Assembly: GCF_000739995.1 (NCBI RefSeq)
Contig: NZ_BBJX01000014.1
Coordinates: 1 to 64,000, forward strand
DNA from: Comamonas granuli NBRC 101663
GTDB taxonomy: Bacteria > Pseudomonadota > Gammaproteobacteria > Burkholderiales > Burkholderiaceae_C
Direction: 5' to 3'
DNA: 64,000 nt
The notes beneath the pieces were generated by a model. That model was not told the origin of the DNA. It did no database searches and saw nothing but the letters and a program-made list of their open reading frames with translations. Each line of letters starts with the position of its first letter. Position 1 is the stretch's first letter. Positions 1 to 64,000 of the stretch are shown here, one piece after another. Both the position numbers and the translations under genes were made by a program.

Positions 1-2
1 CA

Positions 3-461
3 TTAGACGAAGCACAGCAGCGCACAGTTGATGCACTACAAACAAGTGCTGCAACAACGTTGGTGAAGACTCTTCAAATGGTGCAGCTACAAAAAGCGAT
101 TTCTGCTGTTGGCATGTTCTCGATGTTTGATGCCATCCTTCAGGATCAGCTGCAATGTAAAGACGGATTCAAAGAAGCCGGAAAAATCCTAGAGAACCAA
201 GACGAGATCGAGCTTAAAGAAATTTTTTCCAATCTTCAACTTGCGGTTAATGTGCTAAAACATGGTAAGGGTCGAAGCTATGAAGAATTAGTCGAAAAAG
301 CAGGAGCACTTCCATTCAGAGTCAAACTTCCAGATGAGTATTTTTTCAATGAAGGAGATGTCTCTGAAATATCAACGCTGGTGGAGGTCGATGATGCTTT
401 CGTTGTGCTTTGCGCCGAGATTATTCATAAGGTTTCTGTTGCCGTCCGAATTAGCTCTTAA
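3..461 (+). CDS. C-terminal part of an unknown protein (cut by window edge)
   Basis: The frame is open to the first base of the window, so the 5' end is missing. The TTG at 60 and the GTG next to it are not convincing starts because in-frame codons continue upstream. The visible 152 codons encode a mostly helical, charged protein with no motif I recognise. The stop lies 72 bases before the Ntn-hydrolase-like gene, on the same strand. Both genes are visibly richer in A+T than the cobalamin genes that follow, which suggests a transferred segment. Function unknown. Confidence 0.6.
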   Translation, partial: LDEAQQRTVDALQTSAATTLVKTLQMVQLQKAISAVGMFSMFDAILQDQLQCKDGFKEAGKILENQDEIELKEIFSNLQLAVNVLKHGKGRSYEELVEKAGALPFRVKLPDEYFFNEGDVSEISTLVEVDDAFVVLCAEIIHKVSVAVRISS

Positions 462-533
462 CCCGGCGCTCAAGCCGACCCGTATTCTGCGGGTGGCTTA
501 CCTGGTTCGTTAGGCCTCTTTGCAAGGGAGAAA

Positions 534-1361
534 ATGACACTCGTAGCAGCTTGGGTTCGACAACACAAAATGGGTGAAGAGTTATATGTAGCAAGTGACT
601 CTCGACTCAACGGTGGCCGTACTTGGGACATTGGTACTAAGGTACTTGACCTCGGTCGGGGGGATGCAGTGATTGCATTTGCAGGAAACACAGCAAATGC
701 ATATCCACTGATGCTTCAATTGCAGACTGCGGTCAAGATGCACCCCAAAATCCGCAGCCGCGCTTACGATATAACTCACCTTAAAGGGCATGTTTTGCGC
801 ATCTTCAATGCCATGTGGAAGTCCATATCCGATCTGCCCAGAGGTCAGAAGGTGCCAGATCCTGCCGAAAGCAAATTCATTCTCGCCGGGTACTCATGGC
901 AGTACAGCACATTCAAAATTTGGACGGTTTACTTTGACAATCCGACCAATGAATTTAAATTTCGCGAGGCTTCTACACATCGGAAGAAGGCTGGTGGCAA
1001 CAAATACTTCGCATTCATCGGCGACGACGAAAATCTTGCCAACGAACGCGCTTGCGAAATCCTAAGAGTACGAGGTCGTGTGCGAGCGATCGGAATGGAA
1101 ATGGAACCTTTCGAGGTTCTCCTTGAATTCATTCGAGACCCGCAAAAGCCGTACATTGGCGGATGTCCTCAAATATACAAAATATACACACATCTAAACA
1201 CACTGCCATACAACATCTACTGGCCAGACCGTGCCTCGCGCACACTGGCATTCGGTGGTCGAACTTTGCTTCCATATGAGCGAAATGAGTTCTTGGCCAT
1301 GGATCCCGAAACATTTGAAGTTGAAAAGCCAGAGTGGCCAGATGCTCAACAAGAAGCATAA
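534..1361 (+). CDS. Proteasome-fold (Ntn-hydrolase-like) protein
   Basis: 275 aa; ATG preceded by AAGGGAG. The protein begins Met-Thr-Leu-Val-Ala-Ala. Numbering from Thr as residue 1, there is an ASDSR motif with Asp at 21, then GTKVLDL with Lys at 35, then VIAFAGNTANAY. This is the order seen in proteasome beta subunits and HslV: N-terminal Thr nucleophile, an Asp in (A/S)DSR, and a Lys near 33. Met before Thr is normally removed by methionine aminopeptidase, which would expose the nucleophile. At 275 aa it is much longer than HslV (about 175), and the last 100 residues show no known motif. No hslU-like ATPase is visible. The fold assignment is a family-level inference; substrate and role are unknown. 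Confidence 0.7.
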   Translation: MTLVAAWVRQHKMGEELYVASDSRLNGGRTWDIGTKVLDLGRGDAVIAFAGNTANAYPLMLQLQTAVKMHPKIRSRAYDITHLKGHVLRIFNAMWKSISDLPRGQKVPDPAESKFILAGYSWQYSTFKIWTVYFDNPTNEFKFREASTHRKKAGGNKYFAFIGDDENLANERACEILRVRGRVRAIGMEMEPFEVLLEFIRDPQKPYIGGCPQIYKIYTHLNTLPYNIYWPDRASRTLAFGGRTLLPYERNEFLAMDPETFEVEKPEWPDAQQEA

Positions 1362-1710
1362 GTACATATTCTCCTACGCTCCAGAGCGTAACTGGGCGGT
1401 AAAGCAGATGCCAACACTGGCCATGGCTTCGCCATTTTCATGGCCAGTTTTGGTGCCCTACGCCTTCGGCTCCGGCGCCGCTTACCTTGGGCGTTGAAAG
1501 TCTGCTTCTTGATCCCATCAGCGACAGCTCATGGCCGAAAGCTGCTCCACAACCGACGCCGTTTCGCGCCCACCCAGGCTCAAACACACCGCGCAAATCA
1601 ACTGCCAAATCACCTTGTAGTGCTTACCCATAAAACGCCAACAGCTATTGATTCCATAGCTGACAGCGCATTCCGGTGCCTCCCACTGGCGACAACGCCA
1701 GGGCAGCCCC
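1362..1710. other. Intergenic, no supported gene
   Basis: About 350 bases between the Ntn-hydrolase-like gene and the 3' end of cobT. Short open frames occur on both strands, but none has a plausible start or a recognisable product. Base composition rises from AT-rich to GC-rich across it, so it probably holds the right edge of the foreign segment. Confidence 0.4.
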
Positions 1711-2772
1711 TCACGCTGCAGTTTGCTCCGACACCCCCGCCGCATCAAAGCTCGCCATCTCGCGCAGGATGGCGCAGGCCGATTGCAAGAGCGGCCAAGC
1801 CAGCGCTGCACCGGAGCCTTCGCCCAGGCGCAGGTCGAGTTGAAGCAGCGGCTCGGCCTGCATCTGCGCCAGCATGAGCTGGTGGCCGCGCTCGCCCGAG
1901 CGGTGGGCGAACACGCAGCGTTGCAGCACAGGGGGTTGCAGGCGGCTGGCGACGAGCACGGCGGCGCTGGTGATGAAGCCGTCCACCAGGATCACGCGGC
2001 GCTCCTGCGCGGCCTGCAGCACGGCGCCGACCATGGTGGCGACCTCGTAGCCGCCTAGCGCGGCCAGGGCATCGAGCGGCGCGGTGGCGGCGGCGTTGGC
2101 GTCCAGCGCCTGCTGCAGCACGGCGCGCTTGCGTGCTATGCCTGCGGCGCCCAGCCCGGTGCCCGCGCCGGTGCAATCCTGCAGCGAAAGGCCGCACAGG
2201 CGCGCCAACAGGAGCGAGGCCACCGAGGTGTTGGCGATGCCCATTTCGCCCAGCAGCAGCACGTTGCCGGGCAGCTCGCGCACCAGTTCGATGCCATGGT
2301 TCAGGGCCTGGGCGCACTGCGCGGCGCTCATGGCCGGGCCTTGGCTGGCGTCCTGCGTGCCGGGGGCCACCTTGCGCAGCAGCAGGCGCGGCTGGCCGGG
2401 GGCGGCTTCGCGCGGGGCGATGTCGCGCGCCACGCCGCAGTCCACCACGGTGAGCGCCAGGCCGTGCTGGCGCGCCAGCACGCTGACGGCGGCGCCGCCG
2501 GCGAGGAAGTTTTCCACCATCTGCCAGGTCACGTCGCTCGGGAAGGCCGAGACGCCGCGCGCGGCCAGGCCGTGGTCGCCCGCGAAGACGACCATCTGCG
2601 GCTGCTCCAGCCGGGGTGATGCCGTGCCCTGGATCTGGCCCAGGCGCAGCGCAAGCTGCTCCAGGCGGCCCAGCGAGCCCAGGGGTTTGGTCTTGTGGTC
2701 CAGTTGGTGCTGCAGGGCCTGGGTGAGCTGCGGATCGGCGATGTCGGCAATCAGGGGCAGGTGGGCATTCAT
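1711..2772 (-). CDS. cobT: Nicotinate-nucleotide--dimethylbenzimidazole phosphoribosyltransferase
   Basis: 353 aa, the usual family length. It transfers the phosphoribosyl group of nicotinate mononucleotide to 5,6-dimethylbenzimidazole, making alpha-ribazole phosphate for the lower loop of cobalamin. Diagnostic stretches are KPLGSLGRLE near the N-terminus, FAGDHGLAARGVSAFP, GEMGIANTSVAS, and LGEGSGAALAWPL near the C-terminus, which contains the catalytic Glu. The gene lies downstream of a cobalamin riboswitch and a broken bluB, whose intact product would make the base this enzyme uses. It is not the cobaltochelatase subunit that shares the name CobT (52023-53747). Confidence 0.96.
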   Translation of the reverse strand: MNAHLPLIADIADPQLTQALQHQLDHKTKPLGSLGRLEQLALRLGQIQGTASPRLEQPQMVVFAGDHGLAARGVSAFPSDVTWQMVENFLAGGAAVSVLARQHGLALTVVDCGVARDIAPREAAPGQPRLLLRKVAPGTQDASQGPAMSAAQCAQALNHGIELVRELPGNVLLLGEMGIANTSVASLLLARLCGLSLQDCTGAGTGLGAAGIARKRAVLQQALDANAAATAPLDALAALGGYEVATMVGAVLQAAQERRVILVDGFITSAAVLVASRLQPPVLQRCVFAHRSGERGHQLMLAQMQAEPLLQLDLRLGEGSGAALAWPLLQSACAILREMASFDAAGVSEQTAA

Positions 2773-2913
2773 GCGTGTTCAACTTTCAATGGGAGGTTTG
2801 GCGCGGCCCGCACACAGGGGTCGCGCATTGGCGGGCGGAGCGCGCTTGGCCGGCCTGGCCCGGTGCGGCAGGATCGGGCGAGGGCTTCACGCCCGCACTG
2901 GGCGGCAGCCTGG

Positions 2914-3125
2914 TTACACGAGGTCTTCCAGGGGCAGGCGCGGCAGCCAGCCAGCGGCTTCCAGCTCGGGCGTGGTGTGGAAGGGACTCAAGTGGTCCAC
3001 GCCCCACCCTTCGACTGCCCGCGCACGTCGCGGCGTGAAAAGATGGCGTGGTCGATGGCGTCGCGCGCTTCTTGCGTGAAGGCGTGCGCGCTGGGCGTGG
3101 CTTGCGCCACTGCGCTGGTATTCAT
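2914..3125 (-). pseudogene. bluB: bluB remnant with internal deletion
   Basis: Reading from the ATG at 3125 (AGGGGA upstream) gives 37 residues ending in AIFSRRDVRGQ, the start of BluB, the flavin-dependent 5,6-dimethylbenzimidazole synthase. The frame then reads SKGGAWTT and stops at 2988. In another frame the last 19 codons before the TAA at 2914 read TPELEAAGWLPRLPLEDLV, which resembles the BluB C-terminus. About 210 bases remain of the roughly 650 expected, so the flavin-binding core is gone and the ends are out of frame. The gene sits directly below a cobalamin riboswitch and above cobT. Confidence 0.75.
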
Positions 3126-3174
3126 GGCAGTCCCCTGTGCGTGAATAGTGGCAGCGCTGCCCGGCCTTGCAGCG

Positions 3175-3352
3175 CCAAGAATGGCTCAGGCCGGTCTTCT
3201 GGCTTGGAGTCGTCTGCCTTGGCACACCTTCCCGGCTGGGCAGCCAGTGGTATTTGTGCGCGGCATCGTCCTTACAGCGTTGGGCACGCGGCGGACTTGC
3301 ACCGCCTTCCCGATTCTCCCTTTGCCATCATGGCATTGGGCACCTGAGGGGC
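3175..3352 (-). promoter_or_regulatory. Cobalamin (B12) riboswitch
   Basis: Read on the minus strand, the region holds AAAGGGAGAATCGGGAAG, then GGTGCAAGTCCGCC, then GCTGTAAGGACGATG, and finally the B12 box AGCCAGAAGACCGGCC (about 3177-3194). These are the conserved blocks of the AdoCbl riboswitch in correct order. It lies about 50 bases above the bluB remnant and reads towards bluB and cobT. cobQ ends just upstream (3384), so the switch controls the bluB-cobT part and not cobQ. Confidence 0.92.
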
Positions 3353-3383
3353 GGGATGATAGCAGCCGCCCACTGCGCAATGC

Positions 3384-4886
3384 TTACGCGATGAGCGCGT
3401 CCAGCACGCCCGGTGCGAAGTGCTGGGCCACGCCCTCTGCCAAGCCGTCGAACACCGTCTCCAGCGTCGGCGCCTGGGCGCCAAACAGGGCGTGCAGCAC
3501 GGCGGCGTCCTCGAATAGACCGTGCAGGTACACGCCCAGCACATTGCCCTCCGGGTTCTGCCAGGCGATGCCCGGCATGACCTCGCGCGCCACGTCGCCC
3601 TTGGCGGCCATGGCGGGGTGCTGGGCGGTCTGGCCGTGGTGGATTTCGTAGCCGCAGGCAGCCACGCCCGAGAGCGGCGCCCAGGCACCCGCGAGCGACC
3701 CGAAGGCTGCGCTGGTGTGCCGCACGGTCTTGGCGGGCTCGAACACGGTGACCAGGGGCAGCAGGCCCAGGCCGGGGCCGTTGCCGTCGATGCCCTCGGG
3801 GTCGATCAGCGCCTCGCCCAGCATCTGCAGCCCGCCGCACACGCCCAGCACGGTGCCGCCCCGCCCCGCGTGCGCGGCGATGGACTGGTCCAGCCCCTGC
3901 GCGCGCAGCCAGGCCAGGTCGGCGGCAGTGGCCTTGGAGCCGGGCAGCACGATCCAGTCGCTGGGCCGCAGGCCCGCCACGTCGGCCGGGCTGCGCACCC
4001 ACTGCAGGCGCAGGCCGGGCACGTTCTTGAGCGGCTGGAATTCGTCGAGGTTGCTGATGCGCGGATAGGCCACCACGGCCACCGTGGTGTGCACGGCGCC
4101 GGGGGTCAGCGTACGGTCGTCAAAAACACCGTCTTCCTCCGGCAGGCCGTGGTGCCACTGCATGGGGATGGTGGCCACGGTGGGCACGCCGGTGCGCTCC
4201 TGCAGGTGCTGCGGCGCGGGCGCGAGCAGGCTGGCGTCGCCCCGGAACTTGTTGAGCACGAAGCCGTGGATCAGCGCGCGCTCGTCCTCGGGCAGCAGGG
4301 CCCAGGTGCCGTAGAGGTGGGCGAAGGCGCCGCCCCGGTCGATGTCGGTGACCAGCAGGCAGCGCGCGCCGGCATGGCGCGCCACGCGCATGTTCACGAT
4401 GTCGCTGGCGTGCAGGTTGGTCTCGGCGGGCGAGCCCGCGCCCTCGATCACCACCACGTCGTTCTCGGCGCGCAGGGCATCGAGCGCGGCGGCGATCTGC
4501 GGCCACACGAGCTGGCTGCGGCCGCGCCAGGGCAAGGCGGTCAGCTCGGCGCTCACCTGCCCCAGCAGCACCACCTGGCTGTGCGTGTCGGCCTCGGGCT
4601 TGAGCAAGAGCGGGTTCATGCGCACTTCAGGAACAGCGCGCGCGGCCAGGGCCTGGAAGTACTGCGCCGAGCCGATCTCACCCCACTGGCCGCCCTCGCC
4701 CTCAACCACGCGGGCGTTGTTGCTCATGTTCTGCGCCTTGAACGGCGCCACCTTCAGGCCCAGGTTGCTGTAGTAGCGGCACAGCGCGGTGGTAAGCCAG
4801 CTTTTGCCAGCGCCGCTGGTGGTGCCCAGCACCATGACGCATTGCGCCGCCCCCGGCCGGGTCTTGTGGATCGTGTGGTCTGCCAT
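3384..4886 (-). CDS. cobQ: Cobyric acid synthase (glutamine-hydrolysing)
   Basis: About 500 aa from the Met at 4886 (MADHTIHKTRPG). An upstream in-frame ATG at 4976 would add 30 residues without family likeness. The enzyme amidates adenosylcobyrinic acid a,c-diamide at positions b, d, e and g. The N-terminal synthetase half has VLGTTSGAGKSW (P-loop-like), APFKAQNMSNNA and VVIEGAGSPAETNL. The C-terminal class I amidotransferase half has TVLGVCGGLQMLG with the Cys nucleophile and GYEIHHGQT. Its strand and position place it with the cobalamin genes. Confidence 0.95.
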   Translation of the reverse strand: MADHTIHKTRPGAAQCVMVLGTTSGAGKSWLTTALCRYYSNLGLKVAPFKAQNMSNNARVVEGEGGQWGEIGSAQYFQALAARAVPEVRMNPLLLKPEADTHSQVVLLGQVSAELTALPWRGRSQLVWPQIAAALDALRAENDVVVIEGAGSPAETNLHASDIVNMRVARHAGARCLLVTDIDRGGAFAHLYGTWALLPEDERALIHGFVLNKFRGDASLLAPAPQHLQERTGVPTVATIPMQWHHGLPEEDGVFDDRTLTPGAVHTTVAVVAYPRISNLDEFQPLKNVPGLRLQWVRSPADVAGLRPSDWIVLPGSKATAADLAWLRAQGLDQSIAAHAGRGGTVLGVCGGLQMLGEALIDPEGIDGNGPGLGLLPLVTVFEPAKTVRHTSAAFGSLAGAWAPLSGVAACGYEIHHGQTAQHPAMAAKGDVAREVMPGIAWQNPEGNVLGVYLHGLFEDAAVLHALFGAQAPTLETVFDGLAEGVAQHFAPGVLDALIA

Positions 4887-5015
4887 GGGCGCAACGATAC
4901 CTGTTGCGCAGAGTCCGCCCGGCGGTGGGGCATTTGCGCGCCCCATGCGCGCAAGCCCGGGGGCGGCAACGCGCACCGGGCCCGGACTGTGAACGGGCTC
5001 TTATGATGCAGCGCC

Positions 5016-6188
5016 ATGAACATTCTCCAGACGCTGCGCCGCTGGTCCGAGGAAGACCAGCGCGTGCAGGAAGCCGCCTACCGCCGCAATCTTCATGTGC
5101 TGGGCATCACCGCGTGGGGCATGGTGGCCCTGAACCTGCTGCACGTCGCCGTGTTCGCCCTGCTGGACTTCGGCGAGCCCGTGCGCGACGCCTGGGCCCG
5201 CCAGATCGCCCAGGCACATGGGGCCATGGCGCTGCTGATGCTGGCACTGGGCTGGTGGTCCCGCAGGCTGCAGGCCCGCACGTCGTCCCGCCCCTGGCAG
5301 CACGCACTGCCGGCGTTGACGGCCGTACTCGTTCTGGCATGGGCGGTGGCGCTGACGCTGCTGGACCAGGCGGTCAGCACCAGCATCAATGCCTTCGTCA
5401 ACGCCGCCGTGGGCATCGCCATCGTGTTCCTGCTGCGCCCGCGGTCGGCACTGGCCATCCTGGTCGTGGCCTGGTGCGCGCTGGCCTGGACCTTGGGCTG
5501 GACCACCCAGGACCAGGCCCTGCTGACCACCAACCGCATGAATGCGGCATCGGCCTGCATCCTGGCGGCACTGGTCAGCAGCCTGCTGTGGCGGCGGTAC
5601 GTCCAGACTGAACTGCTGCAGCGCGCCCTGGCCGACACCAACGAACAACTGGAGCGACAGCAGGTCGAGCTGCAGGCGCTTGCCACCCTGGACCCGCTCA
5701 CCGGCCTGCTCAACCGCCGGGCCTTCGTGCGCGCAGCGGAGGCGGAACTGGCGCGCGCCCGCCGCCAGGGCAGCCCGCTGTCGCTGCTCATGCTCGATCT
5801 GGACCACTTCAAGTCCATCAACGACCACTTCGGCCATCCCAAGGGCGATGAAGTGCTGCGCGAGGTCGCCCGGCTGATGACGCACACCGTGCGCCACACC
5901 GACCGGATCGCCCGCTACGGCGGCGAAGAATTCGTCCTGCTGCTGCCCGACACCAGCGAAGCCGACGCGCTGCACCTGGCCGAGAAACTGCGGCAGGCGC
6001 TGGCGAACACACGCATCGCCCACCTGGCAACGCCGGTGACGGCCAGCATCGGCCTGGCATGCCTGCCCGCGCACAGCACCATGGACCTGGACACCCTGCT
6101 CCAGCATGTGGACTGCGCACTCTACGAGGCCAAGCACCAGGGGCGCAACCGCTGCGTGGCCGCGCCGATGCAGCCCCCCACGCCCTGA
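5016..6188 (+). CDS. Membrane-anchored diguanylate cyclase
   Basis: 390 aa. About six hydrophobic segments (residues 28-205) form a membrane sensor, followed by a short coiled coil and a GGDEF domain opened by TLDPLTGLLNRRAF. The signature is GGEEF at residues 302-306, an active-site form. RHTD at 293-296, five residues before it, fits the RxxD inhibitory I-site. The product should make cyclic di-GMP with product feedback. It precedes the chemosensory-like set on the same strand by 162 bases, so a functional link is possible but not shown. Confidence 0.93.
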   Translation: MNILQTLRRWSEEDQRVQEAAYRRNLHVLGITAWGMVALNLLHVAVFALLDFGEPVRDAWARQIAQAHGAMALLMLALGWWSRRLQARTSSRPWQHALPALTAVLVLAWAVALTLLDQAVSTSINAFVNAAVGIAIVFLLRPRSALAILVVAWCALAWTLGWTTQDQALLTTNRMNAASACILAALVSSLLWRRYVQTELLQRALADTNEQLERQQVELQALATLDPLTGLLNRRAFVRAAEAELARARRQGSPLSLLMLDLDHFKSINDHFGHPKGDEVLREVARLMTHTVRHTDRIARYGGEEFVLLLPDTSEADALHLAEKLRQALANTRIAHLATPVTASIGLACLPAHSTMDLDTLLQHVDCALYEAKHQGRNRCVAAPMQPPTP

Positions 6189-6350
6189 CCGGCACCTGGG
6201 CATGCGGCCGGCCCGGGCGGCCCGCCGCGATGGCTCCGGCCCACCTCGCGTGCACAGGCGCGGGCCAGGCCGCGTCACCGTCATCAAGTTGCAACCAGCG
6301 CAACCCACAATTTGTATTCAATTGTGAGTTCCCGCAGGGGGCTGGCCTTC

Positions 6351-8684
6351 ATGACCGTACGACAACGCATCATCTTTCTCATCGCACTCACCTTCGCGGC
6401 ACTGGGCGGTGTCGGGGGGGTGGCCCTCTACCAGTCGCACCAGGGGGCGCGGGAGGTCAAGGCCGTCACCGAAGGCGTGGTGCCCAGCACCATCCAGTCC
6501 GTGGAGCTCATGGGGCAGCTCAAGGACATCCAGATCGCCACACTCGCCATGGTGGCAGCACCGGACAAGGAGGCGGCCCTGGGCCTGCATGGCGAACTCA
6601 GCGCCCGCAGGACGGGCCTGCAGCAAGCCCTCGATGCGCAGCAACGGCAGGCCGACAGCCAGGCGCAACGCGGCCTGATCGAAGAGGCGCGCCACAGCCT
6701 GGACAACTACTTCGCGGCCATAGACGACACCGTGCGCCTCAAGCTGGCCGGGCAGCAAGAGGCGGCCGAGGCGACCATGGCCGCCACCGTGGACCAGTAC
6801 CTGCGCGAGCAAGGCCAGATGATCGACGCGGTGCAGGTGGAGAAGCGTCGGAGCAAGGACCAGGCCATCGAGGCGCTCAACCAGAACCTGCGCAACACCA
6901 GTGCGACGCTCGCCGCGGTCACCGTGGTGTCGGTGCTGGGCCTCGCGCTGATCGGCTACCTGCTCTACCGGCAGATCATCCAGCCGCTGGGCGACATGGA
7001 GCACAAGATGACCGCCATCGCCGCGAGCCAGGACTTCACGCACCGCGTGCCCGTCAAGCGCCAGGACGAGATCGGCCGCTCGATCGTGGCGTTCAACACC
7101 ATGATCGAGAAGATCCAGCACAGCAGCGCACTCGTGCGGCAGAAAAGCGCCGACATCCAGGCGCTGCTGCACGCCATTCCGCAGGGCATTCTCACGCTGC
7201 AGGCGGGGGGCCGCATCCACCCGGAGTTCTCCGAGCACCTGGTGACGCTGCTCGGCACGCGCGACATCGCAGGGCGCCCCGTGGCGCAAGTGATCTTCGC
7301 GCACACCGACCTCGGGGCCGACGCCACGGCCCAGGCCCTGGCCGCCATCGATGCCTGCATGGGCGAAGAGGCCATGAACTTCGACTTCAATGCGCATCTG
7401 CTCCCGCGCGAAATCGGCCGCCCACAGCCCGACGGTACGCTGTGCATCTGGGAGCTGGGCTGGTCGCCCATCGCCAGCGAGGACGGCACGATAGCGCGGC
7501 TCATGCTCTGCATCCGCGATGTGACCGAATTGCGCCAGCTCGCGCGCGCCGCGCAGGCACAGCAGCAGGAGCTGGCGATCATCGGCGAGATCCTGGCGCT
7601 GGAGCGTTCCAAGTTCCACGCCTTCGCCGCCAGCGCCGGCGCCTTCATCGCGGCCAACCAGCAGTTGGTGCACACCGCCGACCAGGCGCCCGAGGAGCGC
7701 CCGGCGGCCATCGCTGCGCTGTTTCGCAACATGCACACCGTCAAGGGCAATGCGCGCACCTACGGCCTGCTCCAGCTCGCCGACGCGGCGCACGCGGCAG
7801 AGCAGCGCTATGACACGCTGCGGCACGACGCCAGCGCTTGGGACTCCGATGCCCTGCTCGCCGACCTGTCCGCCGTGCAGGCCATGCTCGACATCTACCA
7901 GAGCGTGGAGACCGTGAAGCTGCGCGACCGCAGCATAGCCGCGGACGAGGCTGGCGCCCCCAGCAGCGCACTGCCCCACCCGCAGGTGCAGGCCCTCGCC
8001 CGGCAACTGCACGAGGCCGCCGGCAGCGCGGACCTGCAGGCGCTCCAGGCCATCACGGCACACGCCGCGCGCACGCTGCAGCAGTGGGGCAGCCTGCGGC
8101 TGGCACAGGCGCTGGGCGGCACGATCGCCTCGCTGCCCGCACTCGCCGCGGAGCTGGCCAAGGAGCCCCCCGTGGTGCAGGTGAACGATGGCCACATCGC
8201 GGTACAGCGCGAGATCGCAGACATGCTGCGCGACGTGTTCACCCACCTGCTACGCAACGCCATGGACCACGGCATCGAGCCCGCCGCGGAGCGCCTGCGC
8301 GCCGGCAAGCCGGCCGCCGGGCGCATAGAGATCGACGCTGCCCTGCAAGGCCAGGCCCTGCAACTGCGCATGGCGGACGACGGCCGCGGTCTCGACCTCG
8401 GCCGCATCCAGGCACGGGCGATAGAGGCTGGCCTGCTCGCAGCGCACGAGCAGCCCAGCGAGGAAGCCCTGGCGCAGTTCATCTTCGCCCCCGGTTTTTC
8501 CACGGCCAGCGCCGTCACGGCAGTGTCGGGGCGCGGCGTCGGCATGGACGCGGTCAAGGCCTTCGTCACCGCCCACGGCGGCGACGTGGCGCTGCGGCTG
8601 CACACCGCCACGGCAAGCGCACACCGTGCGTTCGACATCCTGATCCACCTGCCCGCACGCTTTGCGCTGCATGCGCCAGGCTGA
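6351..8684 (+). CDS. Membrane CheA-like hybrid: four-helix sensor, HAMP, PAS-like, Hpt, HATPase
   Basis: 777 aa from the ATG at 6351; a TTG start at 6312 would put 13 unlikely residues before the membrane segment. Order: TM helix 5-27, periplasmic MCP-type helical bundle, TM helix about 186-208, HAMP about 209-262, PAS-like domain about 275-390, Hpt domain with HTVKGNARTYG (His462), and HATPase with LLRNAMDHGIE near 633, ADDGRGLD near 675 and GRGVGMDAVK near 727. The ATPase boxes are CheA-type. No CheW-like regulatory domain follows, and no CheA dimerisation domain is evident. It appears to merge receptor and CheA kinase in one chain. The CheY encoded four genes on is the obvious phosphoacceptor. 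Confidence 0.85.
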   Translation: MTVRQRIIFLIALTFAALGGVGGVALYQSHQGAREVKAVTEGVVPSTIQSVELMGQLKDIQIATLAMVAAPDKEAALGLHGELSARRTGLQQALDAQQRQADSQAQRGLIEEARHSLDNYFAAIDDTVRLKLAGQQEAAEATMAATVDQYLREQGQMIDAVQVEKRRSKDQAIEALNQNLRNTSATLAAVTVVSVLGLALIGYLLYRQIIQPLGDMEHKMTAIAASQDFTHRVPVKRQDEIGRSIVAFNTMIEKIQHSSALVRQKSADIQALLHAIPQGILTLQAGGRIHPEFSEHLVTLLGTRDIAGRPVAQVIFAHTDLGADATAQALAAIDACMGEEAMNFDFNAHLLPREIGRPQPDGTLCIWELGWSPIASEDGTIARLMLCIRDVTELRQLARAAQAQQQELAIIGEILALERSKFHAFAASAGAFIAANQQLVHTADQAPEERPAAIAALFRNMHTVKGNARTYGLLQLADAAHAAEQRYDTLRHDASAWDSDALLADLSAVQAMLDIYQSVETVKLRDRSIAADEAGAPSSALPHPQVQALARQLHEAAGSADLQALQAITAHAARTLQQWGSLRLAQALGGTIASLPALAAELAKEPPVVQVNDGHIAVQREIADMLRDVFTHLLRNAMDHGIEPAAERLRAGKPAAGRIEIDAALQGQALQLRMADDGRGLDLGRIQARAIEAGLLAAHEQPSEEALAQFIFAPGFSTASAVTAVSGRGVGMDAVKAFVTAHGGDVALRLHTATASAHRAFDILIHLPARFALHAPG

Positions 8685-8706
8685 AGGGCCGCAGGAGCAT
8701 CACCCC

Positions 8707-9414
8707 ATGGACATGCTGATCTCGTTCACCAGCGGCGCCCTGGCATGCGCACTGGTATCCGGCTGGTGGCTGGTACGCCTGGCGCGGCGCCGTGCCCCGC
8801 AGGCCATCGTCATCGACCACGGCGCCGCCGACCATGACCGCGCGGCGCTGCTGCAGGCGCAGGTCGAGGACCTGCAGCAGCAATTGCGCCACACCCGGCT
8901 GGCGCTGGAGCAGACGCAGCAGCGCCTGCCCCAGGAGCTGCAGGCGCTGGAGTACAGCACCCAGGCCCGCACACGGGCGCTGGTCGACGGCGCCCTGACC
9001 CACACGAAGACCCTGTCCACCTCACTGGCGGAGCTGCAAGGCATCAGCAAGACCTTCGACCGCTGGCATGCCGACATGAGCCGCCTCGTCGCCCACAACA
9101 AGGACATGCACGTAAAGAACGACGAGTTCGCGCGCATCGTCTCGCAGATGATCATCGTGGCCCTCAACGCCTCCATCGAGGCGGCCCGCGCAGGCGCGGC
9201 CGGCCAGGGCTTCGCCGTGGTCGCCAACGAAATGCGCTCGCTCTCCGTGCGCGCCGAAGCGCTGTCCAAGCACTACCGGGACAACCTCTACCAAAACGAC
9301 CTGATCGCCACCACCGTCTTCCAGGACATGCAGGCCGGCGGCAAGATGGTCATCAACGCCGCCATCGGCCTGGAACTGACGAACCAGAAGGTCCGGGCGG
9401 CCCTCTGCGCATGA
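8707..9414 (+). CDS. Short methyl-accepting chemotaxis-like signalling protein
   Basis: 235 aa from the ATG at 8707. One N-terminal membrane helix (about 3-22) is followed by a coiled coil rich in Gln and Leu, then an MCP signalling tip near 136-183 containing VALNASIEAARAG and GQGFAVVANEMRSLSVRA. No ligand-binding domain is present, and the cytoplasmic region is much shorter than in classical receptors. It follows the kinase by 22 bases and overlaps the next gene as ATGA. A scaffold or adaptor coupling the kinase is plausible. Confidence 0.8.
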   Translation: MDMLISFTSGALACALVSGWWLVRLARRRAPQAIVIDHGAADHDRAALLQAQVEDLQQQLRHTRLALEQTQQRLPQELQALEYSTQARTRALVDGALTHTKTLSTSLAELQGISKTFDRWHADMSRLVAHNKDMHVKNDEFARIVSQMIIVALNASIEAARAGAAGQGFAVVANEMRSLSVRAEALSKHYRDNLYQNDLIATTVFQDMQAGGKMVINAAIGLELTNQKVRAALCA

Positions 9415-9977
9415 GCCCGCCCCCCGCAATCACGCCCCGCACCCGGGACAGCCTGGACCGCATGATGGTGCTCGGCCTGCGCCATGGCGTCGCAGGCGGC
9501 GCGGCCGATGCCACCATCGCCGCCAGTGACCCTCCGGGCCGCAGCGGCTGCACGCACATGGTCGTGCTCTCCATCGCGTCCTACACCTTTCGCATCATCA
9601 CCGCCCTGCACTTCGGCGCCTGCGCGTCCCTGAAGGCCCACATGGCCAGGCTAAGCCAGCGGCCCCTGCAGGCGATGAGCGATCAGGACTTCCGCGACGC
9701 CATTTGCGAAAGCGGCAACATGTGCTGCGGTGCCATCAACCGCGAACTGGGCACGGTCTACAACGGCCTGGGGCTGTCCACCCCCCAGATCCTGGACATC
9801 CGCAGCCTGCCGCACCTGCAGGGGCTCGGGGCACAACACCTGCGGCATTTCCGCATCGACCTGGCCCCGGACCTGCGCCTGTATGCCTCGTTGTGCGTAC
9901 GCGCCTACGAGACCATGGATTTCGACTGGCACGCCGCACAGCAGCCCGAGAGCGCCGGGGAACTGGAGTTCTTCTGA
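9411..9977 (+). CDS. CheX/CheC-like chemotaxis phosphatase
   Basis: 188 aa; its ATG overlaps the stop of the preceding gene. The segment DAICESGNMCCGAINREL contains E100-S-G-N103, the ExxN motif that CheX/CheC proteins use to dephosphorylate CheY-P. A single ExxN is seen, as in CheX. The N-terminal 40 residues are unlike the family and could be an extension. The context between MCP and CheY supports a phosphatase role. The assignment rests mainly on the motif. Confidence 0.65.
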   Translation: MSPPPAITPRTRDSLDRMMVLGLRHGVAGGAADATIAASDPPGRSGCTHMVVLSIASYTFRIITALHFGACASLKAHMARLSQRPLQAMSDQDFRDAICESGNMCCGAINRELGTVYNGLGLSTPQILDIRSLPHLQGLGAQHLRHFRIDLAPDLRLYASLCVRAYETMDFDWHAAQQPESAGELEFF

Positions 9978-10044
9978 CGTTCCGGTCCACGCGCCACCGC
10001 CCCTTGCCTTCTGCAAGCCCGCCATCCCACCAGGAGACGCCACC

Positions 10045-10413
10045 ATGGCCAACGTACTCATCGTCGATGACTCCAGCACCGTTCGCAACGAACTCAACGA
10101 TTTCCTCTCCCGGAACGGTTTCCGGGTCGCCCTCGCCGTGGACGGCCAGGACGGCCTGAGCAAGCTGCGCCAGGATCCAGGCATCCGCCTGGTGGTCTGC
10201 GATGTCAACATGCCCCACATGGACGGGCTCACCATGGCCGAGAAAGTCCGCAGCGAGTTGCGCAACACCGCCGTGAACATCGTCATGCTGACGACGGAAA
10301 ACTCGCCCACGATGAAGGAGCGCGGCAAGGCCGCCGGCATCCGCGGCTGGATCGTCAAGCCGTTCAACGGCCCGGCGGTCCTGAACTCGTTCAAATCCCT
10401 GGCGGGCGCGTAA
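10045..10413 (+). CDS. CheY-like single-domain response regulator
   Basis: 122 aa with an AGGAGA ribosome site. Receiver domain only: acidic pair D8-D9, phosphoacceptor D53 in VVCDVNMPHMDG, the conserved Thr in MLTTE, and Lys in IVKPF. Last gene of the chemosensory-like set. It presumably takes phosphate from the Hpt histidine of the kinase and is reset by the CheX-like protein. No flagellar or output gene is adjacent, so its target is unknown. Confidence 0.93.
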   Translation: MANVLIVDDSSTVRNELNDFLSRNGFRVALAVDGQDGLSKLRQDPGIRLVVCDVNMPHMDGLTMAEKVRSELRNTAVNIVMLTTENSPTMKERGKAAGIRGWIVKPFNGPAVLNSFKSLAGA

Positions 10414-10517
10414 TGCAGGCCGTCCAACCCACGGCCCAGTACCACGCCCGCCCGCCGCGTTGGCAGAAATTTGTGCCGATTCCCAATCCGTATGTCCAAG
10501 CACCCACATCCTGTGGC

Positions 10518-10523
10518 TATAAT
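10518..10523 (+). promoter_or_regulatory. -10 box of tRNA-Ser promoter
   Basis: A perfect TATAAT lies 11 bases before the mature tRNA 5' end. No clear -35 hexamer is seen at 17 bases. Confidence 0.6.
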
Positions 10524-10533
10524 GGCGGGCTTC

Positions 10534-10626
<93 letters not shown>

Positions 10627-10633
10627 ATAAAAT

Positions 10634-10656
10634 AAGTCCTTGATTTGCAAGGACTT
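10634..10656 (+). promoter_or_regulatory. Hairpin masking the integrase ribosome site
   Basis: AAGTCCTTG, loop ATTTG, then CAAGGACTT: a perfect 9 bp stem. Its right arm contains the AAGGA that serves the integrase ATG at 10659. A transcript reading through from the tRNA would fold this stem, hiding the ribosome site. It may also aid 3' processing or weak termination. Confidence 0.55.
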
Positions 10657-10658
10657 TC

Positions 10659-12440
10659 ATGAAAATCAACAGGTTACAGCAGCCTAGTCGTACGGAAACG
10701 TCATACGGCGAGGTAAAAATGAACCTGTTTGTCCCCCCAGGCGGCAAGACGAAGAATTGGTATGTTCGCGTCTATGTGCCCGCCGACCTTCTTGAGTTCT
10801 ACCAAGAGGCGGAATTCAAAAAATCAACTCGGACCACTGACCGCGTACTTGCTGAAGCTCGCGCAGCTGCGTTCGTGCTTGAAAAGAGCCGCGAGTTTCT
10901 CTCCAAGCGGGACTTGCTGAAGGGGTTCACAAGCGGCCATCCCCAAACCGTCGTGCTCGACGCCTCCCTCATTCAGAAAATCGCGCACATTCGTCTTGCA
11001 AGCCTCGTGCGCTTCGACGACGAAGAACGGAGCTCGATGGATGAGCCCGAGCAGTGGGATGAGCATGACGAGCTCATCAAGCTCAGCCTAGACGACCTGA
11101 AGAAGCTCATTGCCCGCCGCAAATCGGCCCCCGGTTACGAGCGCTTCGTGAAAACGGTCATCGAATTCGCGCAAGTGATGGGCTACGACATCGACAAACA
11201 GGACCCCATGCTGGCGGAATTCATCGACGCCATGGTCAGGGTTGAGAAGCGCGCCTACGAACTGATGGAGCGGCGCAGTCAAGGCGAATTGGCAGACCTG
11301 GCTGAAGGTGAGTCCGGCCCCTGGCTTGGCGAACTGCTGCAAGGCTGGGAAAAAGAACACGCGCCAGCGGACCCAAAGACACGCAGCAGCTACACCAGCC
11401 GTATCAAGAACTTCATCGAATTTACCGACGATAAGCTCGTGGTAGCCGTGGAGAAGAAGGACGTGTGGGACTGGTTGAACAAGCTCCTGCGCGTGGACAA
11501 GCTCGCTGAAAAGACCATCACAGATGGCTACCTGCCAGCTCTGCGCTCCCTATTCGACTATGCCGTTCTGTCGGGTAAATTTGGCATCAAGCAGAGTCCG
11601 GCCATGGGCATTCAGGCGCCCAAGCTGGACAAAGTAGAGGCTGCTGCACGGAAGAAACCACGCGCAACCTTCAATTACATCTACATCAACCACATCTTTG
11701 CATCCGTCTGGTATAGCGGTCTCACCCAGCCCGTAGGCAAACTGAGGACCGAAACCGTCCTTGCAGGCAACGCCCGATATTGGGTACCGCTCATCGCCTG
11801 CTGCCAGGGGCTTCGCGCCGAGGAAGTATGTCAACTCACATTGGTCGATGTTGGTATGCAATCCGGTGTTTTTTCGATTCACATCACCGTCGAGTCCGGC
11901 CGTGTGAAAAACGAAGACAGCCAACGTTGGGTGCCTGTTCACAAAGTTCTGCTGGACCTCGGTTTCGCAGAGTATGTCGAGTCCCAGCGCAAAAAGCAGC
12001 AAGTGCCTGAAGCGGCGGACATGTTTGTGGAGCTTGGCCCTGGCAGCCGGTATGTTCGTCCCAAGAAGGCTGGCGCCCTCTTCCCCGAACTTCACACCAA
12101 ATTCGAACGGAAGTCCAACACCCTCTTGCAGCGCTTCAACGACTTCCTGCGCGAAGACCTGGCGTTCGAGAATGGCTACACTTTTCACAGCTTCAGGCAC
12201 TACTGGGAGGACTCGGTTCGAAAAACCGTGGCTTCCAATTCACTAAGTGGCCACCCCTGGCCGAAGGGCATGGTCGAAAGAATCAGCGGCCGCTCGCAGG
12301 CTCACCTCGAAAAAGTCGAAGGTTCATCGGCCGCTTACGGCGGCGAATTGCCCCCGAGTCTGATGAAGCCCTACTTAGACCAAATATCCTTTGCCAAGGT
12401 GGTCTGGCCCAAACCGTGGGCTGACTTTCAGCGCACCTAG
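10659..12440 (+). CDS. Tyrosine-type site-specific integrase
   Basis: 593 aa, longer than the usual 380-450 because of a long N-terminal arm-binding and core-binding part. Catalytic landmarks: R386 in GLRAEEV, H510-x-x-R513 in HSFRHYWED, and Y560 in AAYGGE. The ATG at 10659 has AAGGA at good spacing. A second ATG at 10719 also has a ribosome site (GCGAGG) and begins closer to the conserved part, so either start is possible. It should catalyse insertion into and excision from the tRNA-Ser 3' end. Confidence 0.92.
   Translation: MKINRLQQPSRTETSYGEVKMNLFVPPGGKTKNWYVRVYVPADLLEFYQEAEFKKSTRTTDRVLAEARAAAFVLEKSREFLSKRDLLKGFTSGHPQTVVLDASLIQKIAHIRLASLVRFDDEERSSMDEPEQWDEHDELIKLSLDDLKKLIARRKSAPGYERFVKTVIEFAQVMGYDIDKQDPMLAEFIDAMVRVEKRAYELMERRSQGELADLAEGESGPWLGELLQGWEKEHAPADPKTRSSYTSRIKNFIEFTDDKLVVAVEKKDVWDWLNKLLRVDKLAEKTITDGYLPALRSLFDYAVLSGKFGIKQSPAMGIQAPKLDKVEAAARKKPRATFNYIYINHIFASVWYSGLTQPVGKLRTETVLAGNARYWVPLIACCQGLRAEEVCQLTLVDVGMQSGVFSIHITVESGRVKNEDSQRWVPVHKVLLDLGFAEYVESQRKKQQVPEAADMFVELGPGSRYVRPKKAGALFPELHTKFERKSNTLLQRFNDFLREDLAFENGYTFHSFRHYWEDSVRKTVASNSLSGHPWPKGMVERISGRSQAHLEKVEGSSAAYGGELPPSLMKPYLDQISFAKVVWPKPWADFQRT
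10687..10708 (+). repeat. Putative left arm-type integrase sites
   Basis: GTCGTACGG (10687) and GTCATACGG (10700) form a direct pair 13 bases apart inside the integrase 5' end. Matching sites lie near the right end (19746, 19758). Confidence 0.5.
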
Positions 12441-13129
12441 CTTCTGGCAGTGTTAGGAACCACATCCCTGCCACTAATTTGCCACTAACGTCCAGCAAGT
12501 CGGTGGTCACCTCTATCTGACCTTTTGGGTTCGGCTTATGACGCATGATTTGGCCGCCATCCAATACATCGCCATTCGTGAGATGCTGACACGGCCATGA
12601 CCGGTGTGCTGAGCGCTCGCAGCACTGCGCTCGCGGGTCCTCAAGAGCATGCCCTCAGCCGCAGTCCGTAAGGCTTTTGCCTCTGCGGTTGCGGACATGC
12701 GCGTAGGCCGCTGACTGGCAACGTTGGATGACGCCGTGATTCGCTTCGCAGCGTTCACTGTCGCCCGTTGTCGGTACTGCTGAACATTTCCGCTCCTGCG
12801 ACACGCTTGGGCATGACCCGCACAGTGATTTCAAGCGGTCATGAACACTGGCTGTTCATTTTTGTAATACGATGTGTCCAGCGGTTTCCATTTGTGTGAC
12901 TGCTCGTGTCGTTCTTTCAAAACCTGACCTTCAAACACACCAGCGATGTGAACTCGTTGGGGTGCCCTTGCTCGGTGGGCAACTGCTGGGCCGGTGTTTC
13001 CTTGTTAGTGCTTCGTGCCGCCTTCACGGGCGGCCGACCCGCGGCTGGGTCTGCCTCACTCCGAGGCTTCCAACCCCATTAACCAGGCATGTCGTGCATG
13101 ACGGCAGGCCACGAAAGAAGGAATCTCAA
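12441..13129 (+). other. Long non-coding stretch and structured leader
   Basis: About 690 bases without a convincing gene between the integrase and the ATPase. The 3' half looks like a transcript leader. It has GCCGCC-TTCACG-GGCGGC as a 6 bp stem at 13017-13034, a shorter TGCCC/GGGCA stem around 12963-12981, and a good ribosome site (AAGAAGGA) before the ATG at 13130. An 86-codon upstream in-frame extension from 12872 exists but has no family likeness. Confidence 0.4.
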
Positions 13130-14434
13130 ATGTCAAACATCATTCTGAACACCGAAGGCACCCCCCTGAACCTGACCGCCGAGGGCCCCGCAGGGGGTTT
13201 CCAGGCACTGGGGATGGCCGGCAAGAAATTTGCCGTGTTCTCGCTGCTGAACAAGCAGGTGCTTTTGCTGAGCACTTCGGAGCTCAAAGAAATGCCCCTC
13301 AAAGCCATGTTCGGCGCGAAGTGGTGCGAACAGCACTACACCGAGTTTCACGAAAAGAAAGAAGAGTTTGTGTTCAACCACAAACGCATGGCCAGCGACA
13401 TCCTCTCCGCCTGTCAGGCGGCCGGCTCTTACACGGGCTCGACAGAGCGCCGTGCAGGGGTCTGGAAAATGGCAGACGGCAGCCTTGTGGTCAATGGCCA
13501 TGAGCTGTGGAAGGCGGACGGTACTGTGATGGAGCACGGCATCATCAATGGCCGGGTATACCCAGTCAGCGGTGATGTGGGCTTTGGTCCACAAACCCCG
13601 CCCGCCCAAGAGGATGAAGTGGCTCAGGTGTTGGCCAGCTTCAAAGCGCTGCACTGGGTAAACCCTTTAAGCGGCGAGTTGTTGCTGGGCTTTTTTGGCA
13701 CTGCGATAACGGCGGCGGCCCTGCGCCGTCGCCCGCATGTGTTGATGACCGGCCCTCGTGGCTGTGGCAAGTCCTCCGTGCTTGAACAAGTGCGGTGGCT
13801 ACTCGGCGACCTTGCGTTCGCGTGTACTGGCCGGCAAACCTTTGCAGGCCTGTTTCAGAGCGTGGGTGGAACCGCCAAAACAGTCATGTGCGATGAGTTC
13901 GAAGCCGACCCCAACAGCAAGTCATGCAAGGACATCCTCGAGGTGGCCCGCATGTCGTACAGCTTGGGTGAAGGTGACGAGGGCATCGTGCGCGGCTCCA
14001 ACACGGGCAACTCGGTCAGCTATCGGTTTTTTTCGCCATTCATCGCTGCGGGCATCAGCCCCGGCAAGATGGAGCCGGCGGATGTGAGCCGCTGGTTGGT
14101 GCTGGAGTCGAGTGGGAAACCCAACGGCGCCCGCATGACCGAGGAGCAAGCCCGCGAGTTGGGGCCTAAGCTGGCCCGTCTTTTCATCAATCGCTGGAGT
14201 GTGTTCCAGGCATCCGAGGAAATGGTGCGCCAGCGCATCATGAACGTCGGGGGTGACGACCGTCTGGCTGACACCATCGGCACCTTGTTGGCCAGTTACT
14301 GGGCATTTGTGTCTGCCACTCCGGCAACGGAGCAGGATGCCGATGCAATGATTGGCAAGTTCAGGTTGATTTCCCAGCGGGAGTCGTCCTTCAATGCGGT
14401 GGAGCCGCGGCCTGCGTCTGCAGAGCCACCATAG
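13130..14434 (+). CDS. P-loop ATPase of the integrative element (possibly 3' truncated)
   Basis: 434 aa from the ATG at 13130. Walker A is GPRGCGKSS (about 208-216). A likely Walker B is TVMCDEFEAD, followed by YSLGEGDEGIVRGSN and RFFSPFIAAGISPGKM, so it resembles AAA-like ATPases of DUF927/primase-associated type. The N-terminal 150 residues are unique. The last about 30 codons overlap the 3' end of the convergent repA, and the likeness to a natural protein fades there. This suggests a deletion joined the two gene ends. A role in element replication is inferred from context. Confidence 0.7.
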   Translation: MSNIILNTEGTPLNLTAEGPAGGFQALGMAGKKFAVFSLLNKQVLLLSTSELKEMPLKAMFGAKWCEQHYTEFHEKKEEFVFNHKRMASDILSACQAAGSYTGSTERRAGVWKMADGSLVVNGHELWKADGTVMEHGIINGRVYPVSGDVGFGPQTPPAQEDEVAQVLASFKALHWVNPLSGELLLGFFGTAITAAALRRRPHVLMTGPRGCGKSSVLEQVRWLLGDLAFACTGRQTFAGLFQSVGGTAKTVMCDEFEADPNSKSCKDILEVARMSYSLGEGDEGIVRGSNTGNSVSYRFFSPFIAAGISPGKMEPADVSRWLVLESSGKPNGARMTEEQARELGPKLARLFINRWSVFQASEEMVRQRIMNVGGDDRLADTIGTLLASYWAFVSATPATEQDADAMIGKFRLISQRESSFNAVEPRPASAEPP

Positions 14435-15093
14435 CCTTGAAGGCTGGCAGCCCGGCTGGTGTGGTGAGCCACCAAGACGGCTGCACCGGTATCGTGCGCA
14501 ATCTGCTTGAAGACCGACATCAGCGCGGACATCGGGGAGGATTGGTTTTCGTCTGCCAGGTGCAGCTGACGCAGGGGGTCCGCAATCAACAGTCGAACAC
14601 CTTCACACAAGCGCCCCAGAGCCAGGGCTGTCTCGGACGGTTGCAAATCGTCTGTGAGCAAATTCACCCGCTTTGCTCCAGCAAGGGGAAACATCAACAG
14701 GTTGGCCCGCAGCAGGTCACGAAATTCAAGCCAGCTCATGCCTTCGGGCAGGACTTCACGCTGCTTGAGTGAATGCACGATGTGGTGCACCCGCTGCCAC
14801 AGCACAACCAGGGGCTCCTCTGCAGCCAACAAAACAACTTTTTGGGGGGCGGTGGTCAGGGCGTCACAGGACTTGGGGCCAAAGAGGTGGTCGCGCTGGA
14901 GAAGCCCAGTTGCCGACAGGATGGCTATTTCGAGCTCAAGCATCGTCTTGCCCATGCCACCAGGGCCGATGAGCTTGCCCACAATGCCTGCGGGCAAGTC
15001 AGGCAGAACATAGTCCAGTTCAGGGGGCGGGTTTGCCAGTATGTACTCGATGTCGACCGGGAGACCAAAGAAGCTGGAAAACGAATCAGACAT
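14296..15093 (-). CDS. repA: RepA-type replicative helicase (probably 3' truncated)
   Basis: 265 aa from the ATG at 15093, which overlaps the end of the AlpA-like gene by 8 bases (translational coupling). Walker A GPGGMGKTM is at 43-51, a Walker B-like RLLIADPLRQLH follows, and near the end VAAVLVAHH-type and RGSTALKDDSRW motifs match hexameric RepA (RSF1010-like) helicases. Homologues normally continue well beyond that last motif. Here about 25 residues follow and overlap the convergent ATPase gene. Confidence 0.75.
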   Translation of the reverse strand: MSDSFSSFFGLPVDIEYILANPPPELDYVLPDLPAGIVGKLIGPGGMGKTMLELEIAILSATGLLQRDHLFGPKSCDALTTAPQKVVLLAAEEPLVVLWQRVHHIVHSLKQREVLPEGMSWLEFRDLLRANLLMFPLAGAKRVNLLTDDLQPSETALALGRLCEGVRLLIADPLRQLHLADENQSSPMSALMSVFKQIAHDTGAAVLVAHHTSRAASLQGYGGSADAGRGSTALKDDSRWEINLNLPIIASASCSVAGVADTNAQ

Positions 15094-15337
15094 GACGTAC
15101 TCCCTGCTCTGCATGACGAGCCAGCCAGGCGTCCACATCGCTGGCACGCCAGCGAAGCAAACGGGTGCCCGGCAACTGCAGCCTGGGCGGCACCGCATCG
15201 GGATTGCGGCGAATGTCTTTGCGGATGGTCTCAGGGCTGCGCTCCAGAATGGCCGCGAGCTCGTCGAGGGTGAGAAGTTGGAGGTTTTGCACAGGTGCTT
15301 TCGCGTCGGAAAGTGAGAGCACGACTGCGACCGACAA
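15086..15337 (-). CDS. AlpA-like / excisionase-family helix-turn-helix protein
   Basis: 83 aa with a GTG/TTG-type start region near 15337. The core LLTLDELAAILERSPETIRKDIRRNPDAVP followed by RLQLPGTRLLRW and ASDVDAWLA is the MerR-like winged helix of small excisionase/AlpA proteins. Coupled to repA. Such proteins act as recombination directionality factors or activators of integrase genes. Start uncertain by a few codons. Confidence 0.75.
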   Translation of the reverse strand: MSVAVVLSLSDAKAPVQNLQLLTLDELAAILERSPETIRKDIRRNPDAVPPRLQLPGTRLLRWRASDVDAWLARHAEQGVRHV

Positions 15338-15409
15338 CGCCCTTTCGTGCCCGTCATCGGTCGGTAGTGACCATGACGGGACATATAGAGCGAACGGTTT
15401 ATACGGAGG

Positions 15410-15444
15410 GAAAAAAAAGAAAGGGCGAGCACAAAGGCTCGCCC
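15410..15444 (-). terminator. Rho-independent terminator after the HTH gene
   Basis: On the minus strand GGGCGAGC, a 6-base loop and GCTCGCCC form an 8 bp stem, followed by TTTCTTTTTTTT. It lies 23 bases below the stop of the HTH regulator at 15467. Confidence 0.85.
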
Positions 15445-15466
15445 GGAATGGTGAATTGGAGTGTCC

Positions 15467-15988
15467 TCAGGCGACGACGTGGGCCGCCAAATCGTTGCTC
15501 TCTGCCATCAGCAGCCTGTGGAGCTTGGCCTCCATCGCTTGCCCTTCATGCCCATCGTGGACGATGGCAGCACGCTGCAGCCAGTGCACGATGTCAGGCA
15601 GCTGCCGGGCACCGAAGATGTCCACGCCGGTGATGTCCGCGTACATCATGACCATGGCTCGCTTGGCTGGGACTGGCAGCTTGTGCGCATTGCGCGGCAG
15701 GGAGGGCCGAACATTCGGGTCGGACAGCATGCGCTGGAACGCGCGCTCGACCACCATGTCCTCATCCACGGCCGGCCAGGCGAAGTCGCTCAGTGAGATG
15801 CTCCCCGATACGAGCTTGACCACGACCGTGGGGACGCCGAGGTAGTTCGCGCAGGAGCGAGCAAATTCATTGCTGATGTGGGAGACCTTGCGGATGCCGT
15901 TGCGCAGCTGGTTGATGTAGCCGTAGGTCACCCCCAGAGCAGAGGCCATCTCGTTCAACAACTGACCGCGCAACTGGGCTTCGTCCAT
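15467..15988 (-). CDS. Helix-turn-helix regulator of the element
   Basis: About 173 aa from the Met at 15988; the open frame continues to 16147, but the extra residues look non-coding and face a plus-strand frame. The N-terminal HTH reads QLLNEMASALGVTYGYINQL, with Arg-Asn-Gly next, typical of XRE-type proteins. The C-terminal about 100 residues hold a conserved-looking Ala/Asp/Met-rich region. It ends at its own terminator. Likely a repressor or activator of element genes. Confidence 0.65.
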   Translation of the reverse strand: MDEAQLRGQLLNEMASALGVTYGYINQLRNGIRKVSHISNEFARSCANYLGVPTVVVKLVSGSISLSDFAWPAVDEDMVVERAFQRMLSDPNVRPSLPRNAHKLPVPAKRAMVMMYADITGVDIFGARQLPDIVHWLQRAAIVHDGHEGQAMEAKLHRLLMAESNDLAAHVVA

Positions 15989-16040
15989 CAGCCAGCCCAA
16001 CAGGGGGCCGCCAGCATCCCTGCGGGCCTTGGTACTGTCG

Positions 16041-16463
16041 ATGGGAGCCAAGACCACCCTTGGACAACCGTTGCGTCGCGTGGTGGTGTTCAGCCGCACC
16101 AGTCGCATCCACCTGCGCGTACTGGCCACACTGGACGGTCTGGTCAAGGACAGCGCGGCGGTGGGACTGATGGAAGGCCGGCGTCAGCTCAAGCTGGTCG
16201 AGACCGGCTGCTACGAGGTGCATCAGAGCGTGGAGGTCAAGCTGCGCGATGGTCGCAGCCAGCTGCAGGACCGGCTCGCTGGCTACGTCATCGTGCAGGA
16301 GCTCCCCAATTGGCTCCCCCGGGTCAGGCTCGACGGTCGTGGTGATTGGTCCATGCGCGGGTGGTTTGATGACAACTACCTGCCCTACCGCAGACCAGCG
16401 GCCATGGCGCCGTGGCCGCGACCGAAGTCGCCTTTGTTGCAGCCGCACCGCGGGCACAACTGA
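16041..16463 (+). CDS. Uncertain small protein
   Basis: A 140-codon frame from the ATG at 16041 (TTG at 16029 also possible). The middle has a balanced, protein-like composition: LKLVETGCYEVHQSVEVKL, then RDGRSQLQDR and VIVQELPNW. It lies between the divergent HTH regulator and the next plus-strand gene. The opposite strand is also open here, so the strand choice is tentative. No family recognised. Confidence 0.35.
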   Translation: MGAKTTLGQPLRRVVVFSRTSRIHLRVLATLDGLVKDSAAVGLMEGRRQLKLVETGCYEVHQSVEVKLRDGRSQLQDRLAGYVIVQELPNWLPRVRLDGRGDWSMRGWFDDNYLPYRRPAAMAPWPRPKSPLLQPHRGHN

Positions 16464-16539
16464 AAAAACACACTGCCATGTGCGGCGCTGTCGCCCGGTG
16501 CCTATACGTCATGCGGAATCAACCGCATCAAGGACATTC

Positions 16540-17214
16540 ATGCACACGATACACAGCAACATTCTGGACATCCAAAAGACCGGCTACGGCGCGCAATACA
16601 CCGTGGGGCGGCTCATGTCACCCGACGAAGTTGACGAGGCCTCCGAAGGCTATGACCACCAGACCCGCCAACGCGTCAGAGGTCACTGGTTTCTTTGCGG
16701 CGATTGCAGCCAAGAAATGTTTGACGGTATTGCACGGCATGGTGAGGCAGCGCTTCGCTACTCGCTGGGGGTTTCCCAGCGCGGAGACGACATCAAGTTC
16801 CTGGTCGTCAACCATCAGCTGGGGAACGCTCAGCACCGCTTCTTGGTGCCGATGTGGGACCCCAGGGTGCCCAACCTGGTGGAAGCCTTGAGCCAAGGAC
16901 AGACTTCCATCTCATTGGCGCGCAAGGGCGATACGCAGGCCGTGGTCTTGTCCCTCACCGCGGATGCTCCGTATGCCCTGGAGCTGCGAAAGCACCTGGA
17001 CATGTTTATGCCCGACCCTCAGCGCTTGCAAGCGCTATTGCGAGCGATGCCGGAATGGATGGAGACAGCGGCCGAACCTGAGCAGTTTCCCAACCTGATA
17101 GAGGGTCTGGCCATCACCGACGTCAGTGTCTCCATCGTGTTCGACGCCATGCTTCCCAACCTCAGCCAATTGTTGGCAAAAAAACTTGGGGCCAATGGGG
17201 CCACCCTGCACTGA
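16540..17214 (+). CDS. Unknown protein of the element
   Basis: 224 aa with AAGGA before the ATG. The N-terminal part contains WFLCGDCSQEMFDGIARHGEAAL and later FLVPMWDPRVPNLVEALSQGQ and DVSVSIVFDAMLPNLSQLL. No known motif, signal peptide or membrane helix. It sits immediately before the SSB-like gene on the same strand, so a DNA-maintenance role is possible but unproven. Confidence 0.6.
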   Translation: MHTIHSNILDIQKTGYGAQYTVGRLMSPDEVDEASEGYDHQTRQRVRGHWFLCGDCSQEMFDGIARHGEAALRYSLGVSQRGDDIKFLVVNHQLGNAQHRFLVPMWDPRVPNLVEALSQGQTSISLARKGDTQAVVLSLTADAPYALELRKHLDMFMPDPQRLQALLRAMPEWMETAAEPEQFPNLIEGLAITDVSVSIVFDAMLPNLSQLLAKKLGANGATLH

Positions 17215-17292
17215 AAAACGCCAGCCAGTTGCTACACGTCTGTGAGAAGCATCGAAATCGTTCGCTGCGCTCACAGAATAAGGACACAAGCT

Positions 17293-17607
17293 ATGATGGT
17301 CTACGGTAATTTGGCTACTCAACCACTGAAAAAAATCTCAAAATCGACTAATAAGGCTTACTTCGAATTTCGCATTGCGGAGTCGCAGCGCGGACAGGAC
17401 TCCCAGCCCACCTGGTACACCTGCCGCGTGATGAAAGAGACCATGCCGGAGCTCACCAAAGGCGACTTTGTCAAAGTGACCGGCAAGCTGAAAGCAGATT
17501 TCTACCTGTCACGCGAGGGCAAACCCACGGGTACGCTGCTCATCATTGCTTTCGAGGCGGCCAAGATAGCAAAGCCGCAGACTCTTTCTGTCGCCGAAGA
17601 AGGGTAA
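17293..17607 (+). CDS. SSB-like OB-fold single-stranded DNA-binding protein
   Basis: 104 aa from the ATG at 17293 (AAGGA upstream). The pattern VYGNLATQPLKKIS, AYFEFRIAES, WYTCRVMKET, KGDFVKVTGKLKADFY and TLLIIAFEAAKI follows the OB strands of SSB. It lacks the acidic C-terminal tail of chromosomal SSB. A terminator follows at 17748. Probably serves element replication with RepA. Confidence 0.7.
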   Translation: MMVYGNLATQPLKKISKSTNKAYFEFRIAESQRGQDSQPTWYTCRVMKETMPELTKGDFVKVTGKLKADFYLSREGKPTGTLLIIAFEAAKIAKPQTLSVAEEG

Positions 17608-17747
17608 CGGCGGTAACGGGGTAACAAAGGTGCTACGACCTCCCCCATGACGCAAGGTAACAACCAGCATCAATGATTTCAGCCCCCACAGCCATGCTCA
17701 AGGCGTTGACTTAAAGTGCTGACGTCTGCCAACTCGGCACCTGATTC

Positions 17748-17781
17748 GCCCTCTGAGCCTTTCCGGTTCAGAGGGCTTTTT
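17748..17781 (+). terminator. Rho-independent terminator after the SSB-like gene
   Basis: GCCCTCTGA, 11-base loop, TCAGAGGGC, then TTTTT. Confidence 0.85.
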
Positions 17782-17842
17782 CCTACCGAAAATTTCTCCA
17801 GTACCTGAGAAGCTTGGCGGTTCGACGGCCTGCGCCCCGACC

Positions 17843-18175
17843 TCAGGCTTCCTGCGCGGACTCGGGGGCCGACGCGGCACGAAACTCGTCGTCGTGCGAC
17901 ACGCGGACTACGCCGAGCTTGAGTCCGAGCACACCAAAGACCCGGTTCATTGTCTGGACCGTTCCCTCGCTTTTCTCGCGCTCAATGTCTTGCAGCGTGC
18001 GAAACGATATTCCGGCCAACTGAGCCAGTTCTGCAGTGGTGAGATGCATCGTCTTCTTCAGATGGCGCACGGCCTGTGCCAGGCTCCATTGCGGATTCGC
18101 CAGCACATCGTTGATGGCCTTCTTGCGCAGTTCCAGCTGCTGAGGCAGGGTCAAGATTTCGTATCGCTTGTCCAT
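17843..18175 (-). CDS. hipB: HipB-like XRE antitoxin/regulator
   Basis: 110 aa. The HTH region is HLTTAELAQLAGISFRTLQDIER, followed by GTVQTMNRVFGVLGLKLGV, the typical end of HipB-type proteins. It follows hipA by 13 bases on the same strand, so the order is toxin first, the reverse of E. coli hipBA. It should bind and neutralise HipA and repress the operon. Confidence 0.8.
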   Translation of the reverse strand: MDKRYEILTLPQQLELRKKAINDVLANPQWSLAQAVRHLKKTMHLTTAELAQLAGISFRTLQDIEREKSEGTVQTMNRVFGVLGLKLGVVRVSHDDEFRAASAPESAQEA

Positions 18176-18188
18176 GTCGGCGTCCAGT

Positions 18189-19532
18189 TCAGTTCAGCGC
18201 GGTCAATCGCTGGGCTTGCGCCTCGATTACGAGCCTGAGGTGAGCGTGCACCGCCGGTTCCAGGCCGAAGTCAGTGCCGTGCGCTGCAATCTTTTTCAGA
18301 GGCTCAGCCATCGAGCGCAAGCCTTCAACCAATGCCGGTCGGCACACCTCGCGCAACGCTTTTTTCTGCGCGGACGGCATCCGCTTCTCATCTCTCAGGG
18401 TCTGCGCCATCTCACACACCGTGTCGATGACCCTGTTCCAGTCCGGAGCGCCGCTGTCATTGCCCTCCCATCGGATGCGACGGGCGATTCCATCAGGGTG
18501 GAGGTACATCGGCGCAAAGTCGTAGAGAGGTGTCAGGCGGATACCGCCACTGAAGTCGCGCTGGACTGCGGTGTTTCGTGCGTGGTTGTCTTTATTCCCC
18601 AGAGCCAGGTTGGCCACATCCCGCTTGATGTACTCAAGCACTTCTGCAAGGGGGTGGGTGCATTGCCGCAGCAGCTGCCGGCACACTTCGTCGTGGCTGG
18701 GCACCGCATCGAAGCCAGGGTTGCCCGTCAACGTCGCGATACTCTCTTGCCCCAGGCGCAGAACACCCCCGCCCGTCACTTGGCGGTCGAACCGGGGAAT
18801 GAAAAGCGCTCGCTTGAGCAGTACGAGGTCTGCATGCACGCGAAGCCCCAGCATTCGAGCCAACGCCATATAAGGGGCTTCATGCCGCAGGATGGACGCA
18901 AGAGCCTCGTTGCTGCCTCGTCCGAACTTGACGATGTAGTGCTCCCGCGCCCGCGCATCAGGAAGCGTGTGGTCCAGGTACAGCAGCCCATCCTCTGCTC
19001 TCGTGAGCAAAATCTTGGGCCACTCGCCCTGTACCCCAGAAGAGCCCGCCACGAACAGGCCGTGCGAAGCCAGGTACTCAGCGAAGTTGTCTCCCCGTTC
19101 GGCCACCTCATCGTCCGTGAAGCCCCGTAGCGGACCAGCATTCGCGGCTAGCCAGCTCGCGGCCTCCTTCACGCGCAGGTTTCCTACCGAGTTGCCCGCA
19201 CCCGCGAGCAGCAGCCGCCAGTCCACGCTTTCCCCTGCCGTTGCAGATAGCCCCAGTCTGCGCAGAAGCTCTTCTCGCCCAAAGCCCTGCGGCAACATAT
19301 CGATAAGGAAAACGGGCCAGTGCGGATGCTCGAACGCTTGGAGTCCCACTGGGAAGCGACAGGCAAAGGCATGAGCGTCTCGCGCTCCGCCGTGCTCGAT
19401 GGCCCACTCCACCGAGTAGCCGGTATACGTCTTGCTGCGCCAGCCTTGTGCTTCAGGGCCCAGCAGGCTTACGCTGCCCACGTCGCACCAAGCGCCGTTG
19501 GCGAACAGTTGGAGGGTGCAGCTCGCATTCAT
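18189..19532 (-). CDS. hipA: HipA-family serine/threonine kinase toxin
   Basis: 447 aa from the ATG at 19532; a GTG two codons upstream is also possible. No clear ribosome site. Kinase features: IVKFGRGSNEALASILRHEA (ATP-binding side), ALGNKDNHARNTAV with D315 as the catalytic Asp, and LTPLYDFAPM as the metal-binding motif. E. coli HipA phosphorylates glutamyl-tRNA synthetase; the target of this member is unknown. The promoter region holds a dyad at 19546-19583. Together with hipB it may stabilise the element. Confidence 0.88.
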   Translation of the reverse strand: MNASCTLQLFANGAWCDVGSVSLLGPEAQGWRSKTYTGYSVEWAIEHGGARDAHAFACRFPVGLQAFEHPHWPVFLIDMLPQGFGREELLRRLGLSATAGESVDWRLLLAGAGNSVGNLRVKEAASWLAANAGPLRGFTDDEVAERGDNFAEYLASHGLFVAGSSGVQGEWPKILLTRAEDGLLYLDHTLPDARAREHYIVKFGRGSNEALASILRHEAPYMALARMLGLRVHADLVLLKRALFIPRFDRQVTGGGVLRLGQESIATLTGNPGFDAVPSHDEVCRQLLRQCTHPLAEVLEYIKRDVANLALGNKDNHARNTAVQRDFSGGIRLTPLYDFAPMYLHPDGIARRIRWEGNDSGAPDWNRVIDTVCEMAQTLRDEKRMPSAQKKALREVCRPALVEGLRSMAEPLKKIAAHGTDFGLEPAVHAHLRLVIEAQAQRLTALN

Positions 19533-19545
19533 TTGCACAGAATTT

Positions 19546-19583
19546 TATCACTATTAAAGCCGAAAGGCTTTCTATATGTGATA
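19546..19583. promoter_or_regulatory. Dyad operator and hairpin upstream of hipAB
   Basis: TATCAC (19546) and GTGATA (19578) form an inverted pair around a perfect AAAGCC-GAAA-GGCTTT stem-loop (19556-19571). Position just upstream of hipA suits autoregulation by HipB. Confidence 0.5.
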
Positions 19584-19657
19584 GATAACTGTGCAAGTAA
19601 TCCAGAGTACTGTTGTGGCTTACAACCTACTTCATCAACAACTTAGGCCACCGCCTG

Positions 19658-19680
19658 GGCCTTCCGGGAAGGCCTTTTTT
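19658..19680 (+). terminator. Plus-strand terminator with no upstream gene
   Basis: GGCCTT-CCGGG-AAGGCC followed by TTTTTT. The only neighbour is hipA on the other strand, so the transcript it ends is unknown. Confidence 0.7.
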
Positions 19681-19745
19681 CTATTGCAGTTGGATTGACC
19701 TCTGAGGTTCACTAGGCGCGGTAAACTACCCGGAGCGCCTTCTCG

Positions 19746-19766
19746 GTCATACGAGAAGTCATACGA
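19746..19766 (+). repeat. Putative right arm-type integrase sites
   Basis: GTCATACGA at 19746 and again at 19758, a direct pair 12 bases apart, matching the pair at 10687/10700. It lies 60-80 bases inside the right attachment site. Confidence 0.5.
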
Positions 19767-19826
19767 CGAAGAAGCTGCGTAGTTTTGTAAGTCGTTGATT
19801 TTATTGAAAATTCTCTTCGGACTGGA

Positions 19827-19848
19827 CGAATCCCGCCCTCTCCGCCAA
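19827..19848 (+). repeat. attR: right attachment repeat
   Basis: 22-base identical copy of the tRNA-Ser 3' end (10604-10625). It defines the right boundary of the element. Confidence 0.9.
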
Positions 19849-19853
19849 ACATG

Positions 19854-19884
19854 AACCCAAGTATATGATTTACTTGGGTTTTTT
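19854..19884 (+). terminator. Displaced terminator of tRNA-Ser
   Basis: AACCCAAGT, 9-base loop, ACTTGGGTT, then TTTT. It starts six bases after attR, where the tRNA gene would have ended before insertion. Confidence 0.75.
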
Positions 19885-20059
19885 ATTTCCGCAATCCAAG
19901 CCCGCACAACTGAGCGCGAGAATATGGAAGCTAGTGAGCTGCCCATCACTCGCCTGGATTTGGACGCGCACGTCGCATGCGTGTTCTTACGGAAAGTCGC
20001 TGCTGACAGCTCCAGACCGGCGCATTGCATGTGACGCATGCGTGGAGGACTGAGCTGCG

Positions 20060-20839
20060 CTACCTTCGCAGCGCTAACAGCAGCGCAGCGTCACCATCTT
20101 CCTGTACCAGCGCCAGTGTCATGCCGGAAACTGTGCCATCCATCGCCGGTCGCGGGCTGGCGATGCCCGCGAACTTCCGCGCTAGGTCTTGGCAGGTCTC
20201 TATGAGCGTAGTATCGAATAACGTGGCATGGCTGTTCTCTTGCAGCATGCCGCTGTAGGTACAGCCCGTGGTGCTGGAGCCGGAAAGGCGGCCGCTAGCG
20301 TCCACACTCCAGTGCAATACGACTGCACCTTCGCCCAACGTTGCGGACCAGGAGCCTCCAATATCCGCAAGGCGTGGCGGCTGATCGAGCGGGTCCACAC
20401 GTGTAAATGCCAATGTACCTGCCTCAAATGTCATTGAGGCGCTGCCGGTGGTCAGCGCGGCGGTGCCCTGCCAGGCCACCGTCGAGGGCATCTGGCCTTC
20501 GCCGAGAACATGGCGCCAGCCCCTGAGTTCCACTTCATGGGCACCTGTCGCCTGCATTTGCAACCGCAGCAGGGCTTGGCCATCCGCTGTGATCGCCCAA
20601 ACGGCAGCCGTGCCATCGGTCGCGGAAGGTAGCACCAGCAGCGTGTGCGCCGAGGTAGCGCCTGCGGGCGCGGTCCAGCGGCCCTGCAGGCTGGAGGTTT
20701 TCAGTGGCGCAGGCGGAGCTTCTTCTGCAGGCGCATCACGCTCTATGGCAGAGCCTCCGCCGCAACCCCACAGACTCCATCCCAACAAAACGGCGACAAC
20801 CCAGCGAGCGCTGTGGAGGCGGGGAACATCAATGGGCAT
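20060..20839 (-). CDS. Putative lipoprotein of unknown function
   Basis: 259 aa from the Met at 20839; the frame is open further upstream (20854 or 20920). The N-terminus has Arg, a hydrophobic run and a lipobox-like LWGC followed by Gly residues, indicating signal peptidase II cleavage and lipid anchoring. Two halves each hold a beta-rich segment (LQGRWTAPAG and IGGSWSATLG), suggesting a duplicated small domain. It lies 72 bases below the large repeat protein and is probably co-transcribed with it. Confidence 0.65.
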   Translation of the reverse strand: MPIDVPRLHSARWVVAVLLGWSLWGCGGGSAIERDAPAEEAPPAPLKTSSLQGRWTAPAGATSAHTLLVLPSATDGTAAVWAITADGQALLRLQMQATGAHEVELRGWRHVLGEGQMPSTVAWQGTAALTTGSASMTFEAGTLAFTRVDPLDQPPRLADIGGSWSATLGEGAVVLHWSVDASGRLSGSSTTGCTYSGMLQENSHATLFDTTLIETCQDLARKFAGIASPRPAMDGTVSGMTLALVQEDGDAALLLALRR

Positions 20840-20910
20840 CGGGTATTGGTGCATGAAAATTGTTCGGACAAGCGGCGGGAGTCGGAGCGGGATCAGACGT
20901 TGCGGGCGCA

Positions 20911-23900
20911 TCAGAACCACAGAAGCATGTGCTCTGTATCCGGTGCATAGCCCACCAGGGACAGCGGAAGCCGCCCTGCAGCGCCTTGATGCGTGATCAC
21001 TCCGTTGAGCTGTCCGTCGGCGTCGAATTCGCCCCCGTCGGTGATCTGGAAATCCAGCCGCAGCCGGTCACCCTCGATCACCATCCGGCCGCCGAACGCG
21101 GCGCTGGCAAGGTGGGTCCACACACCGTCATGGTTTTGAGCCCAGTAGCCGTTGACTGGCTGTGCCGCATCCAGATAGAGGCTGAATCGATGAGTCCCTC
21201 CCGTCGCATCCATCTGCAGGCTGAAGGCGAGCATCCCGAGTGGCAGTTCCATAAGCCCAGGCAGGCCGGGTGGCGAATCGAGCTGGCGGAGTCCGGTAAT
21301 CTGCGAGGCAGTGTCGACGGAACGCCCCTCGCCCGCAACCAAAGTCACGTAAGTACGTGGTGCGTCCCCAGGTGCGGAGCCGCCGTATGGCGACTGCGCA
21401 AAGGGGGCCGAGGCAACCTCCTTCTGGCGGCTATCGAGAATGCCATCGCCATTGCCGTCGCCCGGCAAGGCAGGGACACCTCCTGGGCCGGGTAGACCCG
21501 GCACCCCGCTCTCTTGTGCAGCCGTAATGCCGTCAGCATCGTCCTGGCTGCGGAACGTATAGCGCGCACTGACGGGCGCGGGGCTGCGGCCATCGCTCAG
21601 CCGGATTTCAATGGCCGCTTCACCTGGCGAATCTGCCGTGAAGGTCAACCCTGCCAGCAGCTTGTTCATCGCCAGCGCAGGTCCTTGCAGGACCCAGGCG
21701 TTTTGGGTCCATATGGCATCAATGCCAGTGGCGGATGCCGACTCCAGACCGCCAATGTGACCATTGACGGGAGTGAGAACAAGGATGAGCGGCTCATGAG
21801 GAGCATCGGGATCCACGACCCGCCAATCAGCCAACGCAGCCGCTATTCCTACTTCCACTTCCTGTATTTCACCAGGCAGGTCCAGCAGCAATGGTGCTTG
21901 GTTGGGTGGTACAACGGGCGGCTGTTCTTGCGCTGCTTCTACCCGGGCGGTGGTTGCCGACAGCACCTTCTCGGGGTATCCGGCTCCATCGGAGTAGCTC
22001 ACGCACAGGCTGATTGCAAAGCCCACGTCGTCCTGGGCCAGCGTGTAGGTGTTGGCGGTGGCTCCGGCAATGGCCAAGCCATCGCGCAGCCACTGGTAGT
22101 TGAACGCACCCAGGCCGTCGGCATCCGCGAGGGTCGAGGTATCTGCCGTCAAGGTTTGGCCCTGCATGGCTGTGCCGGTGATGACAAGCAAGCCTGTCGG
22201 CGGATTGTTCGCTGGCGGTGGCAGGACGGCGCCTGTCGATGCCGAGGCCACCGTTTCCTGGGTACCCCTGCCATCGGAGTAGCTCACGCGCAGGCTGATC
22301 GCAAAGCCCACGTCGTCCTGGGCCAGCGTGTAGGTGTTGGCGGTGGCTCCGGCAATGGCCAAGCCATCGCGCAGCCACTGGTAGTTGAACGCACCCAGGC
22401 CGTCGGCATCCGCGAGGGTCGAGGTATCCGCCGCCAAGGTTTGGCCCTGCATGGCAGTGCCGGTGATTGTGATGGCACCAGTAGGCGGCTGGTTGGCGGG
22501 CGCAATGCTGACCGTGGTCCGGCCTGCGGCAGACAGTGCTCCGCCGCGGCCCTGGGCGTCGGCGGTATTGCCGTCGTTGAATGTCCACTCGATATCGACA
22601 GAGACGGGCGGATTGCCGCCGGTGTTGCGGTAGGTCAGCGATTGCAGCGCTTCATTGACGCGGCTCTGCGTGGCGCTGGCATTGAGCGTGAGTGTGAAGC
22701 TGCCATGGGCCTGGACATAACTGCCAATGTCCGTGCCGTGCAGCTTGGCCCGGCCGTTGCTCAAGCTCAGGTTGCCGCTGGCGCCGAATTCATCCTCCGC
22801 GACGGCCCCCCCCACCCGCGCCAAGGTGATGCTGGCGCCGCTGTAATGGCCTTGGGCGGCCAGCTCTGGATCAAATATGGCGGCATCGGCATCCAGTACC
22901 ACGGGGGTACCGGTTTGATCGTAGCTGGCGGCGCTGCCGGCCAGCGTGTCCACCGGGGAGGCCGAGGGATTGAAGGTGGCATCCAATGTGCCATTGGGGT
23001 TGACGCGAATCAGACTGAATTGGGTCGTTCCGCCGTGGCTGCTGTACCCAGCCACCACAATTTTGCCGTCGGGCTGCAGGACAGCGCTGTAGCCCAGGTC
23101 CGCATCGTTGCCCACTCTCGCCAACAATTGGCCAGGAACCGGACCATTGGCGTTGAAACTGGTGTCCGGACTGCCATTGGGATTTAAACGCATCAGGGCG
23201 AAATCCAGGCTGTTGCTGCCATTGCGAGCCATCCCCGCCATGACGATCTTGCCGTCGGGCTGGAGAATCAGGCTGTGACTTTCCGCCTCACCGCCGCCAA
23301 CGTAGAAGTACTGCTTGCCGCCAGCGCCGAAGCTGGCGTCCATGGAGCCATCGGCATTCAGGCGAGCAATGCCGAATTCGCCACCGCTGAGACCAGAGAC
23401 AACGATTTTTCCATCGGCTTGCACCGCCACATTCCAGGCATCGTCGGACGTGCCGCCAAAGCTCACTTGCTGCTTGCCCGCGCCGTTGAAACTGGAGTCC
23501 AGGCTGCCGTCGGGATTCAAGCGGATGATGCCGAAATTCCATATGGCGCCGTTTACGGTTTGGGCAGTGCCCACCATGATGATTTTTCCATCCGGCTGCA
23601 GCGTTACTCCCAAGCCCAGATCACGGTAGCTGCCTACGGGCACCACTACGGTGCCGTCGGTGCCGAAGCTGGTGTCCAGCGAGCCATCGGCATTGAGGCG
23701 CGCCAGACTGAAGTCATAGTTGCCGTTGCGTACGCTGGTGCCTGCGGCCAGTATTTTTCCGTCAGGCTGAATGGCAACGGCATGACCGCCATCCTCGCCA
23801 TTGCCGATATTGATGTAATGGGTGCCGGTGCCGTTGAAATCCGTGTCCACCGTCCCGTCAGCGCCGAGCCGCATGAGAAAGTACGTGCCGTCGGATTTGC

Positions 23901-24588
23901 CGCCGTTCGTATTGCCGATCAACACCATCTTGCCGTCTGGCTGAAGGCCCATGCCATAGATGCCGTTGCTCTTGCCGGCATCGGAGGGCAAGAGCAGTTT
24001 TCCATCTGCTGAAAAACTGCTATCCAAGGTGCCATCCGTATTCAGGCGAATCAGGCTAATGTAGTTCTGCGTACCGATATAGCTGTATCCCGCCAGTACG
24101 AGCTTGCCGTCGGGCAACAACGCAAGGCTGCGGCCATAATCCATGCTGCCGCTGATCGAAACAATCAGTTTCCCTGTGCCCGTCGGCGGCGCAAAACTGG
24201 GAGCCTGGTTGACGGGCTCAGTCACGGAGGTCAAGGCATAGATGCCTGTGCTCGCCTGCATGCTCTGAGGATTGCTGACAGTGAGCTGGATGTAAGCTTG
24301 GCCAGTGGCATGAGCGGTGAAGCTGGCCTGCGCCAGCAAGGCATTGATCTGTTCCGCCGTGCCGGTGAGCTCGAAGCTGCCATCGCTTTGGGCCGCCATG
24401 CCAGGCACTTGCAAGGTGCCGCCAATAACGCCTGGCACATTAGCGTCGGCGTCCTGCACCTTCAATGTCACAGTCAAAGGGAAACCAGTGACGTCGGACA
24501 CCGTCAGGTCGGCCAGATCCTTAGCCAAGCCTGTGTGCACCCATTGGGGTTGAGCGGGAATACCGTGGAATACAGGAGGACTGGACAT
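20911..24588 (-). CDS. Large extracellular-type protein: delta-60 repeats, Ig-like repeats, anchor domain
   Basis: 1225 aa. After an N-terminal Ig/cadherin-like part come seven delta-60 repeats marked by QPDGKIVVAGY-type motifs followed by hydrophobic strands, probably a beta-propeller (about residues 150-540). Next is a cadherin-like stretch, then two nearly identical Ig-like repeats (GTAMQGQTLAADTSTLADAD, FNYQWLRDGLAIAGATANTY). The last about 150 residues resemble the choice-of-anchor U domain. No N-terminal signal peptide is visible, which fits type I or another signal-less route, or a missed start. Role unknown; adhesion or matrix binding is plausible. Confidence 0.8.
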   Translation of the reverse strand: MSSPPVFHGIPAQPQWVHTGLAKDLADLTVSDVTGFPLTVTLKVQDADANVPGVIGGTLQVPGMAAQSDGSFELTGTAEQINALLAQASFTAHATGQAYIQLTVSNPQSMQASTGIYALTSVTEPVNQAPSFAPPTGTGKLIVSISGSMDYGRSLALLPDGKLVLAGYSYIGTQNYISLIRLNTDGTLDSSFSADGKLLLPSDAGKSNGIYGMGLQPDGKMVLIGNTNGGKSDGTYFLMRLGADGTVDTDFNGTGTHYINIGNGEDGGHAVAIQPDGKILAAGTSVRNGNYDFSLARLNADGSLDTSFGTDGTVVVPVGSYRDLGLGVTLQPDGKIIMVGTAQTVNGAIWNFGIIRLNPDGSLDSSFNGAGKQQVSFGGTSDDAWNVAVQADGKIVVSGLSGGEFGIARLNADGSMDASFGAGGKQYFYVGGGEAESHSLILQPDGKIVMAGMARNGSNSLDFALMRLNPNGSPDTSFNANGPVPGQLLARVGNDADLGYSAVLQPDGKIVVAGYSSHGGTTQFSLIRVNPNGTLDATFNPSASPVDTLAGSAASYDQTGTPVVLDADAAIFDPELAAQGHYSGASITLARVGGAVAEDEFGASGNLSLSNGRAKLHGTDIGSYVQAHGSFTLTLNASATQSRVNEALQSLTYRNTGGNPPVSVDIEWTFNDGNTADAQGRGGALSAAGRTTVSIAPANQPPTGAITITGTAMQGQTLAADTSTLADADGLGAFNYQWLRDGLAIAGATANTYTLAQDDVGFAISLRVSYSDGRGTQETVASASTGAVLPPPANNPPTGLLVITGTAMQGQTLTADTSTLADADGLGAFNYQWLRDGLAIAGATANTYTLAQDDVGFAISLCVSYSDGAGYPEKVLSATTARVEAAQEQPPVVPPNQAPLLLDLPGEIQEVEVGIAAALADWRVVDPDAPHEPLILVLTPVNGHIGGLESASATGIDAIWTQNAWVLQGPALAMNKLLAGLTFTADSPGEAAIEIRLSDGRSPAPVSARYTFRSQDDADGITAAQESGVPGLPGPGGVPALPGDGNGDGILDSRQKEVASAPFAQSPYGGSAPGDAPRTYVTLVAGEGRSVDTASQITGLRQLDSPPGLPGLMELPLGMLAFSLQMDATGGTHRFSLYLDAAQPVNGYWAQNHDGVWTHLASAAFGGRMVIEGDRLRLDFQITDGGEFDADGQLNGVITHQGAAGRLPLSLVGYAPDTEHMLLWF
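21986..22468 (-). repeat. Two nearly identical 198-base tandem units in the Ig-like region
   Basis: 21986-22183 and 22271-22468 are almost base-for-base identical at an offset of 285. This is far closer than protein constraint needs, so it marks a recent duplication or gene conversion. Confidence 0.85.
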
Positions 24589-24663
24589 AGTGCGTGAGGA
24601 GGATTGCGGGTAGAGCCCCTGTGAACAAAGACCGTCAATCCTCTGGCGGCCGAGGGGTTTTGG

Positions 24664-24685
24664 GCATACCGCAATTGCGGTATGC
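24664..24685. promoter_or_regulatory. 22-base perfect palindrome between divergent genes
   Basis: GCATACCGCAA followed directly by its reverse complement. It lies 76 bases from the repeat-protein start and 60 from the LuxR-type gene, and so is a likely operator for the latter. Confidence 0.6.
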
Positions 24686-24744
24686 GATGCTTCTGCAGAC
24701 TCAGAAACAGGCCTGTGCCACCATCCACTGAATTGGTTATTCGC

Positions 24745-25869
24745 ATGTCCTTCACCACGTCAGAAGAACGAACCCTTCAGACTATTGCAGGTCGTTTCTA
24801 TGAAGGCATCCTGGAGCCCGAAGAATGGTTCGGCGCCCTGGATGACTTCCGACGGGCCATGCAGGGGGCGCTGTTCTACAACGTGGTGTTCGACAAGTTC
24901 TCTGGGCAGGTAGCGGGCAGTCTGCAAAATGACGACAGCACGGTCGAACAGATGCGCGAATACGAGCGACACCATGTGCACCAAGACGAATGCGTGCCCC
25001 TGGTTATGCGCCTGCCCGTAGGGCAGCCGATGTTCGGCTACCAGCACTTCTCACCGCGTGAGCTCTCGCGCAGTTTCATCCACGGCGAATGGTTGCCATC
25101 GCTGGGCTACAGGCATACCTTCTGCGTCCCCATCCATGAGTCAGGCTCCACACGGGAGCTGCTCAGCATCGTGCGCCCGGCAGACCATGTCGACTTTGCA
25201 CAGCCAGAGAACATGCTGGTGCAGCGTCTACTGCCCGACTTGCTGCGTGCCGCCCGGCTGCGCGCCCGTGCCCGCGGCCTGGTGCATCAGGCAGGCTGGA
25301 GCGTTGCCGCGCTGGACGCCCTCCCCCAGGCCGTGGTGATACTGGATGCTCAGGCCAGGGTTCATTACCTCAATACGGCGGCCGAACGATTCCTGAAGGA
25401 CACGCCGGGCCTAAGCCTGCGCCAAAACCGGTTGGGCGCAGAGGATGCCCGCCAGCAACAGGCCCTGCGTGCCGGCATAGCCGGGGCTTGCGGCCTGGAT
25501 ATGCCTTCTCGCGGCACCAGCCTGCAGGTCGGAGGACTGGCGGCGCCAGCAGTGTTCATCCATATCTTGCCGCTTCATGCACAGCACCCACTGACGGGAC
25601 TGAGCGGACAGCGCCCCCTTGCGCTGCTGCTGTGGGGCGGGCCTCATGCGTTACCGCCAGTGACTCAGATCGGGATGGCCTTAGGACTGACGGAGACTGA
25701 GGCGCGCCTCGCGCTGGTGCTGGCCTCGGGCAAGTCGCTCAAGCATTTCGCCCAGGAACAGGGCTGCAGCTGGCATACGGCACGTACCCACGTCAAGAAT
25801 GCGCTGGCCAAGACGGGCTGCCGCCGCCAGACTGATCTGGTGCTGCTGGTACGCGCGCTGAATGCCTGA
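24745..25869 (+). CDS. LuxR-family transcriptional regulator
   Basis: 374 aa from the ATG at 24745 (MSFTTSEERTLQ); the frame is open 21 codons further but without likeness. The N-terminal about 180 residues look like a GAF/PAS-type sensor. The middle has LPQAVVILDAQARVHYLNTAAERFL, a PAS-like element. The C-terminal HTH is LGLTETEARLALVLASGKS followed by TARTHVKNALAKTGCRRQTDLV. The gene is divergent from the repeat-protein operon and upstream of the ABC cluster; the palindrome at 24664 suggests it controls the former. Confidence 0.85.
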   Translation: MSFTTSEERTLQTIAGRFYEGILEPEEWFGALDDFRRAMQGALFYNVVFDKFSGQVAGSLQNDDSTVEQMREYERHHVHQDECVPLVMRLPVGQPMFGYQHFSPRELSRSFIHGEWLPSLGYRHTFCVPIHESGSTRELLSIVRPADHVDFAQPENMLVQRLLPDLLRAARLRARARGLVHQAGWSVAALDALPQAVVILDAQARVHYLNTAAERFLKDTPGLSLRQNRLGAEDARQQQALRAGIAGACGLDMPSRGTSLQVGGLAAPAVFIHILPLHAQHPLTGLSGQRPLALLLWGGPHALPPVTQIGMALGLTETEARLALVLASGKSLKHFAQEQGCSWHTARTHVKNALAKTGCRRQTDLVLLVRALNA

Positions 25870-25904
25870 CGCGTTCAGGAGGGCGAGACACCCGTGGTGC
25901 CACG

Positions 25905-25970
25905 CAGAAAGCTATCAAAACAATAGCTTCCAGCGCTTTCTGCACAAGCGCCAAGGCCGTATTTCACTAA
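25905..25970. repeat. Dispersed intergenic repeat, copy 1
   Basis: Contains AAGCTAT-CAAAACA-ATAGCTT as a stem-loop, then CCAGCGC and AAGCGCC. Related elements are at 56704 and 63090. Confidence 0.55.
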
Positions 25971-26036
25971 TATATCTCCACCCCATCCCGTCCCACGCGC
26001 CACGGGTACGGCGGGTGCCTGCTGCTAGCGTGGACA

Positions 26037-26069
26037 TTGGTCCTATCGAATGTCCGCGGGTGGCTCTAT
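26037..26069 (+). promoter_or_regulatory. Paired direct repeat, candidate MocR/TauR-type operator
   Basis: TTGGTCCTAT (26037) and GTGGCTCTAT (26060), start-to-start 23, lie 83-115 bases before the ABC operon. The same arrangement occurs at 40060/40083, and CCTATCGAATG is shared exactly. Confidence 0.55.
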
Positions 26070-26151
26070 GTGTAGAGAGGAACATCTAAGCAGAATTTGC
26101 TCCTGATCAATCTTGCGCATCGAAGGTTGGCGCATTTCCAAGGAGACAAAA

Positions 26152-27753
26152 ATGCAAATCCCTCACGGCGCTTCGCGCCGCCGCTTTGCCGTTGCTGCCA
26201 TGCTCGCCGGTGCCCTCTGCTCCCCCTGGGCGGTGCAGGCACAACAAGAAGCCCCCAAGCGCGGCGGAACCCTGGTTGTCGGCTGGACGCAGACCCCCCG
26301 CCACCTCAACGGGGCCGTGCAGTCCGGCGTGGCCACCGCCCTGCCTTCGACGCAGTTGTTCGCCAGTCCGCTGCGCTTCGACGACAAATGGAATCCGCAG
26401 CCCTACCTGGCCGAGAAATGGTCCCTGGCAGAAGACGGCAAGTCCCTGACGCTGCACCTGCGCAAGGACGCCGTGTTCCACGACGGCAAGCCCATCACCT
26501 CGGCCGACGTCGCCTTCTCGATCATGGCCATCAAGGCCAACCACCCATTCACCACCATGATGGGTCCCGTGGAAAAGGTCGAAACGCCCGACGCCCACAC
26601 CGCCATCATCCGCATGGCCACGCCGCATCCGGCCATCCTGCTGGCCCTGTCGCCGGCGCTGTGCCCCATCCTGCCCAAACACATTTACGGTGACGGCCAG
26701 GACCTGCGCAACCACCCGCGCAACGTGACCGATGTGGTGGGCTCCGGTCCGTTCAAATTCGTCGATTTCAAGCCTGGCCAGCGCATCACGCTGGAGCGCT
26801 TCGACAAGTTCTTCCTGCCGGGCAAGCCCTACCTGGACAAGGTCATCATCGACATCACGCCCGACTCGTCCAGCCTGATGCTGGGCTTCGAGCGCGGCAG
26901 CATCCAGATGCTGCCCATGGTGTCGATCTCGACCGACCTGCGGCGTCTCTCCACCAACCCGGCGGTCAACCTCTCGCCCAAGGGCTATGAGGCCGTGGGC
27001 GCGCTGAACTGGCTGGCATTCAACCTCACGCGCAAGCCCTTCTCGGACGTGCGGGTGCGCCAGGCGATTGCCTCGGTGATCGACAAGAAGTTCGTCACCA
27101 AGGCGCTGATGGGAGGCTTTGCCAAGCCGGCCGACGGCCCCATCATCGCCAGCAGCCCGTTCGCGGTCGATGACCTGGTGCGCTACCCCACCGACCTCAA
27201 GAAGGCCGGCGAACTGCTGGATGCCGCAGGCTACAAGGTGGGTGCGAACGGCGAGCGCTTCCGCATGACCATCGACTACACGCCGGGCAACGATGACCAG
27301 CAGAAGACGGTGGCGGAGTACATCCGTGCGCAGCTCAAGAAGATCGGCGTTGTCGCCGAGACGCGTGCCTCGGCCGACTTCCCGGCCTGGGCCAAGCGCG
27401 TGGCCACCAAGGACTTCGACGTCACCATGGACGCCGTGTTCAACTGGGGCGACCCCATCATCGGCGTGCACCGCACCTATCTGTCGACCAACATCAAGCC
27501 GACGGTCTGGACCAACACCCAGTCCTACGCCAACCCGAAGGTGGACGAGCTGCTGAACACCGCGGGCACGGTACTCGACCCCGTCAAGCGCAAGGCCTAC
27601 TACGCGACCTTCCAGAAGATCGTGACGGAAGACCTGCCCATCATCTTCATCAACGAGGTGCCCTACCACACGGCCGCGCAGAAGAAGGTGGTCAATGTGC
27701 CCGCGACGATCTGGGGGCCCTTTGCACCGTACGACGAGGTCTCCCTCAAGTAA
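26152..27753 (+). CDS. ABC transporter substrate-binding protein, family 5 (peptide/nickel type)
   Basis: 533 aa; AAGGAG before the ATG at 26152. The N-terminus has SRRRFAVAAMLAGALC, a Tat-like or Sec signal ending near AQAQ. The mature protein has KRGGTLVVGWTQTPRHLNG, DVVGSGPFKF and FNLTRKPFSDVRVRQAI, standard for SBP_bac_5. These periplasmic proteins bind oligopeptides, opines, glutathione, nickel chelates and other ligands, so the family does not fix the ligand. First gene of an eight-gene plus-strand cluster. Confidence 0.93.
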   Translation: MQIPHGASRRRFAVAAMLAGALCSPWAVQAQQEAPKRGGTLVVGWTQTPRHLNGAVQSGVATALPSTQLFASPLRFDDKWNPQPYLAEKWSLAEDGKSLTLHLRKDAVFHDGKPITSADVAFSIMAIKANHPFTTMMGPVEKVETPDAHTAIIRMATPHPAILLALSPALCPILPKHIYGDGQDLRNHPRNVTDVVGSGPFKFVDFKPGQRITLERFDKFFLPGKPYLDKVIIDITPDSSSLMLGFERGSIQMLPMVSISTDLRRLSTNPAVNLSPKGYEAVGALNWLAFNLTRKPFSDVRVRQAIASVIDKKFVTKALMGGFAKPADGPIIASSPFAVDDLVRYPTDLKKAGELLDAAGYKVGANGERFRMTIDYTPGNDDQQKTVAEYIRAQLKKIGVVAETRASADFPAWAKRVATKDFDVTMDAVFNWGDPIIGVHRTYLSTNIKPTVWTNTQSYANPKVDELLNTAGTVLDPVKRKAYYATFQKIVTEDLPIIFINEVPYHTAAQKKVVNVPATIWGPFAPYDEVSLK

Positions 27754-27768
27754 GCAGGGGCCCAGACC

Positions 27769-28746
27769 ATGCGCGCACTCTCCCACGCGTTCACCCGCCT
27801 GTACCAGGGCGCCGCCCTGGTGCTCGCGGTGGTGGTACTCAACTTCGTGCTCCTGCATGCCGCCCCCGGCGATCTGGTGGAAACCATCGCCGGCGCCAGC
27901 GGGGGCATGAGCGAGGAACTCAAGGCCGAACTGCGCACGCAGTACGGCCTGGACAAGCCCCTGCACACGCAATTGGGCATCTACCTCAGCAAGGTGGTTC
28001 AGGGCGACCTGGGGCACTCGCACTTCTTCAACCTGCCGGTGTCCACCATGATCGGTGAACGGGTGCCCGCCACGCTGCTGCTGGTGGTGACTGCCGTGCT
28101 GGCGGCGTTTGTCTTTGGCACCCTGCTCGGCGTGCTCTCGTCGCGCAAGCCCAATGGGCTGTTGTCGCAGTTCATCAACACGGTGTCGCTGGTGGGCTTT
28201 GCGGCGCCCGTGTTCTGGACGGGCATCATGCTGGTGCTGCTGTTCTCCTCGGTGCTGCCGCTGTTCCCGGTCTCGGGCATGCGCGACATCGACTCGGCCG
28301 GTGCGACCGGGCTGGCCGATGCCCTGAGCGTGCTCCACCACCTGGTGCTGCCGGCCCTGACCCTGGGGCTGATCTACCTGGCGCAGTACAGCCGGCTGGC
28401 GCGCGCATCCATGCTCGATGTGCTGGGCTCGGACTACATCCGGACGGCGCGCGCCAAGGGCTTGTCGCAGCGGGTCGTTATGTACAAGCACGCTCTGCGC
28501 AACGCCATCCTGCCGGTGATCACCATCCTGGGGCTGCAGTTCGGCAACGTGATGGCAGGCGCCATCCTCGTCGAGACGGTCTTCAACTGGCCGGGCCTGG
28601 GACGCCTGGCGTTCGAGTCGGTGCTGCGGCGCGACTTCCCCACCATCCTGGGCGTGCTCTTGTTCTCCTCCATGGTGGTGGTCGTCATGAACCTGCTGAC
28701 GGACTACTGCTACCGCCTCATCGACCCAAGGATCAAGACATCATGA
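27769..28746 (+). CDS. ABC transporter permease (DppB type)
   Basis: 325 aa. N-terminal TM helix with LNFVLLHAAPGDLVE, then QYGLDKPLHTQLGIYL and five further TM helices. The EAA loop is DYIRTARAKGLSQRVVMYKH. Overlaps the next permease by 4 bases. Forms the inner-membrane channel with that partner. Confidence 0.94.
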   Translation: MRALSHAFTRLYQGAALVLAVVVLNFVLLHAAPGDLVETIAGASGGMSEELKAELRTQYGLDKPLHTQLGIYLSKVVQGDLGHSHFFNLPVSTMIGERVPATLLLVVTAVLAAFVFGTLLGVLSSRKPNGLLSQFINTVSLVGFAAPVFWTGIMLVLLFSSVLPLFPVSGMRDIDSAGATGLADALSVLHHLVLPALTLGLIYLAQYSRLARASMLDVLGSDYIRTARAKGLSQRVVMYKHALRNAILPVITILGLQFGNVMAGAILVETVFNWPGLGRLAFESVLRRDFPTILGVLLFSSMVVVVMNLLTDYCYRLIDPRIKTS

Positions 28747-29608
28747 AACCCGACCAAGTCATTGTGGTGGAGCACCCGTGGCGCGAGGCGGTGCGCATGT
28801 TCATGCGCAACCCGTCGGCCATCGGCGGCATGGTCCTGCTCGTGGCCATCCTGGCGCTGTCCCTCATCGGCCCGCTGCTCCTGCCGGTGGACCCGTTCGA
28901 AATCACGGCCGCGCCGCTGACGCCGCCATTGAGCCCCGAAGCCTGGCTGGGCACCGACTACCTCGGGCGTGACGTGCTGGCCACGCTGATCCACGGCGGC
29001 CGCACGACCCTGCTGGTGGGTGTCGTGGCCGCCTTGCTGTCCGTGAGCATCGGCATCACCCTGGGCGCCCTGGCGGGCTATTACGGCGGCCGCATCGACA
29101 GCATTCTGATGCGCGTCACCGAGTTCTTCCAGGTGCTGCCGGCGCTCCTGTTTGCGATGGTGGTGGTGACTCTGTTCTCCCCCAGCCTGCTGACCGTCAC
29201 GCTGGCCATCGGCGTCGTGAGCTGGACCGGCACGGCCCGCCTCACGCGCGCCGAGTTCCTGAAAGCGCGCGGGCTGGAATACGTGCGCGCCGAGCGTGCC
29301 ATCGGAGCGCGTGACTCGCGCATCATCTGGAAAGTCATTCTGCCCAACGCCTTCCCTCCCCTGGTGGTGTCGGCCACGCTGGCGGTGGGTGCCGCCATCC
29401 TGTTCGAGGCGGGCCTGTCCTTCCTGGGCCTGGGTGACCCGAACCAGATGAGCTGGGGCCTGATGATCGGCTCGAGCCGCCAGTACTTCCTCTCGAGCTG
29501 GTGGGCCGTGGCCATTCCCGGTTCGGCCATCTTCATCACCGTACTGGCCGTCAGCCTGATCGGCGACGGCCTGAACGACGCACTCAACCCCAAACTGCGG
29601 GAGCGCTG

Positions 29609-29609
<1 letters not shown>
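28743..29609 (+). CDS. ABC transporter permease (DppC type)
   Basis: 288 aa, about six TM helices. Family marks: [21 protein letters not shown], the EAA loop [20 protein letters not shown] and [16 protein letters not shown]. The start overlaps the previous stop and its stop overlaps the ATPase start (TGATG), indicating tight coupling. Confidence 0.94.
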
Positions 29610-30609
<1,000 letters not shown>

Positions 30610-30613
<4 letters not shown>

Positions 30614-31638
30614 ACACCGCACCATCCCCCCTGCTGTCGGTCCGCGACCTCCAGGTGCACTTCCCGATCGCCGGCAGCGGCTGGCGCCGCTCGACGGAAG
30701 TCGTGAGGGCCGTCGATGGCGTCTCCTTTGACATCGCGCGGGGTACCACCCTGGCCGTGGTGGGCGAGTCCGGTTCGGGCAAGACCACCACGGCGCTGTC
30801 GGTCATGCGTCTGGCCCCCATCACCTCCGGGCAGGTTCGCCTGGGGGACACCCAGCTCGACGAAATCGAGGGCGAAGCGCTGCGCGATGCGCGCAAACGG
30901 GTACAGATCATTTTCCAGGACCCGTTTTCTTCGCTCAACCCGCGCCAGCGCGTCGGCGAAGCCGTGCGTGCGCCGCTGGACCTGATGAAGGTGGGCACGC
31001 CGGAGCAGCGGCGGGCACGCGTCGACGAGTTGTTCGCGCAGGTCGGATTGCGCCCTGAGCAGCAGCACCTGTTTCCCCACCAGTTCTCGGGCGGGCAGCG
31101 CCAGCGCATCAACATCGCCCGCGCACTCGCCACCCACCCCGAGCTGGTGGTCTGCGACGAGCCGGTGTCGGCACTGGACGTGGCCATCCGGGCCCAGATT
31201 CTCAATCTGCTGGTACGCCTGCAGAAAGAGATGGGGCTGACCTACCTCTTCATCTCGCACGACATGGCGGTGGTGGAGCACATCTGCGACGAAATCGCCG
31301 TGATGTATCTGGGCCAGATCGTCGAGCGCGCACCGCGCAAGGCCTTCTTCAGCAATCCGCTGCACCCCTACAGCGCGGCCCTGCTCTCGGCCGTGCCAAC
31401 GGTCAAGGGCGGGCGCGAGCGGGCCGCGCGGCGGCTGCGCCTGGTCGGCGATCCGCCCAGCCCCATCGCTCCGCCCCCCGGCTGCCGTTTCGCGGGCCGC
31501 TGCCCGGCGGCCGAGCCGGAATGCTCGCGCGAGCTGCCGCCGCTGCGCGAGGTGACCCCCGGGCACTGGGTGCGCTGCCGCCGCATCGAGGTGGTGAACG
31601 GCCGTGCCCTGCCCCCCCTGCAACAAGAAGCCGCCTGA
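30610..31638 (+). CDS. ABC transporter ATP-binding protein (DppF type)
   Basis: 342 aa from the ATG at 30610. Walker A GESGSGKTT, Q-loop IFQDPFSSLNPRQ, signature FSGGQRQRINIA, Walker B VVCDEPVSALDV, and a Cys-containing C-terminal extension (GCRFAGRCPAAEPEC). Second ATPase of the importer, as usual for Opp/Dpp systems. The next gene starts four bases after its stop. Confidence 0.95.
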
Positions 31639-31641
31639 AAC

Positions 31642-32853
31642 ATGCCACAAGAAAGCATTCTGATCCGCGGCGCCCGGCCTTGGGGCCTGGCGCACGACGC
31701 CGATGTGCTGATCGACAACGGGCGCATCGCCGCCGTCGGGCCCGGCCTGCAGGCGCCGGGCGCCGGGCGCATCCTGGAGGCCCAGGGTTGCATGGTGCTG
31801 CCCGGTTATGTCGATGCCCACGCGCATGTGGACAAGACCCTCTGGGGCCTGCCCTGGCACCCCCACCAGGCCGGCCCCACGCTGATCGACCGCATCGAGA
31901 ACGAGCAGCGCGTGATGAAGGAACTGCGCATCTCGTCCGAACTGCAGAGCGCGCGCCTGCTGCGCCACATGGTGGCGCGCGGCACCACCCATGTGCGCAC
32001 GCACATCGATGTCGGCCTGGACATGGGCCTGAGCTACCTGCACGGTGTGCTGGCCATGTACGAGGCCCATCGCGACTACATCGACATGGAAATGGTGGCC
32101 TTTCCCCAGACCGGCGTGATGATGCGCCCCGGCACCCTGGACCTGCTGGACCAGGCCGTGCAGGCCGGCGCGCAGGTGCTGGGCGGACTGGACCCGATCG
32201 GCGTGGACCAGAACCCCGAAGGCCAGCTCGACGGCCTCTTTGCCATCGCCGAACGCCGGGGTTGCGCCCTCGACATCCACCTGCACGACCGCGGCGAGGT
32301 GGGTGCGCGCACACTGGAGATGGTGGCCGATCGCATCCGCGCGCTGGGCATGCGCGGCCGGGTCGCCATCAGCCATGCCTTCTGCCTGGGCGGCCTGGAC
32401 GAGGCGCGGCTGGAGCAGATGGTGGAGCTGCTGCTGGAGCACGACATCGCCATCATGACGCACGGCCCGGTGGGCGGCATTCCCTTCCCCCCGGTACGCC
32501 TGCTGGCCGAACGCGGCGTGCGCCTGTTCACCGGGTCGGACGGCGTGCGCGACTGCTGGAGTCCGCTGAACACCGGCGACATGCTGGAGCGCGCCTTCCT
32601 GATCTCGTACCTCAACGGCTTTCGCGATGACCCGGGACTGGAGATCACGCTGCGCATGGCAACCTACGGCGGCGCCCAGCTGATGGGCGTGCAGGACTAC
32701 GGCCTGACCCCTGGCTGCACCGCCGATCTGGTGGTCGTGCCCGCCAGCTGCGCGGCCGAAGCCGTGGCGGCGCACCCGCTGCCGCGCTATGTCCTCAAGC
32801 GCGGGCGCATCGTGGCACAGGATGGCCAGGCCCTGCTGCCGCCGCTCGCCTGA
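31642..32853 (+). CDS. Metal-dependent amidohydrolase, cytosine-deaminase-like
   Basis: 403 aa. The N-terminal beta sandwich ends in MVLPGYVDAHAHVDKT with H60 and H62 as metal ligands. Later HIDVG, DIHLHDRGE, ISHAFCLGGL and FTGSDGVRDCW supply the remaining ligands and catalytic Asp. The layout is that of CodA and N-isopropylammelide hydrolases, which act on C-N bonds of cyclic or acyclic amides; the substrate is not readable from sequence. Operon position after the importer suggests it acts on the imported compound. Confidence 0.85.
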   Translation: MPQESILIRGARPWGLAHDADVLIDNGRIAAVGPGLQAPGAGRILEAQGCMVLPGYVDAHAHVDKTLWGLPWHPHQAGPTLIDRIENEQRVMKELRISSELQSARLLRHMVARGTTHVRTHIDVGLDMGLSYLHGVLAMYEAHRDYIDMEMVAFPQTGVMMRPGTLDLLDQAVQAGAQVLGGLDPIGVDQNPEGQLDGLFAIAERRGCALDIHLHDRGEVGARTLEMVADRIRALGMRGRVAISHAFCLGGLDEARLEQMVELLLEHDIAIMTHGPVGGIPFPPVRLLAERGVRLFTGSDGVRDCWSPLNTGDMLERAFLISYLNGFRDDPGLEITLRMATYGGAQLMGVQDYGLTPGCTADLVVVPASCAAEAVAAHPLPRYVLKRGRIVAQDGQALLPPLA

Positions 32854-32898
32854 CACCGCACCGCCGCCTCCTGCCATTTCCCACCCGTGACGCTTACC

Positions 32899-34554
32899 AT
32901 GACAAAAACGACTGTCTACGCCGCCCGCAAGATCATCACCATGAACCCCATGCAGCCGACCGCCACCCATGTGGCTGTGCGCGACGGCCGCATTCTTGCC
33001 GTCGGCGACCTCGACCGCATGCGTGCCTGGGGCGATGTCGAGGTGGACACGCGCTTTGCCGACCAGGTGCTCATGCCCGGCCTGGTGGAGGGGCATTGCC
33101 ACCTGAAGGAAGGCGGCATGTGGACCATGCCCTACCTGGGCTGGTTCGACCGCCGCGACCCCCAGGGCCGTGTATGGCCCGGGCTGCGCTCCATGCAGGC
33201 GGTGATCGAGCGGCTGACCGAGCTGGACCGGGAGATGCAGCAGACGGGCTGCGCGGCCGATGAGCCCCTGATCGCCTGGGGCTTCGACCCCATCTATTTC
33301 GACAACGAGCGCATGACCGTGCGCCATATCGACCGCGCCTGCGCCACCCGCCCGGTGGTCATCGCCCACGCCAACGGGCATTTGATGAACGTGAACACGG
33401 CCATGCTCCAGCTCGCCGGCATCACGCGCGAGACCGAGATCGAGGGCGTGATGAAGTTCGACGACGGCGAGCCCAATGGGGAGCTGCAGGAGCCCGCGGC
33501 CATGTTCCCGGTGGTGCGCCGCATCGGCAACGCCGGGCTGCTGGCCCCCATGGACGACGACGGCATGGCGGGCTTTGCCGCCATTGCCCGCATGCAGGGC
33601 GTGACCACCGCCACCGACCTGGTCAACCGCCTGGGCGAAGCCGACTGCGCCACGCTGGAGCGTGCCTGTTCCAACCCGGACTACAGCGTGCGCCTGCTGC
33701 CGGCCTTCCAGGCCTTCCATGGCACCCATGGTGCGCAGGACGGCGCCAACCACGTGCGCACGCTCATGGCCGGCAACACCGACCGCCTGCGTTACGGCCT
33801 GGTCAAGATGATGCTCGATGGCTCCATCCAGGGCTTCTCGGCCCGCTTGCGCTGGCCCGGCTACTTCAATGGCGCGGACAATGGCATCTGGGTCACTGCA
33901 CCCACGCAGTTCGAGGCCGATTTCGAGACCTACCACCGCGCGGGTCTGACCATTCATACGCACACCAACGGCGACGAAGCAAGCCTGGTAGCCATCGATG
34001 CCATCGAACGCGTGCTGGCGCGCTACCCCCGTCCCAACCATCGCCACACCCTGCAGCACGGCCAGATGATCGACGCCGCGCTGTTCCGGCGCATGGCCGG
34101 CCTCGGCCTGGGCGTCAACCTGTTCAGCAACCACCTGTGGTACTGGGGCGACCAGCACGCCAGCCTGACGCTGGGACCGGACCGTGCCGAACGCATGAAC
34201 GCCTGTGCCAGCGCGCTGCGCGCCGGGGTGCCGATGGCCATCCACTCCGATGCCCCCGTCACGCCCCTGGGGCCCTTGTTCACCGCCTGGTGTGCGGTCA
34301 ACCGTGTCACCCCCTCCGGGCGCATCCTGGGTGCGAGCGAACGCATCAGCGTCGCCGAAGCCCTGCATGCCGTGACCCTGGGCGCCGCCTGGACGCTGAA
34401 CCTGGACCACGAGATCGGCAGCATCGAATGCGGCAAGAAGGCCGATTTCTGCGTGCTCGACGAGGACCCCCTGTCCGTGGATCCCATGCGGCTCAAAGAC
34501 ATCGGCATCTGGGGCACCGTCTTGTCCGGCAAGCCCTTCGCAGCGCGGCGGTGA
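32899..34554 (+). CDS. Amidohydrolase family 3 (YtcJ-like) enzyme
   Basis: 551 aa from the ATG at 32899 (GTG at 32887 also in frame; neither has a strong ribosome site). MPGLVEGHCHLKEGG gives H66 and H68. HTHTNGDEA and HSDAPVTPLGPLF complete the metal site, and the C-terminus has LDHEIGSIECGKKADFCVL. The family acts on N-acyl and formamide-type bonds. A second amidohydrolase next to a cytosine-deaminase-like one suggests two consecutive hydrolyses. The next gene starts two bases after its stop. Confidence 0.85.
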   Translation: MTKTTVYAARKIITMNPMQPTATHVAVRDGRILAVGDLDRMRAWGDVEVDTRFADQVLMPGLVEGHCHLKEGGMWTMPYLGWFDRRDPQGRVWPGLRSMQAVIERLTELDREMQQTGCAADEPLIAWGFDPIYFDNERMTVRHIDRACATRPVVIAHANGHLMNVNTAMLQLAGITRETEIEGVMKFDDGEPNGELQEPAAMFPVVRRIGNAGLLAPMDDDGMAGFAAIARMQGVTTATDLVNRLGEADCATLERACSNPDYSVRLLPAFQAFHGTHGAQDGANHVRTLMAGNTDRLRYGLVKMMLDGSIQGFSARLRWPGYFNGADNGIWVTAPTQFEADFETYHRAGLTIHTHTNGDEASLVAIDAIERVLARYPRPNHRHTLQHGQMIDAALFRRMAGLGLGVNLFSNHLWYWGDQHASLTLGPDRAERMNACASALRAGVPMAIHSDAPVTPLGPLFTAWCAVNRVTPSGRILGASERISVAEALHAVTLGAAWTLNLDHEIGSIECGKKADFCVLDEDPLSVDPMRLKDIGIWGTVLSGKPFAARR

Positions 34555-34556
34555 TC

Positions 34557-35480
34557 ATGGCGGCGCCGCGCATTCCGTTCACCGTGATTGGCGGTTTTCT
34601 GGGCGCTGGAAAAACCACCCTGCTCAACCGCCTGTTGCAGAACGCCAGCCCCCGGCGGCTGGCGGTGCTGGTGAACGATTTTGGCTCCATCAACCTCGAC
34701 GCGGCAGCCATTGCGGCGGTGCATGGCGACACCATCGCGCTCACCAATGGCTGCGTCTGCTGCTCGATTGGCGACGACCTGAGCCGCGCCCTGATCAGGG
34801 TGATCGAGGCGCACCCCCCTTTTGACGGGATCATCATCGAGGCCAGCGGCGTATCCGACCCCTGGCGCATTGCCCAGCTGGGCATGGCCGCGCCAGAGCT
34901 GCGCCTGGATGCGGTGGTGGTGGTCGCAGACGCCGCCGCGCTGCGGGCGCAGGCGGCCGACCCGCTGCTCGCCGACGGGCTGCGCCAGCAACTGCGGCGC
35001 GCCGACTGGGTGCTGCTGAACAAGGCCGAGCTGCTGGATGCGCAAGCCTTGGAGGATCTCCAGTCCTGGGTGTCGCAGCTCAGCGAAGGCCGGCCTTGCG
35101 TGGCCGCCTCCTATGGCGCGGTGCCGCAGGACCTGCTCACGGGCACGGCCTGGCCCCCTTTCGAACGGCCCGCCCAGACAGACGGCGCCGGCTTCCTCGC
35201 CAGCCAGTTTGAAACCTGGTCGCACCGGCCCGGCGGCAGCTTCCCGTTGGCGGCCTGGCACGCCTGGCTGGCGCAGGTGCCTGCGGGCCTGCTCCGCCTC
35301 AAGGGTTGGGTACAGACCAGCGATGGCGGCTGGTACGAGCTCCAGGTGGCCGGCCTGCGCAGCAGTTGGCAGCCCCTGCACAGCGCCCCGGCACCATCGA
35401 GCACGCTGGTGGCGATCGGCTTGCGCGGACGCCTGCCCCGCCCCTGGCTGGTGCAGATGCCGGGCGGCCCCGGTCACTGA
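34557..35480 (+). CDS. COG0523 / CobW-like GTPase metallochaperone
   Basis: 307 aa. P-loop GGFLGAGKTT (12-21), the metal-binding GCVCC motif (C66, C68, C69), SGVSDPW, and a guanine-specificity-type LLNKAEL. A C-terminal CobW_C-like region carries the last about 100 residues. The family delivers Zn, Co or Fe to client enzymes. It lies directly behind two metal-dependent amidohydrolases and away from the cobalamin genes, so the likely clients are those enzymes and not the B12 pathway (inference). Confidence 0.88.
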   Translation: MAAPRIPFTVIGGFLGAGKTTLLNRLLQNASPRRLAVLVNDFGSINLDAAAIAAVHGDTIALTNGCVCCSIGDDLSRALIRVIEAHPPFDGIIIEASGVSDPWRIAQLGMAAPELRLDAVVVVADAAALRAQAADPLLADGLRQQLRRADWVLLNKAELLDAQALEDLQSWVSQLSEGRPCVAASYGAVPQDLLTGTAWPPFERPAQTDGAGFLASQFETWSHRPGGSFPLAAWHAWLAQVPAGLLRLKGWVQTSDGGWYELQVAGLRSSWQPLHSAPAPSSTLVAIGLRGRLPRPWLVQMPGGPGH

Positions 35481-35536
35481 TCTCCCTCCCCTGCCGGCGC
35501 TCTGCCGGGGCAGCCAGAGCAGCCCCCGCTCCTTCT

Positions 35537-36727
35537 TCAGCGCTGCCGGAGCGAGACCAGCGCCGCCAGCGCCAGCATCACCGGGCCCAGCCACAGACCG
35601 GCGGTCAACTGCCCCGTGGCATCGGCAACCAGCCCTGCCACGATGGGACCTACGGACTGCCCCAGCGAAAACGCCGCCGTCAGCAAACCCAGGCCGACCG
35701 CCAACTGCCGCTCGGGCAACAAGCGCTGGGCCACCAGGCTGATGGCCGCCGGCCCGGCCATGAAGCTGGCACCGAACACACACGCCGAGAGCGCAAGGGC
35801 GGGCAGCGCCGAAGACAGCAGAACGGGCATCACGCCCAGGGCCACGCAGACACTGACCAGGGCAAAGCCCCGTCCCACGCGCAGGCGGGCCAGGCCATGG
35901 CCCCACGCAGGAATGGCCAGCAGCGAGGCCAGTCCCAGCCCGCAGAAGAACAAGGACGTGGCCACACTGCCATGCCCTTGCTGGCGCAGCAGCGCGATGA
36001 CAAAGGTGGTGTAGCCCACGTAGCCTGCACCAAAGAGGCTGTTGGCCGCCAGGCTCGGCCAGAGCCGGCCGAGCACCGAAGGGCCCGGCTGGGTCGGTGC
36101 GGCGGGCGCGGCGGCAGGGCGCAGGCGCCGCGCCGCTGCCGCGCTCACCATGGCGGCCAGCACGGAAGCCGCGCCCATGAGCAGCCAGGCGGTCTGCCAG
36201 CCTGCGGCACTGGTATCGAGCCACTGCGGCAGCAGGCTGCCGGCCAGCACCATGCCCATGCCGGAGCCGGCGAAATACACGGTGAGGGCGCCGGCAGGCT
36301 TGTGCGGCATGGCGCGCGTGGCCAGGCTGGTACCGAGCACAAAGGCGACTGCGGTACTGATGCCCCCGGCAAAGCGCACCAGCATGAACACATGCCAGCC
36401 CTGGAACAGCCCGCTGAGCAGCAAGGCTGCCGCGCTCAGCCACATGCCCAGGATGAAGCTGCGGACTGCACCCCAGCGGCGCGCCAACGGGGCCGCGGCG
36501 ACGGCGCCGATCAGATAGCCCACGCCGTTGGCGGTATTCAGGGCGCCCGCCTGGGACAGGCTCCAGCCCAGGTTCACCTGCATGGCCGGCAGCAGCAGCG
36601 CATAGGCAAAGCGCGAAAAACCCAAGGCGACCAGCGGTGCCAGGGCCAGGGCCAGGACCTGGGGCAGGCCCTGCCAGTGCAGGTTGCGCCCCCCGTCGAC
36701 AGCGGCACGGGTGGAGAAGGCACTCAT
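35537..36727 (-). CDS. MFS transporter, YbfB/YjiJ family
   Basis: 396 aa, about 12 TM helices. GFSRFAYALLLPAMQ in helix 1 is the hallmark of this group, with GYLIGAVAAAPLARRWG in the first loop. Its ATG overlaps the stop of the GntR regulator, so the pair is one transcript running away from the racemase. Substrate unknown. Confidence 0.88.
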   Translation of the reverse strand: MSAFSTRAAVDGGRNLHWQGLPQVLALALAPLVALGFSRFAYALLLPAMQVNLGWSLSQAGALNTANGVGYLIGAVAAAPLARRWGAVRSFILGMWLSAAALLLSGLFQGWHVFMLVRFAGGISTAVAFVLGTSLATRAMPHKPAGALTVYFAGSGMGMVLAGSLLPQWLDTSAAGWQTAWLLMGAASVLAAMVSAAAARRLRPAAAPAAPTQPGPSVLGRLWPSLAANSLFGAGYVGYTTFVIALLRQQGHGSVATSLFFCGLGLASLLAIPAWGHGLARLRVGRGFALVSVCVALGVMPVLLSSALPALALSACVFGASFMAGPAAISLVAQRLLPERQLAVGLGLLTAAFSLGQSVGPIVAGLVADATGQLTAGLWLGPVMLALAALVSLRQR

Positions 36728-37467
36728 TGTTGGGCTCCGAACAATTGCAATAGATCGACATCGACGCTGGGGGGATCCCGCCGCAGCTTGCGCTCGGCGC
36801 TCTGCAGGTGCTCGTCCATCAACTGGCAGGCGCGCTCGGTCTCCCCGGCAGCGATGGCATCGAGGATGGCGCCATGCTCCTCAAAGGAGCATGCGCTGCG
36901 GCCCGGCGCGTCGTACAGCGCTTTCATCAGCGTGGTCCGGGCGACCAGTGCGTTCATGATCTCCTGCAACTCATCGTTTCCCAGCGCGCGCGCGGCTGCC
37001 AGGTGGTACTCGCCCGAGAGCCTGATCCAGCGCGACCGATCGCCCTGGTGGTAAGCCTGGGCCTCGTCCTGCACCAGGCGGCGCAAGCCCGCGATATCGC
37101 CGGGCTTGGCACAGGCGCACAGGCGGCGCACCAAACCGCCCTCGACGAGGCGGCGCACCTCGAACACCTCGCGCATCTCGACCGGGCTGGGCTGGGCCAC
37201 CGATGCGCCCCGGTTGTGCTGCAGCTCCACCACTTTTTCGTTGGCCAGGCGCACCAGCACCCGCCGCAGCAGCGAACGGTTGACGCCGAAGGCTTCGCAC
37301 AGCGGCGTCTCTACCAGCCGCGTTCCGGGTGGTAGCTTTTGTGACAAAACAGCCTCCACAATGGCATCACGCACCCGGATTTCGTCCGCCAGCTCCTGCG
37401 AAGGAGCCGCATCATCCGGGGCTGCCTGAGGGGCAATGGAAGGGGTGTTCTGTTTGGGTCGTGCCAT
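36724..37467 (-). CDS. GntR-family regulator, FadR/FCD type
   Basis: 247 aa from the ATG at 37467 with AGGAGA upstream. N-terminal winged helix: KLPPGTRLVETPLCEAFGVN, then LRRVLVRLANEKVVELQHNRGA. The C-terminal all-helical FCD ligand domain includes EVFEVRRLVEGGLVRR and HGAILDAIAAGE. The gene is divergent from the racemase gene; the AT-rich gap holds a 12 bp palindrome. Confidence 0.92.
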   Translation of the reverse strand: MARPKQNTPSIAPQAAPDDAAPSQELADEIRVRDAIVEAVLSQKLPPGTRLVETPLCEAFGVNRSLLRRVLVRLANEKVVELQHNRGASVAQPSPVEMREVFEVRRLVEGGLVRRLCACAKPGDIAGLRRLVQDEAQAYHQGDRSRWIRLSGEYHLAAARALGNDELQEIMNALVARTTLMKALYDAPGRSACSFEEHGAILDAIAAGETERACQLMDEHLQSAERKLRRDPPSVDVDLLQLFGAQQ

Positions 37468-37564
37468 GGAATGCTCTCCTAACAGGCGGCATGGTGCCAC
37501 GGAATTGTTGACCCATGCGGCGCTCGTCTATATTATGGCAAAGCAATCTATTTTTGTCACAATA

Positions 37565-37576
37565 AATCAATTGATT
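37565..37576. promoter_or_regulatory. Candidate GntR operator
   Basis: AATCAATTGATT, a perfect 12-base palindrome, is in the divergent GntR/racemase gap, nine bases before the racemase ATG. Confidence 0.4.
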
Positions 37577-37584
37577 CACACAAT

Positions 37585-38328
37585 ATGAAGATCCAAATCA
37601 TCAACCCCAACGCCTCGCTCGCCATGACCGAAGAAATCGGCCACGCTGCGCGCCGGGTGGCCGCCCAGGGAACGCACATCATGCTGACCGGCACGGCCAG
37701 CGGCCCGGCCAGCATAGAAAGCGCTTTCGACGAAGCCCTGGCATTGCCCGGACTCATGCAGGCCGTAGAACAGGGCCGCCGGGAAGGCGTGCACGCCCAT
37801 GTCGTCGCGTGCTTCGGAGACCCGGGCCTGCAGGCCGCGCGCGAGGTGGCCGATGCGCCGGTGCTGGGGATTGCGCAGGCTGCCATGCATGCCGCCTGCC
37901 TGCTGGCGCCGCGCTTTTCCGTCATCACCACACTGCAGCGCACCGTCTCCACGGCGGAGCGCCTGGCGCGCCTTTATGGCTTCGAATACCAATGCCGCCG
38001 CGTGCACGCCACCGGCCTGCCCGTGCTGGCCCTGGAGGCAGCCGCTACGGACGACCGGGTATTTGCCCAGGTGCGCGCCTGCGCCGAACGCGCGATCGAG
38101 GAGGACGGCTGCGGAGCACTGGTGCTGGGCTGTGCCGGCATGGCACCGCTGTGCGCGCGCCTGTCCGGCGTCCTGGGCGTGCCCGTGATCGATGGCGTGA
38201 GTGTGGCAGTGAAGCTGGCCGAGGCGCTGAGCGGTGCAGGTCTGTCCGCCAGCAAGCGCGGCGACGGCGCGCGGCCCGAGGCCAAGCCCGTGACCGGGAT
38301 CATGAGCGCCTTTGCCTTGAGCGATTGA
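37585..38328 (+). CDS. Asp/Glu/hydantoin racemase-family protein
   Basis: 247 aa. NPNASLAMT at the N-terminus, C76 in VVACFGDPGL and C183 in LVLGCAGM are the paired catalytic cysteines of the hydantoin racemase branch, which inverts 5-substituted hydantoins or related carbons. Divergent from GntR. No hydantoinase (dihydropyrimidinase-type) is adjacent, so the true substrate may differ. A strong hairpin follows at 38339. Confidence 0.82.
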   Translation: MKIQIINPNASLAMTEEIGHAARRVAAQGTHIMLTGTASGPASIESAFDEALALPGLMQAVEQGRREGVHAHVVACFGDPGLQAAREVADAPVLGIAQAAMHAACLLAPRFSVITTLQRTVSTAERLARLYGFEYQCRRVHATGLPVLALEAAATDDRVFAQVRACAERAIEEDGCGALVLGCAGMAPLCARLSGVLGVPVIDGVSVAVKLAEALSGAGLSASKRGDGARPEAKPVTGIMSAFALSD

Positions 38329-38338
38329 GGCGCGGGTG

Positions 38339-38362
38339 CTGCGGCCCTGCGCGGGGCCGCAG
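38339..38362. terminator. GC-rich hairpin between convergent genes
   Basis: CTGCGGCCC, 6-base loop, GGGCCGCAG. No T tract, so it is a weak or Rho-dependent terminator or an mRNA 3' stabiliser for the racemase transcript. Confidence 0.5.
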
Positions 38363-38466
38363 CGATTGAGTGGCCGCGGCCGTCGGCGCGACGCGCCGGG
38401 CGGGCCCAGGCCCTGTGGGCCGCCACCCCGCAGTGCAAGGCTGCAAGCAGGGATGGCGCCGCCCGA

Positions 38467-39891
38467 TCAAAGGGTTTCGTCGCGCAGGTAGTACCAGTGG
38501 TAGAGAAAGCGCTGGCCAAACCGGCGGAACGGTGCAAAGGCGCGCGAGCGCACCAGATTGAACACGTTCGGATATTCCAGTTCGGAGTTGTAGATGGGCA
38601 GTTCGAACGCCGGCAGGTTTTTGCCGGCGATGCGCTGCGCCATGCGGCGTCCGGCGTGGGCCGAGAAGGACACGCCGTTGCCGCCATAGCCGACTGCGTA
38701 GAACACCGATTCATCCGCATTGGGCTGCACGATGCGCGGCATCATGTCGTGGCTCACGTCCACCCAGCCCCACCACGAGTAGTCGATCTGGATGCCCTTG
38801 AGCGCCGGGAATTTGCGGTGCAGGCCGTCGATGAGCTTGGCCATGTGCACCGGGTTGGGTGCATCGGCTCCGGTGATGGAGCTACGGCTGCCGATCTGGA
38901 CCCGGTTGTCGGGCAGCTTGCGGTAGTAAAAGCGCAGCGTGCGGGTATCGGTGATGACTTCGGTGGTCTTGAAGTTGGTCGCCGCCAGCTCCTGTTCCGT
39001 CAGCGGGCGCGTGACCAGCGAGTTGGACAGAATGGGCATGATCTTGGAATCCAGGCTCCGGTGCATGCCATTGCTGGTATAGCCACCGGTGGCAAAACCC
39101 ACGGCACGCGCCTTGACCGTGCCTCCCGGAGTCTTCAGGTAATGCACACCGTTGCGCGTCTCCATGCCGATCACGGGGCTGGCCGGGTGCACTTTCACCC
39201 CCAGTTCCCGGGCCTTGCGCAGATAGCCGAAGGCCAGTTTCAGCGGATGCACGCCGATGCCGTCGGGCTCGTGCAGCGCGCCGAAGCTCTCGGCGTCGTT
39301 GACATACTCGTCGCGCACCTCGTCCGGGGTGAGCATGCGGGTGTTGTAACCGAAGACCTCGCGCATGACCTTGGACTCGTTGTGCAGGAAGGCCATCTTC
39401 TTCTCGCGGTGCGCGATGTACAGATGCCCGCCCGGCTGGGGCTCGCACTCGGGAAATTCGGCCACCAGGCTCTTGAAGGTGTCGAAGCCCTCGCGAATCT
39501 CGGCGTCGAGCTTCAGTGCGGTTTCCTTGCCCCAGCGCGCGATCCACTGCGAGCGATAGAGGCGGCCGCTGGCGTTCTGGCCTTGCCCGCCGTTGCGGCT
39601 GGTGCAGCCCCAGACGGCCTGGTTGGCTTCAAGCACCGTGGCGCGGATGCCATGCTCGCGCGCCAGAAACAGCGCCGTCGCCAGGCCCGTGAATCCCGAG
39701 CCCACGATCACCACATCGGCATCGACGTCGCCCGTGATCGGGCCATCGTCTTCCGGCGGCTCGCCGGCCGTTCCCACCCAGTAGGTGGGAGCGTAGTTGG
39801 CCCCATGGCCGGGCGATTTCGCCACCAATGGGTCGTACTGCGGATCGTAGGGGCTGCGCATGGAGGCGCGTGGTTGGGCGTGGGCTTTCAT
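38467..39891 (-). CDS. tauY: Taurine dehydrogenase large (FAD) subunit
   Basis: 474 aa from the ATG at 39891 (GGAGA upstream; the frame is open to 40005). NYAPTYWVGTAGEPPEDDG, Rossmann VVIVGSGFTGLATA (G64-G66-G69), WGCTSRNGGQGQ and a C-terminal AVGYGGNGVSFSAHAG mark a DAO-family flavoenzyme. The N-terminal layout is that of TauY, which oxidatively deaminates taurine to sulfoacetaldehyde with cytochrome c as acceptor. It is divergent from tauX, and TRAP and Xsc genes follow; this context is the strongest support. Without context it could be called a gamma-glutamylputrescine oxidase-like enzyme. Confidence 0.82.
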   Translation of the reverse strand: MKAHAQPRASMRSPYDPQYDPLVAKSPGHGANYAPTYWVGTAGEPPEDDGPITGDVDADVVIVGSGFTGLATALFLAREHGIRATVLEANQAVWGCTSRNGGQGQNASGRLYRSQWIARWGKETALKLDAEIREGFDTFKSLVAEFPECEPQPGGHLYIAHREKKMAFLHNESKVMREVFGYNTRMLTPDEVRDEYVNDAESFGALHEPDGIGVHPLKLAFGYLRKARELGVKVHPASPVIGMETRNGVHYLKTPGGTVKARAVGFATGGYTSNGMHRSLDSKIMPILSNSLVTRPLTEQELAATNFKTTEVITDTRTLRFYYRKLPDNRVQIGSRSSITGADAPNPVHMAKLIDGLHRKFPALKGIQIDYSWWGWVDVSHDMMPRIVQPNADESVFYAVGYGGNGVSFSAHAGRRMAQRIAGKNLPAFELPIYNSELEYPNVFNLVRSRAFAPFRRFGQRFLYHWYYLRDETL

Positions 39892-40059
39892 GCCGGTCTC
39901 CGGGTAGTTCAAATGGGCCTTTTTTGCGGCTGGGTGATGCATGCACTTCGGCACACCCAAAGGAATGCCGAGGAGTACGGCGAGGTTATCCAGGGCCATC
40001 GCCACATCGTTAGCGCCACTGCGCGGGTTTTGATAGAGCCAGCAAGCCGCTGCCTGTGT

Positions 40060-40092
40060 CTGGACCTATCGAATGCACTTTGCTGGTTCTAC
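40060..40092 (+). promoter_or_regulatory. Paired direct repeat, candidate TauR operator
   Basis: CTGGACCTAT (40060) and CTGGTTCTAC (40083), start-to-start 23, lie in the tauY/tauX divergent gap. The first matches the TauR box of Rhodobacter capsulatus (CTGGACYTAA, from memory) at 9 of 10 positions. Confidence 0.65.
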
Positions 40093-40201
40093 GAGCCCAC
40101 GAAGTGCGTAACTACCATTCGTTCGACCATCACACCAATGGCGGCTTCGCCATCGCGACGGCGAAGCAGAGATTGACCGGAAGCGAATCAAAGGAGACGA
40201 A

Positions 40202-40600
40202 ATGACTGAAAGAAGCGACAGCGTGAGCGTGCAGTTCCTCATGGACTTCGGCGCCGCCTGGAACCGCCACGACATCGAGGCCCTGATGTCGTTCATGGCC
40301 GACGACTGCGAGTTTCACGCCGTGGCCGGCCCGGACCTCATGGGCCGAAGCTACATCGGCCGTGAAGCCGTGCGCGAGGGCTTTCAACTCGCCTGGCAGA
40401 CCTTCCCCGACGCCGCCTGGCTCGACGGCGTGCACTTCGTGCACGGCGACCGCGGGGTTTCCGAGACCACGTTCAAGGGCACCAAGCTCGACGGCTCGCG
40501 GGTCGAGGCCCGCATGGTCGATGTGTTCACTTTCCGGGACGGAAAAATCGCGGTCAAGAACGCCTACAGAAAAGACCGCCCCCCGATCAGCGCACGCTGA
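40202..40600 (+). CDS. tauX: Taurine dehydrogenase small subunit (SnoaL/NTF2-like)
   Basis: 132 aa with GGAGA before the ATG. SnoaL-like alpha/beta barrel: FGAAWNRHDIEALMSFMADDCEFHAVAGP, later MVDVFTFRDGKIAVKNAYRK. TauX partners are small proteins of this type beside TauY; on its own the fold says little. It leads the TRAP operon, 29 bases before the solute-binding gene. Confidence 0.75.
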   Translation: MTERSDSVSVQFLMDFGAAWNRHDIEALMSFMADDCEFHAVAGPDLMGRSYIGREAVREGFQLAWQTFPDAAWLDGVHFVHGDRGVSETTFKGTKLDGSRVEARMVDVFTFRDGKIAVKNAYRKDRPPISAR

Positions 40601-40629
40601 CAACTGGATCAATTCAAAGGAGACAAGAC

Positions 40630-41622
40630 ATGACTTTCAAGAAAACCATGGTGATGCACCTGGTGGGCGCAGCCTCTCTGCTTGCCACCGGTGCCTGGGC
40701 AACGACGTTCAAGGTGGCCGTTGGCGACGCCCAGGGCGGAACCCAGTGGGAGCTGGCGACCAAGTTCAAGCAGTCCTTCGAACAGAAGACCGGCGGCAAG
40801 CACAAGCTCGACCTCTTTCCCAACGGCCAGTTGGGCAGCGAGGAAGACACCATCAACAATGCCGCCATGGGCACGCTGGACTTTTCCATTCTGGCGATCA
40901 ACAACGTCACCCCTTTCTCGCCCACGGTCGGCGTGCTGACACTGCCCTACGTCATTCAGAGCGCCGAGGACGCCAAGAAGCTCACCTTGGGTGAGGTCGG
41001 CAAGGATCTGACGGCCAGCACCCTGCGCGATGCCAACGTGCGCATCGTCGGCTGGGCCTACTCGGGCTTTCGCGTGCTGACCAACTCCAAGAAGCCCGTG
41101 AAAACCGTGGCCGACCTGCAAGGCCTCAAGATCCGCGTGCCCAAGAACGAGATCATGATCGCCAGCTACCAGGCCTGGGGCATCAATCCCACGCCGATGT
41201 CCTGGGGCGAGACCTTCACCGCCCTGCAGCAGCGCGTGGTCGATGGCCAGGACAACCCGTACATCACCATCTCGGCGATGAAGTTCAACGAGGTGCAGAA
41301 GTACATTACCAACATCCGCTACGTGTTCTCGCTGGAACCCTTGATCGTGAGCGAGTCGGTGTTCAAGAAGCAGCCGGCCGACGTGCAGAAGGCCATCCTC
41401 GAAGCAGGCGCCGAAGCCTCCGAGCACAGCTACCGCTGGCTGCTGGAGACCGAAGACAAGATCAAGAAAGACCTGACCGCCAAGGGCATGCAGATCACGG
41501 ATGCGGCCGATGGCGAGAAAGAGTTCATCAGCAAGGCCACGGCCACGGTGTGGCCGAAGTTCTACAACAGCATCGGCGGGAAAGACAAGCTCGACAAGGT
41601 GCTGAAGGCGCTGGGTCGCTGA
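40630..41622 (+). CDS. dctP: TRAP transporter substrate-binding protein (taurine-type)
   Basis: 330 aa. Signal peptide ending near GAWA. DctP marks: NGQLGSEEDTINNAAMGTLDF, GLKIRVPKNEIMIASYQAWGINPTPM and ALQQRVVDGQDNPY. By locus it should bind taurine, corresponding to the TauK component of TauKLM. A 9 bp hairpin follows, as often seen between a binding-protein gene and its membrane genes. Confidence 0.9.
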   Translation: MTFKKTMVMHLVGAASLLATGAWATTFKVAVGDAQGGTQWELATKFKQSFEQKTGGKHKLDLFPNGQLGSEEDTINNAAMGTLDFSILAINNVTPFSPTVGVLTLPYVIQSAEDAKKLTLGEVGKDLTASTLRDANVRIVGWAYSGFRVLTNSKKPVKTVADLQGLKIRVPKNEIMIASYQAWGINPTPMSWGETFTALQQRVVDGQDNPYITISAMKFNEVQKYITNIRYVFSLEPLIVSESVFKKQPADVQKAILEAGAEASEHSYRWLLETEDKIKKDLTAKGMQITDAADGEKEFISKATATVWPKFYNSIGGKDKLDKVLKALGR

Positions 41623-41634
41623 GACGGGCCTGGA

Positions 41635-41666
41635 CAGGACGGCGGCGCCATGGGGCGGCCGTCCTG
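41635..41666 (+). promoter_or_regulatory. Intra-operon hairpin after the TRAP binding protein
   Basis: CAGGACGGC, 14-base loop, GCCGTCCTG, without a T run. It probably stabilises or partly terminates the mRNA so the binding protein is made in excess. Confidence 0.55.
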
Positions 41667-41742
41667 CCGGTCAGTGTTAGCGTTGCGCAATTGCATGCCC
41701 CCAACCCGCGGGGCAGGCCCTGTTTTTCCCTGAGAGAACGCC

Positions 41743-42291
41743 ATGTCCAGCCCTCGTTCCTTCCTCAAGTGGCTCAACCATCTGGAGACCATGCTGTGCG
41801 AGCTCCTGCTCGCCGCATTCGTCCTGCTGTTGTTCGCCCAGATCGTCGCCCGCCAACTGTTCCAGTACTCCATCGCCTGGAGTGAGGAGCTGTCCACCTA
41901 CATGTTCGTGTGGTTCGCCTACCTGGGCGCCGTGGTGGCGGCCAAGATGTCGGCCCACAACCGCGTCACCTTCCATTTCCAGTTCATGCCCAAAGCCATG
42001 GCCAAGGCCATGCTCGTGCTGGCCGATCTGCTGTGGGTGGCCTTCAACAGCTATTTCGTCTACCTGAGCTACGACTTCGTCTTCCACCGCATGAACCTGT
42101 TCTGGAAGTCCCAGACCCTGGGCGTGCCGATGAAGTACCTGTACATGATCCTGCCGGTTGCGTTCACGCTCATGTCGATCCGCATTCTCTACAACGTGTA
42201 TCTCACGGTGTTCAAGGGCGTGGAGCTGATCGACCCCGAGGCAGCGGAAATCGAAAAACTCAAACAACTAGCGGCACGGGGCAATGCCTGA
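41743..42291 (+). CDS. TRAP transporter small membrane subunit (DctQ type)
   Basis: 182 aa with four TM helices. FAQIVARQLFQYSIAWSEELSTYMFVWFAYLGA is the conserved core of DctQ (shown here only as a marker region, residues about 28-60). Stop is 17 bases before the large subunit. Confidence 0.9.
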   Translation: MSSPRSFLKWLNHLETMLCELLLAAFVLLLFAQIVARQLFQYSIAWSEELSTYMFVWFAYLGAVVAAKMSAHNRVTFHFQFMPKAMAKAMLVLADLLWVAFNSYFVYLSYDFVFHRMNLFWKSQTLGVPMKYLYMILPVAFTLMSIRILYNVYLTVFKGVELIDPEAAEIEKLKQLAARGNA

Positions 42292-42308
42292 CGGCTGAGG
42301 AGACAAAC

Positions 42309-43649
42309 ATGGAAAACTATGTAGTCGAACTGCTGTTCGGCGGATTCTTCCTGTTCCTGATCATGGGTGCGCCGATTTCCGTGGCGCTCGGCGGCGCCGC
42401 CATGGGGGCCTACCTGGCCCTGGACAAGGACCCCATCACGCTGGTACAGATTGCGTTCACGTCGGTGGGCAGCTTCCCGCTGATGGCCCTGCCCGCCTTC
42501 GTGCTGGCTGGGGCCCTGATGGAGGCCGCAGGCATCTCGCGGCGTCTGGTGGACATTGCCGAGGCGCTGGCCGGTCCGATCACCGGCGGCCTGGGCGCCG
42601 CCACGGTGCTGGCCTGCCTGTTCTTTGGCGCCATTTCGGGCTCCGGGCCCGCCACCACCGCCGCCGTGGGCATGCTGATGATTCCGGCCATGGTCAGACG
42701 CCGCTACGACCGTGCCTACGCGTCGGCCGTGACGGCCGCCTCCGGCGGGCTGGGCATCATCATTCCGCCGTCCATTCCCATGGTGATCTTCGGTATTTCG
42801 GCGCTGGGCATGGCGCCGCCGCCGGAGGCCATCGAGAAGTTCGGCCAGTTCGACTCGCTGTCCATTCCCAAGCTGTTCATGGCAGGCTTCATCCCCGGCC
42901 TGGTGATGGCCACGGGCCTGCTGGTGATGAACTACGTGATCTCGCGCAAGAAGGGCTACCGGGGCCTGACCGACACCTGGTCGGGCGGCGACATCGGCAC
43001 GGCGCTGCGCAAGGGCATCTGGGCCTTGTTCGCGCCGGTGATCATCCTGGGCGGCATCTACACCGGGATGTTCACGCCCACCGAGTCGGCGATCGTGGCA
43101 ATCTTCTATACCCTGTTCGTGGGCATCTTCGTACACCATGAACTGCGGTTCAAGGCCTGCCTCAACGCACTGCGCACCACGACCTGGATCACCGGCCGCG
43201 TGCTGCTGATCCTGTTCACGGCCACGGCCTTCGGGCGCCTGCTGGTCGAGACGCGCATCCCGGCCCTGGTGGCCAGTTCCATGCTGGGCATGACGGACAA
43301 CATCTATGTGGTCTGGACCCTGATCATCCTGTTCCTGCTCTTCGTGGGCATGTTCATGGAGACCCTGGCCGCCATCATGATCCTGGTGCCTGTGCTGCTG
43401 CCGGTGATGTACACCATGGGGGCAGACCCGACGCACGTGGGCATCGTGGTCATCTGCGCGCTGTCGATCGGCTTTCAGACCCCGCCCCTGGGCGAGAACC
43501 TGTTCGTCGCCTCGGGCATTGGCGGCGAGTCGGTCGAACGCATCGTGGTGCGCGTGCTGCCCTTCGTGCTGGTCTCCACGCTGACCGTGTTCATGATCGC
43601 CTTCTTCCCACAGCTCTCGCTGTGGCTGCCCAAGCTGCTGGGCTACTGA
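42309..43649 (+). CDS. TRAP transporter large permease (DctM type)
   Basis: 446 aa from the ATG at 42309 (GGAGA upstream), 12-13 hydrophobic segments. IMGAPISVALGGAAMGAYLAL, GAISGSGPATTAAVG, GLGIIIPPSIPMVIFG, MFTPTESAIVA and PPLGENLFVASGI are DctM signatures. Its last 7 bases overlap the end of the convergent MocR gene. Confidence 0.94.
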   Translation: MENYVVELLFGGFFLFLIMGAPISVALGGAAMGAYLALDKDPITLVQIAFTSVGSFPLMALPAFVLAGALMEAAGISRRLVDIAEALAGPITGGLGAATVLACLFFGAISGSGPATTAAVGMLMIPAMVRRRYDRAYASAVTAASGGLGIIIPPSIPMVIFGISALGMAPPPEAIEKFGQFDSLSIPKLFMAGFIPGLVMATGLLVMNYVISRKKGYRGLTDTWSGGDIGTALRKGIWALFAPVIILGGIYTGMFTPTESAIVAIFYTLFVGIFVHHELRFKACLNALRTTTWITGRVLLILFTATAFGRLLVETRIPALVASSMLGMTDNIYVVWTLIILFLLFVGMFMETLAAIMILVPVLLPVMYTMGADPTHVGIVVICALSIGFQTPPLGENLFVASGIGGESVERIVVRVLPFVLVSTLTVFMIAFFPQLSLWLPKLLGY

Positions 43650-45148
43650 GTCCGTGAACGCATGCCATGCAATACATCGGCAAGGATGGCAATGCCTTGC
43701 TCGATGGCATGGCTGGGGATGGACTGGTAGCCCAGCCGGATGTAGTTGGCCGGCGGTGTCTGGGCCACGAAGAACACATCGCCCGGCTCGATGAGCACCC
43801 CCCGCTCAGCGGCCTGGCGGGCCAGTTCGCCGGCGCGCACGCCATCCGGAATGCGCACCCACAGAGACCCTCCCCCGCTCACCGGCACAGGGGTGCACTC
43901 GGGCAGGTGCTTGGCAAGTGCCGCCCACAGGAGATGGTGGCGTTCCTTCTGGGCCTGCGCCAGCCGGCGGAGCTGGGCGTCGTTGTGCCCCAGCGAGATG
44001 AAGAGCGCCAAAGTCCGCTGGATGAACGTGGACGGGTGGCGCAGCATCAGGCGGCGCAGTGCACGCAGGTGCTCGATGAGTTCCGGCGCGGCCACGATAT
44101 AGCCTACGCGCAGCCCCGGCGCCAGACTCTTGGACAGGCTGCCGATGTAGATCACGCGGTCGCTGCGGTCCAGGCTCTTGAGCGCGGGGATGGGATCGCC
44201 CTCGAAGCTGTTCTCGCTCTCGAAGTCGTCTTCGATGATGACGAAGTCGTGCTGCTGCGCCTGCTCCAGCAAGGCCTCGCGGCGCTCGCGCGGCATGGTC
44301 ACGCCCGTGGGGCACTGGTGGCTGGGGGTCGTGTAGACGTAGTCCATGGACCGCAGGCTCTCGCTCAGGGGGAGGCCGTGCTCGTCCACGGGCAGCGCGA
44401 TGATCTGGGAAGTCCGGCTGTTGAAAATATTGCGCGCATCGGGGTAGCCCGGGTCTTCCACGGCCACGTGCGTACCTTCGCGCATGAGCAGGTCGGCCAC
44501 CATGTAGAGCGCATGCTGGGCGCCGACGGTGATGATCAATTCGTCGCTGGACGCCCAGACACCGCGGCGCGGCAGGATCTTGGTCTGGATCTGCTGGATC
44601 AGGGACTCATCGTCGCGGGTGATCTGGTCGGGCGCCCACTCGCGGATGTCGAGCACGCTCAGGGCTTTCATGCAGCATTCGCGCCAGGCGGCGGTGGGGA
44701 ACAAGTCCTTGTCGAACTGCCCGTAGAGGAACGGATAGGGGTAGGACTGCCAGTCCGGTGGCTTGACGATGCTGCGGTACGCATTGGGCTGCAGGCACAG
44801 CCGCCGCGACCAGTCTGTCTTGCTCTGCGGCGCAGCCTCGGTGCGCGGGCTGGCAGAGGGCACCAGCCCGCGCCGGAAATCGGGATTGACGAAGTGGCCC
44901 TTGCGCTGCAGGCTGACCAGGAAAGCCTCCTCGGAGAGCTGCTGGTAGGCCAGCACCACGGTGATGCGCCCGACCTGGAGCTGTTCAGCCAGCTCGCGGC
45001 TGGAGGGCACGGGCTCACCCGGCGGCAGCACGCCGCCGTGGATGGCATCGACCATCATGGCGCAGATCTGGCCTTGCAGGCTCAGGCCATCGCGCCGGGA
45101 ACGCCGGAACAGTTCGTTCCACATGGCGCCAGTGAGTTTTTGGGACAT
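43643..45148 (-). CDS. MocR-type regulator (GntR winged helix fused to aminotransferase domain), TauR candidate
   Basis: 501 aa. N-terminal winged helix VLPPGEPVPSSRELAEQLQVGR and ITVVLAYQQL. The C-terminal fold-type I PLP domain has GAQHALYMVADLL, VEDPGYPDARN and the Schiff-base Lys340 in GSLSKSLAPGLRVGY. TauR of Rhodobacter capsulatus is of this class and activates taurine genes; the position next to the TRAP operon and near Xsc supports the same role here. Convergent with the TRAP operon. Confidence 0.85.
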   Translation of the reverse strand: MSQKLTGAMWNELFRRSRRDGLSLQGQICAMMVDAIHGGVLPPGEPVPSSRELAEQLQVGRITVVLAYQQLSEEAFLVSLQRKGHFVNPDFRRGLVPSASPRTEAAPQSKTDWSRRLCLQPNAYRSIVKPPDWQSYPYPFLYGQFDKDLFPTAAWRECCMKALSVLDIREWAPDQITRDDESLIQQIQTKILPRRGVWASSDELIITVGAQHALYMVADLLMREGTHVAVEDPGYPDARNIFNSRTSQIIALPVDEHGLPLSESLRSMDYVYTTPSHQCPTGVTMPRERREALLEQAQQHDFVIIEDDFESENSFEGDPIPALKSLDRSDRVIYIGSLSKSLAPGLRVGYIVAAPELIEHLRALRRLMLRHPSTFIQRTLALFISLGHNDAQLRRLAQAQKERHHLLWAALAKHLPECTPVPVSGGGSLWVRIPDGVRAGELARQAAERGVLIEPGDVFFVAQTPPANYIRLGYQSIPSHAIEQGIAILADVLHGMRSRTQ

Positions 45149-45243
45149 CCGGGTTCAGTATCAGTCAGAAGAGAAGGCACGCCAGCATAAGCCCGTCGTC
45201 CCCGCACTGTTCGACGGGTGCCTGCGAAGCAAAGTTCCATGGT

Positions 45244-45262
45244 GTGTTCAAGTATTGAACAC
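45244..45262. promoter_or_regulatory. Perfect inverted repeat upstream of the MocR gene
   Basis: GTGTTCAA-GTA-TTGAACAC, 8 bp arms, lies in the 159-base gap between tauE and the regulator start. Candidate operator of the regulator's own promoter. Confidence 0.5.
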
Positions 45263-45307
45263 TACCACCCGCCACCCAACCGGGAAACCTCCAGGGCAGC
45301 CGGTGCT

Positions 45308-46081
45308 TCAGGAGCGCGCGAGGTAGTTGGAGTAGACCAGGCCGGTGCCAGCAAGAACCAGCAGCGCTGCCGCCACCCGGGTCGTGGTCCGCGGTGACAG
45401 GCCCAGAGGATAGCGCTGCTGGATGCGGTGCACCAGCAGCACCACAGGGAAGGACAGCGCGATGTACAGCAGCGAGCGCCAGGTGAAGCTGCCCGTGGCT
45501 GCAATAAAGGCCAGGCGCACCACCTGCCCAATGGAAAACACCAGGAAAAGGCACTGGTGTATCACCCGCTGCGGCAGGGGCTGGCGGTAGAACAGGTAGA
45601 CCAGGGGCGGGCCGGCGGTGGAGAACAGCCCCCCCATGAGGCCGGACAGCAGGCCCGTGACCCGGAACACCCAGGGTGGGGACATCTGGCGCCAGGGAAC
45701 CGGCTGGACCACCATGGACAGCGCCGTCAGCAGGATGAAGCCACCCAGCACGTACTTGAGCACATACAGCGCCTGGCCGCTGAGCCAGATCAGCAGGGCC
45801 GCCCCTCCCATCACCCCGACGATGCTGGGCAGGATGGCGGGCCGCACGGGGTGCCACTCCCGGCCCAGCGGATGCGCACGGAAGTAGGCGGCCGTCTGCA
45901 CCAGGGTGATGACGCTGATGGCGTTGGTCGCCTCATCCAGCGGCACCAGATCGAACGTACCGATCAGCCCGATGAACAGCAGCGAGAAGGCAAAACCGGT
46001 CAGCGCCTGCACGTAGGTGGCCAGTGCCATGCACACGGTCACGTACCACCAGGTCAGCAAGGAGACACCAAAAAACGACAT
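45308..46081 (-). CDS. tauE: TauE/SafE-family sulfite exporter
   Basis: 257 aa, about eight TM helices. QALTGFAFSLLFIGLIGTFDLV and GLLSGLMGGLFSTAGPPLVYLF are the two repeated halves of TauE/SafE. It should export the sulfite released by Xsc; family members also move other organosulfur anions. Last of the xsc-pta-exporter run. Confidence 0.88.
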   Translation of the reverse strand: MSFFGVSLLTWWYVTVCMALATYVQALTGFAFSLLFIGLIGTFDLVPLDEATNAISVITLVQTAAYFRAHPLGREWHPVRPAILPSIVGVMGGAALLIWLSGQALYVLKYVLGGFILLTALSMVVQPVPWRQMSPPWVFRVTGLLSGLMGGLFSTAGPPLVYLFYRQPLPQRVIHQCLFLVFSIGQVVRLAFIAATGSFTWRSLLYIALSFPVVLLVHRIQQRYPLGLSPRTTTRVAAALLVLAGTGLVYSNYLARS

Positions 46082-46149
46082 GGTCAGTCACCAGGAGGCC
46101 GTGAAAAGGCGCGCGCCGGGGCCCGTCCCCGGCGCACGGTGCACAGGCA

Positions 46150-47217
46150 TCAAAGCCCGTACAGATGGCGCAACTCGATGGCGGCGAGCACGAACAGCGC
46201 CATCCAGAGGGTTTCGACGAGCAGCAGCATGAAAGGCCGCCAGCCCGCGTTCGCCAACTGTGCAAAGGAGGTCTTCATGCCCAGCGCGGCGATCGCCAGT
46301 ACCAGGCAGCCACGCGAGACGTCACTGAGATAGTGCTGCGTCGCCAGCGGCATCCAGCCCATGGAATTGACCAGCACCAGCGCCACGAAGACCCACAGGA
46401 ACCAGGGCACCAGGGGCTGCTTCTTCGCCTCGTGGCCGTCGGCCGCTGCTTCGCGCTGGCGCTTGAACACCGTGGACACCACCACCACCACCACGGCCAG
46501 CATGGACACGCGGAACAGCTTGACGATGGTGGCATAGTCGCCCGTCGCCTGGTCAATGGTGTAGCCCGCGCCGACCACCTGCGCCACGTCGTGGATGGTG
46601 CCGCCGATGAACAGGCCCGCCAGCTCGGGCGGCAGGTGCAGCAGCTTGGCGATCAGCGGGTACAGCACCATGGCAACGGTGGAGAGCACGGTCACGGTCA
46701 CGACCACCATCAGGGTGAAGCGGTCGCTGTGCTTGTCACGTGGCAGCACGGCCGAGATGGCCAGCGCCGCAGAGGCGCCGCAAATGGCCACCGAACCGCC
46801 GGAGAGCACCCCCTGCGGCCGCGTCATGCCCAGGCGCCGGCCCAGCCAGGCGCCGCACAGCAGCGTGGTGACCACGGCAGCGATGACGATGAGCGCGGTG
46901 GTCCAGCCCAGGCCTGCGATCTGCGAGGCCGTGATGCGCGCCCCCAGCAGGCCCACGCCCAGCCGCAGGATGCCGCGGGCGCAAAATTCGATGCCCGGCT
47001 TGGTCTTGGCCTCCTGGCTCAGGAAATGGAAGGCCACGCCAAAGAACAGTGCATACAGCAGTTGCGGCCCGCCGTGCAGCGTGGACACAAAGGTGGCCGC
47101 CAGCGCCACCACCCCGGCCAGGGCGGTGCCGGGCAGCAGATTGAGGACGGGCTCCAGCCGGTAGCCCGGAGCCAGCCAGGGGTTGGACCGTTTCATGGCC
47201 GGAGGCGTGCTTTTCAT
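46150..47217 (-). CDS. YeiH-type (UPF0324) membrane protein, putative sulfate exporter TauZ
   Basis: 355 aa from the ATG at 47217, which overlaps the pta stop (ATGA); the Met at 47196 is an alternative start. About ten TM helices; FHFLSQEAKTKPGIEFCARGILRLGVGLLGARIT and SVAICGASAALAISAVLP mark the family (positions about 65-100 and 125-145). Such proteins occur in taurine and sulfoacetate loci as presumed sulfate exporters. Export is inferred from context only. Confidence 0.8.
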   Translation of the reverse strand: MKSTPPAMKRSNPWLAPGYRLEPVLNLLPGTALAGVVALAATFVSTLHGGPQLLYALFFGVAFHFLSQEAKTKPGIEFCARGILRLGVGLLGARITASQIAGLGWTTALIVIAAVVTTLLCGAWLGRRLGMTRPQGVLSGGSVAICGASAALAISAVLPRDKHSDRFTLMVVVTVTVLSTVAMVLYPLIAKLLHLPPELAGLFIGGTIHDVAQVVGAGYTIDQATGDYATIVKLFRVSMLAVVVVVVSTVFKRQREAAADGHEAKKQPLVPWFLWVFVALVLVNSMGWMPLATQHYLSDVSRGCLVLAIAALGMKTSFAQLANAGWRPFMLLLVETLWMALFVLAAIELRHLYGL

Positions 47218-48200
47218 GAGCCGCTCCCGGTTCCCGCCTGCGCATGGCTGCGCAGCACGGCCAGTGCGCAAGAGGCGATGCGGCTGGCCACGGAGTCAGA
47301 GCGGCTGGTCAGGATGACGGGCACCTTCATGCCCAGCACCAGCCCCGCGCATTCCGCATTGGCCATGTAGACGAGCTGCTTGTAGACCATGTTGCCTGCT
47401 TCCAGGTTGGGCACCAGCAGGATGTCGGGCTCGCCGGCGACGCTGGAGACGATGCCCTTGTTGCGCGCCGACTCCACGGAAATGGCGTTGTCATAGGCCA
47501 GCGGGCCATCGAAGACGCCGCCCTGGATCTGCCCGCGGTCGGCCATCTTGCACAGCGCGGCAGCGTCGATGGTGCCCGGGATGGCGGGGTTGACCGTCTC
47601 CACCGCCGACAGCACCGCCACGCGCGGGCGGCCGATGCCGATCGCCTGGGCCAGCTCGATGGCGTTCTGCGCGATGTCCCGCTTGTCCATCAGCGTGGGC
47701 ACGATGTTGACCACGCAGTCGGTGATCAGCAGCGGGCGGTTGAAGCCCGGCACGTCCAGCACGAAGACATGGCTGGCACGGCGCTCGCCGCGCAGCGCGG
47801 CCTCCTTGGCCACGGCGGCACCCAGGAGCTCGTCGGTGTGCAGGCTGCCCTTCATCAGGGCGGCAGCCTGGCCGTCGCGGCACAGGGCGGCGGCCTGCGC
47901 GGCCGCAGCGCGCGGCGCATCCGGCGTGTCGTGGATGCGCAGTTCCGCCGCGTCCACCCCGGCTTGCTGCGCCGCCGCCAGGATGCGCGCGCGCGGGCCG
48001 ACGAAGACCGGGGCGATGAGACCGGCCTGTGCTGCCTCGCAGGCCGATTGCACGGACGTGGCGTCGCAGGGGTAGGCCACGGCCACCGGCAGGGGGCCCA
48101 GCGCGCGTGCGCGGGCCAGGAGGTTGTTCAGGTGGGGGCGTGGCGTGTTGCCGGTCCAGGCGTCCGTAGTGCCGGCGTCGATGAGTTCTGCGTGGGCCAT
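47214..48200 (-). CDS. pta: Phosphate acetyltransferase
   Basis: 328 aa, the short form. AYPCDATSVQSACEAAQAG, FVGPRARILAAAQQAG, LMKGSLHTDELLGA, GGVFDGPLAYDNAIS and NLEAGNMVYKQL are typical of the catalytic domain. It converts acetyl phosphate from Xsc into acetyl-CoA. Located 77 bases below xsc. Confidence 0.93.
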   Translation of the reverse strand: MAHAELIDAGTTDAWTGNTPRPHLNNLLARARALGPLPVAVAYPCDATSVQSACEAAQAGLIAPVFVGPRARILAAAQQAGVDAAELRIHDTPDAPRAAAAQAAALCRDGQAAALMKGSLHTDELLGAAVAKEAALRGERRASHVFVLDVPGFNRPLLITDCVVNIVPTLMDKRDIAQNAIELAQAIGIGRPRVAVLSAVETVNPAIPGTIDAAALCKMADRGQIQGGVFDGPLAYDNAISVESARNKGIVSSVAGEPDILLVPNLEAGNMVYKQLVYMANAECAGLVLGMKVPVILTSRSDSVASRIASCALAVLRSHAQAGTGSGS

Positions 48201-48277
48201 GGGGATTCTCGATGCGTGGGGAGGGCATGCGCCCCGCGCGCCTCAGGCACGCGGGGCGTGGGCTCAGGACGTGAACG

Positions 48278-50089
48278 TCAGACGTAGTCCTTGTACTTTT
48301 CCAGGAAGCGCACCGGCTTGCTCAGCGCATCGCGGCGGAACGGATCGCCCAGTTCGCGCGTGCACATGATTTCGATCACGCAGGTCTTGCGCTCGTTCAT
48401 CTGCATGTCGATGGCCTTCTTCAGGGCCGGGCCCACGTCTTCCAGGTGGTCCACCACGATGGCCTCCGCCCCCATGGCCTTGGCGATACCGGCGAAGCTC
48501 TCGCTCTCCAGTTCGCCGGCCACGAAGCGGCGGTTGTAGAAGTCCACCTGGTTCTTCTTCTCCGCGCCCCATTGGCGGTTGTGGAACACCACCGCGGTCA
48601 CGGGGATGTCGTGGCGCACGGCGGTCATGATCTCCACCATGCTCATGCCCCAGGCACCGTCGCCGGCGTAGGCGATGGCCGGACGGTCGGGCGCGGCGCA
48701 CTTGGCACCGATGATGGTGGGCAGGGCATAGCCGCAGTTGCCGAAGCTCATGGGTGCGAAGAAGCTGCGCGGTTCATCGAAACGCAGGTAGCTGTTGGCC
48801 ACCGAGTTGATGTTGCCGATGTCCGTGGACACCATCACGCGCGGGGGCATGGCCTTCTCCAGCTCGCGCAGCACCTGCCGCGGATGCAGGTAGGTACCGC
48901 CGGTGGGCGTGCGCTCGCCCTTGGCTTCTTCGATCATGTCCAGGCTGAACGGGTCGCGCTCGTGCGTCCACTCGTCCAGTTCCTTTTCCCAGGCGTCCTT
49001 CTCGGCCTTGATGGTCGTCGCGCGCTCGGCCTTGGTGGCGTCGCAGGCCAGGGCCTTGCCTTCCAGGCGGGCGGTCAGCGCCTTGGCCACGGCCTTGGCG
49101 TCGCCATGGATGCCCACGGAGATCTTCTTCACCAGACCCAGGTTGGTGTGGTCGGCTTCGACCTGGATGATCTTGGCATTCTTGGGCCAGTAATCCATGC
49201 CGTGCTGGGGCAAGGTGCCGAAGGGGCCCATGCGCGAGCCCAGAGCGATCACCACGTCGGCCTGGGCGATCAGCTTCATCGCCGCCTTGGAGCCCTGGTA
49301 GCCCAGCGGGCCGGCCCACAGGGGGTGCTTGGCAGGGAAGGCGTCGTTGCGCAGGTAACCCGTCACCACCGGGGCGCCCAGGCGCTCGGCCAGCAGCTTG
49401 CACTCCTCCACGGCATCACCCATGACCACGCCGCCACCGGCCAGGATCACAGGAAACTTGGCGCTGGCCAGCAGCTCGGCAGCGGCATTCAGGCTGTTCT
49501 CGCCGCCCGCACCGCGCTCCACGCGCATGGGCTTGGGGATCTCGCACTGGATTTCGCCGTAGAAATAGTCGCGCGGGATGTTGAGCTGGGTCGGGCCCAT
49601 CTCGGACATGGCGCGGTCGAAGCAGCGGCCGGTGAACTCGGCCATGCGCTTGGGGTTGCACACATGGCCCTGGTACTTGGTGAACTCCTGGAACATCGGC
49701 AGTTGGTTGGCCTCCTGGAAGCCGCCCAGGCCCATGCCCATGGTGCCCGTCTCGGGCGTGATGATCACCACGGGGCTGTGGGCCCAGTAGGCAGCCGCAA
49801 TCGCCGTCACGCAGTTGCTGATGCCCGGGCCGTTCTGGCCGATGGTCACGCCGTGGCGGCCGGAGACACGCGCATAGCCGTCGGCCATGTGCGCAGCACC
49901 CTGCTCGTGCACCACGGGAATCAGGCGGATGCCAGCCGGGGCGAAGATGTCCATGGCATCCATGAAGGCCGAGCCCATGATGCCGAACATCTCGGTCACG
50001 CCGTTGGCGACCAGGGTTTCCACAAAGGCCTCCGAGGGCGTCATCTTCTGGACGCCTTCGACCACCGTACGATTTGCGGGTGCAGTCAT
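48278..50089 (-). CDS. xsc: Sulfoacetaldehyde acetyltransferase (TPP-dependent)
   Basis: 603 aa with AAGGAGA before the ATG. N-terminal MTPSEAFVETLVANGVTEMFG and VVHEQGAAHMADGYARVSG with the TPP-activating Glu. GDGAWGMSMVEIMTAVRHD starts the TPP/Mg motif. Full-length identity of layout with Xsc sets it apart from acetolactate synthase. Desulfonates sulfoacetaldehyde with phosphate to acetyl phosphate and sulfite. Its promoter gap holds the GGAACAAAT boxes shared with the divergent IclR gene. Confidence 0.96.
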   Translation of the reverse strand: MTAPANRTVVEGVQKMTPSEAFVETLVANGVTEMFGIMGSAFMDAMDIFAPAGIRLIPVVHEQGAAHMADGYARVSGRHGVTIGQNGPGISNCVTAIAAAYWAHSPVVIITPETGTMGMGLGGFQEANQLPMFQEFTKYQGHVCNPKRMAEFTGRCFDRAMSEMGPTQLNIPRDYFYGEIQCEIPKPMRVERGAGGENSLNAAAELLASAKFPVILAGGGVVMGDAVEECKLLAERLGAPVVTGYLRNDAFPAKHPLWAGPLGYQGSKAAMKLIAQADVVIALGSRMGPFGTLPQHGMDYWPKNAKIIQVEADHTNLGLVKKISVGIHGDAKAVAKALTARLEGKALACDATKAERATTIKAEKDAWEKELDEWTHERDPFSLDMIEEAKGERTPTGGTYLHPRQVLRELEKAMPPRVMVSTDIGNINSVANSYLRFDEPRSFFAPMSFGNCGYALPTIIGAKCAAPDRPAIAYAGDGAWGMSMVEIMTAVRHDIPVTAVVFHNRQWGAEKKNQVDFYNRRFVAGELESESFAGIAKAMGAEAIVVDHLEDVGPALKKAIDMQMNERKTCVIEIMCTRELGDPFRRDALSKPVRFLEKYKDYV

Positions 50090-50108
50090 TGCTATCTCCT
50101 TGGAAAAT

Positions 50109-50202
50109 GGAACGATTTGTTCCGTAAAAAAGAATTTATTGAGCGAAGTCTAGGCATGCTTTGCCCTCGTGTCAAGAAAATTACTTTTTCCGGAACAAAT
50201 TG
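50109..50202. promoter_or_regulatory. Two GGAACAAAT boxes between xsc and the IclR gene
   Basis: 50109-50123 reads GGAAC-GATTT-GTTCC (inverted repeat; minus strand GGAACAAATCG). 50192-50202 reads GGAACAAATTG on the plus strand, preceded by TTCC to give TTCCGGAA. Both genes start within 135 bases. Confidence 0.6.
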
Positions 50203-50223
50203 ACTCGAAAAAAGAAACTTCAT

Positions 50224-51051
50224 ATGATTGGAACCGCCATGAAAGACGCCACGAACAAAGTCACCCCCCGGCTGGACGGCGACACGCCCAACCTGCGGCT
50301 GTTCGCCTTGCTGGAGGTGATTGCGCAACAGGACGCCCCTTTCACCCTGCAGGCCATGGTGGAAGAGACGGGCCTGCCCAAGCCCACGCTGCACCGCATG
50401 CTTCAGCAGCTCGAGGGCGCGGGCATCCTGCAGCGCGACGGCAATGGCCGCCACTACGGCACCGGCCAGCGGCTGATGCGCCTGGCCGAGAGCGTGCTGT
50501 TGAACAACACCACCTACGGGGCGCGGCACGCGGTGCTGCGCAAGCTGGTGGAGGAAGTGGGCGAGAGCTGCAACATCACCGCCTTCTCCAGCGGCGAGGT
50601 GCTGTACCTGGACCGGGTGGAAACCGCCGCGCCCCTGCGCTTTTATCTGCACCCCGGATCGCGCGTGCCCGCGCACTGCTCGGCCACGGGCAAGCTGTTC
50701 CTCAGCCAGATGACGCCCTCGCAGCGCCGGCGCCTGCTGGCGGCCGTGCCGCTGGAAAAGTTCACCCACAACACGCACACCAGCTACGAGAGCCTGGAGC
50801 AGGAGCTCGAACAGGTGCGCAGCCTGGGCTATGCCTTCGACAACGAGGAATTCCTGCCCGGACTGCTGTGCCTGGGGGTGCTGGTGCCCGCGGCGCAAGG
50901 CCACTCCAACATGGGCCTGGCCGTACAGGCCCCCGTGATGCGCTTCACGCGCGAGAAGGCCCTGGCCATGCTCCCGACCCTGCGCCAGGCCGCCGAGGCC
51001 ATGGCGCGCATCAACGACGAAGTTCCCCCTGGGGTACCTGACGATGACTGA
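50224..51051 (+). CDS. IclR-family transcriptional regulator
   Basis: 275 aa from the ATG at 50224 (or 270 from the ATG at 50239). N-terminal winged helix: NLRLFALLEVIAQQDAPFTL, then MVEETGLPKPTLHRMLQQLE. The C-terminal ligand domain has VGESCNITAFSSGEVLYLDRVE, AHCSATGKLFLS and FDNEEFLPGLLCLGVLV. Divergent from xsc; its last 8 bases contain the start of the CobS-like gene, so the regulator and the two chelatase-like proteins are translated as one unit. Confidence 0.92.
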   Translation: MIGTAMKDATNKVTPRLDGDTPNLRLFALLEVIAQQDAPFTLQAMVEETGLPKPTLHRMLQQLEGAGILQRDGNGRHYGTGQRLMRLAESVLLNNTTYGARHAVLRKLVEEVGESCNITAFSSGEVLYLDRVETAAPLRFYLHPGSRVPAHCSATGKLFLSQMTPSQRRRLLAAVPLEKFTHNTHTSYESLEQELEQVRSLGYAFDNEEFLPGLLCLGVLVPAAQGHSNMGLAVQAPVMRFTREKALAMLPTLRQAAEAMARINDEVPPGVPDDD

Positions 51052-52033
51052 CCTCACACTTCTGCAACCCACCCAGCGCGTGAGCGTGCGCGAGGTGTTC
51101 GGTATCGACATCGACATGACCGTGCCGGCCTTTGCCGGGCAGAACGAGCATGTGCCCGAGCTGGACCGCGCCTACCGCTTCAACCCCCAGGCCACGCTGG
51201 CCATCCTGGCGGGCTTCGCGCACAACCGGCGCGTGGTGCTCCAGGGCCTGCACGGCACGGGCAAGTCCACCCACATCGAGCAGGTGGCCGCGCGCCTGAA
51301 CTGGCCCTGCGTGCGCGTGAACCTGGACGGTCACATCAGCCGCCTCGACCTGGTGGGCAAGGACGCCATCGTGCTGCGCGAGGGCCAGCAGATCACCGAG
51401 TTCCAGGAAGGCATCCTGCCCTGGGCCCTGCAACGCCCCATGGCCATGGTTTTCGACGAATACGATGCCGGGCGCCCGGATGTGATGTTCGTCATCCAGC
51501 GCGTGCTCGAGCGGGAAGGCAGCTTCACGCTGCTGGACCAGAAGCGCGTGATCCAGCCGCACCCCTATTTCCGCCTGTTTGCCACCATGAATACGCTGGG
51601 ACAGGGCAACCTCAGCGGCCTGTACCACGGCACCCAGTTGCTCAACCATGCCCAGCTCGACCGCTGGAACCTGGTGACCTCGCTGGACTACCTGCCGCCC
51701 GCGGAGGAAGCCGCCATCGTCCTGGCGCGCGTGCCGGCGCTGGACACCGAGCACGGGCGCCAGCAGGTGCGCGCCATGGTGGCCCTGGCCGGCCTCACGC
51801 GCAAAGGCTTTGCCGTGGGTGACCTCTCGCTGCTGATGTCGCCGCGCACCGTGATCACCTGGGCCGAGAACACCGAGATCTTCCGCAACCTGGATGTGGC
51901 CTTCCACCTGTCGTTCCTGAACAAGTGCGAACCGGCCGAGCGCGGCATCGTGGCCGAATACTTCCAGCGCTGCTTCGACGCCGAGCTGCAAGCCTGGGCC
52001 GAGCCGGGCATGGCCTTGCACCATGCCCTCTGA
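51044..52033 (+). CDS. cobS: CobS-type AAA+ ATPase (aerobic cobaltochelatase subunit)
   Basis: 329 aa. VSVREVFGIDIDMTVPAF at the N-terminus is specific to CobS. Walker A GLHGTGKST (68-76), RVNLDGHISRLDLVGKDAIV, Walker B MVFDEYDAGRPD, and GLYHGTQLLNHAQLDRWN with the sensor/Arg region. CobS, CobT and CobN insert cobalt into hydrogenobyrinic diamide. No cobN is in the window, and the gene overlaps an IclR gene instead of cobalamin genes. Overlaps the next gene by 11 bases. Confidence 0.9.
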   Translation: MTDLTLLQPTQRVSVREVFGIDIDMTVPAFAGQNEHVPELDRAYRFNPQATLAILAGFAHNRRVVLQGLHGTGKSTHIEQVAARLNWPCVRVNLDGHISRLDLVGKDAIVLREGQQITEFQEGILPWALQRPMAMVFDEYDAGRPDVMFVIQRVLEREGSFTLLDQKRVIQPHPYFRLFATMNTLGQGNLSGLYHGTQLLNHAQLDRWNLVTSLDYLPPAEEAAIVLARVPALDTEHGRQQVRAMVALAGLTRKGFAVGDLSLLMSPRTVITWAENTEIFRNLDVAFHLSFLNKCEPAERGIVAEYFQRCFDAELQAWAEPGMALHHAL

Positions 52034-53747
52034 ACCGGCCGCAGCGCTCACCCGGACCGAGGCCCTGTGCGGGGCCCTGGTGCGCGCGCTCACCGGCGAC
52101 GCCACGCTGCAGTGGAGCGGCCAGACCCTGTACCAGGGCACCGAGGTGGTGCCGCTGCGCGCCGCGCACCAGAGCGACGCCTCCCCCGCCCTGCCCGACC
52201 AGCGGGCCCTGCTCGACGGTGCCGCGCTGCGCCTGCGCTGGAGCGATGCGGCGCTGCACGCCCAGCACGCACCGGCCGAACCCGTGGAGCGGCTGGTGTA
52301 CGAGCTGCTGGAGCAGTTGCGCACCGAAAGCCTGGCACCGCCGGACTGGCCGGGGGTGCAGCACAACCTGAGCGCGCGCTTTCTGCGCTGGTGCCATGCG
52401 TTCACCGAGTCCGGGCTGACCGAAACCAGCCTGGGCATCCTGCTGTTCACGGTGGCGCTCACCGCCTGGACGCGGTTGACCGGCAACGAGGTGCCCGAGA
52501 CCCTGTCCGACCTGGTGGAGGCCACGCGCGCCAACATCGTGGCCGATATCGGCGGCCTGCTCGCGGCGCTGCGCCGCCACCGCGCGGACCAGGCCGCCTT
52601 CATTCCCCCAGCCCTGGCCCTGAGCCAGTGGGTCGGGCAGGCGGTGCGCGCCGCCCAGGCCGAAGTGCCCAATGGATCGGCCAGCGCCCGGCGGCGCAAT
52701 GGTTTCGCCCTGCGTCTGCATTTCGACGCGCCGCAGCCGCCGCCCCCGCCCGTGGCCACCAGCGGCGCGAGCCGCAGCTGGGACGCCACTGCGCAGCAGT
52801 ACCGCGTATTCACCCGCGCCTACGACCGCGAGGTGGACGCGGCCGCCCTGGTGCGCGCCGCCCAGCTGGCCGAATTCCGCGCCCAGATGGACCAGGAAGT
52901 GATCGAGGCGGGCTTCAATGTGCCGCGCCTGGCGCGCCACCTGCACCGCGCCCTGGCCGTGCCGCGCCGCGACGGCTGGCGCTTCAGCCAGGAGGAAGGC
53001 CTGATCGACGGCAGCCGCCTGGCCCAGTTGGTGAGCGACCCGCAGGACAAGGCCATCTTCAAGGACGAGCTGCAGCGCCCCGCCATGGAGTGCGCCGTGG
53101 CCCTGCTGCTCGATTGCTCGGGCTCCATGAAGGCGCACGCCCCGTCCGTCTCCCTGCTGGTGGACGTGCTGGGCCGCGCCCTGGACATGGCGGGCGTGGC
53201 GGTGGAGGTGCTGGGCTTCTCGACCGGGGCCTGGAACGGCGGCCGCGCCCGCCGGGACTGGCAACGCGCCGGCCGCCCCGAGTTTCCCGGGCGGCTCAAC
53301 GAGCGCCTGCACCTGGTGTTCAAGGCCGGCACGCAAGCCTGGCGGCGCGGGCGCTACGGCATTGCGGCACTGCGCCGCCCGGACCTGTTTCGCGAGGGCA
53401 TGGACGGCGAGGCCGTGGAATGGGCATGCCAGCGCCTGCTCAAGCTGCCCGCGCAGCGGCGCATCCTGATGGTGGTGTCCGACGGCTGCCCCATGGACAC
53501 CGCCACCCACCAATGCAACGACGAGCACTACCTCGATCAGCACCTGCGGCAGGTGGTGGCCGCGCACGAGCGCAGCGCCGACGTCGAGATCTGCGGCCTG
53601 GGCGTGGGCCTGGATCTGGGCGTGTTCTACCGCCGGCGCTTGGCCATCGAACTGGATACGCCGTTGGATGACGCCCGCCTGCACGACGTGGCAGCCCTGC
53701 TGATGCAGGGCCGCCGGGCGGCCGGCACGCCATCTCGGAGAGGATGA
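52023..53747 (+). CDS. cobT: CobT-type VWA protein (cobaltochelatase subunit)
   Basis: 574 aa. The N-terminal about 250 residues are variable. The C-terminal VWA domain starts with LLLDCSGSMKAHAPS (MIDAS: D364, S366, S368), with EVLGFSTGAWNGGRARRDW and MVVSDGCPMDTATHQ, as in CobT. The acidic linker of alphaproteobacterial CobT is short here. Works with the AAA+ partner; the metal and acceptor are unconfirmed in the absence of CobN. Not the phosphoribosyltransferase named CobT at 1711-2772. Confidence 0.85.
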   Translation: MPSEPAAALTRTEALCGALVRALTGDATLQWSGQTLYQGTEVVPLRAAHQSDASPALPDQRALLDGAALRLRWSDAALHAQHAPAEPVERLVYELLEQLRTESLAPPDWPGVQHNLSARFLRWCHAFTESGLTETSLGILLFTVALTAWTRLTGNEVPETLSDLVEATRANIVADIGGLLAALRRHRADQAAFIPPALALSQWVGQAVRAAQAEVPNGSASARRRNGFALRLHFDAPQPPPPPVATSGASRSWDATAQQYRVFTRAYDREVDAAALVRAAQLAEFRAQMDQEVIEAGFNVPRLARHLHRALAVPRRDGWRFSQEEGLIDGSRLAQLVSDPQDKAIFKDELQRPAMECAVALLLDCSGSMKAHAPSVSLLVDVLGRALDMAGVAVEVLGFSTGAWNGGRARRDWQRAGRPEFPGRLNERLHLVFKAGTQAWRRGRYGIAALRRPDLFREGMDGEAVEWACQRLLKLPAQRRILMVVSDGCPMDTATHQCNDEHYLDQHLRQVVAAHERSADVEICGLGVGLDLGVFYRRRLAIELDTPLDDARLHDVAALLMQGRRAAGTPSRRG

Positions 53748-53750
53748 ACC

Positions 53751-54839
53751 ATGGCATGTATCGGAATTGCCGGCGCCGGCCTGCTGGGCCGCCTGCTCGC
53801 CTGGCACCTGGGCCGCGAGCACGCGGTGACCGTGTTCGACCCCGCCAGCGGGCCGCAGGCGCGCAGCGACGGCCAGGGCGCGGCAGCCTTCACTGCCGCC
53901 GGCATGCTCAGCCCGCTGGCCGAGCTGGACAACAGCGGCCCGGCCATTGCCGCCCTGGGCTGGCGCTCCATGGGCCTGTGGCAGGAGATCACGCGCGCGC
54001 TGGCGCAGCCCGGCACGGCAGCGGGCGAACTGCTGCGCATGCGGGGCAGCCTGCTGGTGGCCCACGGCAGCGACCTGGGCGCAGCGCAGCGCGTGCTGGC
54101 GCGGCTGGCACAGGCGCCCAGCCTGGCCGGCGTGAGCCGCGAGCCGCAGCCGCTGGACCGCGCTGCGCTCGCTGCCCTGGAGCCGGCACTGGACGCGCGC
54201 CTGCACGCCTGGCTGCTGCCCGGCGAAGGCCAGATCCTGCCGCTGCAGGTACTGCCCGCGCTGTGCGCCGCCGCAGGGCCGGTGCGCTGGCGCTGGGGCT
54301 GCACGGTGGCCGCGGTACGCCCGGGCCGAATCGAACTGGACGACGGCAGCGCGCAGCACTTTGACCTGGCCATCGACGTGCGCGGCACGGGCGCGCGGCC
54401 CGACCTGCCGGTGCGCGGCGTGCGCGGCGAGGTGCTATGGCTGCACGCGCCCGGCGTGACCCTGCAGCGCCCGGTGCGGCTGCTGCACCCACGCCACCGC
54501 GTCTACATCGTGCCGCGCCCGTGCGGACACATCGTCATCGGCGCCAGCGAGATCGAGAGCGAAGACCGCTCGCCCGTGAGCCTGCGCAGCGCCGTCGAAC
54601 TCATGGCCGCCGCGCACAGCGTGCTGCCCGAACTCGCCGAGGCGCGCATCGCCCACCTCGAGACCAATCTGCGCCCGGCCCTGCCGGACAACGAACCGCG
54701 CATAGACCACGCCACCGGCCTGCTGCGCATCAACGGCCTGTACCGCCACGGCTGGCTGCTGGCGCCCGCGCTGGTGCAGGACGCCCTCGCACAGGCCGGC
54801 CTGGCCGCCCCCGCATCGGAGATCACCCATGCCTACTGA
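53751..54839 (+). CDS. thiO: Glycine oxidase-like FAD enzyme of thiazole synthesis
   Basis: 362 aa; starts four bases after the previous stop with GGAG at its ribosome site. IGIAGAGLLGRLLAWHLG (FAD), FTAAGMLSPLAEL, RGEVLWLHAPG and YIVPRPCGHIVIGAS are ThiO marks. Oxidises glycine to dehydroglycine for the thiamin thiazole. Overlaps thiS by 11 bases. Confidence 0.92.
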   Translation: MACIGIAGAGLLGRLLAWHLGREHAVTVFDPASGPQARSDGQGAAAFTAAGMLSPLAELDNSGPAIAALGWRSMGLWQEITRALAQPGTAAGELLRMRGSLLVAHGSDLGAAQRVLARLAQAPSLAGVSREPQPLDRAALAALEPALDARLHAWLLPGEGQILPLQVLPALCAAAGPVRWRWGCTVAAVRPGRIELDDGSAQHFDLAIDVRGTGARPDLPVRGVRGEVLWLHAPGVTLQRPVRLLHPRHRVYIVPRPCGHIVIGASEIESEDRSPVSLRSAVELMAAAHSVLPELAEARIAHLETNLRPALPDNEPRIDHATGLLRINGLYRHGWLLAPALVQDALAQAGLAAPASEITHAY

Positions 54840-55059
54840 CACCCTGCCTCCCACAGCGGCGCAGTTGCGCTTGAACGGATGCATCCTGCCCTGTCCGCCG
54901 GGCCTGACACTGCAGGCGCTGCTGCAGGCAAAAGGCATCGACGCCCTGGAGGTGGCGACCGCCGTCAACGGCCAGTTCGTGCCGCGCGCGCTGCGCGCCG
55001 AACGGACCCTGCAGGCCGGCGATGCCGTGCTGACCTTCCAGGCCATCGTCGGAGGCTGA
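54829..55059 (+). CDS. thiS: Sulfur carrier ThiS
   Basis: 76 aa, slightly longer than usual at the N-terminus. Ubiquitin-like fold with [22 protein letters not shown] and [16 protein letters not shown]; the C-terminal Gly-Gly carries the thiocarboxylate. Four bases before thiG. Confidence 0.93.
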
Positions 55060-55063
55060 GGCC

Positions 55064-55861
55064 ATGACCCCCACACCCTGGGCGCCCTATGGCGTCACGC
55101 TGCACAGCCGCTTCCTGCTCGGCACCGCCGGCTACCCGTCGCCGCAGGTACTGGCCGAGGGCATTGCCGCCAGCGGCGCGCAGGTGGTGACCGTGGGCCT
55201 CAAGCGCACCCTGTCCGCGGGCGGCGACAACGGCTTCATCGAGATCATCCGCACCGCCATGCGCGAGCGCGGCGCGCAACTGCTGCCCAACACGGCCGGC
55301 TGCCGCAGCGCGCGCGAAGCCATCACGCTGGCGCACATGGCGCGCGAGCTCTACGGCACGCACTGGATCAAGCTGGAGGTGGTGGGCGACGAGCACACCC
55401 TGCAGCCCGACCCCTGGGGCACGGTGGAGGCGGCCGCGCAGCTCATCCGCGACGGCTTTGCCGTCTTCCCCTATTGCACCGATGACCTGGTGACCTGCCA
55501 GCGGCTGCTGGACGCAGGCTGCCAGGTGCTCATGCCCTGGGGTGCGCCCATAGGCTCGGGCCAGGGCCTGCTCAACCCCTTTGCGCTGCGCACGCTGCGC
55601 GCGCGCCTGCCCGGCGTGCTGCTGGTGGTGGACGCGGGCATAGGCGCCCCCAGCCATGCCGCCCAGGCCATGGAGCTGGGCATGGATGCCGTGCTGCTCA
55701 ACTCCGCCGTGAGCCAGGCCGTGGAGCCGGTGCGCATGGCGCGCGCCTTCGGCCTGGCGATAGAGGCCGGGCGCACGGCTTTCGAGGCCGGCGTGATGGC
55801 GCCGCAGGACATGGCGGTGGCCTCGACGCCGGTCAGCGGCCACCCCTTTCTCATCGATTGA
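55064..55861 (+). CDS. thiG: Thiazole synthase
   Basis: 265 aa. [30 protein letters not shown], Schiff-base Lys103 in [29 protein letters not shown] and [14 protein letters not shown] are canonical. Condenses deoxyxylulose phosphate, dehydroglycine and ThiS sulfur. thiC, thiE and a TPP riboswitch are not seen in the adjacent DNA. The pathway's product, TPP, is the cofactor of Xsc encoded nearby. Confidence 0.95.
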
Positions 55862-55863
55862 AC

Positions 55864-55915
55864 GCCCGGGCGGCGGCGCTGCCACGGCCCGGGCCCGCCG
55901 GCGTCAGCGCCGGCG
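55864..55915. terminator. Back-to-back GC hairpins between convergent genes
   Basis: GCCCGGGC occurs at 55864 and 55887 (15-base spacer) and CGCCGGCG-TCAG-CGCCGGCG is at 55896-55915, overlapping the TusA-like stop. No T runs; probable bidirectional transcription barrier. Confidence 0.5.
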
Positions 55916-56131
55916 CAGGATGTGGATGTACTGCTCGCCCACGGTCTGCTGCTCCAGGAGCTCGTTGCCCGTCTGCTTGGCGAAGGCCTGGAAGTCGCGC
56001 AGCGAGCCGCTGTCGGTCGCCACGACCTTGAGCAGCTGGCCGCTGTCCATGTCGGCCAGGGCCTTCTTGGCCTTGAGGATGGGCAAGGGGCAGTTGAGCC
56101 CGCTGGTGTCGATTTCCTTGTGTATCTGCAT
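55904..56131 (-). CDS. TusA/SirA-family sulfur carrier
   Basis: 75 aa. DTSGLNCPLPILKAKKAL contains the CPxP motif with catalytic Cys14, and ends VGEQYIHILRRR. These small proteins accept persulfide sulfur for tRNA thiolation, molybdenum cofactor or sulfur traffic. Located 20 bases below the Nudix gene on the same strand. Confidence 0.9.
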   Translation of the reverse strand: MQIHKEIDTSGLNCPLPILKAKKALADMDSGQLLKVVATDSGSLRDFQAFAKQTGNELLEQQTVGEQYIHILRRR

Positions 56132-56151
56132 GGTTCTCTATCCTTGGGCGG

Positions 56152-56703
56152 TTATTCCAGGCCCCGGCGGCGTTCGGCGTTTTCCTCGGCGGTGAAGAAC
56201 ACCGGCTCGTGCCCGCGCGTGCGCAGCCAGTCGGCCAGCGCATAGCCCGTGCCGGCGGGCCAGCAGCGCAGGTCGGGCAGGTCGTACAGGCGGTAGTCCA
56301 CGAGTTCGGCCGACAGTCGCACCTCGCCACGGGCCTGCACGTGGTAGGCGATGATGATCTGGTTCATGCGCAGGAACTCGTAGGCCCCCACGAGCGTGCA
56401 GGCGTGCACGTCAAGGTTGGTCTCCTCCTTCACCTCGCGCACGATGCCCTGCTCGGGCGACTCGCCCGCCTCCATGAAGCCCGTGATCAGCGCATACATC
56501 TTGCCCGGCCAGGCCGCGTTGCGCGCCAGCAGCACCTTGCCGTCCACCTCCACGATGGCGGCCAGCACCGGCGTGGGGTTGTTCCAGTGCGTCCAGCCGC
56601 AGTCGGGGCAGCGCAGGCGCTCCTTGGGGCCGCCGTCTTCCATCTGCACGATGGGCGCCAGCGGGGCAGCGCAGTGGGTGCAATAGCGGGTGTGGTACTG
56701 CAT
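56152..56703 (-). CDS. Nudix hydrolase with zinc ribbon (NudC-like N-terminus)
   Basis: 183 aa. CTHCAAPL and CPDCGW form a CxxC-CxxC zinc ribbon at residues 8-35. The Nudix box is GFMEAGESPEQGIVREVKEETNL (about 75-97). Likely hydrolyses NAD(H)-like or other nucleoside diphosphate derivatives; it is shorter than true NudC (about 257), so the exact substrate is open. Confidence 0.9.
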   Translation of the reverse strand: MQYHTRYCTHCAAPLAPIVQMEDGGPKERLRCPDCGWTHWNNPTPVLAAIVEVDGKVLLARNAAWPGKMYALITGFMEAGESPEQGIVREVKEETNLDVHACTLVGAYEFLRMNQIIIAYHVQARGEVRLSAELVDYRLYDLPDLRCWPAGTGYALADWLRTRGHEPVFFTAEENAERRRGLE

Positions 56704-56762
56704 TGCTCTATTTTTGGTAGCTGTTTGCGCTTATTTTACGGGCGCTGCAGGCATTTTTGGCA
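56704..56762. repeat. Dispersed intergenic repeat, copy 2
   Basis: On the minus strand, AAGCGCAAACAGCTACCAAAA follows CAGCGCC. It is related to copies at 25905 and 63090 and lies directly before the Nudix start. Confidence 0.6.
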
Positions 56763-56782
56763 TATATTCCGGGCACAGGCCC

Positions 56783-57685
56783 TCACACCGGGAAAACGCC
56801 CGTGGACAGATAGCGGTCGCCCCGGTCGCAGACCACGAAGACGATGCAGGCCCCCTGCTCGCGCTGAGCGATCTGCTGCGCCACCCAGCAGGCGCCAGCG
56901 GCCGAGATGCCGGCGAAGATGCCCTCCTCGCGCGCCAGGCGCAGGCACATGTCCTCGGCGTCGCCCTGGCTCACGAGCACCAGTTCATCGACCGCCTTGG
57001 GGTCGTAGATCGCGGGCAGGTATTCCTCGGGCCACTTGCGGATGCCGGGGATGCGCGAGCCCTCCTGCGGCTGGGCGCCGACCACGACCACGCCGGGATT
57101 CTTCTCCTTGAGATAGCGCGAGACACCGGTGATGGTGCCCGTAGTGCCCATAGCGCTGACGAAGTGCGTGATGCGCCCGCCCGTCTGCTCCCAGATCTCG
57201 GGGCCGGTGGTCTCGTAGTGGATGCGCGGGTTGTCGGGATTGGCGAACTGGTCGAGCACCTTGCCCTCGCCGCGCTTTTGCATGGCCATGGCCAGGTCGC
57301 GCGCGTGCTCCATGCCGCCGCTGCGCGGCGTGAGCACGAGCTCGGCGCCAAAGGCCTTCATGGTCTGCGCACGCTCGATGGACAGGTCCTCGGGCATGAC
57401 CAGCACCATGCGGTAGCCGCGGATGGCTGCGGCCATGGCCAGGGCGATGCCGGTGTTGCCCGAGGTGGCCTCGATCAGCGTGTCGCCGGGCCGGATCTCG
57501 CCGCGCTCCTCGGCACGGCGGATCATGGAGAGTGCGGGGCGGTCCTTGACGGAGCCGGCGGGGTTGTTGCCTTCGAGCTTGCCCAGGATGACGTTGCCGC
57601 GCTCGGCATTCTCCCGGGCGCCAATGCGCTGCAACGCGACCAGCGGCGTGCGGCCGATCGCGTCTTCAATGGTCGGGTAATTCAT
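56783..57685 (-). CDS. cysM: Cysteine synthase B
   Basis: 300 aa from the ATG at 57685. TIEDAIGRTPLVALQRI, KLEGNNPAGSVKDRPA with the PLP Lys, EATSGNTGIALAMAAA, VSAMGTTGTITGV and EGIFAGISAAGA are diagnostic. The short loop and KWPEEYLP segment fit CysM more than CysK. Makes cysteine (or S-sulfocysteine) from O-acetylserine. The frame is open far upstream, but that part is antisense to the P-type ATPase. Confidence 0.95.
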   Translation of the reverse strand: MNYPTIEDAIGRTPLVALQRIGARENAERGNVILGKLEGNNPAGSVKDRPALSMIRRAEERGEIRPGDTLIEATSGNTGIALAMAAAIRGYRMVLVMPEDLSIERAQTMKAFGAELVLTPRSGGMEHARDLAMAMQKRGEGKVLDQFANPDNPRIHYETTGPEIWEQTGGRITHFVSAMGTTGTITGVSRYLKEKNPGVVVVGAQPQEGSRIPGIRKWPEEYLPAIYDPKAVDELVLVSQGDAEDMCLRLAREEGIFAGISAAGACWVAQQIAQREQGACIVFVVCDRGDRYLSTGVFPV

Positions 57686-57725
57686 GCACCCTACTGTGCC
57701 ATAATTTGCGACTTCGCTGATTCCC

Positions 57726-57810
57726 GCCCGGGTGGTGAAATTGGTAGACGCAGGGGACTCAAAATCCCCCGCCGCAAGGCGTGCCGGTTCGATTCCGGCC
57801 CCGGGCACCA
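57726..57810 (+). tRNA. tRNA-Leu(CAA)
   Basis: Acceptor GCCCGGG pairs with CCCGGGC. D arm has GGTAGACGC, the anticodon loop CTCAAAA gives CAA, the variable arm is long, the T arm has GGTTCGATTCC, and CCA is encoded. Confidence 0.97.
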
Positions 57811-57961
57811 GAGACAGGCCGCGCCGTCGTTTGACGCTGCGGCCTTTTTCGTGGGCTTGCGCGCCCCGGCAATCCTGCCCGCGCTGACCCCAAGGCCTGG
57901 GGCTTGACCTTGAACACGCTTCAAGGTTTCCAATGCGTGCAAGGAGTTTGAAAACACCGCC

Positions 57962-60205
57962 ATGCACGCAAGACCCCACGACCACCCCCCAGAGCGCCGC
58001 GGCGCAGGCGCGCCCTGTGGCGCCTGCCCGCCCGCGCAGGCCAGCGCCCCCACCCCCCTGCCCGGCGCGTTCCGGCGCTTTCGCATCGCCAACATGGACT
58101 GCGCCAGCGAGGAGTCCGAGATCCGCCATGCGCTGCAAGGAGTGCACGGCATCCGTGCCCTGCGCTTCCAACTGGCGCAGCGCATCCTGGGCATCAACGC
58201 GGCCGGCGAAGACCACCTGCACGCGGCGCTGGCAGCCATCCGCCGGGCCGGGTTCCAGCCCGAGCCCCTGGCAGACAGCGCGCCCGCGGAACATGCAGCC
58301 GCCGCGCCGCAGGCCCACGCTGGCCCAGGCCACGGCGGCGCCATGCACGGCCTGGGCCGCATGGCCGCCGCCCTGGCGCTGGCCGTGGTGGCAGAGCTGA
58401 TGGGGTTTTTCGCCCCCGAGACCCTGCCCTGGCGCGCCGCCGGCATGGCCGTGGCCGGGCTGGCCATTGCGCTGGCGGGCGGGGGCGTGTACCGCAAGGG
58501 GCTGGCAGCGCTGCGCGCCGGCCGCCTGAACATCAACGCCCTGATGACGGTGGCCGTGACCGGGGCGTTCGCCATAGGCCAATGGCCCGAGGCCGCCATG
58601 GTGATGGCGCTCTACGCCCTGGCCGAAGCCATTGAGGCGCGCGCCGTGCAGCGTGCGCGCCACGCCATCGAGGGTCTGCTGGCGCTCGCCCCCGAGCAGG
58701 CGCTGCAGCGCATGCCCGACGGCACCTGGCGCAGCGTGCCGGTGGCCGAGGTGGGCCTGGGCGCGCTGGTGCGCGTGCAGCCCGGCGAGCGCGTGCCGCT
58801 GGACGGCGTGGTGCGCAGCGGCCACACCAGCATCGACCAGGCGCCCGTGACGGGCGAGAGCATTCCCGTGGACAAGGGGCCGGGCGATGCGGTGTTCGCG
58901 GGCACGATCAATGCCACGGGCCGCTTCGAGCTGGAGGTGACGGCGCTGGCCGCGCAGTCCACGCTGGCGCGCATCATCCATGCGGTGGAAGAGGCGCAGG
59001 CCACGCGCGCGCCCACGCAGGGGCTGGTGGACCGGCTTGCCGCCATCTACACCCCGGCCGTGTTCGCCCTGGCGCTGGCCGTGGCGCTGCTCGGCCCGGT
59101 GCTGCTGGACTGGTCGGCCCTGCAGGCGGTCTACCGCGCGCTGGTGCTGCTGGTCATCGCCTGCCCTTGCGCGCTGGTGATCTCCACCCCCGTGACCATC
59201 GTCAGCGCTCTGGCGGCAGCGGCACGGCGCGGCATGCTGATCAAGGGCGGCGTGTTTCTGGAGCAGGCGCGCCTGCTGCGCGTCGTGGCGCTGGACAAGA
59301 CGGGCACCGTGACCGAGGGCCGTCCGCGCCTGGTCGCCTGGTCGGTGGTGCCTGCAGGGCGCGATGCGGCCGCCATCGAACACATGGCGGCGGCGCTGGC
59401 CGCGCATTCCGACCACCCGGTCGCGCGCGCGATCGCCGCCGGCCTGCAGCCCAACGCCGTCGATGCCCGGCACCTCACGGCGCTGGCCGGGCGCGGCGTG
59501 CAGGCCGAGGTGGACGGCGTGGCCTATGTGCTGGGCAACCACCGCCTGATCGAGGAGCGCGGCCAGTGCAGCCCGGAGCTCGAAGCGCAGCTCCAGGCCC
59601 ACGAGCAGGCCGGCCGCACGGTGACGCTGCTGGCCTCGCCCACCGAAGTGCTGGCGCTGTTTGCCGTGGCCGACACCATCAAGCCCGCCGCGCGCGCGGC
59701 CGTGGCGCAATTGCACGCGCTGGGCATCACGTCCGTGCTGCTGTCCGGCGACAACCAGGCCACGGCCAGCGCCATCGCCCGCGAGGCGGGCATCGCCACC
59801 GCCCAGGGCCATCTGCTGCCCGAGGACAAGCTCCACGCCATCACCGCGCTGCAGCGGGTGCATGGCCCCACCGCCATGGTGGGCGACGGCATCAACGACG
59901 CGCCGGCGCTGGCCCGTGCCGACATCGGCATTGCCATGGGCGCGGCGGGCACGGACACGGCCATGGAGGCGGCCGACGTGGTGATCATGAACGACGATCT
60001 GCACCGCATCGGCGAGCTGGTGCGCCTGTCGCGCGCGGCGCACGCCGTGCTGTGGCAGAACATCGTGCTGGCGCTGGGCATCAAGGCCGCCTTTCTGCTG
60101 CTGGCGGTGCTGGGCCAGGCGACCATGTGGATGGCCGTGTTCGCCGACATGGGCGCCAGCCTGCTGGTGGTGTTCAACGGGCTGCGGCTGCTGCGCCGCG
60201 CCTGA
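57962..60205 (+). CDS. Zn/Cd/Pb-translocating P1B-type ATPase
   Basis: 747 aa. A His-rich N-terminus precedes an HMA domain with NMDCASEES: only C47 is present, with two Glu after it, the CxxEE variant of ZntA/CadA-type pumps. A His-rich linker (PQAHAGPGHGGAMHG) follows. TM helices, PVTGESIPVDKG, CPC (C401-C403), DKTGT with D445, HSDHPVARAI and VGDGINDAPALARADIGIAMG follow. Exports divalent soft metals from the cytoplasm. No MerR-type regulator is adjacent. Confidence 0.94.
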   Translation: MHARPHDHPPERRGAGAPCGACPPAQASAPTPLPGAFRRFRIANMDCASEESEIRHALQGVHGIRALRFQLAQRILGINAAGEDHLHAALAAIRRAGFQPEPLADSAPAEHAAAAPQAHAGPGHGGAMHGLGRMAAALALAVVAELMGFFAPETLPWRAAGMAVAGLAIALAGGGVYRKGLAALRAGRLNINALMTVAVTGAFAIGQWPEAAMVMALYALAEAIEARAVQRARHAIEGLLALAPEQALQRMPDGTWRSVPVAEVGLGALVRVQPGERVPLDGVVRSGHTSIDQAPVTGESIPVDKGPGDAVFAGTINATGRFELEVTALAAQSTLARIIHAVEEAQATRAPTQGLVDRLAAIYTPAVFALALAVALLGPVLLDWSALQAVYRALVLLVIACPCALVISTPVTIVSALAAAARRGMLIKGGVFLEQARLLRVVALDKTGTVTEGRPRLVAWSVVPAGRDAAAIEHMAAALAAHSDHPVARAIAAGLQPNAVDARHLTALAGRGVQAEVDGVAYVLGNHRLIEERGQCSPELEAQLQAHEQAGRTVTLLASPTEVLALFAVADTIKPAARAAVAQLHALGITSVLLSGDNQATASAIAREAGIATAQGHLLPEDKLHAITALQRVHGPTAMVGDGINDAPALARADIGIAMGAAGTDTAMEAADVVIMNDDLHRIGELVRLSRAAHAVLWQNIVLALGIKAAFLLLAVLGQATMWMAVFADMGASLLVVFNGLRLLRRA

Positions 60206-60339
60206 GGGTTTCATCCACACGCGCACTGGAAAAGGCTGTGGACAAGCCGTGCCCACCACGTGCAGGGCAGCGCCAAGTGCGCGCCAGCACAAGACCTTTG
60301 CTGCGCTGCCGAAAAATGAGGCAGCGCGCCCGCCTTGCC

Positions 60340-60558
60340 TCAGTTGTTCTGCCGCTGGATCAACTGGCGCCCCGCAGCCGTGATGGTCAGCGCGCCCGAG
60401 GCATCCTTGGCGATGTAGCCGCGCTCGTACAGGCGGCCGGACATGTGCTCCTTGAGCGCATGGGGCAGGTCGATGACCTGGCCCATCTCCAGTTGCTTGA
60501 GCGTGGCGATCTCGTCCACGGTGGGATCGAAATGCGGGGCATGGTAGTGCGTGCTCAT
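60340..60558 (-). CDS. Small unknown protein
   Basis: 72 aa from the ATG at 60558 with AAGGGAG. EIATLKQLEMGQVIDLPHAL, GRLYERGYIAKDASGALTIT and AGRQLIQ look like a short winged-helix: helix, helix, strand-turn-strand. DNA binding is possible. A GCGCTGCC/GGCAGCGC hairpin (60303-60327) lies between it and the convergent ATPase gene. Confidence 0.7.
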   Translation of the reverse strand: MSTHYHAPHFDPTVDEIATLKQLEMGQVIDLPHALKEHMSGRLYERGYIAKDASGALTITAAGRQLIQRQNN

Positions 60559-60692
60559 GGTCAGGGCTCCCTTGGCACCTGCAGTGCCAGACACAAACGC
60601 CGGTGCCAGATTACCCCGGCGGCCCCGCCAGTGCAAGCGCACGCGCCCGCACCGGCCGGACGCGGGTCAGACCCGGCCCGCGGGCCCGAAGT

Positions 60693-61637
60693 TCACGCCC
60701 CGGCCCGGGGCGCTGCGCCCGCGGCCACCTCGCCCAGCCACTGGGCAAACGTGGCCAGCATGGGCGAGGTGCTCTGCGCCGGGCTCACGAGGTAGTACGC
60801 GCGCTCGCCGCGCAGGGGCTGGGCGCAGGCGACGACGAGCTCGCCCTGCGCCAGCTCGGCCTCGATGAGCAGCGGCGGGATCAGCGCCACCCCCAGCCCG
60901 TGCGCCGCCGCCACGGCGAGCATGGAAAAAAGCTCGTAGCGCGGCCCCTCGAGCGCGCGCGGCGCCGCCACGCCCAGGGCATCGAACCACTGGCGCCAGG
61001 CCTGGGGCCGCGTGCTCTGCTGCAGCAGCGGCAGGCTGGCGATGCGCTCGGGCGCCACCGGCTGGTGGGCGCGCCCGCGCCCGCGCGGGGCGGCCTCCTC
61101 CAGCAGGCGCGGGCTGCAGACGGGCAGCACGTCCTCGTGCAGCAGCCGCTGGGCCTGGGTGCCGGGCCAGTTGGCCACCTGCTCGCGCGTGCCGGCGTAC
61201 AGCGCGGCGTCGAAAGGTGTGTCGGCAAACAGGAAGGGGCGCGTCTGCGTGTCGATGTGCACCACGATGTCGGGGTGGCGGCGCGCGAACTGCGGCAGGC
61301 GCGGGATGAGCCAGCGCGTGGCAAACGTGGGCACCGCCGCCAGGCACAGCGACCCGCCCTGGCCCTGGTGGGCCATCACGTCCAGCGTGTCGCGCTCGAG
61401 CCCCTGCAGCCAGCGTGCCACCTGGCGGCCGTAGTGCGCGCCCGCGGGCGTGAGCTCCACGCCGTGGCGCGTGCGCCGGAACAGGGCCACGCCGAGCTGC
61501 TCTTCCAGCGCAATGATCTGGCGCGAGACGGCGCTTTGCGTCAGCGCCAGCTCCTGCGCCGCGCGCGTGTAGCTCTCGTGCCGCGCGGCGGCTTCAAAGC
61601 AGGCCAGCGCCTGGGTGGAGGGGATGTGGCGTCGCAT
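60693..61637 (-). CDS. LysR-family regulator of the glutaryl-CoA locus
   Basis: 314 aa. N-terminal HTH: PSTQALACFEAAARHESYTR and AAQELALTQSAVSRQIIALE. Substrate-binding domain opens LCLAAVPTFATRWLIPRLP as in GcvA-like members. Divergent from gcdH, 190 bases apart, with a T-N11-A box between. Probably activates gcdH and the CoA transferase. Confidence 0.9.
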   Translation of the reverse strand: MRRHIPSTQALACFEAAARHESYTRAAQELALTQSAVSRQIIALEEQLGVALFRRTRHGVELTPAGAHYGRQVARWLQGLERDTLDVMAHQGQGGSLCLAAVPTFATRWLIPRLPQFARRHPDIVVHIDTQTRPFLFADTPFDAALYAGTREQVANWPGTQAQRLLHEDVLPVCSPRLLEEAAPRGRGRAHQPVAPERIASLPLLQQSTRPQAWRQWFDALGVAAPRALEGPRYELFSMLAVAAAHGLGVALIPPLLIEAELAQGELVVACAQPLRGERAYYLVSPAQSTSPMLATFAQWLGEVAAGAAPRAGA

Positions 61638-61700
61638 GGGCGGGCGGCTTTCTTCGCGCAGAGAGGAGCTTCAAGTATTCCATATATTTGCAAAACGCAT

Positions 61701-61713
61701 TTCTGCATGAGAA
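61701..61713. promoter_or_regulatory. LysR-type box upstream of gcdH
   Basis: TTCTGCATGAGAA is an inverted repeat (TTCT/AGAA) fitting T-N11-A, in the divergent gap. Confidence 0.5.
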
Positions 61714-61827
61714 CTCATCGTTTGCACCGCTCAATGTCGGGGCCTACGATGGCAGCCGTTCGCGCATGGCATGCATTGAATGCATTCCACGCCCTCTCTT
61801 CAACGACCCACCGCACCGGAGACCGCC

Positions 61828-63024
61828 ATGGCCCACGCCGCTTTCCAATGGAATGACCCCTTTCTGCTCGACCAGCAACTCACCGAGGACGAGCGCGCCA
61901 TCCGCGACGCGGCCGCGGCCTACTGCCAGGACAAGCTGGCCCCGCGCGTGCTGGAGCAGTTCCGCCACGAGAAGACCGACACGGCCATCTTCCGCGAGAT
62001 GGGCGCACTGGGCCTGCTGGGCCCCACCATCCCCGAGCAGTACGGCGGCCCGGGCCTGAACTACGTGGCCTACGGCCTGATCGCGCGCGAGATCGAGCGC
62101 GTGGACTCGGGCTACCGCTCCATGGCCAGCGTGCAGAGCTCGCTGGTGATGGTACCCATCCATGAATTCGGCACCGAGGCGCAGAAGCAGAAGTACCTGC
62201 CCAAGCTCGCCAGCGGCGAGTGGATCGGCTGCTTCGGCCTGACCGAGCCCGACCACGGCTCCGACCCCGGCAGCATGGCCACGCGCGCCTACAAGGTCGA
62301 TGGCGGCTACCGGCTCAAGGGCAGCAAGATGTGGATCACCAACAGCCCCATCGCCGACGTGTTCGTCGTCTGGGCCAAGGAGGTCTCCGCCGGCGGCGCG
62401 GTCGGCCCCATCCGCGGCTTCATTCTGGACAAGGGCATGAAGGGCCTCACCGCCCCCGCCATCCACGGCAAGGTGGGCCTGCGCGCCAGCATCACGGGCG
62501 AGATCGTCATGGACGACGTGTTCGTGCCCGAGGAGAACGCCTTCCCCGACATCCAGGGCCTCAAGGGCCCCTTCACCTGCCTCAACAGCGCGCGCTACGG
62601 CATCGCCTGGGGCGCTTTGGGCGCCGCCGAGTTCTGCTGGCACACCGCGCGCCAGTACACGCTGGACCGCAAGCAGTTCGGCCGCCCGCTCGCCGCCAAC
62701 CAGCTCATCCAGAAGAAGCTGGCCGACATGCAGACCGAGATCGCCATCGGCCTGCAGGCCTGCCTGCAGTTCGGCCGCATGAAGGATGCCGGCACCGCCA
62801 GCGTGGAGGGCACCTCCATCATCAAGCGCAACAGCTGCGGCAAGGCGCTGGACATCGCCCGCGTGGCGCGCGACATGATGGGCGGCAATGGCATCAGCGA
62901 CGAGTTCGGCGTGGCGCGCCACCTGGTGAACCTCGAGGTGGTGAACACCTACGAGGGCACGCACGACGTGCACGCGCTCATCCTGGGCCGCGCGCAGACG
63001 GGCATTGCAGCGTTTGCCAACTGA
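61828..63024 (+). CDS. gcdH: Glutaryl-CoA dehydrogenase
   Basis: 398 aa from the ATG at 61828. [53 protein letters not shown] and [17 protein letters not shown] with the catalytic Glu place it with GcdH rather than other acyl-CoA dehydrogenases. Oxidatively decarboxylates glutaryl-CoA to crotonyl-CoA in lysine, tryptophan and aromatic breakdown. Confidence 0.95.
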
Positions 63025-63089
63025 GACGCGCTCCTGAAACAGGAGCTGTTCGCGCCGCATGTGAGTCATTTCAATATGAAAACCCATTG

Positions 63090-63131
63090 AAACAGCCACA
63101 CAGTAAGCGCGAGCAGCTATTCAAAGCATAG
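63090..63131. repeat. Dispersed intergenic repeat, copy 3
   Basis: CAGTAAGCGCGAGCAGCTAT then TCAAAGCATAGC; core shared with 25905 and 56704. Lies just before the CoA-transferase start. Confidence 0.6.
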
Positions 63132-63148
63132 CAATCCACCCTTTCGAC

Positions 63149-64000
63149 ATGACCGCATCCCCCACCCCAGGCGCCCTGGCCGGCATCCGGGTTCTCGACC
63201 TCTCGCGCGTGCTCGCCGGCCCCTGGTGCACGCAGATCCTGGCCGACCTGGGGGCCGACGTGGTCAAGGTCGAGCGCCCCGGCGCGGGCGACGACACGCG
63301 CCACTGGGGCCCGCCCTTCCTGAAGGACGCCGAGGGCCGCGACACCCCCCAGGCGAGCTATTTCACGGCCTGCAACCGCAACAAGCGCTCGGTCACCATC
63401 GACATGGCCACGCCCGAGGGGCAGCAGCTCATCCGCCAGATGGCGCAGCAGGCCGACGTGCTGGTGGAGAACTTCAAGGTCGGTGGCCTGGCGCGCTACG
63501 GGTTGGACTACGCCAGCCTGCGCGAGGTCAACCCGCGCCTGATCTACTGCTCCGTCACCGGCTTCGGCCAGGACGGGCCCTACGCCGAGCGCGCCGGCTA
63601 CGACCTGATGATCCAGGCCATGACGGGCATGATGAGCATCACCGGCCGCGCCGACGGCGAGCCCGGCGGCGGCCCGCTGCGCGTGGGCGTGGCCGTGGTG
63701 GACGTCTTCACCGGCCTGTACGCCAGCAACGCCATCCTGGCCGCGCTGCACGCACGCGACAACGCGGCCACGGGCACGGGCCTGGGCCAGCACATCGACA
63801 TGGCCCTGCTCGACGTGGGCATGGCCGTGCTCGCCAACCAGGCCGCCGGTTTTCTGGCCACGGGTCAGGCACCCGGCCGCCAGGGCAACACGCACCCCAG
63901 CCTGGCGCCCTACCAGGACTTTCCCACGCAGGACGGCAGCATGCTGCTGGCCATAGGCAACGATGGGCAGTTCCAGCGCTTTTGCGCCGCCGCGGGCCAG
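63149..64000 (+). CDS. Class III CoA transferase (CaiB/BaiF), probable glutarate CoA-transferase, cut by window end
   Basis: 284 codons are visible from the ATG at 63149; no stop before the edge (full length about 400). GIRVLDLSRVLAGPWCTQIL, ADLGADVVKVERPGAGDDTR, NRNKRSVTIDM and D152 in GYDLMIQAMTG (catalytic Asp) are family marks. Placement directly after gcdH suggests it activates glutarate to glutaryl-CoA with succinyl-CoA as donor. Confidence 0.9.
   Translation, partial: MTASPTPGALAGIRVLDLSRVLAGPWCTQILADLGADVVKVERPGAGDDTRHWGPPFLKDAEGRDTPQASYFTACNRNKRSVTIDMATPEGQQLIRQMAQQADVLVENFKVGGLARYGLDYASLREVNPRLIYCSVTGFGQDGPYAERAGYDLMIQAMTGMMSITGRADGEPGGGPLRVGVAVVDVFTGLYASNAILAALHARDNAATGTGLGQHIDMALLDVGMAVLANQAAGFLATGQAPGRQGNTHPSLAPYQDFPTQDGSMLLAIGNDGQFQRFCAAAGQ

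What the first reader, a model, noticed from the sequence alone, without database searches (positions are those of the whole stretch)
26037..40092. Identical paired operator architecture before the ABC/amidohydrolase operon and before tauXY
TTGGTCCTAT + GTGGCTCTAT (26037, 26060) and CTGGACCTAT + CTGGTTCTAC (40060, 40083) are direct pairs with exactly 23 bases start to start, and both first units continue into the same 11-mer CCTATCGAATG. The best unit matches the known TauR box (CTGGACYTAA, from memory) at 9/10. MocR regulators bind such direct pairs. If so, the MocR gene at 43643 controls an operon 9-17 kb away that nobody would link to taurine from annotation alone.
Basis: partly seen in the sequence, partly recalled or inferred. 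Interest (0 to 1): 0.75.

Follow-up and report, generated by a model that had tools for sequence, protein, structure and literature searches.

The report
TauR-controlled N-acetyltaurine uptake operon
The paired DNA boxes are real, conserved switches that most likely let the taurine regulator also turn on a second operon, which by its relatives imports N-acetyltaurine and cuts it to taurine; this extends known taurine biology rather than opening a new kind of system.

Summary
Freeing the gap to 1-31 adds nothing. A matrix trained only on relatives' tau sites ranks these three far above the rest of the window.

The pair before the ABC operon is conserved in position and spacing in part of the relatives (9 of 26 loci; 14 of 46). 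TANNNT starts 20-22 bases after box 2 in 51 of 74 sites.

The operon is not an anonymous Dpp operon: homology and gene order match naaABB'CC'-naaS-naaT, N-acetyltaurine uptake and hydrolysis.

"Nobody would link it to taurine" is wrong: a 2016 study already put OppABCDF, COG523 and COG1574 in Comamonadaceae TauR regulons. Identifying those genes as naa is in no held paper I found. DNA binding, taurine response and substrate are inferred.

The parts
26037..26069 (+). TauR operator pair before naaA: boxes 26037-26046 and 26060-26069
   Evidence: matrix score 28.3 with window held out
26091..26096 (+). candidate -10 (CAGAAT, starts 22 bases after box 2; does not fit TANNNT)
   Evidence: inference
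26152..27753 (+). naaA-like substrate-binding protein (SBP_bac_5)
   Evidence: 51% to the P. aminovorans protein in naaA position
27769..28746 (+). naaB-like permease
28743..29609 (+). naaB'-like permease
29609..30613 (+). naaC-like ATPase
30610..31638 (+). naaC'-like ATPase
31642..32853 (+). AH1: second amidohydrolase (PRK05985 subfamily); seen in 2 of 24 relative stretches, some of which end before its place
32887..34554 (+). naaS-like amidohydrolase (Amidohydro_3)
   Evidence: 50% over 546 aligned columns to the P. aminovorans protein in naaS position
34557..35480 (+). naaT-like CobW-family GTPase / metallochaperone
38467..39891 (-). tauY-like FAD oxidoreductase (start 39891 inferred from a GGAGA ribosome site)
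39983..39988 (-). candidate -10 of tauY (TAACCT)
   Evidence: matrix score 30.4
40060..40092 (+). TauR operator pair before tauX
   Evidence: matrix score 38.9
40113..40118 (+). candidate -10 of tauX (TACCAT)
40202..40600 (+). tauX-like SnoaL/NTF2 protein
40630..43649 (+). TRAP transporter DctP, DctQ, DctM (tauKLM-like)
43643..45148 (-). MocR-subfamily regulator, TauR candidate
   Evidence: GntR + Aminotran_1_2; groups with MocR proteins encoded near tauY
45308..50089 (-). tauE-like exporter, YeiH-family exporter, pta-like, xsc: rest of the taurine pathway; no TauR pair found before xsc

Best explanation
The three pairs are activator sites of one TauR-type MocR protein, encoded at 43643-45148. 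A head-to-tail dimer binds two direct boxes 23 bp (about two helical turns) apart on one face of the DNA. Box 2 lies next to where the -35 element would be, and the -10 starts 21-22 bases after it, so TauR probably recruits RNA polymerase in place of a good -35. With taurine (or its PLP adduct) as inducer it would switch on tauY, tauX-TRAP and, from 26037, naaABB'CC'-AH1-naaS-naaT, which imports N-acetyltaurine and splits off taurine that feeds TauXY and Xsc. Shown here: sites, spacing, -10 register, conservation, gene identity by homology and order, linkage in relatives. Inferred: binding by this MocR, activation, inducer, substrate.
For: Three pairs genome-wide, all here. A matrix from 21 sites at relatives' tau loci puts the three window pairs at 38.9, 30.4 and 28.3, next best 0.8. 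Strict pairs in 12 of 18 genomes that carry the MocR orthologue; 15 of the 17 sites lie in the fetched tau stretches. Upstream of naaA: 9 of 26 relative loci at spacing 23, at most 1 locus at any other spacing from 12 to 44; 14 of 17 loci without adjacent LysR, 0 of 29 with it. TANNNT at +20 to +22 in 51 of 74 unique sites, shuffle mean 2.2, max 8. tauY in 19 and MocR in 20 of 24 naaA stretches. naa identity. In one Caballeronia and one Burkholderia record, where a symporter gene replaces the ABC genes before naaS-naaT, the matrix finds a pair before the operon (25.5 and 24.2; next best 6.9 and 8.3, leaving aside the divergent Caballeronia pair at 23.5).
Against: 17 of 26 naaA loci fail the pair test; 11 of these have tauY directly upstream, so may be read from the tau promoter, but 6 do not. 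Some of the 9 that pass score low on the matrix (G336 -2.3, G224 9.3). Six of the 18 genomes with the orthologue have no strict pair anywhere; the matrix finds only variants there. The reversed control gave 9 hits in the same 18 genomes against 17. A second group of MocR proteins is encoded beside naaA in many relatives and its boxes look similar, so the box alone does not name the binder. The window naaA site scores lowest of the three and lacks a TANNNT. xsc has no pair. The one alphaproteobacterial tau locus scanned (P. aminovorans) and the naaA genes with an adjacent LysR gene show no such pair. In one search lineage and regulator are confounded, and in Burkholderia a LysR gene and a pair occur together. 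Sites from related genomes are not independent.
Confidence: 0.8

Rival explanations
1. The 26037 pair is a chance resemblance or a fossil, and the ABC operon is run by the adjacent LuxR-type gene at 24682-25869.
For: The LuxR-type gene ends about 280 bases upstream of naaA; the site has the lowest of the three scores and no TANNNT -10.
Against: Score 28.3 against 0.8 for the best other position in the window; same position and spacing in part of the relatives; no LuxR match printed beside naaA in 26 relative loci or 24 stretches.
Confidence: 0.06
2. The sites are read by a different MocR protein, as may happen in relatives where a second MocR (about 45% identical) is encoded beside naaA.
For: Second-group MocR genes lie near naaA in many relatives with similar boxes.
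Against: The window's genome has one hit at E<=1e-120 to this MocR; against the PdxR model this gene scores 361 bits and the other MocR-like genes 252 or less.
Confidence: 0.08
3. Same regulation, different substrate: the transporter takes up another taurine amide or a peptide, and AH1/naaS act on that.
For: Transporter is of the Dpp/Opp type; AH1 is an extra amidohydrolase; PMC5320631 calls its transporter oligopeptide-type.
Against: Gene order and homology follow the naa set of R. pomeroyi as listed in PMC4334477, by way of P. aminovorans.
Confidence: 0.25

Closest known systems
TauR regulon of Comamonadaceae (Suvorova and Rodionov 2016, PMC5320631; section 14 read, passages elsewhere)
   Same: MocR activator, direct-repeat operator like CTGGACYTAA, tauXY, tauMLK, OppABCDF with COG1574 and COG523 genes
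   Different: That text calls the transporter oligopeptide-type and suggests a GABA link; here the set is matched to naa. Their site lists and tables were not seen (supplements not available).
naa genes of Ruegeria pomeroyi SPO0657-SPO0664 (PMC4334477, passages) and the Paracoccus aminovorans locus
   Same: ABC transporter of same type and order, amidohydrolase naaS, metallochaperone naaT
   Different: No LysR gene beside the window operon; a TauR pair instead; an extra amidohydrolase AH1; naaS-naaT lie downstream on the same strand
TauR of Rhodobacter capsulatus and Sinorhizobium meliloti (PMC4254191 passages; Wiethaus 2008 not held, seen only as cited)
   Same: MocR protein beside taurine genes, activator
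   Different: Their sequences were not fetched. The P. aminovorans tau-locus MocR is 44% identical and that locus shows no 23-bp pair

Membership tests
TauR (MocR subfamily) | GntR-type HTH fused to an aminotransferase-like domain | tested here: met
TauR (MocR subfamily) | encoded beside taurine dissimilation genes (tauXY, xsc, pta, tauE) | tested here: met
   16 of 18 orthologues have a tauY match within 8 kb
TauR (MocR subfamily) | direct-repeat operator like CTGGACYTAA before target genes | tested here: met
   best window box 9 of 10, some boxes of relatives 10 of 10
TauR (MocR subfamily) | binds DNA, PLP-dependent, activates on taurine | not testable with these tools
   none
naa N-acetyltaurine operon | ABC transporter naaABB'CC' in order | tested here: met
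   51-66% to P. aminovorans proteins, same order
naa N-acetyltaurine operon | naaS amidohydrolase | tested here: met
   50% identity over 546 aligned columns to the P. aminovorans protein; R. pomeroyi NaaS itself not available to compare
naa N-acetyltaurine operon | naaT metallochaperone | tested here: met
   (42%)
naa N-acetyltaurine operon | LysR regulator naaR adjacent | tested here: not met
   no match to the P. aminovorans LysR printed in the window, nor in the printed Achromobacter loci; I treat this feature as variable, not defining
naa N-acetyltaurine operon | hydrolyses N-acetyltaurine | not testable with these tools
   none

The most novel reading that the evidence does not exclude
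In Burkholderiales TauR has become the regulator of N-acetyltaurine scavenging as well as taurine breakdown, in place of or beside a LysR regulator like the NaaR of alphaproteobacteria, and its operator follows naaS-naaT even when the transporter is swapped from ABC to sodium symporter; the promoters share one strict layout: box, 23 bp, box, 21-22 bp, TANNNT.
Probability: 0.65. Interest if true: 0.5.

Novelty: new member of a known kind. Interest (0 to 1): 0.4.

Why it matters
It ties two published threads together: the OppABCDF/COG1574/COG523 members of TauR regulons, so far explained only by a suggested GABA link, and the naa genes for N-acetyltaurine. That gives a substrate and a testable promoter rule to operons that automatic annotation calls dipeptide transport, and it suggests a regulon that keeps its operator while the transporter and the neighbouring regulator change.

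Tried and rejected
Rejected: chance origin; LuxR control (no conserved neighbour printed); the GntR, MFS and racemase genes at 35537-38328 as parts of the system (no match printed beside tau or naa); a TauR pair before xsc (best score -3.6 in 50090-50500). A looser genome scan (extended pattern, up to 3 mismatches) gave 11 hits against 17 in the control; besides the three known sites (0, 0 and 2 mismatches) one other hit has 2 mismatches, on contig C16, and was not examined. The P. aminovorans, Phaeobacter and first Caballeronia stretches gave no pair by regex; pairs were found by matrix in a second Caballeronia stretch and a Burkholderia stretch. A PDB search with naaS gave two distant uncharacterised hydrolases. 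Rows dropped before counts: matches under 35-50% coverage; MocR matches under 330 residues, so of four other MocR-like loci of the own genome only one entered the tree; sites under matrix score 10; 34 of 80 loci without a naaA match. The output was cut; its table was seen whole, its alignment in part. One search printed the ids of 16 of its largest group of 27.
Full report
1. Observation. The strict pattern TGGNNCTA-N15-TGGNNCTA matches three places in the 3.5 Mb genome, all in this window, with no match of the reversed control; none of 100 shuffles of the window had any. Letting the gap range over 1-31 bases returns the same three, all with gap 15, against 23 control matches. The pattern was drawn from two of the pairs after the fact; the third, at 40010-40042 on the minus strand, was not used to define it and serves as an independent test. 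In a relatives sample of 60 genomes, own included, 3 have a match; the two others were not examined.

2. Anatomy. The 310-base gap between tauY (minus, inferred start 39891) and tauX (plus, 40202) holds two pairs, one facing each gene. The remaining pair starts 115 bases before the ABC gene at 26152. Domain scans give SnoaL (tauX), FAD oxidoreductase (tauY), TRAP DctP/Q/M, a GntR-aminotransferase (MocR) protein, tauE, YeiH, pta and xsc: a full taurine dissimilation locus.

3. A matrix without the window. From 21 sites at tau loci of relatives I built a 33-base matrix. On the window it ranks 40060 (38.9), 40010 (30.4) and 26037 (28.3) first; the fourth position scores 0.8. With a stronger pseudocount the 26037 site scores 28.6 and the maximum in 53 kb of other held sequence is 14.2. 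Relatives' boxes include exact CTGGACCTAA and CTGGACTTAA, the consensus that PMC5320631 quotes for R. capsulatus TauR.

4. The MocR gene. Orthologues of at least 62% identity were found in 18 genomes, own not counted, of 299 searched; 16 of the 18 have a tauY match within 8 kb. Strict pairs occur in 12 of these 18 genomes; 15 of the 17 sites lie in the fetched tau stretches, while the reversed control gave 9 hits. In the other six genomes the matrix finds variants in the fetched stretches, with CA for TA in box 1, the best of each genome scoring 16.5 to 30.8. A tree groups the window protein with these 18 (fork of 19 rows, 100/99), apart from a second group of about 45% identity encoded near naaA in other relatives; the root is a midpoint and some long rows are of unsure place.

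5. The ABC operon in relatives. The binding-protein gene has close homologues (E<=1e-180) in 24 other genomes of 399 searched. In the 24 stretches around it tauY is present in 19 and a MocR gene in 20; in 15 it follows tauY within about 300 bases, in the order MocR, tauX, tauY, binding protein, permeases, ATPases, naaS as far as the stretch reaches (G375 and G423 depart from this). Of 26 loci, 9 carry a pair within 300 bases upstream; shuffles averaged 0.012 and never exceeded 1 in 2000 rounds; other spacings from 12 to 44 gave at most 1. Two of the nine score low on the matrix (G336 -2.3, G224 9.3). Of the 17 without, 11 have tauY directly upstream, and 6 have not (G095, G267, G119, G427 and the second copies in G153 and G375). 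AH1 was seen in 2 of 24, some stretches ending before its place. The LuxR-type neighbour is not printed beside these genes.

6. What the operon is. The P. aminovorans relative of the binding protein (51.5%) lies in the order GTP-binding protein, amidohydrolase, LysR, binding protein, two permeases, two ATPases. PMC4334477 lists the same order in R. pomeroyi as naaT, naaS, naaR, naaA, naaB, naaB', naaC, naaC', N-acetyltaurine genes (passages). The window amidohydrolase is 50% identical to the P. aminovorans one, and the window has a CobW-family naaT match at 34557-35480 that the finding does not mention. R. pomeroyi itself could not be fetched.

7. Named relatives. Of 80 loci from one scan of reference genomes (best 80 of 134 kept), 46 hold naaA with enough upstream sequence: 14 of 17 without an adjacent LysR gene carry the pair, only at spacing 23, and 0 of 29 with an adjacent LysR gene do. 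The 14 are 13 Achromobacter and one Allopusillimonas locus, so far from independent; the ids printed for the 29 are mostly Paracoccus, roseobacters and other alphaproteobacteria, so lineage and regulator are confounded. In a Caballeronia record a sodium symporter replaces the ABC genes and both divergent promoters, tauXY and symporter-naaS-naaT, carry pairs by matrix (23.5, 25.5); in a Burkholderia multivorans record a pair (24.2, by matrix only) precedes the symporter-naaS-naaT operon although a LysR gene is adjacent.

8. Promoter layout. In 74 unique sites TANNNT starts 20, 21 or 22 bases after box 2 in 51 (2, 34 and 15), shuffle mean 2.2, max 8; all other offsets up to 54 together hold 6. 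The window's tauX (TACCAT) and tauY (TAACCT) fit; naaA has CAGAAT at the same place, which does not. Box 2 thus lies against the -35 position, which suits an activator.

9. Literature. PMC5320631 (section 14 read, passages elsewhere) had already put OppABCDF, COG523 and COG1574 genes in Comamonadaceae TauR regulons and suggested a GABA link; its main text does not mention acetyltaurine or naaS. That COG1574 and COG523 are the amidohydrolase and CobW families is from memory. Searches for acetyltaurine with TauR found one paper, the R. pomeroyi annotation, with MocR none, and naaS with N-acetyltaurine three, of which I saw passages of two and the listing of one. This covers only the held open library. 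The C. necator work on N-acetyltaurine is known here only from a reference list and memory.

10. Verdict. Real, conserved and ordinary in kind: a further instance of a predicted TauR regulon member, with a sharper identity (naa), a third operator and a fixed promoter layout.

Noticed in passing
50090-50250 and 50161-51051: xsc lacks a TauR pair; its upstream has the palindrome GGAACAAATCGTTCC and a divergent IclR-family gene, which may control xsc-pta separately.
   Followed up: partly
51044-53747: CobS- and CobT-like chelatase genes lie next to the IclR gene and xsc; a cobalt chelatase and an AAA ATPase gene also sit between naaT and xsc in Caballeronia.
   Followed up: no
31642-32853: AH1, a second amidohydrolase inside the naa operon, seen in 2 of 24 relative stretches; role unknown.
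   Followed up: partly
35537-38328: MFS, GntR-family and Asp/Glu racemase genes sit between naa and tauY and are not printed beside them in relatives; perhaps an insertion that parted the two operons.
   Followed up: partly
G267 and G336: Two MocR proteins in one genome, one near tauXY, the other divergent from naaA: a possible split of the regulon after duplication.
   Followed up: no
L172-L221 around 18 kb: Several Achromobacter loci carry a second conserved pair about 3 kb beyond the MocR gene; what lies behind it was not identified.
   Followed up: no
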